NCBI GenBank assembly: GCA_018398585.1
Contig: JAGTTD010000013.1
Coordinates: 31,203,131 to 31,267,130, forward strand
Reading direction: 5' to 3'
Length of the DNA stretch: 64,000 bases
Source: Simmondsia chinensis
Lineage: Eukaryota > Streptophyta > Magnoliopsida > Caryophyllales > Simmondsiaceae
Numbering within the stretch: position 1 is the first letter of the stretch; each line of letters starts with the position of its first letter. The notes under the pieces were generated by a model. The model was given only the letters and a program-made list of their open reading frames with translations, made no database searches and was not told the DNA's origin. Position numbers and translations under genes: made by a program. Shown one piece after another: positions 1 to 64,000 of the stretch.

Positions 1-3000
1 TACTAGACAAGGACAGTAATAAACGGGGCCTTGTAACCTTTATTTACGGGCCCACAAAAGAAAATGAGGAAGACCAATTCTGGAATATGCTCCATGGACT
101 TAACCAATTTAGAGGTAAACCATGGTGCATGATTGGAGACTTTAACGAACTAAGGGAGCCCGATGACAAACAGGGAGGGCTCCCTGTAAATATCCAAAGA
201 ACAATAAGATTAAACAATCTTTGCGCACATTTTGACCTGGAGGAAATCCCTTGGACAGGTCAGAAATTCACATGGGCAAAGTCAATTAACGGCTCCTATA
301 TTCAGGAAAAACTGGACCGGGCGTTGGGTAGTCATGAGTGGTTTCAAACTTTCCCGCATTCTTATGTTTATAATGGTTTTGGACCGGTTTCTAATCATTC
401 CCAGTTGCTTCTCTGCTTGGAGGCTGAGGGGATAAAAAAGGCCCCCCCATTCAGATTCCGTGCTGAGTGCGCCAAAAACAAGGATTTGGAAAACACGATT
501 CGCCGAGTATGGAGTACTAGAGTGAACGGATCGCGGATGTTTGAGCTCACCCAAAAACTCAAAAAAATAAAAAAAGCCAATTAAGGAAAATAAAAACCTT
601 TATGCTGGAACAACGAGGACAAACTTGGAAGCTAATGAACGTGGAATTAGGGTGGTACAGGACTACCTGGAGACGGATCCTGGAAATCACCACCTAAATT
701 GTAAACTTAAGAGACTCATTTTGCAGAGAGAGAAGATCCTTTTCGCCAATCATAAGTATTGGGGAAAGTATTGGCGCAAGGAATGGCTCACGAAAGGAGA
801 CAAAAACTCCAAATTCTTCTTTGCCTCGGTCCAGGGACAAAGAAGAAGAAGGAGCATCATGGAAATCCAAAATGACATAGGCCTAACTCTCATGGATAAA
901 GTAGATATTGGTGATACCTTCATCCAGGATTTTAAAACAAGATTCCGATCCAGTGGAACATGGTCTGCTTTCCCCTCCATTTCATGCTTGACAAGGAGGA
1001 TCACGGACGCCGAAAATGAGGCCTTGATTACTGAGGTCTCCGACCAAGAGATCTCAAAAGTGATCTTTGACATGAACCCCCACAAAACCCCGGGGCCGGA
1101 TGGATTTACTGCCTTTTTCTTCCAGAACTACTGGGGTATTGTAGGTAAAGATGTTTGTAACTCTATTAGGGCTACCCTTAAGGGTGGATCCTTTCTCTGG
1201 GAGATCAACCATAATTTTATTACCCTCATCCCTAAAGTGGATGCGCCCCGAACTGTCAACCAATTTTGACCAATCAGCCTTTGCAATGTTCTCTACAAAG
1301 TCATTGCCGAGGTTTTTGTTAATAGAATGAAACCTCTAATGCCCAAGCTCATTTCTCAATGGCAGGCTGCTTTTGTCCCTGGACGAAACATCCATGATAA
1401 TATCCTCATCGCCCATGAGGCCCTTGCTGCATTCAAGAAAAAGAAAGGTAAGTCTGGTTGGGTAGCGGCAAAGTTAGATATGGAAAAGGCTTACGACAGA
1501 GTGGAATGGGGCTTCCTGGAACGGGTCTTACAGCAAGTTGGGTTCCATGACAAATGGATTTCCTGGATTATGGAATGTGTTTCATCAACATCATTCTCAG
1601 TATTGATAGAAGATAAACCAATGGGATGGTTTGTCCCCTCTAGAGGACTACGTCAAGGTGACCCCTTATCCCCATACTTGTTCATTTTGTGCCTGGAAGT
1701 GTTGGCTACTAACCTACAGGAACTCTGTGAAGAAAGGAAGTCAGGAACAGCGATCAATTTGGCAAGAGGTGTAAGCCCAATCCCATGCTTATTTTTTGCT
1801 GATGATTGTCTTCTTTTCAGTGAAGCAAAGGTAGAAGCAGCCCAACGTTTGAATAGGACAGTGAGCCACTTCTGTGGAGATTCGGGACTTCAGGTAAACC
1901 GAGCAAAGTCAGTAGTTGTTTTCTCTTCCAATATGGACAGGAGTCAAAAACAACGAATTTGTGAATCTTAGGCATCCCAGGCAACTCGACACTGGGACCA
2001 TACCTAGGATGTAACTTTGGAATAAGAAGATTCTTATCTCAAGTAGCGGGAGACTTGATCTCCAAAATGGAGAGTAAAGTTTCCCGATGGAAGGCTGGCT
2101 CCCTCTTTAAGGCGGGGCGAGCCACTTTGATTCAGGCCTCAGTTGAATCTATGCCAAGCCATGTGATGCAATGTTTTAAGCGCCCAAAAAAAGTCTGTAA
2201 ACAGGGGAACGCTGTAAGCAGACATTTCTTTTGGAATAAGACAGGAAAGAATGGGATCAATCTTGCATCGTGGAACTCCATATGCCGGCCGAAAGGTGCA
2301 GGGGGACTGGGTCTGCGTAAACTGGAAGCTGTCAACCAGGCTTTCTTCTGCAAGCTAGGATGGCGGATCCTGATGAACGAAGACAACTTGTGGGTCAAAG
2401 TCATCAAGGAAAGGTACCTAAAAAGGGAATCACTCTTTGAGTACAAGGCAAAATCAACGGATTCTCCTGCATGGAAGGGCATCCTGTCAATCAGACAAAC
2501 TCTCCACAAAGGCTTAAAGTGGAGAGTAGGAAATGGAAACCAGATAAACTTTTGGAAGGATTGGTGGGTGGCAAAGGCCCCCCTGATTGAGAGAAGGGGT
2601 GAAAACCTTGATGAGGTGGACCCATCCCTCAAAGTAGCAGATTTCATAACAAATGGAGAATGGAACCATGAACGGTTGAGCGTCTTGGTCTCTCGCGAGA
2701 CACTCAGCTACATCTTGGTTGTCCCTATCCCTCACACCCGGGTGGAGGACCAATTGGGGTGGGGCTACACCAGCTCGGGTGACTTCAGTGTAAAATCGGC
2801 AACCTGGCTAGCTCACAACTTGAGCTGGGAGGACAAAAATGGTTGGGAGTTCCGGTGGATTTGGAACCTGGATCTCCAACCAAAAGTCAAGATCTTCCTG
2901 TGGCAAGCCCTTAACGGATATCTGGCCATAGGAACCCAGATGAAAAAGCGTCTCCCGGACTGGGATGACAAGTGCACCTGGTGTAAAATTAGCGGCGAGA

Positions 3001-3845
3001 ATTTGTCCCATTTATTGCTTAGTTGCCCTCGTTCTAAGCAAGTTTGGGACACGGCGGCTATGTCCAAGTGGATCCCTTCCCGCCCAACTCGATTGGATAT
3101 AAGGGAAGAAATTAGAGTAAGAAGGAGAAATAAAGACATAGAGAAATTTGCAGTGATGTGTTGGCAGATCTGGAAAGACAGAAACTCCGCGATCTTCAGA
3201 AAGGAGAATCCCTCCCCAGCTCAGACCCTCAACCGAGCCAAAACGATGAGTTTGGAATGGCTATGCAGATCAAAAATTGATGACATTATTGTTGACCGCA
3301 ACCACGATAGATCTTCAGCAAGAATTAGGAATAGATGGATAACCTGGGCCCCTCCAGTGCCAGGATGGCTCAAGATCAACTTTGATGGAGCAAAGAGAAG
3401 TTCTCAGGCAGCGTCTGGGTTTGTGATCAGAGACTCTAATGGTCAAATTGTGAGTTGCGGAACTAGAAAGTTGGGCAACGCCCCAGTCATTGTGGCGGAA
3501 GCCGCTGCAGTGCGTGATGGCCTGTGCAAGGCCATGTCCATGGGCGCCACTCGGGTTATTGTTGAAGGGGATAACGAGGTGGTTATTAAAAGCCTGAAAG
3601 ACGAGTATTCGTGCCCAAGTGACATCAGAACCATCAGAGAGGATATCAGAACCCTTGCGAATAGAGCTACCAGTATTAATTTCTCCCACATCTTCCGCGA
3701 GGCAAACAGATCAGCAGATTTTATGGCTAGTGAAGGATTTGGGATGTCAGGGTTCCACCTTAACATCATGGGGCCAACCAGATCCCTCCTTCTCATTTCA
3801 AGGGCTGAAGCTTCAGGATGTCCCTCGTTAAGAAGTGGACGCTGA
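1..3845 (+). pseudogene. L1 LINE ORF2 (EN-RT-RNase H), frameshifted
   Basis: ORF2 would nick target DNA and copy the element RNA into it. Visible blocks in order: endonuclease with GDFNE (about nt 137) and a degraded SNHSQL where SDHS is expected (nt ~392); RT with LDMEKAYDRVEW (~1474), GLRQGDPLSPYLF (~1646) and catalytic FADD (~1795); a C/H-rich zinc-binding region (~2973-3035); and a C-terminal RNase H with NFDGA (~3380), AEAAAVRDGL, GDNEVV and REANRSADF (~3697). Breaks: a frame change in an A-run near 565-600, an in-frame TGA at 1267-1269 where Arg is expected (CGA to TGA), and a one-base loss near 1966-1970 that moves the frame until the final stop at 3845. RT and RNase H catalytic motifs survive, so the decay is recent to moderate. 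Confidence 0.92.
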
Positions 3846-3872
3846 AGCATCTTTCCCTGTTTTTACTATCAT

Positions 3873-3874
<2 letters not shown>

Positions 3875-3923
<49 letters not shown>
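3875..3923. repeat. (TA)n microsatellite
   Basis: Uninterrupted TA dinucleotide run directly after the L1 ORF2 stop. It may be the tail of the element or a TA-rich target. Confidence 0.95.
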
Positions 3924-3926
<3 letters not shown>

Positions 3927-5440
3927 TAATAAGGTACGTGAGAGGCACATGGGGAGTGGATGGTTGTTATGTTGGTTGAGGATATTTCCCATTTCTTTTA
4001 TCTTTATTTTTATTACTCAATTTTGCAAAGTTAGTTACATCTCAAGGTTAATGTGTGCTCTTGAGAAGGTATATAACCTCATGATAGATTGTAATTAAGG
4101 ATTATCCAAATGCATAATGAATTAATCTCTTTTCTCCCTCAACTTCTCATTCTTCTTCACCCTCATATTCTATCTTTAGTTCTTATTGTTTGTGAGATCA
4201 GTATCACAATTCTATCCCTTCTAATTTGCGTTAGATGAATGATTTTACAAGCTTAGCCATGGGCATTTTAGTCATTTTAATTATATTTCATAAGAAACTA
4301 TTGTGTCGACCAAACAAAACATAGGAGTTTATTTCCCAGGAAATCCTATTTCCCATATGGGTAATCACACACTTTTATACTGCTTCCTGAAAAGTAGACA
4401 AGAGAAGTGAATTCATGGGAAGTATAACTTCCTATAGGAATTCAATTCCTTCAATAACCAAACGAGACCCTAATTCTTTTAAAATATAGGAAGTAACTTA
4501 CTGTAAAATAATGAAGAACTCACCAACTAAAAACACCCTCTCATATATTTATGTAGAGAAATTACAATAACATATTAAACTTATACAAAACTGAACCCAA
4601 TAATTCTATATTCACTAGAACCAGTGATTTTCCGTGCATTGTACGGTCAGATATTTACATTTTTTTGATAATATCTTTTCCCTCTCATACAATGCACGCG
4701 GTTAGTGGGAGGGTTGACGTTTCCACCAACAATGTGGTTAGTACACTTTTCCCTATTTTTTTCACTTCCCGTTATTTATAAAGCAATTAATTTAAAAATA
4801 ACCTAACTTTAATTTTTCTGTTAGAAAATAATCTAACTCTATTTTATAATCAAAAAATATTAAATGTTAACTTTTCTACCAAAATATAATCAAACTCTAA
4901 AAATTTGATTTAAAAAAATACAGAATTTGTGGCTAAATGTAGTGCGTGGTATGACGATCGGATAATTTTTTGGTAGAAAAGTTAAAGTTGGGTTTTTTTT
5001 TATTAGGAAATAGAGTTGGGTTATTTTTTTATAGAAAAGTTAGAGTTCGGTTATTTTTTAAAACATTGAAATATGGTTGAATTACTTTTAGATTAATTAT
5101 TATTATTTATATTAAAAGTTCTGGATCTTTTTTATTGATATAAAAGGTCAAGTAATGACCCCTTTATTTATTGTTATTTTTTTATGGGCTAATATTATTA
5201 CTAGAGCAAAATTGTAAATGCTATAACAAATTTAAAAATATTGTGGTTATAATTTACTATAAGTCACATTATTATTCTAACAATAACATATATATTATGT
5301 CCTGACTGACAATAACAACATCCATTTTATATGATAAAGAGACTATAACAATTTTCATTAAAGAGGGAAACCAATACATAAGAGAAGAGAACGATAAACT
5401 TTAAATCTAAGACCTTTTATTTGGGATTAAAAGACAAACC
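3924..5440. other. AT-rich intergenic, no gene recognised
   Basis: No open frame or motif worth a gene call. Around 4618-4700 there is an imperfect inverted motif with CCGTGCATTGTACGG opposite CAATGCACGCGG, which looks like the edge of a small transposon but could not be bounded. The rest is A/T-rich with many short homopolymers. Confidence 0.6.
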
Positions 5441-5449
5441 ACAACACCC

Positions 5450-5640
5450 ATTAGGGCCTTGCCTCTGTGGTAGGAGGCAAGTAAAGGGATAAAGTGTTGC
5501 TTTAGGTCAAAAAGTTTGGAGTTCGATTCCCCTTTTGAACCTCTCCCTGAGGAATCTTTAACTTAAATGGCTCATATGGTATATGGGTCACCACATGGAT
5601 CGGGGTTTACCAGGTAACTGAATTTCTCGTTAGCAAAAAG
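5450..5640 (+). mobile_element. tRNA-derived SINE-like sequence
   Basis: A pol III-type internal promoter is suggested by GTGGTAGGAGGC followed about 50 nt later by a B-box match GAGTTCGATTCCCC. A long non-coding body follows and the element fades into A-rich sequence. This fits a tRNA-derived SINE on the plus strand. No target duplication was resolved, so the ends are approximate. Confidence 0.5.
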
Positions 5641-5865
5641 AAGACAAACAGTTAGAGTATAAAAAGCCTTTGGGACAGATCGTTCTTTGAAATGGTATCA
5701 GAGCCTTGTTGACCAAGAGGTCATGAGTTCGAATCTCAACAGCCGTCACTTTCAATATTTAAAACAACTTAAACGCAAAGTATGAGGTAGGCATGTGCAC
5801 TATCCACACTTTAAGCCCAATTGACATTCGTATGAGAAAATATATTAGAATATAAAATTAATTAT
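5640..5865 (+). mobile_element. TRIM remnant (degenerate)
   Basis: Related to the tandem TRIM at 6.8-7.3 kb. A short LTR-like piece (TTAGAGTATAAAAAGCC, TTCTTTGAAA) is followed directly by TGGTATCAGAGCC, the complement of the initiator tRNA-Met 3' end (5695-5707). A ~140 bp internal part follows, then a second LTR-like start TTAGAATATAAAA at ~5850. Too diverged for exact ends. Confidence 0.6.
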
Positions 5866-6157
5866 GGACCTTCATCTATCAGTTTAAATATTTTGTCTAA
5901 ATTTTTAAGTCCACATGCTACAATGAAATATTTTTTGTTCTTTGACCGTAGGTGTACCCTCTATTGAAATTTACAAAAGGCTAAACTATTTACATTAAAA
6001 CGCCGCGTTTTAGTACCGCTATAAAACAAATTCATTCATCTCAATGAAAATCCGGTATGTCTCCCTCCTGATATATTTTTTTCCAATAATTATCGGTAAA
6101 GTCATAGTGCATACTGGATCTCACCGTAGCGAGACCTTAATTATCCGGTAAACGAAG

Positions 6158-6496
6158 ATGGGTACAAAATCCAGATCAAAATGGGAAAAATTAAACACTA
6201 AAGACAAACGGAACAACATCATACAAACAGGAAAGGACCAGGAGCTAACAAGGCACAAGTTGAATCTGAAGCAGGCACACACACAGCTACACTTTCCAAT
6301 AAGAGACAAACAACCTCAAGAGGGTGGAAACCACGAGAGGGAAATCCCCCCTCCCCTGCATTGCAAGCAAGGTACCACAAATGGGACCAGACAGGGAGGT
6401 TACCAAGCCCACAATACAAGAAAGGGGAAGGAAAATCCAGAATGGCAAGTGAAGTCAGGAAGTCTCTTGAGGAATTATGTTGTCAGAGAGACCTAG
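6158..6496 (+). other. unrecognised 112-codon ORF
   Basis: Open frame rich in Lys, Gln, Asn and Arg with no hydrophobic segment and no motif I recognise. Composition and the ragged, readable sequence just after it (to ~6770) suggest a decayed retrotransposon segment such as an intergenic or ORF1 part of a LINE. I cannot prove it. There is no support for a host gene: no splice pattern or recognisable domain. Confidence 0.25.
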
Positions 6497-6779
6497 GTAT
6501 AGCGGGTGGTTCACATCAACGAAAACACAACTAGCCCCTACTAGACTAGTCCTGAGAACAAAATTGATATTAATACAGGAGAGGCGCCGACACAGGGATG
6601 TTTTGACTGGATTTGGACAACAAACAAAAACAACCTAGGAACGAAAAATAAAAATCAAAAATAACTAAAACCCTGGATGAGACATGAAAGCCGGCAAGGG
6701 ATGGCGAAGTGATGGGCTACGGAGCTCAGCAGCAAGGGATGGACTCGGTGGCCCGGAATGGTAACCAACGTCAAAGAAA

Positions 6780-7284
6780 GATATAAAACTATTCTTGAGC
6801 CTTCACCCATTAATTTAAGCTTTTGAGACAAATGGCTTCTTGATATGGTATCAGAGCCTTATTAATTAAGAAGTCACGAGTTCGAATCTCATTAGCCCCC
6901 AGTTTCAATATAAAACAGTTTAAGCACAAGGTATAAGGTGAGTTTATACACTATTTACGCTTCAAGTCCAATGGACATTTGTATGAGAAGGCATGTTAGA
7001 CATACAACTATTCTTGAACATTCAACCATTAGCTTAAGCTTTTGGGGCAAACAGTTTCTTGACATGGTATCAGAGCCTTGTTAATTAAGAAGTCACGAGT
7101 TCGAATCTCAATAGCCCTCACTTTCAATATTAAAACAATTTAAGCACAAGATATGAGGTGAGTTTATACACTATTTACGCTTTAAGCCTAATGGGCATTT
7201 GTATGAGGAGGCATGTTAGATATAAAACTATTCTTGAACATTCACCCATCAGCTTAAACTTTTGGGACTAATTGTTTCTTAATA
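6780..7284 (+). mobile_element. tandem TRIM (LTR-int-LTR-int-LTR)
   Basis: A ~220 bp unit is repeated. Each LTR is ~71 bp, starts TGTTAGA and ends TTGACA/TTGATA. LTR2 is 6994-7064, LTR3 7214-7284 and LTR1 a 5'-clipped copy ending at 6845. Each LTR end is followed at once by the primer binding site TGGTATCAGAGCC (6846 and 7065), and each following LTR is preceded by a purine stretch GTATGAG(A/G)AGG. Internal parts are ~150 bp and non-coding. This is the layout of a terminal-repeat retrotransposon in miniature, and it must depend on other elements for its enzymes. Confidence 0.8.
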
Positions 7285-7356
7285 CTCTTCGTGCCCATTT
7301 GCGATTGTCACTCGTACCCCGACCTTTGCCAGCACTGGCACGTACGTATTAGGAAA

Positions 7357-7677
7357 TGTAACAACTAAAATACAATGAAAGATTCAACAAAAAATTGAAA
7401 TTAAACACACAAAATTTACGTGATTCATCCAAAATTGCCTACGTTCACAAAGTTATAGGGATATTTTATTGATTGGAACTATATAGAGAGTTTTTTTTTT
7501 CTCCCTAATTCACGCTTATTTCTCAGACCTTAAATAGGTTTTATATAGGCACAGATAAAGAAACCTTAAATTCTTCAACTGAGATCACCAAAACGAATAT
7601 AGATTTTGACCTGATCCCACACCCTATAGATTGGCCCATAACATTATAAAATCAGGCTCCACATAGGAAGCCCAACA
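7357..7677 (-). mobile_element. copia-type solo LTR or LTR fragment
   Basis: Read on the minus strand the segment starts TGTTGGGC and ends GTTGTTACA. Near its 3' end it has ACGTAGGCAA...AATCACGTAAATTTTGTGTG, the typical R-U5 sequence of plant copia LTRs. No primer binding site or coding region adjoins it. Flanking 5-mers do not match, so the boundaries may be off by a few bases. Confidence 0.6.
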
Positions 7678-7823
7678 TCCCCGCCTAACTCCTTGAGACC
7701 CACCTGTCGGTACCTCTCCTCTCAGCTCCAGGATCACATCCACGTACTGATGCCCACCCTACCCCCCATCACCAGCAATCAAGTTCGAGGTGGTTAACGG
7801 ATCGACTCCAACCCGTGGGTCAA

Positions 7824-7825
<2 letters not shown>

Positions 7826-7854
<29 letters not shown>
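7826..7854. repeat. (AT)n microsatellite
   Basis: Simple AT dinucleotide run in intergenic DNA. Confidence 0.9.
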
Positions 7855-8123
7855 ACAGGAGGAAAGTTTTCTGAGTTGGTTTTACCCAAGGGATCGTGTC
7901 CTAGGCAGGGTGGGTCGATTTGGGTCATAGGGGTCAGACCCACTAAGTTGAAACCAAGTAAGAACCGCTTTGCGTCCTAGGTTTGGTTCAAGTGCAAGTC
8001 AGAACTCGAGTTTGACTCCTTTAAATATTTTCCCAAAAAAATACTAAATACATAATTATTGGAGAATATCGTATCATATCTCTCTTCATATTCTCTATCC
8101 TCACCTAGTCAAAGATTTATATT

Positions 8124-8445
8124 AGGGTCATTTACACAAAAGTTCCCTATATTTTTCTCATTATATCAATTTAGACCCTGTATAATTTATATTTTGTTAA
8201 TTTAGTCCTTAGTCAAATTTAAGTTAAGTTATTAACATAATTTTTAACAGTACAATCATGTTAGATATGCAAGTAATCATCTACAAATTCACTTGTTGAT
8301 TCAATTTAAACCAATCCGTGGCCGAATCATTGAAAATTTCATTAGAAACTTGACATAATTTTTACTCTAAGGACTAAATTGACACAATATCGATTGTACA
8401 TGGACTAAACTAACACAGTCTCATTAATTATTTTTTATTCATTCT
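8124..8445. mobile_element. Mutator-type MITE, one end missing
   Basis: Left end AGGGTCATTTACACAAAAG and body wording (ATATCAATTTAGACCC, GACTAAATTGACACAA) match the complete element at 8543-8916. The matching right end is absent, so this copy is truncated. Confidence 0.6.
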
Positions 8446-8542
8446 CTTCCCTGTATAAACGGACTCATGTAACTCTTATTATTCATCCAATAATATTTTT
8501 CTTTCTTTCTTTTACTTTCACAATATATATAAATGTAATATA

Positions 8543-8916
8543 GGGTTATTTATACAAAAGGTCCCCATACTTTTTTCATTGTGTCAATTTAGTTGTTGTA
8601 CGTTTAATTGTGTCAACCTAGTCCCTCTACAATTCATATTGCGTCAATTTAGTCCTTTGGTCAATTTCAAGTTAAGTTATTGACATAATTTTTAATGGTT
8701 CAATCACGTTATATACAAATAACCCACTATAAATCCACCATTTTACCCAACCTATTGTCGAATCATTAAAAATTTTATTAACAATTTAAAATAAATATAA
8801 CTGTAAGGACCAAAGTCACACAACTATTATACAAGGACTAAATTGACACAAGTAAAAGTTAAAGGACTAAATTGATACAATAGACAAAGTACAGGGACCT
8901 TTGGTGTAAATAACCC
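8543..8916. mobile_element. Mutator-type MITE with 9-bp TSD
   Basis: The terminal inverted repeat GGGTTATTTA(T/C)AC(A)AAAGGTCCC is mirrored by GGGACCTTTGGTGTAAATAACCC. Flanks are TGTAATATA (8534-8542) and TATAATATA (8917-8925), a 9-bp target duplication with one mismatch, as expected for Mutator-like elements. Non-coding. Relatives occur at 8124, 16110, 36086 and 44378. Confidence 0.8.
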
Positions 8917-9139
8917 TATAATATATTATTTATTAATTTTATTAATAAGTTAGTAATGTGCAAAACGTAAAAAATAAAAATTGTATGTATTATAATATAA
9001 AATACGCAAAATATTAAAAAGATTCAATTTTGAATCATTTTTAAAGGGACAACTCAATAGTAGTCGTAACTGCATCAATCTTGGTGGTGGCAGCGATGGT
9101 GAGGGCGACACACGGAGAGTTAGGTGGTTAACGAGCTGA

Positions 9140-9545
9140 ATGTTTGATGGATTATATTCGTGTTCGTTATTAGGGCTCGATAGCTCGATAGCTCATCGAA
9201 TCAAGTTCAAGCAAAGCTTAAGTGGGTGCTCTGCTCGCTAAGGTTCGCAACTAGTTTGATAGAGTTCTTTAAAGCTCGTTAACAGTCAATATTAGCCCAA
9301 AAATGGTTGTATAACCCGATAATAACTCGAATAGCTCTACTCAGTGGCAAGCTTGACTTCACTGCAAGCTCAGGTCCGTTACAAACTTAATTCAGCTCAG
9401 AAAGCTATTAAGCCAAGTCAAATATCGAACACGTTAAAATCTTATAGGCCTATAGCTTGAACAAATGCTCAAAAGCTTGATAAAGGTTAGATTTATCGAG
9501 CTCGTGTTCCAACAGGAGAATACTTGCTAAAGTCAAACACTTTTA
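9140..9545. mobile_element. AGCTCG-rich hAT-type MITE, decayed
   Basis: Dense AGCTC/GCTCGA words and a right part (GCTCAAAAGCTTGATAAAGG, then TTCCAACAGGAGAATACTTGCT) match the better preserved hAT-type elements at 25.3, 38.4 and 39.6 kb. The left breakpoint of the large duplication (copy A) lies inside it at ~9464. Confidence 0.5.
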
Positions 9546-9784
9546 ATTTAGGACCTATTTAGTATCATTTTGATATTTTTGTGGTTATTTGTTTCAACAA
9601 AATAAAAAGTTGTTATTTTCTATAATCAACCCTTTTTTATTTCGAGTAAAAATTAAAAATAAAAATTCAAAAAATATTTATTTAAAAATTTTAATTTTAA
9701 TTTCTCAATAAACAAAAATAATACAAATAAAGAATCATACAAACAAAATTAAGGAAATATTCAATAAAGGGAGTTGTTATTAAC

Positions 9785-10483
9785 GATGGCAATGAGTCGG
9801 GTTTGGGTTGGGTTTGCTTTCATCCAAATAACCCATAAAAAATCCAACTCGATTCAAATTCAAAAAAAATCTATTTATTCCATAAAAATTTAATCGAAAT
9901 CCAATTCCATCAGATGGAACGGATATCCGACTTAAATTCATAATTCATTTAAATTATAGAATAAAGTATAATATTGCAATCTAATATTAATATATTAACA
10001 ATAATAATGTAATAATAATAACTCAAAAGCTAATATTTGATCAAATTAATACTAAATTTTTCCTTTTTTATTTAATATGTCTAAATGTAATATTATACAA
10101 TCATTGAAATACATCTTAACAAGTAATCTTTTTACACAAATTTGTTAAATCAAGGTTCTATAGAAAAATATTATAGTGCGAGAACGAACTTCAAAATGCT
10201 GGCACAATGAAAAAAATGCTGGAATATAATTAGACATGTTAAAGATTTAAAATTTAGTAAGTTTAAAATTTTTGCTACACTAAACATAATTTTAGGTCGG
10301 ATTAAGGTCGGGTCTTGGTTAGGTTTATGCCATCCAAATCCCACCCAACCCAAAACTCATTTATCAATATTCAAATCCAAATTCACTTAAAACCCATTTT
10401 TTGCATTCAAATCAAAGCCATCATAAATGAATCGGGTTGAATGGACATCCGATAGATTCGTGTATAATTGTCATCGCTAATTG
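9785..10483. mobile_element. GGCAATGAG-type hAT-like MITE (copy A)
   Basis: Ends CGATGGCAATGAGTCGGG and, inverted, GCGATGACAATTATAC. Body words (CGGGTTTGGGT, TGGACATCCGATAGATTCG) occur inverted near both ends. Non-coding. Target duplication not resolved. Same family as 16474-17172, 34015-34340 and 58046-58556. Confidence 0.6.
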
Positions 10484-10799
10484 TCATTATCAAGGTCAAA
10501 AATTATTATTGTCAAAGCAATGATATGACATACACAAACAGTAAAATCACAAAATTACTTTAAAAACTATAATTTTATTTTAATAATAATAAAATTTTAC
10601 CGTAATCATAATATTATTCTGTTCAAATAATCAATTAAATTTATATATGATATACGACAAATAAGCTTTGTTTGGTTGCTTTACTGGCATTTCATGCACA
10701 TGCGGCCCGATGCTTTCCTAGATGGGCATGCCCTGTGTGGATCCTTTTTTTTTTTTAAATAATGTTTATTATATTTAAATATATATATATATATATATA

Positions 10800-12143
10800 T
10801 GTATATATGGTTTTTTACATTTTATCAATTAGATTTTATATTGTATAGCTTTTAACCACCCAAAAAAAATTTAGTTGCAAATGACCCCGATAAAATATTC
10901 CTTTAGAAAAAATAGAATATTTCATTCAATTTTAAAATATTTCATGTTCATTCTCAATTTTAATGTTGCTTGTAAATAACCACCTATATTTTATAATATA
11001 TAACTTTTGACCACCTCAAACTTTTTTTTAATAAAAAACACATTTTCTAATCAAATCTTTATTTTTTTCTAAACATGCCAAACACATTTGATATTTCTCT
11101 CTCTCCCTCTCTCATCCAAAACTGCCAGATCACTTCATCTTTGTCTGCACCATTTGTATCAACTAGACCTGAAAACACGACACGATAACATGACACGGAC
11201 ACGTCATAAAGATAGCGGGTTAGGGCTGGGCTTTTGAAGCCAGGTTAAATTTGGGTTGATCCGTTTAACCCATTTGGATATTTGGGTCGAATCTGGGTTT
11301 GAACCCTTTAACCTGTTTTCAATACGCTAGACCTGCTTATCTAGACATGTTAGGTCTTTGAGTGGTATAATACGGTTATTATGTACAGATTTTAATAGTC
11401 TATCCCACATAAGATAATTTAAACTATATTTATTAATGGTAATTTGATAAATTCTAAACGTTAAAAATATGTAATATATTTACTGCTAGTATAAACCGTA
11501 AACAGTGTTATTTACATTTTTATAAGTTGACAAATTAGTATTTAATAAAAAAATACTAATATAATTTAAATGGATAAACCGCATGTTACCTTTTTAATAA
11601 TTGGGTTGGCTCAGGGTTGAAATTTCTTAACCCATATAATAAGCGGGTCGGGTTCGGGTAGACGCCGTTTCTAGCCTTGTATAACACGAACACGAACATG
11701 ACACAACACGTCAGGTTTGCCACCCCTAGTGTCGACACACAGACGCGGGCAACGGGTTTTGTAAAACTGTGTTTCGACACACATATTTTGCATGTCGACA
11801 CACAGATTCCTGAGAATGTTTCTATAAAATGTGGTTAAAAACTTTTAGTTAAATGATGAAAAAAATAATCAAGCGGTCAAAAGCTATATACTATAAAATA
11901 CAGCTGGTTAAAAGCTATATATCGTAAAATACAGGTGGTTATCTGCAAACAATTCTAAAATTAGAAATGAACACATAATATTTTGAAATTGGATGGAATA
12001 TTCTATTTTTCTAATGAAATATTTCATCCGGTGGTTATTTGCAACCAAAAAGTTTTTTTAGGTGGCTAAAAGCAAAAAAAATAAATAAATAAATAAAAAA
12101 TGAGGAGATTAAAAGCTAGATAGTGTAAAACCTAAGCGGTTAA

Positions 12144-12185
<42 letters not shown>
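10800..12185. mobile_element. long-TIR non-autonomous DNA element (copy A)
   Basis: Two arms of roughly 220-330 bp (about 10800-11025 and 11850-12180) are imperfect reverse complements. Shared words include TAGCTTTTAACCAC, GGTTGCAAATGACC/AACCACC, AAAAATAGAATATT and CACCTGTATTTTA. Arms this long around a short non-coding core resemble non-autonomous Mutator-like or foldback elements. Both ends sit in AT runs, which hides the target duplication. A hAT MITE is nested in the core. Confidence 0.65.
11164..11728. mobile_element. hAT MITE nested in long-TIR element (copy A)
   Basis: Starts TAGACCTGAAAACACGACACG and ends with the reverse of TAGGGGTGGCAAACCTGACG. Subterminal ACACGACACG/ACGAACACGAACATGACAC repeats are typical of plant hAT MITEs. 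Flanks GTATCAAC and GTGTCGAC are a decayed 8-bp target duplication; the partner copy at 17895-18453 preserves it better. Confidence 0.75.
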
Positions 12186-12189
<4 letters not shown>

Positions 12190-12354
12190 AGTGAGATGGT
12201 AAGAGTGAATTCTTGACCACTTATTTAGCTGTTGACATCATTTTCCTCCCATTTGATCTCACCCTATTGATCCCCCGCTTTAACCACACAGAATTCATCC
12301 CCTCATCTCTTACCCTTTCATAAGAGTCATCCTCTATGTGTGTGTATATATATA

Positions 12355-12676
12355 TTGTGTTATGTGTAGAACCTGATTGTATTGGGTCTTGTTTATAAAA
12401 TATAGGATTGGGCCAATCCTATTGAGACCCGTGACACGCAAGGGTTTTAATATAATGGCTCTATATATACACAAGGATTGTGTATATTACCATTAGGGTT
12501 GAGAAGGATTTGAGAGGATAGATAGTTGAGAGACGTCTCATGTAAACGCCAATGATATTAATGAAATTATTGTGCCCCCTCCGTGGATGTAAGCTTCGTC
12601 TGAACCTCGTAAATTCTTGTGTTCTTCCCTATCCTTTTTTGTGTGTTATTATTATTTCGATTTAGGGTTCGTTATC
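12355..12676 (+). mobile_element. copia-type solo LTR (copy A)
   Basis: Begins near TGTTATGTGTAGAACC and ends near TTCGTTATCA. It contains a TATA-like GGCTCTATATATACACAAGG, then GTGCCCCCTCCGTGGATGTAAGC...GAACCTCGTAAATTCTTGTG, the conserved R-U5 block of copia LTRs. No internal region is attached. Present at the same place in copy B, so it was there before the duplication. Confidence 0.65.
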
Positions 12677-14124
12677 ATGTCGGTAATCTTAATAGGTCGT
12701 ATCAAGGCCCCACAATATATAATATCAAAGAGTTCTAATTGATTGTAAGTTAGTATATTTAATCGATGGACAACATCTTTTTAAATGTTCTTTACGGCTT
12801 AAATAAAAGTATGAAAATATTGTTTTATAACTAAATCAGTATCACCAAAACATATATTTTACTTTACCATTGAGGATCCGTTTCGATCAATGAAAATATT
12901 TTTTCTTACAAAAAGTTTTTCCTCACAAAATATTTATTTCTTAAAAGTTTTTATCTTTGCTGCTAAAGAAAATAATTTTATTCTATAAATTTATTTCTTA
13001 TAAAAATATTATTTTATAATTAATAATTCCTTACGATTTTGAGTAGAATCTCGTTTTAACGACATTTGTCGTACGTTGAGCTCTAAATAATTAATAATTA
13101 ATTGATGTAGACACTGTGGTCACGTGCGCAGCCACTTCAATGCAAAATTAACAGCCATTTGTACTTTGGATTAATTCGTATTATAACATCATTTAGAATA
13201 AATTATATATTAGTAATATAAAATTTAGGGTAATAATTTTTAGTCCATAAACTATATAAAATAATTTATTAATTCATAAATTTTAGTGTAATTATTTTTT
13301 AGTCAAATTTTAGAAATATGATATCAGTATTTTAATTAAAAGTTAACGTGTAAAGTTAAAGAAATTACATTTTGAATAAGGATATAAATGTCTTTTTATT
13401 TTTGCAGCACTTTGTTTTTCCCAAAATTTGACTAAAAATTATTTATATTAAAACATGTGGACAAATAAATTATTTCATAAAGTTTATGGACTAAATAAAT
13501 TATTGTAATAAACCTTGCGGTATTAATATGTAATTTACCCTATTATTTATGTAATAATTTAGGTGTTTTTATGAGAGCTATGATTGCAAGGGCAAAAATT
13601 ATTATTAATAGAATAATACTATGACTTATAAACAATAAGAATAATAAAATTATTTTAAAAATTATAATTTTACTATAACAATAATAATTTTATCCTATAT
13701 TATTATTAATAATTATATAAATAATTCCAATTATGATCACATAAGATTATGCTGCCTAATTTAGCAAAGGAAGTCATTTTCACCCGTTAGAGTTTCCCTC
13801 AAAAAAAATTTTCTGTAAAAGAATACACGCTAAACAATAGAAAACGGGGAAGATCATTTCATATAATCTAATTTTCCTCTAAAAACGAAACCTTAATATC
13901 CAGACATTCCCCAAAATATCTTCTATTATCTCGTATGGTATTATAAGATTATGTTGCCACATTAATCAATATATATACCTAAGAAAATCTATTTGATTAC
14001 TCTAATTCGAATGAAAAATGAATATTCCATCATATTGTGGAATTATTACCTTTTAAAACTAATTTCTTTAGAAACACTTATTCCATAAATATTATTTTTT
14101 TAATTATGAGTAACTTTTACTTTA

Positions 14125-14889
14125 AAATAAGAAGTATCGATCACACCTCCTAAGCCACGATTCCGGTTGCTTTCCATCAAATGGATCGATTTCTACCCTT
14201 GGCTGCCTGTAAGTGCCACTTCTACCACCAAGAGTGTTGTCATTAGTCTCGGTTCTTTGCTGAAAAGGTCTTTCCGGTGGTCGAACAACATGCTCCACCT
14301 CATCGGTTGCAACATTTGGTTGTATAACAGAATTCTGCGGCTGACTGTTTTGATGCAAGTGAGCTGCTGCAGATCTATTTGGCTCACAGTCAGATACTCA
14401 AACTTGATTCTCCACCTCCACATCATGTTGTATAGGTTGAAATTCAGCTGATCTGATGTTGGTTGATGGCCCAACATCCATCTTAATCTCAGGCGATTTT
14501 CCTCGCTCCAAAACTGTTGCATTGGTCTGTTCTGCTCGGGTCTGCTGTTGATCAGATCTCGATTGAGGAAAGATCTGACTAGCCGGCTTCAAAATGGCAT
14601 CAACACTTGATTCTCTTTGCTTATTTACCTGGTCTTGCAGATTTTCAAGTCGTTTCTCCAATTGTTGCAGCCGATGTTCCTTTTTTTCATCTTTCTCCAC
14701 CAATAACTTCGGGATTTGCTGAATCCCTTCAATTTGGCTTCGACTTTCAGCATTTTGTTGCTTAAGTTCAGCAAATTGTTGATCAAACTTGGCTTCCATG
14801 TGTTTTATTTGATCACGAAGCTCATTGGAAGTATCTACATTCAAACCGACACCACCAGCCCCTGATCTGGTCCGAACTCCATCAGCCAT
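14125..14889 (-). pseudogene. Ty3-gypsy gag, 5' part only
   Basis: Starts MADGVRTRSG at 14889 and reads through a predicted coiled coil (repeated Q/E/K heptads, KHMEAKFDQQFAELKQQN region) to the start of the retrotransposon gag domain (DPFDGKQPESWLRRCDRYF). There it is cut off at ~14125 by the edge of duplication copy A. One in-frame TGA sits near 14398-14400, probably an Arg CGA to TGA change. Gag would form the virus-like particle. Zinc knuckle, protease and pol are missing, so the element cannot move. Confidence 0.85.
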
Positions 14890-14939
14890 TTTGCTTTGTG
14901 TTTTTACCAGCTTAATCAATGTTGTTGATCGATAAAACC

Positions 14940-14954
14940 AGCTCTGATACCAAT
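14940..14954 (-). other. primer binding site, tRNA-iMet
   Basis: On the minus strand TGGTATCAGAGCTGG follows two bases after the LTR end. It matches the 3' end complement of initiator tRNA-Met, the usual primer of plant LTR retrotransposons. Confidence 0.88.
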
Positions 14955-15397
14955 TGTTAGCTTCCAAAATTAATTTGAAAGTCTAACCTTGTAGAAGAGA
15001 GTTAAAGATGAGAAAAGAATTGAATTAGATGAGAATAATAGAGAAGGGGATGAGAAATCAGACATTCCTTTAAGAAGGAGATTGTATTAAATTTTTTGGA
15101 TGATCAAATTACACTTTAAGCTCCCAATTTATACACAATGGGATACATTGCATCAAGACACTTGGCCTAATTATTTTTCCCGCCTAAAGTTCAAGTATCA
15201 AGGACCCTTAACTGAATTTGCCGCTAAAATGCAGAAATGACCTGCACAGGTCATTTGCATGGGCTTAACTGCGTTTTGGCGCCAATTCTAACTCCAACCG
15301 GTATTTTTAAAATGTTATTACATCATAAGGACTCTAATTAAAGCTTATACTAAGAATTTAAAATGCATTACAAGTAAAACTTTATTAATTTGTAACA
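14955..15397 (-). mobile_element. Ty3-gypsy 5' LTR
   Basis: 443 bp with perfect 5-bp inverted ends TGTTA...TAACA, immediately upstream (minus strand) of the primer binding site and gag. The 3' LTR and everything after the start of gag are missing, so only the 5' end of the element remains between the two copies of the duplicated segment. Confidence 0.82.
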
Positions 15398-15780
15398 TTT
15401 TAATGTTAACTTGATTGTTGATTTATATTATGTATTGAACTAAAAATTTATTTAACTTATTAGTATCATATTCACTAATTATGAATGCCTCCTCTTTTTA
15501 ATTTTAGTCTTTAAGTTGTACTTGTGTTATTCATATATATTTAACTTATACATTTTACTCTTTTTAATTTTTTTACACTTTTTGATGTTCTTTATTGTAT
15601 GTTTGAGGCTTATAATGAGATTTTTATAGATACAAGCTAGTGTTTTACACAAAAAGTAGAATCTTAGGATTCTAAATCCGATTCTACGATCCCGATCCTG
15701 AGGACCTCTCGCCGATCCTACGTAGAATCACGATTCAGACAACCTTGATAATAAATGTTCAAACGTAGAATTGTCTTAAA
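15398..15780. other. AT-rich spacer, nothing recognised
   Basis: No gene or bounded repeat. A short block around 15655-15745 with GATTCTAAATCCGATTCTACGATCC-like words looks like old repeat DNA. Confidence 0.5.
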
Positions 15781-15896
15781 GTAATCAATTAGTTGTAGAG
15801 AACTAGAAGAGCTCGAACGGGCACTGATCGCCATTTTGAGTGCCAGCTAGGGTTTTAGGAAATCAAGCGGACAAAGAGAATCGAAGCTTTTCGATC

Positions 15897-16019
15897 ATGG
15901 CGGGGAGACTGGGAAGGAGAGTAGTTCATTTCGCCAACCTACCTATCAAGCTTCTCATGCCCTCTTCCTTCTCCAACATCTCTGAAATCTCTCTCAAAAC
16001 CATCCCTTCTGCTTCCAAT
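15897..16019 (+). pseudogene. orphan first exon, mitochondrial ribosomal protein uL23
   Basis: ATG at 15897 opens 41 codons encoding a basic N-terminus with GRRVVHFANLPIKLLMP and ISLKTIPSAS, which I recognise as the start of the plant nuclear gene for mitochondrial large-subunit protein uL23 (At4g39880 type, full length ~180 aa). A leader-like stretch (15.78-15.89 kb) precedes it. The frame reaches a GT at 16020 where an intron could begin. After ~130 bp the sequence passes into a Mutator-type MITE end and then duplication copy B at 16149. The remaining uL23 coding sequence is not found before the next gene. I judge it a severed fragment; a very long intron is unlikely because HPGT starts at 22.07 kb. 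Confidence 0.72.
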
Positions 16020-16473
16020 GTACTCTCCACGTCTAATCTCTCAAAATCAAAATCAAGATCTCAATTCGTTTTCGTCCTTAATGGCCTGTTTTCGCTCTTT
16101 AATTTAAGTTTAATTACACGAAAGGTCCTTATACTTTGTCCATTCTGTCAATGTTCAAAAGCTTGATAAAGGTTAGATTTATCGAGCTCGTGTTCAAACG
16201 GAGAATACTCGCTAGAGACAAACACTTTTAATTTAGGACCTATTTAGTATTATTTTGATATTTTTGTGGTTATTTGATTCAACAAAATAAAAAGTTGTTG
16301 TTTTCTATAATCAACCCTTTTTTATTTCGAGTAAAAATTAAAAATAAAAATTCTAAAAATATTTATTTAAAAATTTTAATTTTAATTTTAATTTCTCAAT
16401 AAACAAAAATAATACAAATAAATAATCATACAAACCAAATTAAGGAAATATTCAATTAAGGGAGCTGTTATTA

Positions 16474-17172
16474 AGGATGGCAATGAGTCGGGTTTGGGTT
16501 GGGTTTGCTTTCATCCAGATAACCCATAAAAAATACGACTCGATCCAAATTCAAAAAAAATCTATTTATTCCATAAAAATTTAATCGAAATCCAAATCCA
16601 TGAGATGGAATGAATATCCGACCTAAATCTATAATCCATTTAAATTATAGAATAAATTATAGTATTGCAATCTAATATTAATATATTAACAATTATAATG
16701 CAATAATAAACTCAAAAGCTAATATTTGATCAAATTATTATATCTTTTTTCCTTTTTTTATTTAATATGTCTAAATGTAATATTATACAATCATTGAAAT
16801 ACACCTTAACAAGTAATCTTTTTACACAAATTTGTTAAATCGTGGTTCTACTGAAAAATATTATAGTGTTAAAACAAACTTTAAAATGTTGGCACAATAA
16901 AAAAGATATTAGAATATAATTGGACATGTTAAAGACTTAAAATTTAGTAAGTTTAAAATTTTTGCTACACTAAACATAATTTCAGGTCGGATTAGGGTCG
17001 GGTCTTGGTTAGGTTTTATGCCATCCAAATCCCACCCGACCCAAAACCCATTTATCAATATTCAAATCCAAATCCACTTAAAACCCATTTTTTGCATTCA
17101 AATCAAATCCATCATAAATGGATCGGGTTAAATGGACATCCGATAGATTCGTGTGTAATTGTCATCCCTAAT
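16474..17172. mobile_element. GGCAATGAG-type hAT-like MITE (copy B)
   Basis: Partner of 9785-10483. Ends AAGGATGGCAATGAGTCGGG and, inverted, TTAGGGATGACAATTACAC, slightly better conserved than in copy A. Confidence 0.62.
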
Positions 17173-17466
17173 TGTCATTATCAAGGTTAAAAATTATTAT
17201 TGTCAAAGCAATGATATGACATACACAAACAGTAAAGTCACAAAATTACTTTAAAAACTATAATTTTATTTTAATAATAATAAAATTTTACCGTAATCAT
17301 AATATGATTTTGTTCAAATAATCACTTAAATTTATATATGATATACGACAAATAAGCTTTGTTTGGTTGCTTTCCTAGCGTTTCATGCACATGCGGCCCG
17401 ATGCTTTCCTAGATGGGCATGCCCTGTGTGGATCTTCTTTTTTTTTTTTAAATAATGCTTATTATA

Positions 17467-17475
<9 letters not shown>

Positions 17476-17512
<37 letters not shown>

Positions 17513-18895
17513 TTTTTACAATTTATCAATTAGATTTTATACTATGTAGCTTTTAACTACTTAATTTATTATTTTTGCTTTTAACCACCTAAAAAAAATT
17601 TTGGTTGCAAATGACCACTAATAAAATATTCCATTAGAAAAAATAGAATATTTCATTCAATTTTAAAATATTCCATGTTCATTCCCAATTGTAGTATTGT
17701 TTGTAAATAACCACCTGTATTTTATAATATATAGCTTTTGACCACCTCAAACTCTTTTTTGAATAAAAAAAACATTTTTTAATCAAATCTTTATTTTTTC
17801 TAAACATGCCAAACACATTTGACATTTCTCTCTCTCCCTCTCTCATCCAAAGCCACCAGATCACTTCATCTCTGCCTGCACCATGTGTGTCAACTAGACC
17901 TGAAAACACGACACGATAACATGACACGGATACGTCATAAAGATAGCGGGTTAGGGCTGGGCTTTTGAAGCCAGGTTAAATTTGGGTTGATCCGTTTAAC
18001 CCGTTTGGATATTTGGGTCGAATTTGGGTTTGAACCCTTTAACCTATTTTCAATACGCTAGACCTGTTTATATAGACATATTAGGTATTTAAGTGGTATA
18101 CTACGGTTATTATGTATAGATTTTAATAGTCTATCCCACATAAGATAAACTATATTTATTAATGGTAATTTGATAAATTCTAAACATTAAAAATATGTAC
18201 TATATTTACTGCTAGTATAAATCGTAAACTGTGTTATTTACATGTTTATAAGCTGACAAATTAGTTTTAATGAAAAAATACTAATATAATTTAAATGGAT
18301 AAACCGCATGTTACCTTTTTAATAATTGGGTTGGCTCAGGGTTGAAATTTCCTAACCCATATAATAAGTGGGTCGGGTTCGGGTAGACGCCATTTCTAGC
18401 CTTGTATAACACGAACATGAACATGACACAACACGTCAGGTTTGCAACCCCTAGTGTCGACACACGGACGCACGCAATGGGTTCTGTAAAACTGTGTTTC
18501 GACACACATATTTTGCATGTCGACACACGGATTCCCGAGAATGTTTCTATAAAATGTGGTTAAAAACTTTTAGTTAAATGATGAAAAAAATAATCAAGCG
18601 GTCAAAAGCTATATACTATAAAATACAGCTGGTTAAAAGCTATATATCGTAAAATACAGGTGGTTATCTGCAAACAATTCTAAAATTAGAAATGAACACA
18701 TAATATTTTGAAATTGGATGGAATATTCTATTTTTCTAACGAAATATTTCATCCGGTGGTTATTTGCAACCAAAAAGTTTTTTTAGGTGGCTAAAAGCAA
18801 AAAAAATAAATAAATAAATAAATAAAAAATGAGGAGATTAAAAGCTAGATAGTGTAAAACCTAAGTGGTTAAATATAATATATATATATATATGT
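17476..18895. mobile_element. long-TIR non-autonomous DNA element (copy B)
   Basis: Partner of 10800-12185. Arms near 17510-17755 and 18570-18885 are imperfect reverse complements. The AT runs at the ends differ in length from copy A. Confidence 0.65.
17895..18453. mobile_element. hAT MITE with 8-bp TSD (copy B)
   Basis: 559 bp, starts TAGACCTG and ends CACC-type CAACCCCTA, so the ends are TAG...CTA as in hAT elements. Flanks GTGTCAAC (17887-17894) and GTGTCGAC (18454-18461) form an 8-bp target duplication with one mismatch. It sits inside the long-TIR element, so it is the younger insertion. Confidence 0.82.
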
Positions 18896-19049
18896 AAGTG
18901 AGATGGTAAGAGTGAATTCTTGACCACTTATTTAACTGTTGACATCATTTTCCTCCCATTTGATCTCACCCTATTGATCCCCCGCTTTAACCACACAGAA
19001 TTCATCCCCTCATCTCTTACCCTCTCATAAGAGTCATCCTCTATGTGTG

Positions 19050-19390
19050 TGTATATATATATTGTGTTATGTGTAGAACCTGATTGTATTGGGTCTTGTT
19101 TATAAAATATAGGATTGGGCCAATCCTATTGAGACCCGTGACACGCAAGGGTTTTAATATAATGGCTCTATATATACACAAGGATTGTGTATATTACCAT
19201 TAGGGTTGAGAAGGATTTGAGAGGATAGATAGTTGAGAGACGTCTCATGTAAACGCCAATGATATTAATGAAATTATTGTGCCCCCTCCGTGGATGTAAG
19301 CTTCGTCTGAACCTCGTAAATTCTTGTGTTCTCCCCTATCCTTTTTTGTGTGTTATTATTATTTCGATTTAGGGTTCGTTATCATGTCGG
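19050..19390 (+). mobile_element. copia-type solo LTR (copy B)
   Basis: Partner of 12355-12676. It and its surroundings (18.92-19.55 kb) differ from copy A at only about three positions that I could see. Confidence 0.65.
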
Positions 19391-21034
19391 TAATCTTAAT
19401 AGGTCGTATCAAGGCCCCACAATATATAATATCAAAGAGTTCTAATTGATTGTAAGTTAGTATATTTAATCGATGGACAACATCTTTTTAAATGTTCTTT
19501 ACGGCTTAAATAAAAGTATGAAAATATTGTTTTATAACTAAATCAGTATCACCAAAACATATATTTTACTTTATCATTGAGGTTCCATTTCGATCAATGA
19601 AAACATTTTTTCTTTCGAAAAGTTTTTCCTCACAAAATATTTCACTAGAAATATTTATTTCTTATAATTTTATTCTATAAATTTATTTCTTATAAAAATA
19701 TTATTTTATAATTAATAATTTTTTATGATCTTAAACAAAATCTCGATTTTAACAACTGCGGTTGTACGTTAAGCTCTAAATAATTCGCAATTAATTAATG
19801 TAGACACTGTGGTCACGTGCGCAGCCACTTCGATGCAAAATTAACAGCCATTTGTACATTGGATTAATTCGTATTTTAATATCATTTAGAATAAATTATA
19901 CATTAGTAATATGAAATTTAGTGTAATAATTTTTCAGTCCATAAATTATATAAAATAATTTATTAGTCTATAAGTTTTAGTATAATTATTTTTTAGTCCA
20001 ATTTTAGAAATATGACATCAGTATTTAAACTAAAAGTTAACGTGTAAAGTTAAAGAAATTACATTTTGAATAAGGGTATAAATGTCTTTTTATTTTTGCA
20101 GGACTTTGTTTTTCCCAAAATTTGACTAAAAATTATTTATATTAAAACATGTGGACAAATAAATTATTTTATAAAGTTTATGGACTAAATAAATTATTGT
20201 ACTAAATCTCGTGGTATTAATATGTAATTTACCCTATTATTTATGTAATAATTTAGGTATTTTTATGAGAGCTATGATTGCAAGGGCAAAAATTATTATT
20301 AATAGAATAATAATATGACTTATAAACAATAAGAATAACAAAATTATTTTAAAAATTATAATTTTACTATAACAATAATAATTTTATCCTATATTATTAT
20401 TAATAATTATATAAATAATACCAATTATGATGACATAAGATTATGCTGTCTAATTTAGCAGCATAATCTATATTTTTATAATTTTCCACTTTAGATTTTC
20501 CATTGTTGGTTTCAACGTAAACTTGTTTCCACTTTACGATGTTCCTTTGTTTATTATAAAAGAAAATATCTGACAATAAACTTTTGTAGCTAACATAAGA
20601 TCGATTTGATCCAAACTCGGCCGAAAACTACTCGAGGCTTTGAAGTAATGACTTTTCCATATTTTTCAAATGAAGTCATTTTTCACCCTTTAGAGTTTCC
20701 CTCGAAAAAAAATTTTCTGTAAAAGAATACACGCTAAATAATAGAAAACGGGGAAGGTCAATTCATATAATCTAATTTTCCTCCTAAAAACAAAACCTTA
20801 ATATCCAGACATTCCCCAAAATATCTTCTATTATCTCGTATGGTATTATAAGATTATGTTGCCACATTAATCAATATATATACAGTAAGAAAATCTATTT
20901 TATTACTCTAATTCGAATGAAAAATGAATGTTCGATCATATTGTGAAATTATTATCTTTTAAAATTAATTTCTTTAGAAACTCTTATTCCATAATTATTA
21001 TTTTTTAATTATGAGTAATTTTTTACTTTAAAAT

Positions 21035-21950
21035 TTTTAATTCAACTTCTAATTTTTCTTTTTAAAAACAGAAAAATAAAATATATTCTAAAACTAATTT
21101 TATAAGCTGATAAAAAAAATTAGAAAAATATTCAATAAAATATTTATTTTTTTTAATTAATGAGCACTTTTTTACTTAAAAAAAAGTTGTTTTATCACTA
21201 TCACAGATGTTGGCCCACCAGGCCCATTTTTGTCTTCAAATATAGTCCATAATTTGAATCTAGGCCCACCAAAAAGCCCACTACTCTTTAAATATAAAGT
21301 TTAGTCATTTAGATTGTTAGTTCTTAATATTTATAAATTTATTCAAATTTATTCTTTATTTTCTTTTTATTTAAAATAGTTTATACTATTTATAAAGTTG
21401 TTTAAATTAATCCTTCATTTTTTTAATTTTTACATTATTAGTCACTATATGAGGGACTAAAGTTTGTCATAAATAAAATATTATGGACTATTTAAAAAAA
21501 TAAAGGATGAATGAGTAATTTGAACAAAATTATAAATATTAGGGACTATTTTAAATAAAAAAAAGATAATGGATTAATTTGAACAAATTTAAAATTATTA
21601 AAGATTATTTTTTTACTAATTTTATCAAAGAAGTTCTATTTTTTATTTTGACAACCAAATATTTTTTACTTACTTCTTGAAAAAATTAACACAAAAATTA
21701 AATTTTCAAAAAAATATAATATTTTTAAAATTTTAATTCATATAACAACTATAAGGTTCCAAACTAAAAATTTTTCAAACCGAAATATCTCATGTCAAAA
21801 ACACTCTTGGCGTCGTTATGTTTAAAATAAATAAATAAATAAATAAACTTTTTTATAAAAGTACTTTTACTAATAAAGTCCATCGAATTCATCCCAAGGG
21901 CATTTTCGTCAACCTCCCAGCGCCTCACTACACTGACGCCAAAATCAGTT
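21035..21950. other. AT-rich upstream region of HPGT
   Basis: No gene. A dispersed repeat with GACTATTT and GGATTAATTTGAACAAA words (21.3-21.62 kb) also appears near 51.5 and 62.76 kb. The last ~90 bases (CATTTTCGTCAACCTCC onward) are less AT-rich and probably include the core promoter and start of the HPGT leader. Confidence 0.5.
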
Positions 21951-22068
21951 CTTTATTCATCGTAATCGCAGTTCGTTCTCCGATTTGAAGTTCGATCAAC
22001 AATCAATTTCAATTTCAGATCTGAATTTGAAGGATCAATCTAGCGAATTCGATCAATTTCCGTTAGAT

Positions 22069-25000
22069 ATGCATAGCAGTAAAGGATCAGTGAATCATCG
22101 AGCGTCAACAATGGCGTTTGGATCGCGGATTATGACTCTTTTGCTCTCCATGTTTGCAACCGTCGCTTGTCTCTACGTCGCCGGCCGGTAATTCTCTCTC
22201 TCTCTCTCTCTCTCTGTTTCTCTTTCGAGTTCGAATTTGTATTTGATTTAATTTTGAATAAATTTTGGGTATTAGTACCTTAAGGTTTGATATATTAATT
22301 TTATAAGAAATTATCACTGAAGTATCTTGAGATTTGACCATTATCTAACTTCATTAATATATACAATGAAGTGCCTCAAGATTTAAACAGTTTGTCACTT
22401 AGTAACCTAAAGTTTTTAAAATTTTATCAATCAGATACCTTTTGGCAAAATTTGATAGATTTTCTTTGGAAAATGCTAATTGAAGCGTGATTTTGACTAT
22501 ATAGTAGTATCTCTATTAGGATTTGATGATCTTTTGCCAAAAAATGCTAATGTGACGTATGATTTTGGCAATATTTAGATGGTTTACATCAATATTTGAT
22601 GAATTTCTTATCATGATTTGCTGAAAACATTGACATAACTTATATATATTATTATAACTATATATTGTATCAGTATTTTTTGTATCAAATTGGTCAGATT
22701 CTTATAAAAATTCATCAAATTATGTCTTAGAGTACCTAGGTGATAGATAGTTCAAACCTAAGATATCTTATTGTATATATTAAAATGTTAGGATATTTAC
22801 ATGATAAATACTCAAACCTCAGGGTACTCAGTGATAATTTTCCTAATTCTTGATTCCACAACGTTGTGAAATAACTTTTAGTCCAAAAAGTTACAGATAT
22901 TTAATAAAATAGTTTAAGTGGGTGGTGTGTAAGGTGCAGAATAGGCCCTCCTTCCAACTCTTTTACATTAGCAATGTTACAAAAGACGATTCAGGTGTAG
23001 GGTGAAGGAAATAGTGAGGAAATGGAGTTATCAACAATTCTTTCACATCGTTGTTTGGATTATTTTATTAAATACATGTAACTTTTTGGACTAAAAAATT
23101 AGTTCACAAAGTTTGTGGAGTAAGATTTTAATAAACCAAATTTCAGGTACTAATATGTAATTTAGCCTTCTTTTTCATTCTTATGCTGGACTGAGAATAT
23201 GTGTTATTATGATTGAATGATATATGGAATATTATATTCTGATTGTGATGAAATTATTGTTCGGATGATGGTGTAAGTGAGCTGTAGCGATGAAATGTGT
23301 GTCTTAATAGTTTGTGTTGAGTTTCATATATTGTTCCGATTTGATTTCCGTTGTACGATTTGTTTTTGTATTTGACTCTAGTGATGAAGTGTTTGCTTCT
23401 TTTCAATCAAGTTCACAGGAATCTAAGGAAGTGCTTTTTCTGCTACGGTCTCCTTTTGTTTGTTTAGCTTTTTTTAGGGTATTTGTTACTGAGGTAGCCT
23501 AAGGTTAAAACATATATTATTTAAGTATTCTAACGTGTAATAGATGTTTGAGGATTGAAGATTGAATGACCAAGTTACCTTCTAAAATCCGATGGATCTT
23601 TCGCAGAAACGATGTCATATGACACATTAATTTGACAATATTTGTGTCATGTCGGCTTTTTTGTAGGAAAACTAGTAATTTTGCCGGAATCTAGTGAATT
23701 TCCAATAAAAAAAGGCTCATGTGGCATAGAAATTGGATTTATGTGCCTCCTTTGCATTCACCGGATTTCGGCAAAAGATACGTAGGTGATAACAACAACA
23801 ACAACTCCTCGAATAGGCTCCCGCCATGGCATGGTATGGGGGAAAAAATGTACGCAGTCTTACCCTTATAGGGTGCTACCCTGGAGAGAGGCCTAAAGGA
23901 AAAAAAGGAACATACTCAGTGCCTCAAGGGCTCCCGCCTACGCAGGGTCTGGGGGGGCGGATGTACGCAGCCTTCCCCCTTCAGGTTGTTAACCTGAAGT
24001 GAGGCTGTTTCCCAATGCCCCCAACCTGAGGGTGAGGACTTCCGAGGAGGTCACCCATCCTGGTACTACTCTCGCCCAAGCACGCTTAACTTCGGAGTTT
24101 TAATGGGATCCGGTGACGGCGTGTTGGTGCCTCCTTTGGTACCCTAGAGAGAGGCCTCAACCTTAAAAGAAAAGGAAAGTGAGAGAAGTAGAAGACAAAG
24201 AAGAAGAAACAATATTAAAAAATTAGTCAAATAAAGCAATACCATGCATGCAAACAACAATAAATCAACCAAACAACAACAATAACAAACATGCATGCCT
24301 AGGGGTGTTGTGCTCCTATCTTCTAACTGCTTGACCACACGTATTTTAACCACCGCTTAACTCTATCTAAGGCCATCTCTTCAGTAAGATTTAGGTGGAT
24401 AGGATCCTTTTTAATCAACTCCATCCATCTTTTCGTTGGCCTGCCTCTGCCTCTTTTCTCGTGTTTGATATAGTGATAAATTTTTTAAATCATAATGTAC
24501 TTCTTTATTGTTTATTAAAACTTCAAGATACTTCCAGATAAATTCATGTTCTTTTACCTCTTATATGGTAAGATAAGACTTCATTCCACCAAACCATGGG
24601 CAAGAAGAAGAGAATGTAATTTGATGTTAAATGACTAAGTTTTGAGCTTTCATGCTGGTTTTTTTTACTGTATTTTTATGTTTCTGTGGCAGATTGTGGC
24701 AGGACGCGCAAAATAGGGTCTATTTGATTAAAGAGCTAGACAGGATAACAGGTCAGGTAAGTACAGTTAAATTACGTAAGTTACAATAATCATTTTTGTC
24801 TTATAAAAATCGTGATGATTTGACCGTATGATATGACTGATGATTATCATGTTGGTGAAGAGTTTAACATTGTTCAGCTGATGACAATCACATTTTAGTC
24901 TTACTACTATTTAATTTAATAGATTCTTATTAATTTACCTCCAATCATTTATCATTTGTATTTCGAGATTTAGGAACTATGTTATACTTAGTTGACTGCT

Positions 25001-26758
25001 GCACACGTTCCTATGTGATGCTAAGGTGGTTATTCAAGCTATAAATAGTAGATTTTGTGTTCTTTCTTGGGACATGGAGGCTCGTGTGAGGGACATCTGG
25101 GAATTACTGGGTGGTGTTTTCTTATGTCATCTTTTGTTTGGTGGCCTAGAAGTCGTAACCTATTAGCTCATAGGGTGGCTTCCTTGCACCACTAGGCTAC
25201 ATGTTCATATTCTTAGGCCAGAGTCTTGTACATTCGAGTTCTAATCTTTCCGTGTGATGTTGGTTTTTGTTGGCTCTGTGCCCTTGTAATGATCTAAAAA
25301 GCAGTTTCCCATTTCCATGGAAATAGCTAGGGCTGTGTTAGAGTGGAGCCGAGCTCGAGTTTGTTAGGCTTGAGGCGTGGTTCATTTACATTTAATTTGG
25401 CTCGGGCTTGGCTTGAAGCTTGCCGGGCTTGGGAGCTTCAAGCTTGAGCTTGGCTCAGCTCAACTTGATTGAACTTGAACCTAGCTTGTCGAGTTCCAAA
25501 CTAAGTTTGCAATTTTTAGGCTAGTTTAAGCTCTATCTAGTCTCATTTGGGCTTGTTTAGGCTTCGGCTCAGCTTATTTAGGATCAAATTTGGCTTGGTA
25601 GGACATATTTAAGCTAATAAATTACATTAAGATAGCTTGTTTAGACTCGTGAGCCTACAATTTCAAACTTCATTATGCTCGGGCTTGGCTTGATAAGCTA
25701 AACAAACCAGCTTGACTAGGTTCAAGCTCCAAATGAGCCGAACTTTTCAAGACCCGAGCCGCGCTCGTTTACTCCCCTAGAAATAGCTGACTGCTGCGCA
25801 AGCATAATATGTACATGGGAACCTTTTTCATTTCTGCTGTTTCCAAGAGGATAATTTGTCTCTTAACTGTCCCCATGGGACTTAGTCTAGTGGAGGAGAA
25901 CGCCGGCGGCCATCCACGCCACCCAGGTTCGATCCTCACTAGGGACTGGTGGCTCCACTTTATGGAAACCTCCCCCCTGCCCCGGCAACATTTTCGATGT
26001 AAAAAAAAAAAAATTTGATTCTGTCATTTTACAGGGCCAATCTGCTATTTCAGTGGATGATTCATTGAAAGTCATAGCATGCAGGTAGTATGATTTTCTT
26101 GTGCCATTTCGATGATTCACACTTTCCATTAGTAAAAATTAATGCTTGTATTCAAGACTGGTCAAGGATTTTTGCTTGCTAGGGAACAGAAGAAAAAACT
26201 CTCAGCTCTTGAAATGGAGTTGGGTGCTGCTAGGCAAGAAGGTTTTACTTCAAGATATTTGTCAGGGATTGACGGGAGCCGTTCTAGGAAGAAGCCACTA
26301 GTGGTGATAGGGATATTAACAAGTTTTGGGCGCAAAAACAACAGAGACGCAATCCGCAAGGCATGGATGGGAACAGGTAGAGTGCAAATTTTCTGTGAAA
26401 CATGCCCAATCCCCTGCGGCTCTCCTCTCTTCTCTCTGAAATGTGCAGTGAAAGGAAAAAAAAAAAAAAAAAAAAAAAAAAAACCCAACTCCTTTTAAAT
26501 AAGAGTAGGTTAATGTTGGCTTGCCTGAAGGTAATAAAATTGCCGTTGTATAAAAATTGAGTGGATGTTGTTGTCAAAAAACTGAGTGGATATAGTACGG
26601 AGGAATTATAAGGGAGTGTGTAAATGAAATCAATGCTTCATTTAAGTACTCATGTTTGAAATCAATTAGGCCTCGCTCATGTTTGTTTTGAGGACTTCAT
26701 AGCTTATCGATCCAAGACTCAATGAGCTTAACGAGCCTAGTTCCAAATTTTATTTTAT

Positions 26759-26789
<31 letters not shown>

Positions 26790-27986
26790 GGGGGGGCGCT
26801 CAACTAATAGTTTGATTACGGGTTGTTAATAGTCTATTAGTTCGACAATGATTCGATAATAACTTGAATAGCTTGGCTCGGTAACAAGCTTGAGTCGACT
26901 CAATGATGAGGTCGACTTGGCTCGATTAGCTTAATCGAGCCAAGTGAAGTTGGATATTTGACACACTAATATCTTGTCGAACTGATTTCCAAAAAAGGTT
27001 TGTAAGCTCGATAAAAGGCTCGGCTCGAGTTCGAACAGAGGGATGTCAATTTGACTCCGCTCATTTACACCCTACTTTCTCCATTTAACTTTGCATGTCA
27101 AATGTTCAAGCTCTGAATTCTGAAGTAGCATGATTCAGGATTTAGGCTGTGCATTTGAATTCTGCCATAAAATATGGCAAGTGTTGTAATATGAATATCA
27201 CCTTTTAGAACATATATTTCTGTAGGTTGTGTTTTGGGTGCATAACAATACCAATAACAGCAAACCCAGTGCCACAAAGGCTCCCGTCAAAGTAGGGTAT
27301 GGGGGGTAAGATGTACATAGTTTTACCTCTTTAGAGTGTTTTGGGTGCATCTAGATACTAAATCTATTTAAGGCACGGGTTCTCTTTTTTATATGTCTTC
27401 GTATGTTAGTTGTTATTGCTATGCCTTTTAATGAAACAATGGGAAATAGAAATAAGAGATCTTACGAGTGAGAATAGCTTGTATTTAGAGAAGCATTCGA
27501 CCTGTCCTGACGTCAAACATTCATATTTTCTACTGTAGGTGCTGCTTTGAAGAAGACAGAGAATGAGAAGGGCATTATCCCACGCTTTGTCATCGGGATA
27601 AGGCATTGTTCCTTCATTTCCTAACTTTTGTATATGTCCAAGACTTTCCCATGTTTGCTGAATGTGTTCTCATGGTTATATTTGCTTGCAGTGAGAATCA
27701 TGGAGACAATTTAGACTCGATCATAGACATTGAAAACAGGCAGACCAATGACTTCATTATCCTTGTATGTTCAATGACCCATAAAAGTTTACATGTCCTT
27801 CATATAATGTGGATACTTTGTTTATTCATATCTTTGGCATACTTTGAAAGTTATATTCAAAGGTACTCCGCATTCAAAGTGGCAACATTTGTTTGTTGAT
27901 TGTTTGATTCGTGATATTTTATCAATGATGACCATAGTGATGCTCAAGCATGTTTGCGCATCATTTTTTCTGTCCCCATCCTCCTC

Positions 27987-28017
<31 letters not shown>

Positions 28018-31000
28018 GAGAGATTCAACGGAAAGGAATTTGTATTAGTAATTGCAATGATCATCATAATGATGAGAACAATAGCTGGACTAATGACAGC
28101 GTTGTTTAAGGTGACCAGGTATATTCAGAAATAAACAGAACTACATAATGTTGTTGGACAACAATAGAAGCATATATGCTGTATCCTGTACAAGTTACCT
28201 GAAAGCCTTATATTGAGCTCTATTTGGAGAATTTTATTTTCTTGTATCAACAGAATAACAAATGTTTTTCCCTCGTTGAACAGAATAACCATGTAGAGAC
28301 ACACAAGGAGCTACCGAAAAAGACCATGTTGTTCTTTGCACATGTGGCAGATACTTGGGATGCTGAATTTTATGCAAAAGTCAATGATGATATTTATGTA
28401 AACATTGGTAAGTCTGAATTTACTTTCCACCGATGCGGTAGTCTGTGTATTTCAATATTTCCTTTACTCCTTAGTAAGTAAAGCATGCTGGTGAGCCTTG
28501 TAAAAAGGTTACGGCTTCTAGGAAAGACTCCCCAAATAAGATATTTTTGCCTATTCATCTTGTATGAATACACTTTTAAGCCTTTGGCAGTGGCCCAATC
28601 AATTAGAAGTAAGGAAATACCTACATCTTCGTGTAAATTCAGTAAAATAAAGCGACAAGGACAACCATCAAGTTAGAAAATACCGTTCTTAAAACATATA
28701 CTGCCCTAGAATTCCGCTTTCTTCTCATACTTCAGATTTTCCTTTCAAATCGCCGCCTGGTTAACATTTTCAAATGATATGCCTGCAAGAGGCACTGATT
28801 CTCATTTATTCCATGAGCCTATTATAGTTGTTGGCAGGGGCTGTAATATATTCTATATATTCTGAAGTCGCGGGGAAATCTCAATGTCCCAAATTCATGT
28901 TTCCTTCATTTAGGACATGTTTGGTAAATGGAGTAAAGGGGGTTATTTGTTTATAGGTGTAATCTTGAAAACCCTTTTAATCTTATTTGGGTTCACTTTG
29001 AATTCATTCCGTAAAAAGTTTGACCCCAATAGTAGGCAACATTCATGATTGGAAGGACCTAGAAAATTGTTCAATATGCAAAACCTAAATGCTTTTGTGC
29101 ACCATAAATGATTAACCCTGTAATGTTAACCTCAGCTCAAACATGGTGCCATTAGTTGTTACTTTTAGTGCTTGTCGGCCCCTGCTTCAGAGTAGAAAAA
29201 GAAACCAAAAAATGCTTTTTTATCTTTATTGGTGTTTGGCCCACACAAAATTTCTTTTAAATGATAGCAAAATCTCTTTTTTTGGTACTGTAAGAGAGGC
29301 AAAAGAATTGGGCTTCTGCTTGGACACAAAATTTGAAACTTTTTAGTTGATATTCTTTGTGACAACTCTTTTTTGAAAAAGAATTTTGAAAAAAAAAAAA
29401 TAAATAACAATATTGTTGCAACACTAGCAAACTAAGCCTTGGTCTTTTAGCCAATATGTCCAAGTAACTTAGTGGGCTATTTTGATCGCAGATGTCCTTG
29501 GAAGTACACTTGCTTCTCATATGGACAAGCCTCGCGTTTACATGGGATGTATGAAGTCCGGAGAAGTATTTTCTGAGCCGTGAGTTACATCTCAAACATA
29601 GTGGCTGACGCTTCGTTTAATTGATGAATAATATTAATGCACAACGATTGCTATGTAATACTCTGAACTTTGTCACTGGTGGACCTTCAGGAATCAGAAA
29701 TGGTATGAGCCGGAGTGGTGGAAATTTGGTGACGGAAAATCGTAAGTAATATTAAATCTGGTTTTATAAAAGTGAAGGACATATTTTGCCCCCCCCCCCC
29801 CTCTCTTTCTTTCATTTCTTTTGTTGATTGGGAGCAGTTGCAAAGCAACATAGATGTAATACACCAATTGTCCACATTGAAGCAATGTAATGCTTTTTCT
29901 TTAAAGCAAACATAGAAGTGAAAACTACAATTTTTTTCGACAAATATAACCCCATTGATACACTTTTGACAGAAGCGCTTTTGCAAAAAGGGGTTCTAGA
30001 AAGTTTTTTCACAGCTTCGCTAAACAAGCCCTAATTCAATCTTATTGGTTAATTTGGTTTTTAGTGGGGTTAGCTATATCTTATGGGTTTGCTAAAGTCC
30101 TCAAATCCCGCTATGGCAGATGTGTGTGTCAGTGTTTGGACTATACTTGTCATTTGGTTTGCTTTTATTGCACTTAAATCAGCAACATACCTTGTTAGAC
30201 AGTTGACGTACAAATTTAATTGATCATTCACATATTTTTTTCTTTTTCTTCACTTGTTTACATTTGGTGCATACATGAATGCTAATTATCCCTACTTCTC
30301 GTGGAAAAGGTTGAGGAGCCTTTGGATTGAATCTTCGGGCTTAAATGTTCTCGACTGCATATACGTTTTGAGGAAAATGATTTATGTATAAATGTTTAGT
30401 ATGTATCATGAGATGTTACGCAATGGAAATATCTTAATTGCCCTCGTGCCATGTTAGCTTGTAGTATATGGCTTTTGCATGCATATCTTTAGAGATCTTC
30501 TTATGCATGTGTACAACAGACCGAGTTCTTAGGCATGTGTCAATATCCTATTTTTTTAGTATGCTTGGTCATGCTATTTGATTGCCACTTCTTTCGTCAT
30601 TGTTCAAAAGAAATAATACAACAACAACAAACTCAGTGCCTCAAAGAGGCTTCCATCAAGGCAGGGTTTGTGAAGGGTGAGATTACGCAGCCTTGCCCGT
30701 ACAGGGTGCTACTCTATAGGGAGACTGTTTACAAAGGGACCCCAACCCTAAAAAGCAAAGACTCGTTGTTCAAAAGAAATATGCCAAAAAAATGCTCAAA
30801 AGTTACCACCTCTATCCTTTCAAATTCTAGTGTTTTGATTTTTATGATGTCTTTTGCCCTGGTAGGTACTTCCGCCATGCTTCTGGTGAAATATTCGTCA
30901 TATCGCAGGCGTTGGCTAAATTTGTTTCAACAAACAGGTTGGTTCTTTTCTCGTCATTAGCTACAACGTAAAAGTATTCTGGTAATGCTCTTCATAATGC

Positions 31001-32240
31001 ATATACGTTGTTTTGTTTACCAAAACGTATTTTAAAGAGCAACATTGTGGTAGCCAACAAATCTATCCAGTGTTGTATCCAATGTATATAGCAAAAGTCA
31101 TTAACTCATGAAACAACTCAGTGTCTCAAAGAGACTCCCTGCCTTAACTCAGTCTTACTCCTACATGGTGCTACCTTATAGAGAGGTGGTTTTCGAAGGC
31201 CCATTAACTCATGAACAAACTAACTGATTTAATATTATTCTTGCAGCGCAATAATTTTTTGTCACATCATTGAATATAGAAATTAGCCAGCTATATTGGT
31301 TACATTTAGCTTTTTTCTTTTTATAAACGTATTTACATGTTAAAAACTATCGAAGGGTATAAAAACTAATGATTGTCTATGGTACTTGTGAAACCATTTA
31401 GTAAACGAATGAGTTGTTGAATTGGCAGGAAGAGTCTTCGTACTTACGCACACGATGATGTCAGTGTGGGTTCCTGGTTTATTGGGCTTGATGTTAAACA
31501 CATTGATGAAAGAAAGTTCTGCTGCTCTTCTTGGGCATCAGGTATCTCTCTCTCTCCTCCCTCGCTGCCTCGCTAATATTGAAAAATTATTGGGTAGAGA
31601 ATTTATCACTTAGGTACCATAGGCTTTGAGGACGTTGCTTAGATATCATTACATTTTAATATCTATAATGAAGTATCATGAGGTTTCAAAATTTTATCAT
31701 CTCGGTATTTTCATCTAACTTGGGTCTTTCTCTCTCTCTCCTCGTTCTCACCCTCACTAATAGTTTAGAAATTAATGATTAGAGAATTTATCACTTAGGT
31801 ACCGTAAGCTTTGAGGATGTCGCTTAGATATCCCTACATTTTAATATGTAGAATGAGATGCCATGGGGTTTCAAAAATTTTATCATTTAGGTACCTTCCA
31901 CCTAAATCAGGTGAATTTCCGTCAGAAACCTACAAATTTTCAATAGAGGATGTTGACTTGGTGCATAATTACTGCAATATACGTGCCATGTTATTAGATT
32001 TGTTAAATTTCAACAAAAAGTCATTGGATGTAGGCAAACGGATACCCGTTGTTGAAATTGTGTTTGATGTTAGCATTTCCGAGCAAAAATCCACTAGATT
32101 CCACCGAAGAACACCTATGTAATGTCACGTATTAGATTTCATTTCATTTCCTTACTGTGTTTTACTCACTATGACTATGGTCATGACTCATGACTAACAC
32201 AAACTTCTATGATACAGGAGCCATCTGTGCTGGTGTTTGA
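22069..32240 (+). CDS. HPGT: hydroxyproline O-galactosyltransferase, GT31 (HPGT1/2/3 type)
   Basis: Twelve exons join in frame to 344 codons plus stop: 22069-22187, 24693-24756, 26035-26084, 26183-26376, 27539-27602, 27692-27764, 28284-28407, 29492-29579, 29691-29741, 30866-30937, 31429-31541, 32218-32240. Family role: adds the first galactose to hydroxyproline of arabinogalactan proteins in the Golgi. Seen: short cytosolic tail, one membrane anchor (residues ~21-38, type II), stem, then a GT31 domain from ~114 (KKPLVVIGILTSF, RDAIRKAWMGTG), metal-binding NDD at 222-224 in AKVNDDIYVNID, EPEWWKFG (~264-271), HDDVSVGSW (308-316) and a Cys-rich end FCCSSWASGAICAGV. Length fits HPGTs (~340 aa). 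The in-frame TTG at 21985 is not used as the start; the ATG at 22069 is. All introns are GT-AG except intron 5, which needs a GC donor. Paralogue not determined. Confidence 0.95.
22192..22214. repeat. (CT)n tract after HPGT exon 1
   Basis: CT dinucleotide run starting five bases into intron 1. Confidence 0.9.
22305..22841. mobile_element. MITE-like repeat, 'ATCACTGAGTA' family
   Basis: In HPGT intron 1. AGAAATTATCACTGAAGTAT at the left is mirrored by TACTCAGTGATAATTTTCC at the right. Related words (TATCACTTAGGTACC, AGGTTT) recur at 23.49-23.78, 31.59-32.1 and 39.06-39.55 kb, so this is a dispersed family. No target duplication defined. Confidence 0.5.
23895..24139 (-). mobile_element. 5S-rRNA-headed SINE with RTE-derived tail (SINE3-like)
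   Basis: On the minus strand the element starts CCAAAGGAGGCACCAACACG. It runs through ~82 nt of 5S rRNA sequence (CACCGGATCC to GGAAGTCCTC, 24116-24034), then continues without a gap into ~120 nt matching the extreme 3' end of the RTE LINE (CTCAGGTTGGGGG, GAAACAGCCTC, GGCTGCGTACATCC, GGGAGCCCTTGAGGCACTG), ending in a T-rich tail. It is flanked by TACCCTGGAGAGAGGCCT (23877-23894) and TACCCTAGAGAGAGGCCT (24140-24157), an 18-bp target duplication with one mismatch inside older RTE sequence. Head, tail and flanks show that head and tail inserted as one unit. The 5S internal control regions (AAGTTAAGCGTGCTTGGGC, GGATGGGTGACC) look intact, so pol III transcription is plausible. Confidence 0.8.
24034..24116 (-). 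rRNA. 5S rRNA-derived segment (not a functional gene)
   Basis: About 82 nt correspond to roughly nt 27-110 of plant 5S rRNA, with about four visible differences from the usual plant sequence. The first ~26 nt and the last ~10 nt of 5S are absent or replaced. It is the head of the composite SINE above. An origin from a Cassandra-type LTR, which also carries 5S sequence, is the main alternative for the head. Confidence 0.85.
25328..25779. mobile_element. hAT-type MITE, perfect 8-bp TSD
   Basis: 452 bp in HPGT intron 2. Ends TAGGGCTGTG...TTTACTCCCCTA. Perfect target duplication GAAATAGC at 25320-25327 and 25780-25787. The body is rich in AGCTTG/GCTCGA. Head of a family with members at 26.66, 32.65, 38.36 and 39.62 kb. 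Confidence 0.88.
25870..26013 (+). mobile_element. tRNA-derived SINE next to HPGT exon 3
   Basis: A-box-like TTAGTCTAGTGG is followed ~40 nt later by B-box GGTTCGATCC. A GC-richer body ends in an A13 run at 26001-26013. It ends only 21 bases before HPGT exon 3 (26035), so the exon 3 acceptor region (TTTGATTCTGTCATTTTACAG) lies directly behind the SINE tail. Left end approximate; no clear target duplication. Confidence 0.72.
26460..26484. repeat. poly(A) tract in HPGT intron 4
   Basis: About 25 consecutive A residues shortly after exon 4, possibly the scar of a retroposon tail. Confidence 0.9.
26660..27074. mobile_element. AGCTCG-rich hAT-type MITE, degenerate
   Basis: In HPGT intron 4. Right end CGCTCATTTACACCCTA matches the family consensus; the left end TAGGCCTCGCTCATG is poor. 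Contains the long poly(G) run. No target duplication found. Confidence 0.6.
26769..26797. repeat. poly(G) run of ~28 nt
   Basis: T-run followed by an uninterrupted stretch of G within the hAT-type MITE of intron 4. Exact length is uncertain because long homopolymers are error-prone. Confidence 0.85.
27244..27335 (-). mobile_element. very short RTE 3'-tail insertion, perfect TSD
   Basis: 92 bp in HPGT intron 4: AACAA-rich start, then CCCAGTGCCACAAAGGCTCCCG...GATGTACATAG, matching the last ~90 bases of the RTE family. Flanked by a perfect 15-bp duplication GTGTTTTGGGTGCAT (27229-27243 and 27336-27350). Confidence 0.88.
27988..28013. repeat. poly(A) tract in HPGT intron 6
   Basis: About 25 A residues following TCCTC; no element could be bounded. 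Confidence 0.85.
30616..30765 (-). mobile_element. RTE 3'-tail insertion, perfect 16-bp TSD
   Basis: 150 bp in HPGT intron 9: (CAA)n-like start, CTCAGTGCCTCAAAGAGGC, ATTACGCAGCCTTGCCC, GGGTGCTAC. Flanked by TTGTTCAAAAGAAATA at 30600-30615 and 30766-30781. It lies 100 bp upstream of exon 10. Confidence 0.9.
31113..31201 (-). mobile_element. short RTE 3'-tail insertion, perfect 14-bp TSD
   Basis: 89 bp in HPGT intron 10: ACAACTCAGTGTCTCAAAGAG...GGTGCTACCTTATAGAGAGG. Flanked by CATTAACTCATGAA at 31099-31112 and 31202-31215. Confidence 0.88.
31543..31915. repeat. tandem duplication in HPGT intron 11
   Basis: A unit of about 185 bp (CTCTCTCTCCTC..., GAGAATTTATCACTTAGGTACC, CTTTGAGGA, ATTTTATCAT) occurs twice in direct order, the second copy starting near 31728. 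It contains the dispersed ATCACTTAGGTACC family motif. Confidence 0.75.
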
Positions 32241-32640
32241 TAAAGAGTTTAACACATTTGACATAACCACAACAATCATATACAGCATTATTTTCCCGCA
32301 TCTGCTCGATACAGATATTGTCTTTCCGATCAAGGGTACGCCTTTTTTGACCTCGGATTATGTAAAGCCTAACGATAAGTTTGTTGAGTTCTAGATATAC
32401 ACACCACAATGCAGATGCAGGTCAAATAATTTCTTAGCATTTGTTTCTTTTTTTTTATCTATTTTCCTAGAGTTTCTCAGTTACATATATTGATTAGATA
32501 TTGAGGTCCTAAGAACTTATTATAGTATATATCCATGGTGCTACTTGTTATTTTCCTTTCGTTTTCTATTTATAATATGAGAAGCTCCTCGGACATGTTT
32601 GGTGGTTTCGGGTTTAAAACAAAGGCGGAATTTCTAATGG
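32241..32640 (+). other. HPGT 3' UTR and downstream
   Basis: AT-rich sequence after the TGA at 32238-32240. No strong AATAAA polyadenylation signal is evident and nothing else is recognised. Confidence 0.4.
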
Positions 32641-32646
32641 GGTATC

Positions 32647-33024
32647 TAAGGGCGTATCTGAGCTGAGCTAAGCCGAGTCAAGCTGCATGGTGTTAAGCTT
32701 GGTTGGGCTCGGATCGGTTGAGCTCAAGTTTGGCAAGCTTCATACTAAGTGTGCAACATTTAGGCTCATTAAAGCTTGATTGAGGCTCATTTGGGTTTGT
32801 TTAAACTCGGATTCAGCTCATTTAGGCTTAAACTTGGCCCGTTGGGCATATTTGAGCTAATATATATTATAGTAAGATATGCTTGTTTGGGCTAGCAAGC
32901 TTATGAGCTCGGGCTCGGCTCGGCTCGGCTCGATAAGCTAAACAAGCTCGCTCGACTTGAAAATAGCCAAGTCGAGCTTTATGACAAACTAGCTCATGAG
33001 TGGCTCGGGTCATTTACACCCCCA
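32647..33024. mobile_element. AGCTCG-rich hAT-type MITE
   Basis: Starts TAAGGGCGTATCTGAGCTGAG and ends GGTCATTTACACCCCCA, close to the ends of 38358-38798. Flanking 8-mers do not match, so boundaries are tentative. Confidence 0.6.
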
Positions 33025-34005
33025 AGTAATTTTTTTTTTTTTTTTCCCCATAGCATATACCTTTATTCTAGTTTGGTAGGCACGTGTTATAAATGCCAAT
33101 GGGCTAACTATGGTCAAAACTTATCCAACCCATTTGTATGAATGGGTGAACACATATTGGGTTGACCATATATAGACATTGTGAAATATGGGTCTGCTTA
33201 ACTCATGCCTGAAATCTCTGCATTGTCCCAACCGGGGTTCATTCAACTCGTTCATCTAACAAGTCAGTGCGAGTTGTTCCATTAACCCAATACTAGATTA
33301 CAAGTGTTGGCGTCACGTAGAGACTAGTGCAACACTTTTCATCCTAGAAGGCGAAAGTTTTTCGAATGCTAATAATTTAACCCTCTTTATTTTGTTTACG
33401 AAACGAGATTAAGAGGGGAAACTCCTTTATCATTGTAATCATTAACCTCTGTTACCTAAAACAAGCATAAACACAAATGATAGTATTTTCTAGTTGACCA
33501 TTTTTCAAATTTTTTTTTTCTTTTTTGAATGTCACTTATTAATTTTTCTCTTCTTTTTACAACGATAAGAGTGATATAAAAATTCTCGAAATCTAGAAAC
33601 TAACTCCTGAGGAATAGGGATGAGCAACCTCGAGTTTGCAGGTTTAATCATTACACCAATCTAGGTTCTTCATATACGTGGTGACTAAGGACTTAAGTCA
33701 TGTCTCCTATAAGTGATAGTTATCTCTCTTTCGCATTGCACGTGAATGAAATTTTATTATATTTTTTTAAAATACAGTAAGGAAAACACATGGATTCAAA
33801 CCAAAGTTTTAGGCACCATCTTTCGTAAACTTTACGAGTTGAGCTAGTTTGATGGATAGAAGCGGCTGCATCTAAGAAATGACCGCGATACCCACACTCA
33901 CCAACGGAAGAAAAATAAAAGTACATAGAAAGACATTCACATGAAACAACATGCAATTGTTTTGCTCTTTAAAGATGACAAAACCGTGAGGGAATAAGTT
34001 AGAGG
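33025..34005. other. intergenic between HPGT and UBA gene
   Basis: No gene. AT-rich with T-runs; 33.05-33.3 kb has wording typical of degraded MITEs (AACCCATTTGTATGAATGGG). Confidence 0.45.
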
Positions 34006-34014
34006 TATAGGTAT

Positions 34015-34345
34015 GGCAATGGATCAAATTCGAGTTGAATTTTTCTCCATCTGAATCCAACTTAGAAAAAGTCCTGACCCAAACTTGAATCCAAAAACAC
34101 GTATTTATTCCTTAGAATTTTAACCCAAATTGCAATTTATTAGTATATGGATATTCGACTCAATTCGTAACCCATTTAAATCATAAAACAAATCGTATAG
34201 TACAACAAATATAATAATAATGCAATAACAGTACCTATTATCCAAACCTTAACTTGAAGGTTTGAAACCCAAACCCATCCAGCCAAATCTCAATCAAATT
34301 TTGCGTAAAGGCCAAATGATAGAGTCAAAATGGATGATTGTCGTC
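34015..34345. mobile_element. GGCAATGG-type hAT-like MITE
   Basis: Left GTATGGCAATGGATC and right GATTGTCGTCCTAC, with GACTCAATTCG and AACCCATTTAAATC body words shared with 9785-10483. Target duplication not resolved. Confidence 0.55.
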
Positions 34346-34363
34346 CTACAAATCCTTCTTCGC

Positions 34364-34545
34364 TATTTTTTTTGGTAACGAGGGACTGAATTGTCCCAAC
34401 TTATTGCGGCCCATCAGGAGGCCCATAATTCCCATGAGCATGAATATATCCTCAGCGGGAATCGAACTCCTAATCCCTAGGTAATGACCACATGAGTAAG
34501 AGACGCTACCAACTAAAACACCCTCGTGATGGGCTCCTACTTCAT
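34364..34545 (-). mobile_element. tRNA-derived SINE
   Basis: On the minus strand: A-box-like TTTTAGTTGGTAGCGTC (34528-34512), then B-box GGAGTTCGATTCCC (~34470), then a body ending in an A8 tail (plus-strand T run at 34364-34371). Two pol III boxes in the correct order and a tail support the call. Confidence 0.68.
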
Positions 34546-34904
34546 TACACATTAGAGTTTGTTTAATCAAACTTCTCCGGAAAAAATTTACCTGAAAAAA
34601 TCACAATTTTTTAAAATTCAAGGATATTTAGCCTGAAAAACGGATGCTCTAAGATAGACGTAAAAGTTACTCTTTGCTCTTTTAGATAAAAGCAAAAAAA
34701 CACTACCCCTTCAAGACCAAAAACGGAAGTAAAACCTAAAAATACCTTCAAAAAAAAATACTCATACTAAAAGCAATTCTTAGCATACATACTTTTATAA
34801 AAAGTATTCTTGAGAAAATATTTTTCCACAGATTGGCCAAACATGCCAAGTTATTCTATTTAGAAAATGGAGACCTACCTCCAGGAAAACAAAAAATACA
34901 GACA

Positions 34905-35030
34905 AAAGAGTATAACAACAAACCTAGTGCCTCCACCAAGGCATGGTCTGAGGGTGAAATATACTTAGGCTTACACCTACATGGTGCTACCCTAAAAAAG
35001 GTGACTGTTTCTAAAGACCCCCCGACTCTG
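34905..35030 (-). mobile_element. RTE 3'-tail fragment
   Basis: AACAACAAACCTAGTGCCTCCACCAAGG...ACACCTACATGGTGCTACCC...GTGACTGTTTC matches the end of the RTE family. No target duplication could be fixed. Confidence 0.7.
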
Positions 35031-35315
35031 AAACACAAGAACGAAACAACAATTATAAAATATAAGCAGTTTTCGAAGAACCTCCAATCCTAAAAAGCAA
35101 GAACAAAAACAATAATTATAAAATCAAGGCAAAAGATCTTAAATATAGGTTTTTACAAAATGTTCAAAAGTTCAAGCAGTAACGTTATGACCTTTTTATA
35201 CCACAAAACCATGAAGTACGCTGCCACTTTTTCTTTGTACAAATATATTCATATAAAACTACAACAAATTTCATAAATATGCTTATACTGAACTCGGCCA
35301 TCTAAAAATCATCAA

Positions 35316-38300
35316 TCAAGACGAACTGTTGAGGAAATGAGCGAGTGCTTTGTCGGTATCGTTATCGTATGTAATCAAAGCCTCCGCCACTTTGCTTGAC
35401 GGAAACCCCATCTCCCTTAGCAGCGTAAACGCATTCGCAAATTCTCTCACCTGTTACATACACCGTCCATACTTTTAGTCCAATGTAAATGCCGTAATAA
35501 TGGATGTGAGAGATAACTGGCCCGTGGAATTATATGGGTCTGTTTGATCAAACTTTTTTTTTTTGAAAAAATGATTTCCCCCCCCCCCAAAAGGAAAAGC
35601 ATTATTTTAGAATCTAAGGGTGGTTGCCGTGGAGGGAAAGTGATTTTAAATAAAAGCAAAAGCAGAAAGAATTTGAGACAGAAACGCCCCTAAAGATAGC
35701 ATTTTTCTCATAATTTGACCAAACAAGCCCAAATCGCATTTTTGAATCCACTAGTGAAGCGATAATGTGCTAACGTAATGAATAACACGAGTTTGTACTT
35801 CGTGTTTACGAGGTCAAATTTAGGTTCCATTTAATTTGATGGACAAGATTAAAATATTTCCAAACTTATATACAAATTTTTGTAAAGGTAAGGCCAATTA
35901 AGATCAACACATATATATTTGGAAAATTCCCGTGAATTAAATCTCGAATCTCTTATCCTAACGTCTTCATTACTGATAAATTATTGTTTGACAATGATGT
36001 AAAACGAGCACGGATTAAACATACTCCAACTCCACATTTTTTGCACAAGCCCATAATATCCTCATGAGTGAAGAATTTAATATTTGGGTTATTTCTATAG
36101 TAGGTCCTTACACTTTGTCCACTGTATTAATTTAGTCCTTGCACTTTTAATTGCGTCAATTTAGTTCCAGCATAATTTAAACTGTGTGAATTTACTCCTC
36201 AAGTAAAACTAACAATAAGTTGGCAATGGAATTTTTGATGATCCATTCACGGGTGGGATTAAATTGGATCAACATATGGGTTTGTAATGGGTCATCAACA
36301 TTTGATATGATCAAACTGTGCAAAATTATGTCATCAACATATAACTTCAGGACTGAATGGACACAATTTAAGTATACAGTGACTAAATCGACACGGTACC
36401 TTTTAACGTAGATAACCCAAGTTCAATGAAGATAGATGTCTATGTAGTACCTTAGTAGGATTGTCTCCATAGTTGGCAACTGCAAGAGGAACGGCTTCAC
36501 GGTTGAGCCCTGATGCTATATACTTTCCCACTACCGGATCCACGGCTGGCGTCTGCAACCACAATTCATTGATAAATGTTCACGGTTTTCCGAGAGAAGA
36601 GGGGAGAGATGTTTAAAAAAATTCGTAACTGAAATACCTAACCAAATTTCTGACATAATGATAATTAGCCGAGTACTACTCTACAGTGTAGAGGTACTCG
36701 TCTGCCCACATATCGGTTAAAGTGAAATTTTGTACGTTCAACATTTTTTGTCAGTTAAAGTGAAATTTTGTACGTTCAACTTTTTTGTCAGTTAAAGTGA
36801 AATTTTGTACGTTCAACTTTTTTGTCAGTTAAAGTGAAATTTTGTACGTTCAACTTTCTAGAATTTCATTCTATGCACGCAGTTTTATTGTGTATTTTCA
36901 CTTTTAATATATATATATTAAATGCTTACGGACCATTAAGGAAGATCAATCACGTAACATGAAAGAGGTGATGCATTACTTATTGTGATTACCAGCAGAA
37001 ACAAACAGAATAATTGATTTACCAAAAATTGATTAATCGGTCTTTTTAGTAATGGTAACAATTAGAGATTTTAAAGTATTTTGGCTACAATTAACTGAAA
37101 TAAAATACTTTCTCGGTACGGTTAATTGAACCATGGACAACCCTTGGGGTCACTACCTACGTAAGACCGAGAGTGAAACACATTCCTAGTCGTAATATGA
37201 AAAACCATAAATGGTAGTGCAAAAGACGTTGCAGAAATAAGGTATAAATCCTTACTAAGAAAAGGCTTTGGGGGGTTACGAGTTCGATCTTGGTAAGAGA
37301 GTTTTCACAGGAGTGGGGTAAGGCCACATACATGTAAGTCCTAGGAACCAAGGTCAATCTCGAGATTTTAGGGGCCTAAAACAAGTTTTGATCGGTGGGT
37401 CATATTTTTGTAATAGATGATGATAAGCAGCAGACGCAAACTCATAATATATTTTTTTTTTTCAACTAAGACCCTTCACTAATAGGGGACCGTAAGTAGC
37501 TGTTTGAATTGCCTGGGATCTTCACTGGCTCCGCTTAGACCTACTTAGATTCAGTTCTCTAAAAAATTTTCTGAGAAAACCACCTTTTCATAGAAAGGCA
37601 TTCAAAAGGACCCACCTTTCCAGATTTTAGAAAAACACGGTTTTCCAATTTTCTTCTATTTTTCATAAAAAATAGAAAATACTAATCCCCTATTTTTCTA
37701 GTTATATTGGTAATTGAAAAAGGCATTTTCCTCCAATTTTTTTTCAAATTTTATTTTCATAAGACAACACTTGAGAAAATAAAGATAGAAAAACTAAAGG
37801 CCTGTTTGGCATTTTTTTCTGTTTGCAATTTTAGTTTTTTTTTTTTAGAAACTAAAAACCACATCTAAGGAATGATTTTTTTTACTCTGGCCTTTAGCTT
37901 CTTGCTTTCAGTTGTTTCCCTTGTTTGAATAAAAATTGGAAAAAAAAAAAAAAAATAGAAAAAGCTACTTTCAAGATCTGATTTTTAGTCTCTCAAAAAC
38001 CAAAGCTTCAAATAAAAAGCAATACCAAACAAGCCTAAATGAGTAAGAAGATAACTTACCGAGGACGGCCTGGACTCTGTTGTTCTTGATGGAACATTTT
38101 CGAAAGCAAATCGACTCCAATTCTGGTTGTCCTTCTCTGCCTCGGCAAGTATTTTCTTCTCAAAATCGAAGTCGAACTGGGAAGTACTCCGTGGAATATC
38201 TCCCATTTGTGGCAGCAATTGAGGCTATCCATAGAAAGAACCATAAAACATAATCAAATAAATGAAACATCATATCAAGAACGATCTAATTTTATCATAA

Positions 38301-41300
38301 GCCTCGCATTTGTTGCTAATCTGTTGAAAGAACAAATTGTGGGGTTTTAAGTTTGGTCTAGGGTGTAAACGAATCAGTGAACTACTCTCCAAAATCAATT
38401 ACAGCTCCTTCGTGTTTGTTTTGGGGGATTCGATAAGCTTAACAAACCAAGTTCAAACAGAGCGGTGCTTGACTCGTTAAACGTTCAAGAACAGTTGGAC
38501 AAAGACTCACCAAAAGCTAGGATAAAAGTTGTTAAGAACTTGATAAAAGCTCATTAATGGCCCGTTAACGTCGATGCTGGCTCAAAAATGGTCGATAATG
38601 ACTCGAATAGATTGGCTCAATAGCAAGGTCAGCTCAATTATGAGCTCAACTCGGCTCAATCAAATTAACGAACTAAGTATGGAATAGACTAATATCTTAT
38701 GGAACCAAGTTCGAACAATGGTTCAAAAGCTCGATAAAAGCTCAACTCGAGCTTAAGTTCGAACAAAAGGGTGCTTGCTCGGCTCATTTACACCCCTAAG
38801 TTTGGTCCTAGAAAACGCTCAATCCTCATTCCAGTACTACTTGTTGAGTCTTAGATTATTGATGTAAAATTCAATACGCTAGAATTGCCTGCACATGTCC
38901 ATGAAGAAGCCGGTATATCTTATGCAACTGCCTCGTGATTTCACTGAAGTATGAGGATTCAGAAGTCATACAGTGAAATGGAAGATGAAATTACTTAAAA
39001 AGATTGCAAAAGCGGATACTGGAAACCGCATCCTACCCTTTGTGAGCAGCTAACATGTTCACCAACTAACAAAAGTATTTTTAGGGAATTTATCACTTAG
39101 GTAGCCAAAGGTTTCGTCTTTTATGTTTCATTATGTACAATAAGGTACATTAAGGGTTAGAAACTTTTTCAATTAGATGCTCTCAGCCTAATCCCAGTGA
39201 ATTATCGCGGAAGAGTGGTAACATAAAATGTATACATGCTCTTTGCTAGAATTAGATGATATTTTTTCCTGGAAAATGTTGATATGGGACATGATTTTAG
39301 TAATATACATGTACTCTCCATCGACATCTAATGAATGAATTTAGTCATAATCTGGTGAAATCTCCCTAAAAATTTTAATGTGGCAGGTATTTATTCCTGT
39401 AATCATATGTCATGTCAGCATTTTTTGGCTAAAACTCCTTTTTTTGACAAAATGCATTGAACTCTAGCGGCAGATACACAAGTGATAAAATTTTGGAACC
39501 TCATTGTACATTTCGAAACATCATGGCACTTTAGTTATAAACGCTATTCATTCTCAAATTGGAGAATTTATTCCAAGTAGTTCATGAACATATTCTTGTT
39601 TGCACCCAATTCTAAGTCAAATGTAGGAGGTGTAAATGAGCTGAGCTAGCTCGCAAGGTCATAAAGCTCTAAAAACTCACTCGTTTCAAGCTCGAGTAGA
39701 GCTAAGCCGACTCGCTTAGCTTAGCATAAGCCTAGTGAAGCTCGAGCTTGTACGCTAAAGAACCTAAACAAGTCTAAATGATCCTATCTTAATATAATTT
39801 ATTAGCTTAAACAAGCCCAATTGAGCCAAGTTTGAGCCTAAATGAGCACAGACGAGCCTAGATTGAGCTTCAATGAGCCTAAAATCACAAAGCTTAATTT
39901 GGAGGTTGCCAAGTTGGGTTCGGGCTCACCTGAGCCAAGCTTGAGCTTGAAGTTTTTGAGCTTGGCGAGCTTCAAGCTAAGCCCAACCTAAGCTAAATGC
40001 AAACAAGGCAGTCCTTGAGCTTGATGAGCTCAGGTTACGCTCCACTCGGCTCAAAATATATACGTAGTCAGATGTTTAGGACCTATTTGGTTGCAAATCT
40101 TCAGGACCTGTTTGGTTGGTTTCTGCTTGAAAATTTTAATTTTTGAGAAAATTAAAAACCAGGATTTCAAAACTTTTTTTTTTTTTCTTTTGTTTGTTTT
40201 TTATTTTCAGTTTTCATCCAATCTTGGAAAAAACAGAAAGTGAAGAGCCAGAAACCCAAAAGAAATCCTTTCCAAAACCAAATTTTTAATTTTTCAATAA
40301 CCAAAAACTTCGAACAAAAGACAAATACCAAACAACCCTTAGTTTTTCCTTCTTGTCATTGAGCATCAAGCCCTTATTTCTTTGATGGAAGCCTAGGTCC
40401 AATTTACATATATGAATGGAGATCAAAGGAAAGAGACCTACAAGCAAAAAATTCCCTTGTAAAGGCAAGGAATACATATAACACATTTATCAAGAGAACA
40501 GCCATGAAAATAATCGTCTCGCTTTCAAAGGATGGAAAGATATGGGAGGATCAAAACGATTACCCTAACAAGGCGTACTTAAATTAAAGAACCAGAATTC
40601 TCACCGGAGGAGTTATCCGATACTCTGGTTTTATCTGGACCCTGATACCAGTTCCTGCTGCTGACATACACCCAGGAAAATATTAGTGGGAATCATAATC
40701 CAAATCCAATATCAAAACAAGTATCAAATAACCATCAAGGGAAAAAGGCGAAGTCGCGACATCACAATGCTTTCCCATTGTCTGATCTCTAATAGAACTT
40801 TTCTTCGGTAATTGGGGCATCCAGGTTAACTTACGAAAACCTCAATTGATTTTGGTTGCCCACACGTTCCACTGGCAAGTTCCATACTGGCAACATGGTA
40901 TGTTGGGGCCACAAACCCAGTGATAGCCGCAACGAATTATTTGCCTAATGACCATGATTTGAACACTAAGGGCTTGTTTGGTATGATTTTCTATTGGTAG
41001 TTTTTGGTGTTTTAAAAACTAAAAAAATAGATTTCAAAATGATTTCTTGCTTGTCATTTTCTATTTTCATCTTTCATTCAAAGTGAAACAAATTGAAAAC
41101 AAAAAACAAAAAAATGAGAAGAGATGATCTTCAACTATGGTTTTCAATTTCTAAAAATCCAAAATCTACAAATGGGAAAAGATACCAAACAAGCCGTAAC
41201 CTAACGCTTATGCTTCATGAGAAGTTAGGACCAATTGTCTCACTCGCATAGAGTTACCTCTAATAGAATTCTAATTCCCTGCAAAATCAATAGCCAAAGC

Positions 41301-44220
41301 TAAAAGATGAACATACATATTTGTAAAAATCACACGCTCAAACATCAATCTCCATAATTTCAATCAATCAGTCCATAACATCACACGCTCAAACATCAGT
41401 CTCCCCGTACTTTCTGTACTATCACTCTCTCTCTCTCATTTCTCCATCTCCCTCTATCTCTTTCTCTCTCTCTCTCTCTCTCTCACACTCTTTCTCTACC
41501 TTCTCTCCCTCTACCTCTATCTCTCTCTTTACTCTCTAAATGATCTACTTCTCTACATGTTTGTGCTATATGTGAGTGGTATCTCATGTAGGATCCCCTC
41601 GTACTTGCTTGTTTGCTCCTGCTTTTTACCCTGAATACTATGATCCTAGGTTCCCATGCATTCATACACAAGTACATGCTTACATGCTTATCGGATTGTT
41701 GGATTTGATTGTATGCCTACATGCTTTCTTGCAGACATGCTACATATGATTTCTAGGCTTTACATGCCCTCCTTGTAGGCACTACATATATTTCTACTAC
41801 TAGGTTGGGGGTCCTCGGAAACATCCTCTCGTTAGGGCTCACCCCAATGGGGTAAGACTGCATACATCCTACCCCTCCCAGACCCTACGCAAGCGGAAGT
41901 CCTTGTGGCACTGGGACTGTTGTTGTTGTAGTCCCTCAGATGACACAAAACATTAATAAAAGAAACCGCAATCCCTAACGCTCCAAAATCGGGAATTCCA
42001 ATCAAAGTCCAACCAAAAATCAAACCCAAATTTCTCAATTTCAACCACCACAAGAGCTCCACACATCAAACAAATCCTAGATCCAACCAATTCCACAATC
42101 AATTGCCCTAATTTTCTAATTGACCAATGAACAATAAACAAAAACAATTTACCAATCGAATGGCTCTTGGTGCAACAACAAGCACCAGTTTGAATTGGGG
42201 TGGCGGTGATTTAGAAGTTGTGGGTGGCAAAGTAGCTTTGTTACCCATTCCATTAGAGACTGCAGATTTTTTGGTCCACCACATTCATACATTTATAATT
42301 CATGTGACCGTACTAATACTTCTGAAAGGTGCTCCATTTGCTCCTAGCTCTCGTTTGATACCGGATAAAGCAAATCTTGGTTTTTGTTTCCCTCGTGATG
42401 GACCCGAAAGAGGGGGAACATGTCAAGTATCCGCTTGGGATCATGTATTCTTAGGGCTATTCTGGATGTACAATGCAATTTTAGTAGTAATATTCCATTT
42501 TAGTTGGAAAATGCAGTCAGATGTTTGGGGTAGTATAAGTGATCCAAGGGGTGGTAACTCATATCACGAGAGGAAACTTTGCACAGAGTTCCATTACAAT
42601 TAATGGGTGGCTCCGCGATTTCTTATGGGCACAAGCATCCCAGGTAATTCGGTCTTGTGGTTCTTCATTATTTGCATATGGCCTCTTTTTCCTAGATGCT
42701 CAGTTTGTATCGGCTTTTAGTTTAATACAGTTTGTATCGGCTTTTAGTTTAATGTTCCTATTCACCAAACATGGTTATTGGCAAGAACTTATTGAATTCA
42801 TTGTTTGGGCTAATAATAAATCAAAAGTTGCTCCTGCTACTCAGCCTAGAGCCTTGAACATTGTACAAGGACGTGCTGTAGGAGTAACCCATTACCTTCT
42901 GGGTGGAATTGCCACAACATAAGTGTTCTTCTTAGCAAAAATTATTGCAACACGATAATGGCTAGGAGGATGGGTATAACAAATACAGATAATATAGGGA
43001 GGATGAATCTGCTCTTAAAAATCACTAAAAAATCCCATAAATCATTGTTTTGATATATCATGAAAATTCTTTGAAAGACAAGAAACAAATAATTCTCTGT
43101 GGTAAATCAAAATCTCTCTCATTTCCCCCTCGAATAGATTCTTCTTTTTGGTTTTCAAAGGAATGCTCTTATGTTGCCTTGAATGTTGTACTAATCCTTT
43201 GAATCCAGTACCAACGAGTATCATACCCCCAGAACAACATTTTCTTTTAGCCCTTTCAACCAATTGCTACGGCCTCAGAGAATTCAACCAAAATCAAGTC
43301 CAAATTTCAATTTCAATCACCACAGAAGGTCCACACATCAATCAAAACAATAAATCCAACTAATTCCACAATTAATCGCCCTCGTTTTTTAATCTACTGA
43401 TAAACAACAAACAAAAACAATTTTCCAATCAGAATTCGACCAAAATCAACCCAGGATTTCTCAATTTCAACCACTGCAAGAGCACCACATATCAATTAAA
43501 ACCCTAGTTCCAACCAGTTCCGCAATCACTGCCCCTAATTTTCCAACCTTCCAACAAAAAACAAACAAAATCAAAGAAACAGAAAGAGGCAAAGAGATAG
43601 AGATTGACTTACAAGAAATTCAACCAAAAACCATGCCCCAATTTCTCAATTCCAAAGAGCGCAAAAGTTCCAAAATCAATCAAATCCCTTGATCCAACCA
43701 ATTCCGGAATCAATTGCCCGAAAAAAATTCACTCATAAAACAACCCCAAATTTCTCAATTTCAACCACCACAGCAGCTCCCCACATCAATCAATCAAAAC
43801 CATAGATTCAACCAACTCCTCAATCACCTGCCCTAATTCCGAATCGACCACTAACCAACAAACAAAAACCCAACCAAGAATCAACCCCAAATTTCTCAAT
43901 TCCAACACCTCAAAAACTCCACACATCAATCAAAACCTAATCCAACCAATTCCGCAATCACTCGCCCTAAATTTCAGACAAAAACAAAGAGATTGAAAAG
44001 ATAAACAAATAAAGAGAGAGAGAGACTTACAAGAAGAAGATGAAGGAGCCGACGATTGGTGGTGGTGATAAGGAGGTGCACGAGAAGGAGGAGGACCAGA
44101 AGAGGGCTGACCGATCTTAGGGTAAAACGAAGAAGAAGAAGAAGAAGAAGAGGGATGGCGATACATGGACGTGTGAGGAGTATCGTATGAGGGTCTGTTG
44201 GTGTTCATGGTGTACTCCAT
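35316..44220 (-). CDS. UBA-domain protein (At5g53330-like)
   Basis: Five exons on the minus strand join to 215 codons plus stop: 44031-44220, 40605-40660, 38060-38224, 36451-36552, 35316-35450. The N-terminus is low-complexity (Ser-run, Pro and His rich, [14 protein letters not shown]). The middle has [23 protein letters not shown] and [15 protein letters not shown]. The C-terminus (about 172-213) is a UBA fold with [21 protein letters not shown] and [13 protein letters not shown], the MGF loop and helix pattern of ubiquitin-associated domains. UBA domains bind ubiquitin; the target process is unknown. All introns are GT-AG. Start chosen as the first ATG of the frame ([10 protein letters not shown]). 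Convergent with HPGT, 3 kb apart. Introns hold MITEs, a minisatellite, a tandem array and an organellar insertion, yet the frame is intact. Confidence 0.9.
35527..35730. mobile_element. Harbinger-like MITE, ends worn
   Basis: In UBA intron 4 (exon 4-5). Left GGGTCTGTTTGATC and right TTGACCAAACAAGCCC are inverted relatives of the GGGCCTGTTTGG family described at 40980. A C10 run lies inside. TTA duplication not preserved. Confidence 0.55.
36086..36418. mobile_element. Mutator-type MITE in UBA intron
   Basis: Ends GGGTTATTTCTATAGTAGGTCC and, inverted, GGGTTATCTACGTTAAAAGG. Body ATTTAGTCCTTGCAC as in 8543-8916. The right end is 32 bp from exon 4 (36451). The 9-bp flanks do not match, so the duplication has decayed or recombined. 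Confidence 0.68.
36714..36862. repeat. ~41-bp minisatellite, ~3.6 copies
   Basis: Direct repeats of a unit containing GTTAAAGTGAAATTTTG and TACGTTCAAC, then T-run and TGTCA, nearly identical between copies. In the UBA gene intron between exons 3 and 4. Confidence 0.9.
37230..37350 (+). mobile_element. possible SINE remnant
   Basis: B-box-like ACGAGTTCGATCTTGG with a weak upstream A-box-like stretch (CTTACTAAGAAAAGGC). No tail or duplication seen; weak. Confidence 0.3.
37798..38035. mobile_element. Harbinger-like MITE, TAA TSD
   Basis: Ends AGGCCTGTTTGGCATTT and, inverted, GGCTTGTTTGGTATT, flanked by TAA on both sides (37795-37797, 38036-38038). It ends 24 bp from the donor side of UBA exon 3. 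Confidence 0.72.
38358..38798. mobile_element. AGCTCG-rich hAT-type MITE, perfect 8-bp TSD
   Basis: Ends CTAGGGTGTAAACG...CATTTACACCCCTA. Flanked by AGTTTGGT at 38350-38357 and 38799-38806. In the UBA intron between exons 2 and 3. Confidence 0.87.
39060..39555. mobile_element. 'ATCACTTAGGTA' family repeat
   Basis: GGGAATTTATCACTTAGGTAG at the left and ACAAGTGATAAAATTTTGG near 39.48 kb are inverted to each other. Same dispersed family as 22305-22841. Non-coding. Confidence 0.5.
39624..40066. mobile_element. AGCTCG-rich hAT-type MITE, 8-bp TSD
   Basis: Left TAGGAGGTGTAAATGAGC; right end worn (AAATATATACGTA). Flanks GTCAAATG (39616-39623) and GTCAGATG (40067-40074) match at 7 of 8 positions. 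Confidence 0.8.
40079..40338. mobile_element. Harbinger-like MITE, TTA TSD
   Basis: Begins GGACCTATTTGGTTGC (with a second GGACCTGTTTGGTTGG 24 bp inside) and ends CCAAACAACCC. Flanked by TTA at 40076-40078 and 40339-40341. It lies directly beside the hAT MITE ending at 40066. Confidence 0.7.
40980..41196. mobile_element. Harbinger-like MITE, TAA TSD
   Basis: 217 bp, GGGCTTGTTTGGTATGATTTT...GATACCAAACAAGCCG, flanked by TAA (40977-40979, 41197-41199). Long inverted ends and a 3-bp TAA/TTA target fit the PIF/Harbinger class. In UBA intron 1. Confidence 0.78.
41590..41927 (+). mobile_element. RTE 3' fragment, plus orientation
   Basis: Ends GACTGCATACATCCTACCCC, CCCAGACCCTACGC, GGCACTGGGACTG and (TTG)n at 41918-41927, the 3' end of the RTE family read in the sense direction, opposite to the other fragments here. 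5' limit uncertain. Confidence 0.72.
42158..42965 (+). pseudogene. psaA: nuclear plastid DNA: 3' third of psaA
   Basis: Encodes the C-terminal part of photosystem I P700 apoprotein A1. Recognisable stretches: [136 protein letters not shown]. Breaks: a frame change near 42540; a 27-bp direct tandem duplication at ~42707-42760 that repeats QFVSAFSL; and a TAA at 42920-42922 where Trp is expected. It is a non-functional transfer lodged in UBA intron 1. Divergence from plastid psaA shows that it is not recent, or that it passed through another genome first. Confidence 0.95.
42966..43272 (-). other. unrecognised block beside psaA insert (73-codon ORF, minus)
   Basis: Between the psaA fragment and the resumed tandem array there is ~300 bp unlike its surroundings, with a minus-strand ORF at 43263-43042 ([20 protein letters not shown] at its start). 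Its position inside the interrupted array suggests that it arrived with the psaA piece, so it may be plastid or mitochondrial DNA. I do not recognise the product. Confidence 0.4.
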
Positions 44221-44335
44221 TGATGCTCAATCTCGAGCTTTTTCGTACTCTCTGCGAATTAGGGTTTGCAGATCGGGGGGAGAGAGAGAGAGAGGCGAGT
44301 AGGGGAGGGGGTTGGCGTGGAGGAGAAGAAGCAAC
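44221..44335 (-). promoter_or_regulatory. UBA gene leader and proximal promoter
   Basis: Upstream of the ATG (minus strand) is a short G/A-rich block with a GA microsatellite (plus view GAGAGAGAGAGAG at 44281). This is typical of plant leaders. No TATA box is obvious. Confidence 0.4.
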
Positions 44336-44377
44336 TTTGACTTAGACGACCACGTTTTCTAAAAGATATGTTATGAT

Positions 44378-44690
44378 TATTTACGTCAAAGATCTATGTA
44401 TTTTGTTATATTATGTCGATTTAGTCCTCATATTTTTAATAAAATTTTTAATCGGTCAACAATGAGTTAGGTTAAATTGAGTTAATAGATGAATTTATAA
44501 TAAGTTATTCGTATCTAATATAATTTTTTCGTTCAAAATTACGTCATTAACTTAATTTAAATTTGACCAAAGGACTAAATTGACACATTCTAAATAATTT
44601 ATGAACTAAATTGGCAGAATTAAAAGTATAAGGGCTAAATTGACATAATAGGCAAAGTATAGAAACATTTGATATAAATAACCCAACTAG
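44378..44690. mobile_element. Mutator-type MITE, worn
   Basis: GATTATTTACGTCAAAGATC at the left and ATTTGATATAAATAACCC at the right, with TCGATTTAGTCCTC and GGACTAAATTGACACA inside. A second partial right end (GGGACCTTTGGTGTAAATAACCC) follows at 44796-44815; both are followed by AACTAGTC, indicating a small duplication of the flank. Confidence 0.6.
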
Positions 44691-44829
44691 TCTTATCCCG
44701 TGCGATGCATAGATGATATTTATATTTTTAAATATAATTTATATATAATTACATTGAAGTCTTCTATATAAATATTAAATTGTTAAAGTATAGGGACCTT
44801 TGGTGTAAATAACCCAACTAGTCATATAT

Positions 44830-46174
44830 ACTCTGCAAAAGTACATAGTAAAAATATTGAATTTCTCTTTTGTCCCCCTATAACCTGGAATATTAAACGA
44901 CCCTCTTTTAGAATTGCTTATATTAGATTTTTTTTTTTTTTATGACACCCTTTAGAATTGCTTGAATTAGATTTTAGAGGCTTTCGGGGAGGGGGGTACT
45001 TATCAATAATACATAGAAGATAGAAGATATGTTATTTACACTAAGGCCTGTGGATTTGCAATTCCAATTTCAATTTTGATGGAATTGAAATTATGGTAGA
45101 ACTTAAATTCGATTGTTTAAAGGAATTGGAAGTCGAAATTATAATTACATAATAATTCGAATCTTAAAGAGTTTTAGATTAATTGAGTTGAAGTATTTCC
45201 AGTTTTAAATCAACTGTAGTTGGATTTTGGTTGGAGTGGCTCACATTACATTCAAGTTATTATGGTCGGAGCGATTCAATTTGAGTTCGAGTTATTTGAT
45301 TTTTGAGTCAAATCGGGGAGAGTACGGAGGCGAATTGTTTGGTATTCAAGTTATCTCGAATTTTCAGTTCATCGGGTTAGGCCTTTTTGAGATTCGAGCC
45401 AATGATGATCGGGTTTTAGTTCATTTAGGTCATTTCAAACTCGAATCATCTTAGTTTGGAGACAAATGAGTTGTATCATTCCAAATTTCAAGTCATCTTA
45501 AACTGAGTTTGAGATGGGTCGGATCGTTTTTTTGCATGGATCATATTAAGTTTTGGATCAATTTGGTTAGGTTATTTCCACTTCGACTCATCTTGTTTAC
45601 ATTACATTCAAGTCAAATAGTTTCATTTTCTATATTTGAGTATACTCATCTTACGGGGTCCAAGACGGGCCATATAGTATAAGACATCTCTGGTCGCCAC
45701 TATTCGAGCCACCAAAATAGGAATAGTATCAAGCTTTCTCGAGCCAGCAAGGAGCATTTCCTTTTAATGATCACGAATAATGAAACTGCAGATGTAGTGT
45801 CACCTTGTTTCGAGCTGTCAAAATTCACCTTAAATCATCCGACCGGAGGAGAGTTCCAATAAATCATGTAGTCTCTACTAGACTTTCTAGGTCTCAACTT
45901 AATAATCATGCAATCAGACTCCTAATCCACTTGGTTGCACAGAGTCCATTCAAGGTGCACATGCTTTGCGAAAATAATCAGTTTGCGAGGATTAGATTAA
46001 ATCTCAAAACACCAAGTAGTTTTTATTTTTTCCATTTACCAACAAAATAAAATAAAGCGTACAAGAGCATCACAACCCCTGCCACCTCTCAACCCACTAC
46101 ACCTATAGAACGCATTAATAAATTGTGGTCGGCTTGGCAACAGATCCAACGAACGAATGTCACGGGTGATTTTT
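44830..46174. other. intergenic, no gene recognised
   Basis: 45.05-45.66 kb has repeating TTTGAGTTCGAGTTATTTG/TCGGGT-like words typical of decayed repeats. Short ORFs here lack recognisable motifs. Confidence 0.45.
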
Positions 46175-46179
46175 CATAC

Positions 46180-47160
46180 TGTTAAGTTTTAGGTCGTATT
46201 CCTAGGGTTTAAACTGATTAACTTTCGATCTTGAAAAATCGACAATAACAACAAACATTCAACACTTCAGATCTTGTTCAAGAAACCTGTAACTGTAGTC
46301 TAGCAAGATTCATCCAACACCGAACACATGCACAAAGAACACAGCGACAACAACAAGATTTTTAGGTGGTTCAGCCTTTAAATAAGGACCTACTCCACGG
46401 CTATCTATTTCTAGGGAAGTCTATCCACTATAAGTTGAGTTCAAGTATTACAGACCAAAATTCAACGATATACAACTTTATACAAACAGATCCTTAAGGC
46501 TTCTAAGACAGAAACCTCAAGACGAACGAAATAAAGAGTAAGGGAAGAGAAAGCTCACAACCGAAGCCTACGAGGCTTCATACGTGCTCCAAACTACCAA
46601 GATTTGAACGAGCAAGCCTTAACACCCACGGATTTCCTCAATCGTCTCAAGATCGCCTCAAATCGCCAGAGAAAAAAGAGAATAGGCGGTGGCTGATGAG
46701 AAACAGAGAGAAAATGAGCAAAGCGTACGTCTAACCCTAAAAGGGTCGGTATATATAGGCAAATGCAACCTGATCCGTGGCAAGGCAAACTGGTTCAATC
46801 TCGACCGTTTGTACAATCCAGATCAACGGTCCATATAAGCCCACAAGAAACACAAACAATACTCCCCGATGGCTGACGCGTGTCAGCCATCTACAACAGA
46901 ATCGGTTAGCTTCCTTTAGAAGCTTCGGTCAGCGGGCAGTGGCACGGGCAGGTAAAACAGGCACGCGGGTAGGGGCAGCAGAGTCATTTTACCACATGAC
47001 TTTTAACTGAATTTAATAACCTGCTGATATAATATTTTCTACCTAAAAAATACAACTTGTGCCTCTAAAAAGTTACAACATTTGATCTATAATATTTGAA
47101 CAATTCTTGACTTAAATTTTCTTGACATAGTTAAGTCATATATGGACCAATTTTACAACA
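46180..47160 (-). mobile_element. copia 3' LTR
   Basis: 981 bp. On the minus strand it begins TGTTGTAAAATTGG and ends CTTAACA. A TATA-like GCCTATATATACC lies at ~46748-46760, and CCGTGGAGTAGG...GAACCACCTAAAAATCTTG (46403-46345) is the usual copia R-U5 block. Confidence 0.88.
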
Positions 47161-47173
47161 ATTCTCCACCTTG
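47161..47173 (-). other. polypurine tract
   Basis: AAGGTGGAGAAT on the minus strand immediately upstream of the 3' LTR, the plus-strand primer site for cDNA synthesis. Confidence 0.85.
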
Positions 47174-47235
47174 GTATCTATATGGGTTAACTACTAGACA
47201 TTCCCTAGTAATAGGAGCAAAACACATTGGGTTCG

Positions 47236-50200
47236 TCATCCATGATCCCAATTACTTTGAACCAAGTTAATACATTTAAGTAACTTGTCCAAAGTCAAAA
47301 TTTTTGTGCCCATATCCACTGGATTTTCAGCAGTACAGATTTTTCGCAGTTCAACAGTGTTCCTTTCAAGCATGTCGTTTACAAATTCCTCTTGACAGCT
47401 AAGTGCTTAGTCCTATCATGAAACACGGGGTTTTTACACAATACAAGGGCTGATTGACTGTCCGAAAACAGTGCGGGAGGCCCGTTATCAAGGTTTATTT
47501 CTGACAGTAAGCCTCTCAGCCAGACAGCCTCTTTTATGGCTTCTGTGAGGGCCTCAAATTCAGCCTCAGTGGTCGACAGCACAGTCACAGGCTGCAACTT
47601 AGACTTCCAACAAATAACTCCACCATTTAAAGTGTAAATGTAAGCACTAGTGGACCTCCTTTTATCTACATCTCCCCCAAAGTCAGAATCGGTGTAACCT
47701 ATCAATATAAGGTCCGTTTTTGTCCGGCCAAAAGTAAGTCCCAGTTTATAGGTTTATTTAATGTACCTTAACAGCCACTTAACTCCATCCCAATGTTCCT
47801 TTCCTGGGTTACTCATAAACCTAGACAAAACACTTAAAGGGAAAGCTAAGTCTGGACGTGTGCAAGTCATAGCATACATTAAGGAACCTATAACATATGG
47901 GACTCTTTCCATCCGTTTCTTTTCTATCTTATTTGTGGGACACTGTTGAACTGTATACTTATACTGACTTGCTAAGGGCAATTTTACAGGTTTACATTCA
48001 GACATGTTGAATCTAACCAATACCTTTGTTGAGATAAGTGCACTGTTCCAGCTGCTGGATCCCTGGTAATTTTCATACCAAGTATCTTCTTGGCCTTCCC
48101 TAGATCTTTCATATCGAACTCAGTACAAAGCGTTAGTTTCAAATCATTAATATGGTTCATGGATTTACTGGCCAGCAGCATATCATCCACATAAATCAGC
48201 AAATACAGTGCATCAACAGTATCAGCATGTTTATAATAAAAACAAGTGTCATGTATTGATCTACTAAAGCCCCTACTTCTTATAAATTGGTCAAAACGTT
48301 TGTACCATTGCCTAGGGGATTGTTTTAAGCCATACAAAGACCTCTTAAGTAGACAAACATGGTTCTCATGGTTTGGTTCAATAAAGCCCTCAGGTTGGGC
48401 TATAACGATTTCCTCATCCAGCTCACCATGAAGGAAAGCTGTTGTAACATCCATTTGTTCCAGAAATAGGCTAAACTTAGCCGTTAGTGCCATAAGTATT
48501 CTTATAGTTGTGTGCTTAACAACGGGAGAAAAAATCTCATTATAGTCTACCCCTTCTTTTTATGAAAAATCTTTTGCAACTAATCTAGCCTTGAACCTTG
48601 GCTGTCCAGATGATGTATCGGGTTCTTTTACCTTATAAATCCACTTAGAACCTACCAACTTCCTATCCATTGGTTTAGGAATCAAAACCCAAGTTTTGTT
48701 CCTTTTGAGGCTCTCCATTTCCTCTGTCATGGCTTTGAGCCACTATTCAGAGGCAACCCCACTAATAGCCTGAGTATAAGTGAGAGGATCTGATTCTACA
48801 TACTCTAGGGCAGTATTTAGGGCAAATGCAATACAATCAGCACTGCCAAACCTGACTGGTGCCCTAATTTCTCTCCTCTCCCTATCCCTAGCTAGTTGGT
48901 AGTTTGATAGGTCCGTTTGTTCAATTGTTTCTTGAGGTTCAGTGCTCCCTTCAGCACTGTCGGTCACCTCTTCCTCAGGATTTAAGGTCTGATTTTTCTG
49001 GTATATAGGCTTTGGTGGGCTGATCTCGAACTCATAGAGTTCAGGATTAAACTTCCTAGGGTTGGAGGAAGTGGCTGCCGTACCAGCAGCCACTATTTTC
49101 TCCAAGTAAGGCATTTCCTCTTCATTAAAGGTCACATCCCTACTAATTATGATTTTGGTCCTGTTTCCATCCCTAACACCCACCCTATACCCCTTTACAC
49201 CATCCAGATAGCCTAGAAAAACACCTTTTACAACCCTGGGTTCAAGTTTTCCTTCAGATTGATGTGCATACGCAGCACATCCAAAAACCTTTAAAATAGA
49301 ATAGTCGCTTGTTTTTCCAGTCCATTTTTCCTCAGGGGTTTTAAAGTCAATTGCAGAGGAGGGAGTTCTATTAATTAGATAACATGCAGTAGCTACAGCC
49401 TCCCCCCAAAAGTTTTTACCAAGTCCTGATGCAAATAACATGCATCTTACCCTGTCTTGGATCGTACGGTTCATTCTTTCAACTAGTCCATTTTGTTGGG
49501 GAGTTTTCCTAACAGTGTTGTGTCTTTTAATACCATTTTGAGCACATAACTATCAAATTCAGTGTTTATATATTCAAGTCTGTTATCAGTTCTAAGTACA
49601 TTAATCTTCCTACCTGTTTGATTTTCTATGAGGTTCTTCCACCTAAGAAAGGCACTAAAATATTCATCCTTTGTTTTAAGTAGGTAAACCCAAACCTTCC
49701 TAGAGAAATCATCTACCATAGATAGGAAGTAGTATGTTCCACCTAAAGTGGGTACCCTTGCTGGTCCCCACAGGTCAGAATGGATATAGTCTACCGGTGA
49801 CTTAGTTATATGGATTCCAGATTTAAAAGATAGTTTATGATGTTTTCCAAATATGCATGACTCACAGAAATCAGGTTTAGACACATAACCACCCCCCCCA
49901 ACAGCCCCCTCTTGTTCAGCTCATTCAGACCCCTCTCTGATACATGTCCTAATCTTTTGTGCCAAAGGTTGGTTAGGTCAGTTTTCTCTACAATAGAGCA
50001 GCCAGCAGGAACTACGTCACCTCTAAGCACATATAGACCGTTCTTGACCTCTCCTCTTAGCATTACAAGGGAACCCTTAAGGACCTTCATTACCCCTTGT
50101 TGTGCCTTTAAGGTCATACCAGCCTGGTCTAATTGTCCTAGAGAAATTAGGCTCCTTCTAAGTTCAGGCACATGCCTAACTCCCTTGAGGGTCAAGTCAA

Positions 50201-51263
50201 TCCCATTTGACCCTTTAACCCTAACTGACCCTATCCTAACTACTTGGCATCCGTGGTTATTTCCCAACAGCACCTTTCCCCCAGCTACAGTCCGGTATTC
50301 AGTAAAGAAGGATCTATCTGAAGTCATATGGAAGCTACACCCTGAGTCTAGAACCCACTCATGTGTAGTTTGGTCTGTGGATACTACTAATACTTCAGCG
50401 GAGTCATATCCGTCATTAAATTCAGTGTTTTCAGTTGTGCCGTTAAACTTTCTTTGGTAATCTGGACAGTATCTTTTAATGTGTCCTAGTTTACCACACT
50501 TATAGCATTTTACTTTACTACAATCTCTTCTAGGTCTTGAACTAGATCTATTTCGACTCTTACTTCTTCTCCTATCTTTATTGTTGTAGTTATTATGGTT
50601 GTTATGATTGTTATGGTTGTTATGGTTGTTTTGAGTCTTTGTCCTACCCCTGACTGACAGCCCTTCCCCACTGTTACTGGTTGGTGGGTACTTCCCTTCC
50701 TTCCTAAGTTCTAGGATCTTGGATCTTAGGGCCTTTGTAACGTCTTTCAGTGCTACAGTGTCACGTTCATATCTTAGTGTGTCTTTAAAGGACCTAAGAT
50801 ATTTAGGTAAGGCACATAGCAACAATACAGCCAAAAATTCATCAGCAACAGTAACTTTAACGTTTTCTAGATCTTGACAGATTTTATGGAACTCATCTAT
50901 AGAGTCCTCTAGGGGTTTAGTCTCACTCACGTTAAAGGTGAAAAGGGATTCCATGCACAACATCCTATTGGACAATGACTCAAACTTATAGATTTCCTCT
51001 AACTTAGCTCATATATCTGCTACGGTCTTTTCAGAGCGGATCTGATTAAGTACCGAGTTATCAAGACTAAGTAATAAAGAAGCACAAGCTTTATGTTCGA
51101 TTTCTACTTTCTCCTTTTCAGTTAGATAAGTTGGTTGATCCTTTTCGGGCAAAAGTGCAGTTCCAGCACCTTGTGCCATAAGGATTGCTTTCATTTTTAA
51201 TTTCTATAGATTGAAATCATTCCTACCGTCAAACCTTTCAATATCAACCCTAGCAGACGCCAT
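47236..51263 (-). pseudogene. Ty1-copia gag-pol
   Basis: Start ATG at 51263-51261 (MASARVDIERFDG), stop TGA at 47238-47236. Order: gag; zinc knuckle CYKCGKLGHIKRYC (~50520-50475); protease WVLDSGCSFHMT (~50360); GAG-pre-integrase; integrase with CESCIFGKHHK, HSDLWGP, FLSMVDDFSRKVWVY and RTDNRLEY (~49884-49480); RT with QMDVTTAFLHGEL, SLYGLKQSPRQWY and YVDDM (~48195); RNase H with YTDSDFGGD, STTEAEF and LFSDSQSA (~47700-47400). Integrase before RT defines copia. Breaks: TGG-to-TAG stop at ~51207, TGG-to-TGA stop at ~51010, frame change in a C-run at ~49887, frame loss near 49520, ~48560 and ~48000, a TAA near 47756, and a small deletion with frameshift at ~47380. Confidence 0.93.
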
Positions 51264-51291
51264 GCTGTTTCTTTAAGGTAAAGAACCTGAA

Positions 51292-51303
51292 GCTCTGATA
51301 CCA
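51292..51303 (-). other. primer binding site, tRNA-iMet
   Basis: TGGTATCAGAGC on the minus strand, complementary to the 3' end of initiator tRNA-Met. The sequence on its upstream side is not a normal LTR 3' end. Confidence 0.9.
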
Positions 51304-51346
51304 CTTAATAAGTTTAAACCCGAGGAATACGACCTAAAACTTAACA
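51304..51346 (+). repeat. inverted U5 terminus in place of the 5' LTR
   Basis: The plus-strand view ends GACCTAAAACTTAACA, as does the minus-strand U5 end of the 3' LTR. The two are therefore inverted copies at the two ends of the element, matching at 40 of 42 positions with 46180-46221. U3 and R of the 5' LTR are absent. Confidence 0.9.
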
Positions 51347-51351
51347 CACAC

Positions 51352-51624
51352 TATTGAAGAATGAGGGAAATCGTTCTTGATCTTTTTTTTTTTAAATATA
51401 TTGGATTTTTTATGTCTGTATATTTATTCAAATCGATCTTTTATCACATTCTTTATTCAGAATATTTTCTAATATTTATAAGTTGATCAAAATTGACCCC
51501 TATTGTGTTTTTTTTAATTCAAAAAGTTTCTCATATTTCATTATCTGATAATTAATACTATTTAAAAATTAAAAGATAATAGATCAATTTTATTATAAAA
51601 TAAAGTATAAGAGACTATTTAAAA
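51352..51624. other. AT-rich spacer, host of the RTE insertion
   Basis: No gene. Contains the dispersed repeat with GATCAATTTTATTATAAAATAAAG and GACTATTTAAAAAA words also seen at 21.3-21.6 and 62.76-62.9 kb. Confidence 0.5.
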
Positions 51625-52179
51625 AAAAAAGGATGAGAGATTACAACAACAACAACAACAACAATAGCAACAACAATTCTAGTACCTCAAGGGCTCCCAC
51701 CTAAGTGAGGTCTTTGGGGGTGGATGTATGCAGCCTTTCCCCTTTAGGGTGAAGGGAGGCTGTTTCCGAGGACCCCCACCCTGAGAAGCTTGTCGTCATG
51801 GGAGCATGGAAGCCTATAAGCAAAAGAGCAACGAAGCATAAGAGCAGGACATAGCATAAAACAGGCATTACGAAGCAAAGCTCCATAGAAGACAATTGCA
51901 AGGCAAATCAAAGGCATGGAAGTGCTCAAGTACACCAATCTACAAATAAGTGCTCTAATACGTACGCCAAAGAGGAAGTCAAGACACCTAGAAACACTAG
52001 TGTAAGCCGTAAAGAATACACTCCTCTATGCCGCTACATCGGCTATCCCATTGCTAGCCCTCCACCGAGCTCTATCTAAGGCCATCTCCTGCCGTAGGTT
52101 TAGGTGGGTGAGGTCCTATCGAATCGTCTTCTCCATCTCTTCTTTGGTCTGCCTCTCCCTCTCCGCCCTAGTGTCGTAT

Positions 52180-54960
52180 GGAGCTACTCGCATCTCCTGA
52201 CTGGAGCGGTGGCTAGTCTCCTCCTAACATGACCGAACCACCTCAAACGTTGCTCCCTTAATTTATCCTGAATCGATGCGACGCCCAATTTTCCTCTTAC
52301 GACGTCGTTCCTGATCCTACCCTCCCTCGCGTGTCCACACATCCATCGCAGCATCCTCATCCCCGCGACCTTCATCTTCTATGTATGATGTTGTTTCATT
52401 GGCCAACACTTAGTCCCATAAGACATAGCCAGTCTCACTACCGTCTTGTAGTATTTCCCCTTTAGCTTTAATGGGAACCTTCTGTCGCAAAGTACCGCCG
52501 AAGCCATCCTCCATTTATGCCAGCCTACTTTAATCCGGTTGTTGACATCCTCGTCCACTTCGCCGTTGTGCTGAACCATGGAACCCAAGTATCTGAAACT
52601 CTATTTTCTCTGTATGGTCTCAGATCCTACCTTGATGTCTACTATGTTGGTCGTGTTTTCGATACCGAACATAAGTTCCATGTACTCGGTCTTGGATCTA
52701 TTGATCTGTAAGCCCTTTGATTCCAATACCCTTCTCCATAATTCCAGCTTCTTGTTTACCTCTTCTCGAGATTCCCCTATCAAAACTATGTCATTTGCGA
52801 AAAGTATGCACCAAGGCATATCCCCTTAGACGTGCCTAGTGAGCTCATCCATTACCATAATGAACAGAAAGGGACTCAAGGCAGATCCTTGGTGTACCCC
52901 TACTGTTACTGGGAAAGCTCCTGTCTCTCCTTCCGATGTATGCACATTAGTTTGTGCATTGTCATTCATGTCTCTAGTGGCCCTAATATATGGCACCAGA
53001 ATGCCTTTCCTAGCCAGCATCTTCCATAGGACCCCTCTTGACACTCTGTCATATGCCTTCTCCATATCAATGAAAACCATATGGAGATCATTTTGTCTCT
53101 CCTTGTATCGCTCTATTGTCTACCTTAGGAGGTGATGGCTTTTATTGTTGATCTTCCGGGCATAAATCCAAATTGGTTCACGGACACCTCTGTCAGTTGT
53201 CGTAACCTCCTCTCTATGATCCGCTCCCATAGCTTTAGAGTGTGGCATATTAGTTTAATACCCCGATAGTTGGCGCAACTCTGGATGTCGCCTTTATTCT
53301 TATAGATCATGATCAATATGCTCTTCCTCCATTCGTCAGGCATCTTTTTCCCCAGAAGGATTTGATTAAATAATTTAGTCAGCCAACCTATGCCCCTCTA
53401 TCCAAGGCATTCCCATGCCTCTATGGGTTTTCCATTTAGGCCAACTGTTTTACTCCTTCTCATATGTTTCAAGGCTTCCTTTACTTCGTCGGATGTAATC
53501 CACCTGCATTGGCAGTTGTTTTGGCGCTCTGCACATGTTTGGTGTCCATCTAAGTATATCCCAGTATCCCCTTGATCGTTGAGCAAATCGTGAAAGTAAG
53601 CTCTCCATCTAGCTTTAATTTGTTCCTTGTCAATGAGTACCTGTCCATCTTCCCCTCTTATGCTCTTTATTCTGTCCAAGTCCCTCGTATTTCTTTCTTC
53701 CGTTTTGGCAATTTTATATATGTCCTTGGCTCCCTCCTCGGTGTCCATCCTTTTGTAGAAATCCTCATAGGCTCTTGATTGCGCTTCTCTGACTGCTCTC
53801 ATTGCTTCTTTCTTAGCTTGCTGATACTGATGTTGCTTGTCCTTGTCACCACTACTTTCTCATTCCTTGAAGCAGTCTCATTTGGCCTTAATCTTCTCTT
53901 GTACCTCCTCACACCACCACCAGTACTCTCTGTTGTTGGTGCCCCTCCCTTTGACATGCCCAAAACTTCACTTGCTAGTCCTCTGATCTTCTGTGCCAAT
54001 TGGTTCCACATTTGGTTGATATCTCCCTCCAAATCCCACTCAATTTCCGAAGCTGCTCTTTCCTTATAGACGATATACTTCTCCCCCTTCAAATCCCTCC
54101 AACAAATATGTTTTTGGTAGGGTTTCCTAGTTCTTTTGGCCCTCTTATTGGCCATTAGATCAACACACAACACCTTATGTTGTGTGGAAAGGTCTTCCCC
54201 CGGGATTACCTTACAATCCCTGCAATCTCTCTGTGCCCTTCTTCTTAATAGTATGTAGTCAATATGGGTTCTTATTGCCCCGCTTTGATACGTAATGATA
54301 TACTCATCACGCTTTCTATAGAAGGTGTTGGCAATTGTTAGCTCGTAATTGACCGCAAAGTCTAGAAGCGCTTTGCCTTCTGCATTCCTAGCTCCAAAAC
54401 CAAATCCTCCATGGTACGATGCGTAGCCATCCACGGTCCTGCAAGCATGCCCGTTGAAATCCCCGCAGATCACCACTTATTCGGTTTGGGGTATGCCTTG
54501 AATCATTATGCCTAAGTCCTCCTCGAATGTTGCCTTCTCGTGCTCAGTTAGTCCAGTCTGAGGTGCATAGGCACTGATGACGTTCCATATCTCCCCTTCT
54601 AGGACCATCTTGATGGCTGTGATCTTATCGTCGGTCCTGGACACTTTTAACTACTCTATCCTTGAGACTGCTATCCACAATGATGCTTCATTCCTGCCTC
54701 TGACCTTGCCCACATACCACAACTTATATCCCAACACATCTTTGGCTTCCATGCCAACCCATTTAGTCTCTTGCAGATAAAGGATGTTGATCCTTCTCTT
54801 CATCATCATTTGCGCCACCTCGAAGCCCTTCTTTGTTCGTGTCCCAACATTTGGGCCACCTCAAAGGCCTTCTTTCTTTTGCTTCTCCCTCTCCCTCCCC
54901 AACCCCTTTGAAGATGGCCTCAAGTTTTGAGTTCCATAACTAGTGTTGTTCATCCACTAG
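52180..54960 (-). pseudogene. RTE LINE ORF (endonuclease-RT), broken
   Basis: Reading from high to low coordinates: decayed APE endonuclease start (~54850-54480), then VVICGDFNGH (~54470), THIDYILLRRR (~54250), STQHKVLCVDL, linker, RT motifs ANYRGIKL (~53265), QFGFMPGRST (~53165), VFIDMEKAYDRV (~53070), GVHQGSALSPFLFI (~52880), FANDIVLIGE (~52800) and a C-terminal part with [19 protein letters not shown] and [10 protein letters not shown] (~52225). The catalytic RT motif reads FAND, not FADD, so even an unbroken copy would be inactive. Stops and frame changes occur near 54476, 53800, 53400, 53120, 52825, 52600 and 52378. Confidence 0.9.
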
Positions 54961-55199
54961 CTGTCACTATCTCAAGGAAAATAATATGGAACAAGAAGCA
55001 CATTAAAGCACATAGGGGTGTACCTACCACCACAAAATCACGATAATAAACCGCAGTCAATAACAATCAAATCCATAGTGTTCAAAGTAGTAAAGACAGG
55101 CAGTGCGAAAATCAAAATAATGATACTCAACAACAGCAGTTAAATACTTAAATGCTACCCTACAGTAGTAAAGGATGGGTCAAACCCGGTGGAGGTGCG

Positions 55200-55837
55200 T
55201 AGTCGAGAATATACCCTGTCTAATACTTACCTGGGCCCACTTGTTGCTGCAGGCTGTGTCGGTGGGCTTCGGTTTGGGTCAGGGACGGTTGGTTTTGGGT
55301 TATCCAAGGTTTGGGTGAGGTAAGGGTTGAGGTCTAGTTAGGATTTACGTTTAGTTTGAAGTTCGGGTCTAAGGTAGTGGTGGTGGTGGTGATTGGGTGG
55401 TGGTTGTGGGGGTTGTGTTAGCTCAAGGTGGGTGTGGAGGTGGAAGTGCAGGTGAGTCGGCGAGGTGGTGAGTGGGGGTGGTGGTGGTGTTGGGGAGGTG
55501 AGGGCGGGTGGTAAGTAGAAGGTTTGACGTAGTTGGATTGGGAGGTGGGGTGTGAAGGTTCAACGGGGGGTGGTGGTGGTGGTGGTGCGTCGCTGTAGGG
55601 TGTGCTTCGCAATGGAGAAGTAAGGTCGAGCTAGGGGGTGGCGAGGGGAGCTAAAGGAGGGGTTGCGTTGCAGTGGCCGGCGGCGGGTTGTCGTCGTTGA
55701 GGTGGCGTCGCCAGCGGTGGTATCTCGGTGTTTGTCGGCGAGATTGCCGACGTTGGATGGGACAAGGGAACGTTGGGGGGCGTTCGATGGGACAGGGATA
55801 GGTGCGTCGGAGGAGAGAGAGAGAGAAATTTTAATAT
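55200..55837 (-). other. RTE 5' leader, Pro/His-like G-rich region
   Basis: Strongly G-rich on the plus strand (repeated GGTGGTGGTGG) within the RTE boundaries. Open frames through it are low-complexity (Pro, His, Ser) and are not convincing proteins. It reads best as the untranslated leader/promoter of the LINE. Confidence 0.6.
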
Positions 55838-56071
55838 AAAAAAAGATGAGAGATTAAGAACCTAATTTACGAGTTTTTTTTTTTTGAAAAATCCTTTTCT
55901 TAAGAAAATTATTTTTAAATAGAAGTAAAATAATGTTTCTCATTTAAAGGAGAAGCATAAATAAAAACTAAAAATTATAGATATGCCTACTGAAAACAAT
56001 TTTTACAATATTTTTTCTAAGAAAAGTCATTATAATAGATAGTTTTTTTTCCCACTTTTGCCAAATATATC

Positions 56072-57760
56072 TGTTGACGTTTTATGTGAGATAGTTTATG
56101 TTAAACTCGTTACGAGTTGTGAAAAGTAAAAGAATCAAACACAGACACAAGATCTCGAAACTCAAGTAATAAAACAAAAGCACACCAGGATTTTTATGAG
56201 GTTTAGACCCAAAAAAGATGTTCATAATCCTCAGCTCCTAATTTTAAGATATCTCCACTATATCGTTAATTATTGTAGGAAATATTTGACGTGTACAACG
56301 ACAATACTGCGTATAACGACGTGTAAAATACAACGTAAAAATACCATTGTAACTACCGAAAAATAATCGGTAAAATACGATATAAAGAGCCCTAAAAATG
56401 CCGCTGATATTAACTGAAAATTACAACATATAGCAAGCGAAAATTACATTAAACTTAAACTGGAAATGCAGGAAACTTCCACCTTGAAAAACAGTCAAAA
56501 CGCATTGTTAAAATTTGATATAACACAGTAAATATTTTAGTAATTTTATATCGGATAAACGCAGCCAGATAAATGAACATGACAATTAAACAATACCGAA
56601 ATGGGGAGAGTAGATTAGAAAATACCGAAGATACCGTGCCGTGGGAAATACCACTGTCCTAAAAGACGATTTCGCCTCTGCTCCGGTGCAAACAGATACG
56701 TAGGTGGCCGTCCTCCAGGATTAACACAGTCCGACCCTTAACATGGACTCGTTAATTGCCGGGTAGGAGTGCCTTGAACTTTGCCCAAATTTTAGGAGAG
56801 AGAGAAACCGAGAGAAAGAGAGAGAGAGACCAAGAGTGTTCATTTTTGGTTGTTATAGCTAATGGTATATATATAGTGTAGACAACTATAACAGGTATTA
56901 AAAAAAAACGGGTGCAATAAATTCCAACGGCTATAAACGGTAACAAGCATTAAGTCATCGGCTGTAATAAATTCCAACGGCTATAAACGGACGTAATAAA
57001 TTTTAAAGGCTATATTGTCATTAATTCCCAACGGTCACAATTTTAATGACCCTAAACGACTAATAATGGTGAACAGCCGGTAAATAGGCACGGTTAGAAT
57101 ATTTTTTCATAACACTTAAGTTTAGCTTGTATAATTTTTTCAACAATTATTACAACTTTACATACCAAATACAACGCAATAACTCAAATACAAACTCAAT
57201 ATACAGCTTCTAAGACAAAAACCTAACAATCTAACCCTAAATCAACAACGTCTTCTAGCATGAAATCGCCATGGATTTAAGCTTTGAAGCTTCGAATCAC
57301 CATGGAAATGCTCAGAGCAGGAGTTAGGGTTAGGGTTTGCAATGGAGAGCTGTGGAGAAAGGGGGGGTGAAATTAAGGAGAAAATGAATACATTTACCAA
57401 ACCCTAATTTTCTCCGCCTTATATATCTCCCCTTTTATCCATTTGCACCCCTTCCGAGATCGGATCTCAATCGTTGAATAACGCAGTAATGTGCAGTCAG
57501 GATCTATCAAAAGAACGGATCCTAGGGTCCAGGATGCACCGCCTCTTCAGATCAAAGGAGCGGATAATTGACATGCATCACATACTTAACGGGAAGAAGG
57601 TACGGCTTGGCAGTGTTTAGTAAATAGTACAATGGGTAAGGGTAGAATGGTCAACCACTAAACATACCTGAATTTCAAAATCAGAATAGTTTTGTCCCTA
57701 ATAGTGCACATATTTACAACATTGCCACTCATTATACAGAAACATCAAACGCAGCTTTTT
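56072..57760 (-). mobile_element. nested copia-type LTR remnants
   Basis: From 56072 the plus strand starts TGTTGACGTTTTATGTGAG and includes CACACCAGGATTTTTATGAGG, an inverted copia R-U5 block. Sequence with a TATA-like CTTATATATCTCC and GGCTTC-type wording resumes at ~57117-57760. Between them, about 56274-57116 (TGTAGGAAATATTTGACG to TTTTTTCATAACA), a second LTR-like segment with its own TATATATATAG and repeated AATTCCAACGGCTATAAACGG appears inserted. No coding region attached. Boundaries approximate. Confidence 0.5.
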
Positions 57761-58040
57761 AAGTTCCACTTTAATACTAAGCAATGCGTTTTTTTGGTAT
57801 TTGTAATAATCCCTCTATTTGTTGAGGCTCATTTTTAGTCATAAGTCTAAAATAAGGCACGGTATATAATGTGTGGATACCAATTAGGATACAATAACAT
57901 CTAATATCTAAATTGAACAAATCTACAAAATATTAAACAAAAGATATTTTAAACAAAAAGGAAAAATGATGCGATAAAAATAAAAATAACTCAAAAATAA
58001 AAAGTCGTTCAAAAATATAGACTAATGATTGGAAACTCCA
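57761..58040. other. AT-rich spacer
   Basis: No gene or bounded repeat seen. Confidence 0.5.
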
Positions 58041-58045
58041 CATAC

Positions 58046-58556
58046 AGATGGCAATGAGGTGGATTGGATACGCGGTGCCTCCTTCCCATCCATACCCATC
58101 ATCCAAATCTATACCGTATTCACTCCATTACCCGCCATGGGTGTGAAATAAGTATCCATACCCGTCCTTGTGGGTACAAACCCATGCCTATTATCCATGG
58201 ATAACCAACAGGTATCCGTTACCCACCTTGTTCCCGGCTTAACGTGGTACCAAATGACTATTCATACCAATCCATATTAATTATTTAATATTATATTATA
58301 GAATTTAATTATTATTTGCTATTATATTTAACTTGAAATTAAGTAATGAAATCAAATATATATTTTTTATTTTTAAATAAATAAAATACAAATTGAAGTG
58401 GGTATGGTGGATATAGGGTGGGGTGAGGCGAGAATAGAGCGGCGCATGGCAAGTATTATAATTTATATTCAAATCTACCCGCTAGGCGCCTTGCTTGTAC
58501 TTATACTAGCCCCAAACAGGGAGATATTCGCGCAACAGCTTTTACCCTCTCCATTG
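58046..58556. mobile_element. GGCAATG-type hAT-like MITE
   Basis: AGATGGCAATGAGG at the left is mirrored by CCATTGCCATCT at the right. Inside are CCATACCCATCATCC and GGATAACC words typical of this family. The target duplication is not clear. Confidence 0.6.
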
Positions 58557-58963
58557 CCATCTCTAGCTCCAAAGCCAAAGGCACCATCCAGAATTGATTC
58601 CTAGTGGAAGCATTTCCCCCTCGGGGTGCACATCGATCCAGTATCGGATAGAACCAAATCGGACCGACGACGAAACAACATAAAAAAACAACAATTTATG
58701 GCTAAAATTTGTTCAGTATTGAATTTTTTTTGTTCTTCCCTTAACCTTTCTTTCTTTTTGCCCTATGAAGGGGTATGAGCCGTAAATTATTTTTTTTAGC
58801 GTTCAGCAAATCTTGGTTGTCCATTACAATGGAGGGTTAGGATTCGCTTCTCTCACGCTCTCACCCTCTCATAGAAACGCTACTATATATGTATATATAA
58901 TCATTAAATAATAAAAATAAATACTTAAATTTCTAATATTTAATAGTGTTAGTTACATATATA

Positions 58964-59271
58964 CGACAATAACAAACCCAGTGCCTCAAAGGCTCCTGTA
59001 TATGTAGGGTATTGGGGGGATGTACGCAGCCTTACTCATTTGGGGTGCTACCTTAAGGGAAGGCTGTGTCCGAGAACCCCCAACCTAACAAGCATGAGAA
59101 TCATACGGCATGGATGCATGGAAGCGCAAGAGCATAAACATGGCATAAGGCAAGTATAATGAAGCATAAAACAACCAAAAGACAAACAATAGGCGACTAA
59201 TAAGATAAATAATAAGCAAATAAAACAGCTTCCAGGCATATCAAGTATACCACAGACAGTCATATAAGCCT
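58964..59271 (-). mobile_element. RTE 3' fragment, perfect 15-bp TSD
   Basis: 308 bp: ACAATAACAAACCCAGTGCCTCAAAGGCTCC, GGGGGGATGTACGCAGCC, GGGTGCTACC, then 3' UTR words shared with 51.78-51.9 kb (GCATGGATGCATGGAAGC). Flanked by TTAGTTACATATATA at 58949-58963 and 59272-59286. Confidence 0.9.
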
Positions 59272-59608
59272 TTAGTTACATATATATTGATTTTTTTTTG
59301 AGCACAAGTTACATATATATCGATTATATATTCAAATTATGTATACAAAATATTTAATGCGAAACTAACGTTGATCAGGTCTTCGATCCGATCTTCGGGT
59401 TTTATGGTCTTGGACCAAATTGACGACTGATTAAGCGTATATAGGAGGACTGAAAACCTGACCGATATATAGTTAGTCCGGTCCGATAAGATCTTATCAA
59501 AATAGCCAGTACGGTCCAGTTTATCAATATAAAAAAAAAAAAAAGAAAACTCAAGGAAAGTACTAGAAATCTAGACGAGGTGGAAGGAACTGGGTAACGG
59601 AGAAGACG

Positions 59609-59631
59609 ACACGTGTAAAGTGCTGACGTGG
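59609..59631 (+). promoter_or_regulatory. paired ACGT boxes upstream of GBF gene
   Basis: A palindromic G-box ACACGTGT (59609-59616) and TGACGTGG (59624-59631) lie eight bases apart, just upstream of a pyrimidine-rich block (CTTCTCTCTCTAC, ~59671) likely to hold the transcription start. GBF-type bZIPs bind such ACGT cores, so feedback by the gene's own product is possible but not shown. Confidence 0.5.
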
Positions 59632-59818
59632 ATGATAGCCTGGCAATCCTCGTCTTCATCCTCCTTTCACCTTCTCTCTCTACTTTTCCTCCTCTGCGGC
59701 ACCTTCATCACCAAAACCCCCATATCAAAAAAATTAAAAAAATAAAAAATAAATAAAAAAAATTTTTACTTCTACAAAAAAATTGCAGGAAAAGGAGAAA
59801 AAATAGTGATAGGAGAGA

Positions 59819-60320
59819 GAGAGAAGAAACGGTAATTTTTTTGCCCTAATTTTGGATTTCTTACTGAGTTGCAGCTTAAATTTTTATTTGTTTTATAAAT
59901 TCAGGTAAAGATTTTACTCTAATTTTGAATTTCTTACTGTGTGGAAGCTTAAATCTTTGTTGTTCTTGTGAATTTGAGGGATTAATTGTGTTTTTTGATG
60001 TTGTTTCAGGTGAATTTAGAAAATAGAGAGAAAAAAAATTAAAAGAGAGAGAGAGAGATAGAAGGTATTTGTGTTCCGCAAGGGAGGAAAAGTAACGGTA
60101 ATTTTTTGCCCTAATTTTGGATTTCTCACTGTGTTGAGCTTAAATTTTTATTTGTTTTATGAATTTGGGGTAAAAATTTGGAGGTCTTTTTCGAAAAAGA
60201 AACGGGAATTTTTGCTCTAATTTGAATTTCTCAGTTAATTGCAGCTTGAAGTTATCTCGTTTTTATGAATTTGATGGATTATTTGTGTTTTTGTGATGTT
60301 ATTTGAGGTGAATTTAGGGT
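59819..60320 (+). repeat. two-level repeat in the GBF leader
   Basis: A block of ~265 bp is present twice (about 59825-60085 and 60091-60320), and each block itself contains two related ~85-100 bp sub-units starting GCCCTAATTTTGGATTTC or (A/G)CTCTAATTT(T)GAATTTC and containing AGCTTAAAT and TTTGTTTTATRAATT. Two copies of ACGGTAATTTTTT could act as alternative splice donors. Confidence 0.75.
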
Positions 60321-60343
60321 TTATTGTTGATTTCTAGGTCCCC

Positions 60344-60364
60344 CGGGGGGGGGGGGGGGGGGGG
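60344..60364. repeat. C5G~20 homopolymer tract
   Basis: CCCCC followed by about 20 G residues after GATTTCTAGGT, in the leader or first intron of the GBF gene. Length uncertain. Confidence 0.8.
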
Positions 60365-60454
60365 TGGGTAAGTTGGGGCTTATTGCGTTTGGATTTGAAC
60401 TTCTTTGGTATGTTTGTAGATTAAGTTATTAGTAGTATAGGATTTTGTTTCTTT

Positions 60455-60760
60455 TGTTTGTCTAGAGTATAAAACAATTCGTAGGCCTTTACTCAATACC
60501 AATTAGCTTAAGTTCTTGGAATAGTTGATTCCTTGACATGGTATTACAACCTTGTTGGCTAAGAGCTCACAGGTTTGAATCTTAACACTACCATCAAAAT
60601 ATTCACATAATTTAGGCATAACATATGCGGTGGGTCTGCGCAAAATTCACACTTCATGCCCAACGGGCATTTGCATGAGGGGTATGTTAGAATATAAAGC
60701 CATTCCTCGGCTTCACCTCTCAAATTAGCATTTTGGGATGATTAATTCCTTGGCAGTTTG
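60455..60760 (+). mobile_element. TRIM-like element
   Basis: Same family as 6.8-7.3 kb: LTR-like AGAGTATAAAACAATTC...GATTCCTTGACA, then a worn primer site TGGTATTACAACC (60538), internal part, GCATGAGGGGTA, then TGTTAGAATATAAAGCC...TTCCTTGGCA. One complete LTR-internal-LTR unit. Confidence 0.7.
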
Positions 60761-60945
60761 TGAATCACATGTCTTGAATGTTGTTTTTTCATATGTTACC
60801 AAACTAATTTCCTGTGAAAATTTGCTTCTGGTTGATGTTATTGTGGTGTTGCTACATGAAATAGAACGTGGATCTTTGAATAGTTTGGATATGATTTGGA
60901 AAGTTTGCTTTATTTGATTATAGTAAGGTCAAAGGTAGATATTTA

Positions 60946-61331
60946 GGGTCTTTTCGGCGTTGCTTTCTACATGCAGTTTCTGGTTTTTGAGAGGCTAAGA
61001 ACTATATTTTGTAAATGATTTTGGTTTTCAAGAAGCTAAAAACTGTTATAATTTCACTGGGATTTAGGCCCGATCTATAGAGTTGGAACATATGAGCTCC
61101 ACATATAAGCCAAAGTGGGGTTCCATCCTAAAACCAATTGGCTTTAGGTGAAAAAAATACGTCGATCTCTTCTTTCTTACAACTCTTATGTGAAATTCTT
61201 TCTAGACTCACATGTGGCGTCCTTAACAAAAACTAAATTTTGAAAACTATTTTTCTTGTTTTTGGTTTCTAGTTTTTATTTTTCACTCAAAAGCCAAAAC
61301 CTGCTAACAGAAAGGAATACCAAACAGGCCC
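60946..61331. mobile_element. Harbinger-like MITE with internal insertion
   Basis: GGGTCTTTTCGGCGTTGC...ACCAAACAGGCCC, flanked by TTA (60943-60945 and 61332-61334). The middle (~61055-61220) differs from other family members and is probably a nested repeat. Confidence 0.62.
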
Positions 61332-61334
61332 TTA

Positions 61335-63000
61335 GATTATGTGGGTTTAATTTTGAGCCGAATCTCTAAACTTCACTGTGACAGTGTCCATTTCTCTGGT
61401 GTTGTAAGCTGCAAATTTCACTCCTGTTTAGGGTTAGTTAAGAAATTGGATTCTATTGGAATCTTGTATTTGGTCAGCACGAGGGGATGAAGATTTGAAC
61501 TTGGTTTAAGGCCTCAAACTTGATCGTAATTTCACCAGTAAACTAGGCTTCATTGATGGGAATCTATTAGTGAAGCACCGAGGTACAGGTTTGGTGGGCA
61601 ACTCGCCAAGTCACTTGGCGGGCAGAGTATCTGGCGAGCAAGAAAAGTTGGTGAGTGTATAAAGGTCAGGCAATCGGAGCATTTCCTTCCAAAAGGCCAA
61701 AACTTAGATTACTTTCAGTTTTGCTTGGAAATTTTGCACGTTTTCCTTGTTTCTTTCTAGAAGCTAGAGTTTTAGCTAGATTAGGTTTATCCATTGAGTT
61801 TTCTCATTGTTTAAGCCTGTAAATCAACTAGGAGAAAAGTTGTGGAGTAAGTAGGAGAGTAGCTTTATAAATAGGTTTGTAAATAGCCAAATTGATAATT
61901 TCCCCCCTTTTTGCATTAATTGAGTATTTATTTCTCTCTTATGTTCTCTTCTTTGGGTTCCAAGTTGACTTTCCCCTTTATTATTATTAAATTTAGCATG
62001 TTGAACATAAGGAAGGCTGTTGAATTCTTCCTTTGCCCTTCATTCCAGATAGGTGAATTGCATCAAGTAGGACCGCTTTGTACATCCTTTTCTTTTTGTT
62101 TCTCCTATCTGGGTAGCTTGGGCAGTTGTGTTTGTTGAGCAGATATTTCTGTGGATTTAGTTGCACTATTGGTTTTCAATTCAGTGAAGTAAAGAAATTC
62201 TAAGTCTAATTAGAGTCGGGGAGAATTTATTGAGTGAGAAATGAGAAGGTTAGATGTGCTAACATGCCTATTAAGTAAACTCGGTTGGAGAATTATGATA
62301 GCAGATGCATTCGTGAGCTTAAAACCGAAGCGGATAAATTGCTTGACAGGTTGTATGCTCTATTGGTGCCCAGAAGAAAGAAATAACCCATTTGCTGCAG
62401 AATTACGTGGAAGTAGCTAAACTATAAAGAGAATAATTGGTTTTTACCGTTGTAGTTGAATTTTATTGCACAAGAGGTGTAAGACGTAGTTTGGGACTTC
62501 GGCTGTAAGAGGGGAAAATGTTATCCTTTTTTCTCGTCTATTCTTCAGCCTAAAATGTTGGCTCCTTGAATCCTTATGCTTGCCTGTGTCATAGTTTGGA
62601 ATTTCATGGTTTCTTCTGAGGAAGTTACTCCGTTGGTTCGTAATGTTTGTAAATTTGTTTAATTATTCCCTTATTTTTCCATGTATGTAAAGTAGTCATG
62701 TTTTAATTTTTACTTGCTGTTTGTCACTGGATGGAAGACCAGTTTTTTCATCAAATTAAAAACAAGGGACTATTTTAGATAAGGGATCAATTTGAACAAA
62801 CTTACGAATATTAACTATTTTGAATAAAAGAAGAAAAAAAATGAGGAATCAATTTGAACAAACATACAGACATTAGGGACTAATGGTGTAATTAACTTGT
62901 TTTGTCATTGCATTTCTTATTGCTTTAGCGGAATTCAAAAACTTATTTTCATTCTTCTTGCATTCAATGTTGTCTAGGTTGTTCTTTTCCTTTTTCCGAG
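61335..63000 (+). other. GBF leader/intron region, no coding feature seen
   Basis: No coding exon recognised. Short ORFs (e.g. 61920-62138) show no motif. The region most likely contains introns in the 5' UTR of the GBF gene. A dispersed GGGATCAATTTGAACAAA repeat lies at 62.76-62.9 kb. Confidence 0.45.
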
Positions 63001-63054
63001 TGATTATTCTTACTCCTATTAAGGATCTAAGAAGCCATATTTGTCAATTTGACA

Positions 63055-63593
63055 ATGGGAAACAATGAAGGGGAGAAACCTTCAAAATCAGAAAGACAAT
63101 CTTCGCCTGCTCCTGCTCAGGTGAGCTCATAATATTTTACTCGTTTCTTTGCTTGGATTTTTGAATATGTTAACCGATTAGTTGGTATACTGGCTCTTTT
63201 AGGGCCTGTTTAACTAAGCTTCTTTTCTGAAAAGAAAATAGGAAAAACCACTTTTTTGAGGATTCGAGGGTGTTTGGCTTGGAAAGAAAAGTGATTTTAA
63301 ATAGAAGTAGAAGGAAAAAAAAGTATTTCTCCTTTAAAACACAAGCAAAAACTACAGAACTTTTAGACAAAAAAACCCTTATTGAAAGCACTTTTTTCAT
63401 AGTTTGGCTAAACGAGCCCTTAGTATCGTCCAATTGGTCTGTTATCTTATATTTGAATTCAATTGTGCTGCAAAATGTTTTACTTAACTGTTTACGTGAT
63501 CATATTTGTGACGTGATTTATGGATGGCCCCTTGCTTGCAAATTACAGGAACAGAGCAACGTTCACGTGTATCATGATTGGGCAGCTGTTCAG
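63055..63593 (+). CDS. GBF: G-box-binding factor, bZIP (GBF2/GBF3-like), 5' part
   Basis: Two coding exons in frame: 63055-63120 (MGNNEGEKPSKSERQSSPAP, then AQ) and 63549-63593 (EQSNVHVYHDWAAVQ), with GT donors at 63121 and 63594 and an AG acceptor before 63549. The sequence is the N-terminal start of the MFMR region of plant GBF-type bZIP factors; VHVYHDWAA(V/M)Q is very close to GBF2/GBF3/CPRF proteins. The Pro-rich activation part and the bZIP DNA-binding domain lie beyond the right edge (no further exon by 64000). Family role: nuclear factor binding CACGTG boxes in light- and ABA-responsive promoters. Start chosen because it gives the conserved MGN/MGS N-terminus. The intervening intron contains a Harbinger-like MITE. 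Confidence 0.85.
63202..63419. mobile_element. Harbinger-like MITE in GBF intron, TTA TSD
   Basis: 218 bp, GGGCCTGTTTAACTAAGC...GTTTGGCTAAACGAGCCC, flanked by TTA (63199-63201, 63420-63422). It sits in the first coding intron, 130 bp before exon 2. Confidence 0.78.
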
Positions 63594-64000
63594 GTCATGT
63601 TTCGTTTACTTAATTTTCTCTTGGGGACGCATTCTCTTTATTACTTCTCTTATGTAGTTCTCATTGAACTAAACTGTGATCGCAGTCGTGTCATGGTTGT
63701 GGTCGTGTGTTGAGAGTATCACGTCGTGGGTCGCGGAAGTTACATTGAATTCTTCAAGAAAAGAAGTTGCTTTTCAGTCATATGCTTGCAAAAATTTGAA
63801 TGGAAAACATGCATCATTAATTTTTATACGCCTTGAACCGTCTTTAACATGTTAATACATTTGTAAATAGAGTTTGACTATAAAATAAAATATACTTCCG
63901 TAAGTGCTGATATGTAACTCCTAGCTCAAAATCTATCACGTAACAGCTGTTATACTATGCGAAGACTTTATTTTTTTCCCAATGCTTTTCTTACAATCAT
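63594..64000 (+). other. GBF intron, continues past window
   Basis: Starts GTCATGTTTCG after exon 2. No third exon (expected to encode an A-Y-Y-G type start) is visible before the edge. Confidence 0.6.

Follow-up and report, generated by a model that had tools for sequence, protein, structure and literature searches.

The question raised by this locus is whether a piece of 5S rRNA sequence that runs directly into the 3′ end of an RTE LINE is an accident of a single site or a mobile element in its own right. The sequence analyzed was a 64,000-nucleotide stretch of the Simmondsia chinensis (jojoba) genome, referred to here as the window. The composite element, a SINE of subfamily A (see below), occupies positions 23895..24139 on the minus strand and is 245 nt long; 39 other full-length or near-full-length copies were scored in the same genome. 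It is bracketed by target-site duplications at 24140..24157 (the 5′ copy, TACCCTAGAGAGAGGCCT) and 23877..23894 (the 3′ copy relative to the SINE, TACCCTGGAGAGAGGCCT), which are 18 bp long and identical at 17 of 18 positions, with one mismatch. No similar 18-mer (at most one mismatch) was present near both ends in any of 20,000 simulated flanks. When the insert was removed in silico, the flanks could be aligned as a single older RTE tail that has a gap of about 15 nt relative to other RTE copies (in a join carrying one extra base). A further RTE-like fragment lies at 24361-24454. The SINE thus inserted into an older RTE copy, the remnant of which spans 23805..24454 on the minus strand and has its tail at 23805-23892. 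The identity of the two duplications and the alignment of the joined flanks bear out the first-pass annotation, which had described an 18-bp duplication around head and tail inside an older RTE sequence. The 3′ end (23895..23906, minus strand) is T-rich rather than (TTG)n, consists of T7 followed by CCTTT, and contains the sole run of four or more T residues of the element. From its sequence, this end is a probable candidate for a Pol III terminator. The folding of the whole element was unremarkable (z −1.26).

The head of the element was matched by the Rfam 5S rRNA family RF00001 at positions 24140-24023 on the minus strand (63.8 bits, E 4e-11). No other Rfam match in the window reached its gathering threshold, and a profile of the head found no second head location there. 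The 5S rRNA-derived head was placed at 24028..24139 (minus strand); its first base corresponds to 5S position 2, and both its 5′-most nucleotides and the 5S 3′ end are altered. The minus-strand 5S identity had been recognized from the start, but the length given for it, ~82 nt, was too short, as the head measures about 112 nt. In an ungapped comparison with a reference plant 5S sequence, the number of identical positions was 1 of 11 for nt 2-12, 8 of 14 for nt 13-26, 76 of 81 for nt 26-106 and 2 of 13 thereafter, and only 5S nt 26-106 are highly similar in the window head. With the three promoter boxes at their presumed positions, box A (24077..24091) was identical to the reference at 15 of 15 positions, the intermediate element (24069..24074) at 6 of 6 and box C (24044..24061) at 17 of 18, all on the minus strand. 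In box C one position differs and the AGGATGGGTG core is intact. This core is the canonical one according to PMC10853983. Three published hop 5S probes were identical to the window head at 23/23, 20/23 and 20/24 positions, and a 5S probe used across many plants at 39/41 (probes from PMC7274563 and PMC11121585). A tRNA-type head with boxes A and B, as in tRNA-headed plant SINEs, was considered and rejected, the head being 5S by Rfam; a search with ARAGORN, which is a weak test for degenerate heads, found no tRNA in the window. The 5′ head is thus homologous to 5S rRNA including its putative internal promoter, the feature by which SINE3 elements are recognized.

The RTE LINE-derived 3′ tail occupies 23909..24027 on the minus strand (~120 nt) and matches other RTE ends in the window. 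Within the window, matches were found at 51670-51781, 58968-59086, 41802-41927 and 30622-30746, together with weaker copies, and the four sites confirm the earlier statement that ~120 nt are homologous to the extreme 3′ end of the local RTE LINE. The BLAST matches to the four best window RTE copies stop at 24026-24030, which is where the 5S similarity begins. Most of the tail-matching window copies end in TTG-like repeats. As tabulated in PMC3747384, seven of seven RTE LINE families of flowering plants end in TTG-type repeats, and a poly(A) end is given for 224 of 233 L1 families.

An example of the partner type is a degenerate RTE-like LINE at 51668..54860 (minus strand; 5′ limit set by eye), the tail of which ends in TTG repeats. 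Matches to Pfam RVT_1 were obtained for three of its eight pieces and exceeded the curated cut-off in one case (E 3e-10); a further match, to an endonuclease family, was weak (one piece, E 0.065, below the cut-off). Among 12 protein relatives of the last piece, four are named craniofacial development protein 2-like, which we take to be the usual label of plant RTE proteins; the RTE protein relatives were at most 50% identical over about half of the query (Capsicum). The tail of the window LINE was 81% identical to the consensus tail of subfamily A and 86% identical to that of subfamily B. These comparisons show a 3′ tail common to the SINE and the RTE LINE, as expected of an RTE-partnered SINE. 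LINE and SINE tails also have in common a predicted stem-loop (23968..24007, minus strand), in which 5 of 17 pairs show two-sided changes across eight partly related sequences, consensus sequences included. This number was reached by 3 of 500 shuffles, and slid controls gave 0-1. A compensatory change at one tail pair was discarded, being private to the window copy and mismatched in consensus A. The tail motif of Au/Angio-domain SINEs (GGAAACAGCC...AAGGCTGCGTACAT) is presumably related to the tail of the window SINE.

The remainder of the window is rich in other repeats. Short 5′-truncated RTE pieces lie at 27261-27340 and 30622-30746 and have their own long flanking repeats as judged by eye (TATGCACCCAAAACAC and TATTTCTTTTGAACAACGA, respectively). 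Two 4.3-kb blocks, 9464-13766 and 16150-20460, are 93% identical in direct orientation; 13759-14128 also matches 20661-21034. The arrangement is probably a duplicated or long-terminal-repeat type unit. Large open frames at 571-3845 have the look of an L1-type LINE, and the relatives of 1968-3842 contain reverse transcriptase and RNase H domains (the best, from Prunus dulcis, is only 34% identical). Pieces of a Copia-type retrotransposon, named by eye from gag, integrase and reverse transcriptase-like frames, were found at 47984-51008, and mutually matching repeats rich in GGGCTTGGC/GAGCTTG motifs at 25385-25679, 32727-32957 and 39729-40003.

The distribution of the element was investigated in the assembly from which the window was taken (831,394,711 bases, 35 contigs). 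Searching with the whole element resulted in 5,190 loose candidates, the 40 best of which were scored; these include the window copy and were selected for likeness to the query. They were 94-100% identical, full length or nearly so and spread over many contigs, and 34 of them begin at base 1. Own duplications (score ≥11) were present in 28 of the 40 best copies and absent from 12; among 192 control pairs, in which the 5′ and 3′ flanks came from different copies, there was none. A junction pattern in which box C is followed after 20-50 nt by GGAAACAGCCTC occurred at 2,635 exact places and a 22-nt head pattern at 5,046, and the reversed control was 0 for each. Multiple copies with one 5S/RTE junction and with their own duplications had been predicted for a SINE family and were indeed found, the duplications in most of the 40 best copies. 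The junction counts, the duplications and the head-then-tail structure support the proposal of a 5S-type SINE with an RTE tail in a flowering plant. As one duplication pair brackets both parts and the other copies with duplications repeat this arrangement, a chance adjacency of head and tail is disfavored, as had been argued from the window copy. The element is short, dispersed and non-coding, has many copies and carries its own duplications, and it is therefore a SINE, a retrotransposon of the non-autonomous kind. Element patterns had no match in viral and general genome contig collections, in which few plant sequences are expected, and a plasmid sequence search gave no match.

Two explanations that would do without such a family were weighed against these data. 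If RTE had made a single jump to 5S rRNA at the window site, the result would be a one-off chimera, and the complete-5S junction of subfamily C, described below, does look like the product of such a jump. With 2,635 exact junctions, 39 other full-length or near-full-length copies and own duplications in most of the best copies, this explanation is highly improbable; a one-off chimeric retrocopy was rejected because many copies share one junction, and a jump may still explain the founder. Alternatively, 5S sequence from Cassandra-type LTR elements could have landed beside RTE tails, given that these promoter boxes are also present in the LTRs of Cassandra across many plants (PMC10853983). The duplications, however, bracket head and tail only, and of 20 heads without an exact junction (the first listed on contig C1 that were absent from the exact-junction list) 19 are followed by the RTE tail. 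In the remaining one the tail breaks off, and its junction and the first part of the tail give way to other DNA. A 5S part that always lies within a longer Cassandra-type LTR, named beforehand as the alternative, does not describe these 20 heads, in which the RTE tail follows. The absence of an LTR after the head in the 20 cases, together with the duplications, led us to reject Cassandra identity, the probability of which we consider negligible. The reading of a 5S-headed, RTE-tailed SINE family is retained in what follows.

Insertion-site statistics were calculated for the 28 copies with duplications. The duplications had a median length of 18 bp (range 11-23), and their first base was A or T in 27 of 28 copies (background A+T 67%), with T in 14 and A in 13. 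Upstream of the insertion, T was found at position −10 in 20 of 28 copies (p 6e-5, not corrected for the 20 positions); at −9 the count was 19 of 28. The trinucleotide TTT was present upstream in 15 of 28 copies vs. a background of 27% (p 0.003), and the presence of TTTT in 6 of 28 was marginal (p 0.053). Plant RTE LINEs and their SINEs have a Tn-TA insertion signature, and the SINEs end in Tn, according to PMC13295347. The jojoba sites resemble this plant RTE signature in the T stretch ~10 nt upstream, but the duplications of plant SINEs are described in the same source as starting with T, whereas here A is about as frequent. With a T at the end of the element, the duplication start can slide by one base. 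The T stretch of RTE-partnered SINEs is thus present at the jojoba sites, and the first base of the duplication is mixed.

The substitution rates at non-CpG sites of the 40 scored copies were 0.4% in box A, 0.6% in the intermediate element, 2.5% in the tail and 4.1% at the 5′ end. The least changed part was nt 97-105 (0.3%), and box C was barely more conserved than the tail (2.1% vs. 2.5%). The bodies of the consensus sequences of subfamilies A, B and C (see below) contain no T4 run. In our judgment it is very probable that this is a SINE family with a 5S head and an RTE tail that is moved by RTE. In the mechanism that we propose, the 5S-derived internal promoter would direct Pol III and 5S factors to start at the first base of the element, and transcription would end at the terminal T run. 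The RTE LINE reverse transcriptase would then recognize the RTE-derived tail including the conserved stem-loop, and the RTE enzyme would insert the copy by target-primed reverse transcription, leaving duplications of ~18 bp. We infer RTE-driven insertion from the tail identity and the insertion sites. The insertion signature, the stem-loop and the conserved box A and intermediate element are consistent with Pol III transcription and RTE copying.

Three subfamilies could be distinguished. The first 100 junction places, all on contig C1, were divided by their spacer into 85 of type A, 14 of type B and 1 of type C. A complete 5S end joined to the tail occurred at 642 exact places (reversed control 0), and type C was defined from an alignment of the first 20 of these loci. 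Consensus C has a nearly complete 5S, identical to the host gene at 104 of 111 aligned sites when gaps are left out, and its 3′ 5S end GTGTTGCACCCC continues through TCAGGTTGGGG into the RTE tail. Compared to it, consensus A is without 8 nt at the 5S end and differs at 16 of 231 aligned sites. Consensus B is identical to host 5S at 105 of 110 aligned sites (gaps, which fall at the 5′ end, left out), has a 5′ end closer to that of 5S and a slightly different junction, and terminates mostly in (TTG)n, as the LINE does; A and C end in T runs. Additional copies of each type were picked by an exact short pattern in their order along contig C1, a procedure that favors intact copies, and their mean identity to the best consensus was 93.2% for A (20 copies), 90.7% for B (14 copies) and 85.6% for C (16 of the 20 loci; the other four had A or B as best match). 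With a threshold of 10 and slightly different scoring, own duplications were detected in 6 of 20 pattern-picked A copies (control 0/152), 4 of 14 B copies (0/101) and 5 of 20 C copies (0/153); age is offered as an explanation for these low fractions. As C is the most and A the least diverged from its consensus, C is probably the oldest and A the youngest subfamily.

We also considered that A/C and B might go back to two different 5S-RTE fusions. B keeps a 5S-like 5′ end, its junction GTGTTGCCAACCCTATAAGG is unlike the C junction GTGTTGCACCCCTCAGG, (TTG)n mostly ends B while T runs end A and C, and 13 of 119 aligned sites distinguish the tail of A from that of B. On the other hand, the A and B heads agree at 92 of 94 aligned sites when gaps are ignored, both have the motif CCAGG where host 5S has CTAAG, and the B and C junctions could be aligned to one another by eye. 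Two separate fusions therefore seem rather unlikely to us.

The host's own 5S genes were located for comparison. Of 47 scored genes (the 47 best of 51,838 loose candidates), 46 are on contig C8 and one is on contig C29. Those on C8 form two groups, at 4.685-4.702 Mb and 6.397-6.415 Mb, both of which look tandem. The units read from the first group have a box C with AAGATGGG / AAGATGGGTG, and because of AAGATGGG the head pattern misses them. Box C has the canonical AGGATGGGTG in consensus A and B and the host form in consensus C. The stretch CCCATTAGAACTCC is common to the consensus heads and the host's own 5S genes, while the hop probe has CCCATCAGAACTCC there, which points to a local source of the head.

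For the birth of the family, we propose that the founder may have arisen when the RTE reverse transcriptase, working on its own RNA tail, switched to a 5S rRNA at its 3′ end. In subfamily C the complete 5S 3′ end (...GTGTTGCACCCCT) meets the RTE tail directly, and a template jump is for this reason the simplest origin and, in our estimate, a fairly likely one. U6-L1 chimeras are an analogue of such a jump. The family would then, with somewhat better than even probability, be the first plant lineage of 5S-headed SINEs, born by a template jump, comprising at least three subfamilies and thousands of copies, and its members could be donors of the Cassandra 5S. The junction of subfamily C at the 5S 3′ end bears on how SINEs are born, and the 5S head would represent a second type of Pol III promoter recruited by the LINE machinery of plants. 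Thousands of 5S-like copies also carry a risk of confusion with 5S genes or Cassandra in annotation and cytogenetics.

Elements that borrow one or the other part of this structure are known. Cassandra TRIMs have borrowed a 5S promoter in plants, as has the jojoba SINE, but carry it within LTRs (PMC10853983). PMC10886601 repeats the speculation that Cassandra arose from a SINE3 insertion into an LTR, and the jojoba SINE is a plant candidate for a donor of this type. SINE3 elements and DeuSINEs have a 5S head and a LINE tail as found here, but they are animal elements with CR1 or RSg-1 tails (PMC3747384, Table 1). 5S-headed SINEs were reported from animals in PMC3747384 and PMC10886601, and also from a fungus, Aspergillus, in PMC5063351. 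The tobacco TS SINE shares an RTE 3′ end with its LINE, as here, but has a tRNA head; it is the RTE-tailed land-plant pair in the table of PMC3747384. The RTE-related SINEs of legumes have the RTE 3′ end, the Tn end and the T-stretch signature in common with the jojoba family (PMC13295347). Plant SINEs are called tRNA-derived in PMC9033089, and in PMC8825457 AnnoSINE allows that SINE heads may come from 5S and sorts plant heads against tRNA, 7SL and 5S libraries. In the titles and starts of abstracts of the open-access literature no plant 5S-headed SINE was found, and an earlier description is possible.

The closest counterpart is Ped-1 of the springhare, which has the same architecture of a 5S head and a BovB RTE tail (PMC3747384, Table 1), but belongs to a mammal and derives from a different 5S and a different LINE. 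Since the plant head shares a stretch with the 5S of its own host, an independent birth of the two elements is likely. That a rodent has the same architecture suggests convergence, and it may indicate that jumps of RTE enzymes onto 5S rRNA happen readily. The first-pass annotation had regarded the 5S/RTE pairing as undescribed; this has to be narrowed, as RTE-tailed plant SINEs and Ped-1 were already known (PMC3747384 and PMC13295347), and what is apparently new is the 5S head on a plant SINE. The element is of a known kind, its occurrence in plants appears to be new, and the family size and subfamily structure are contributions of the present analysis.
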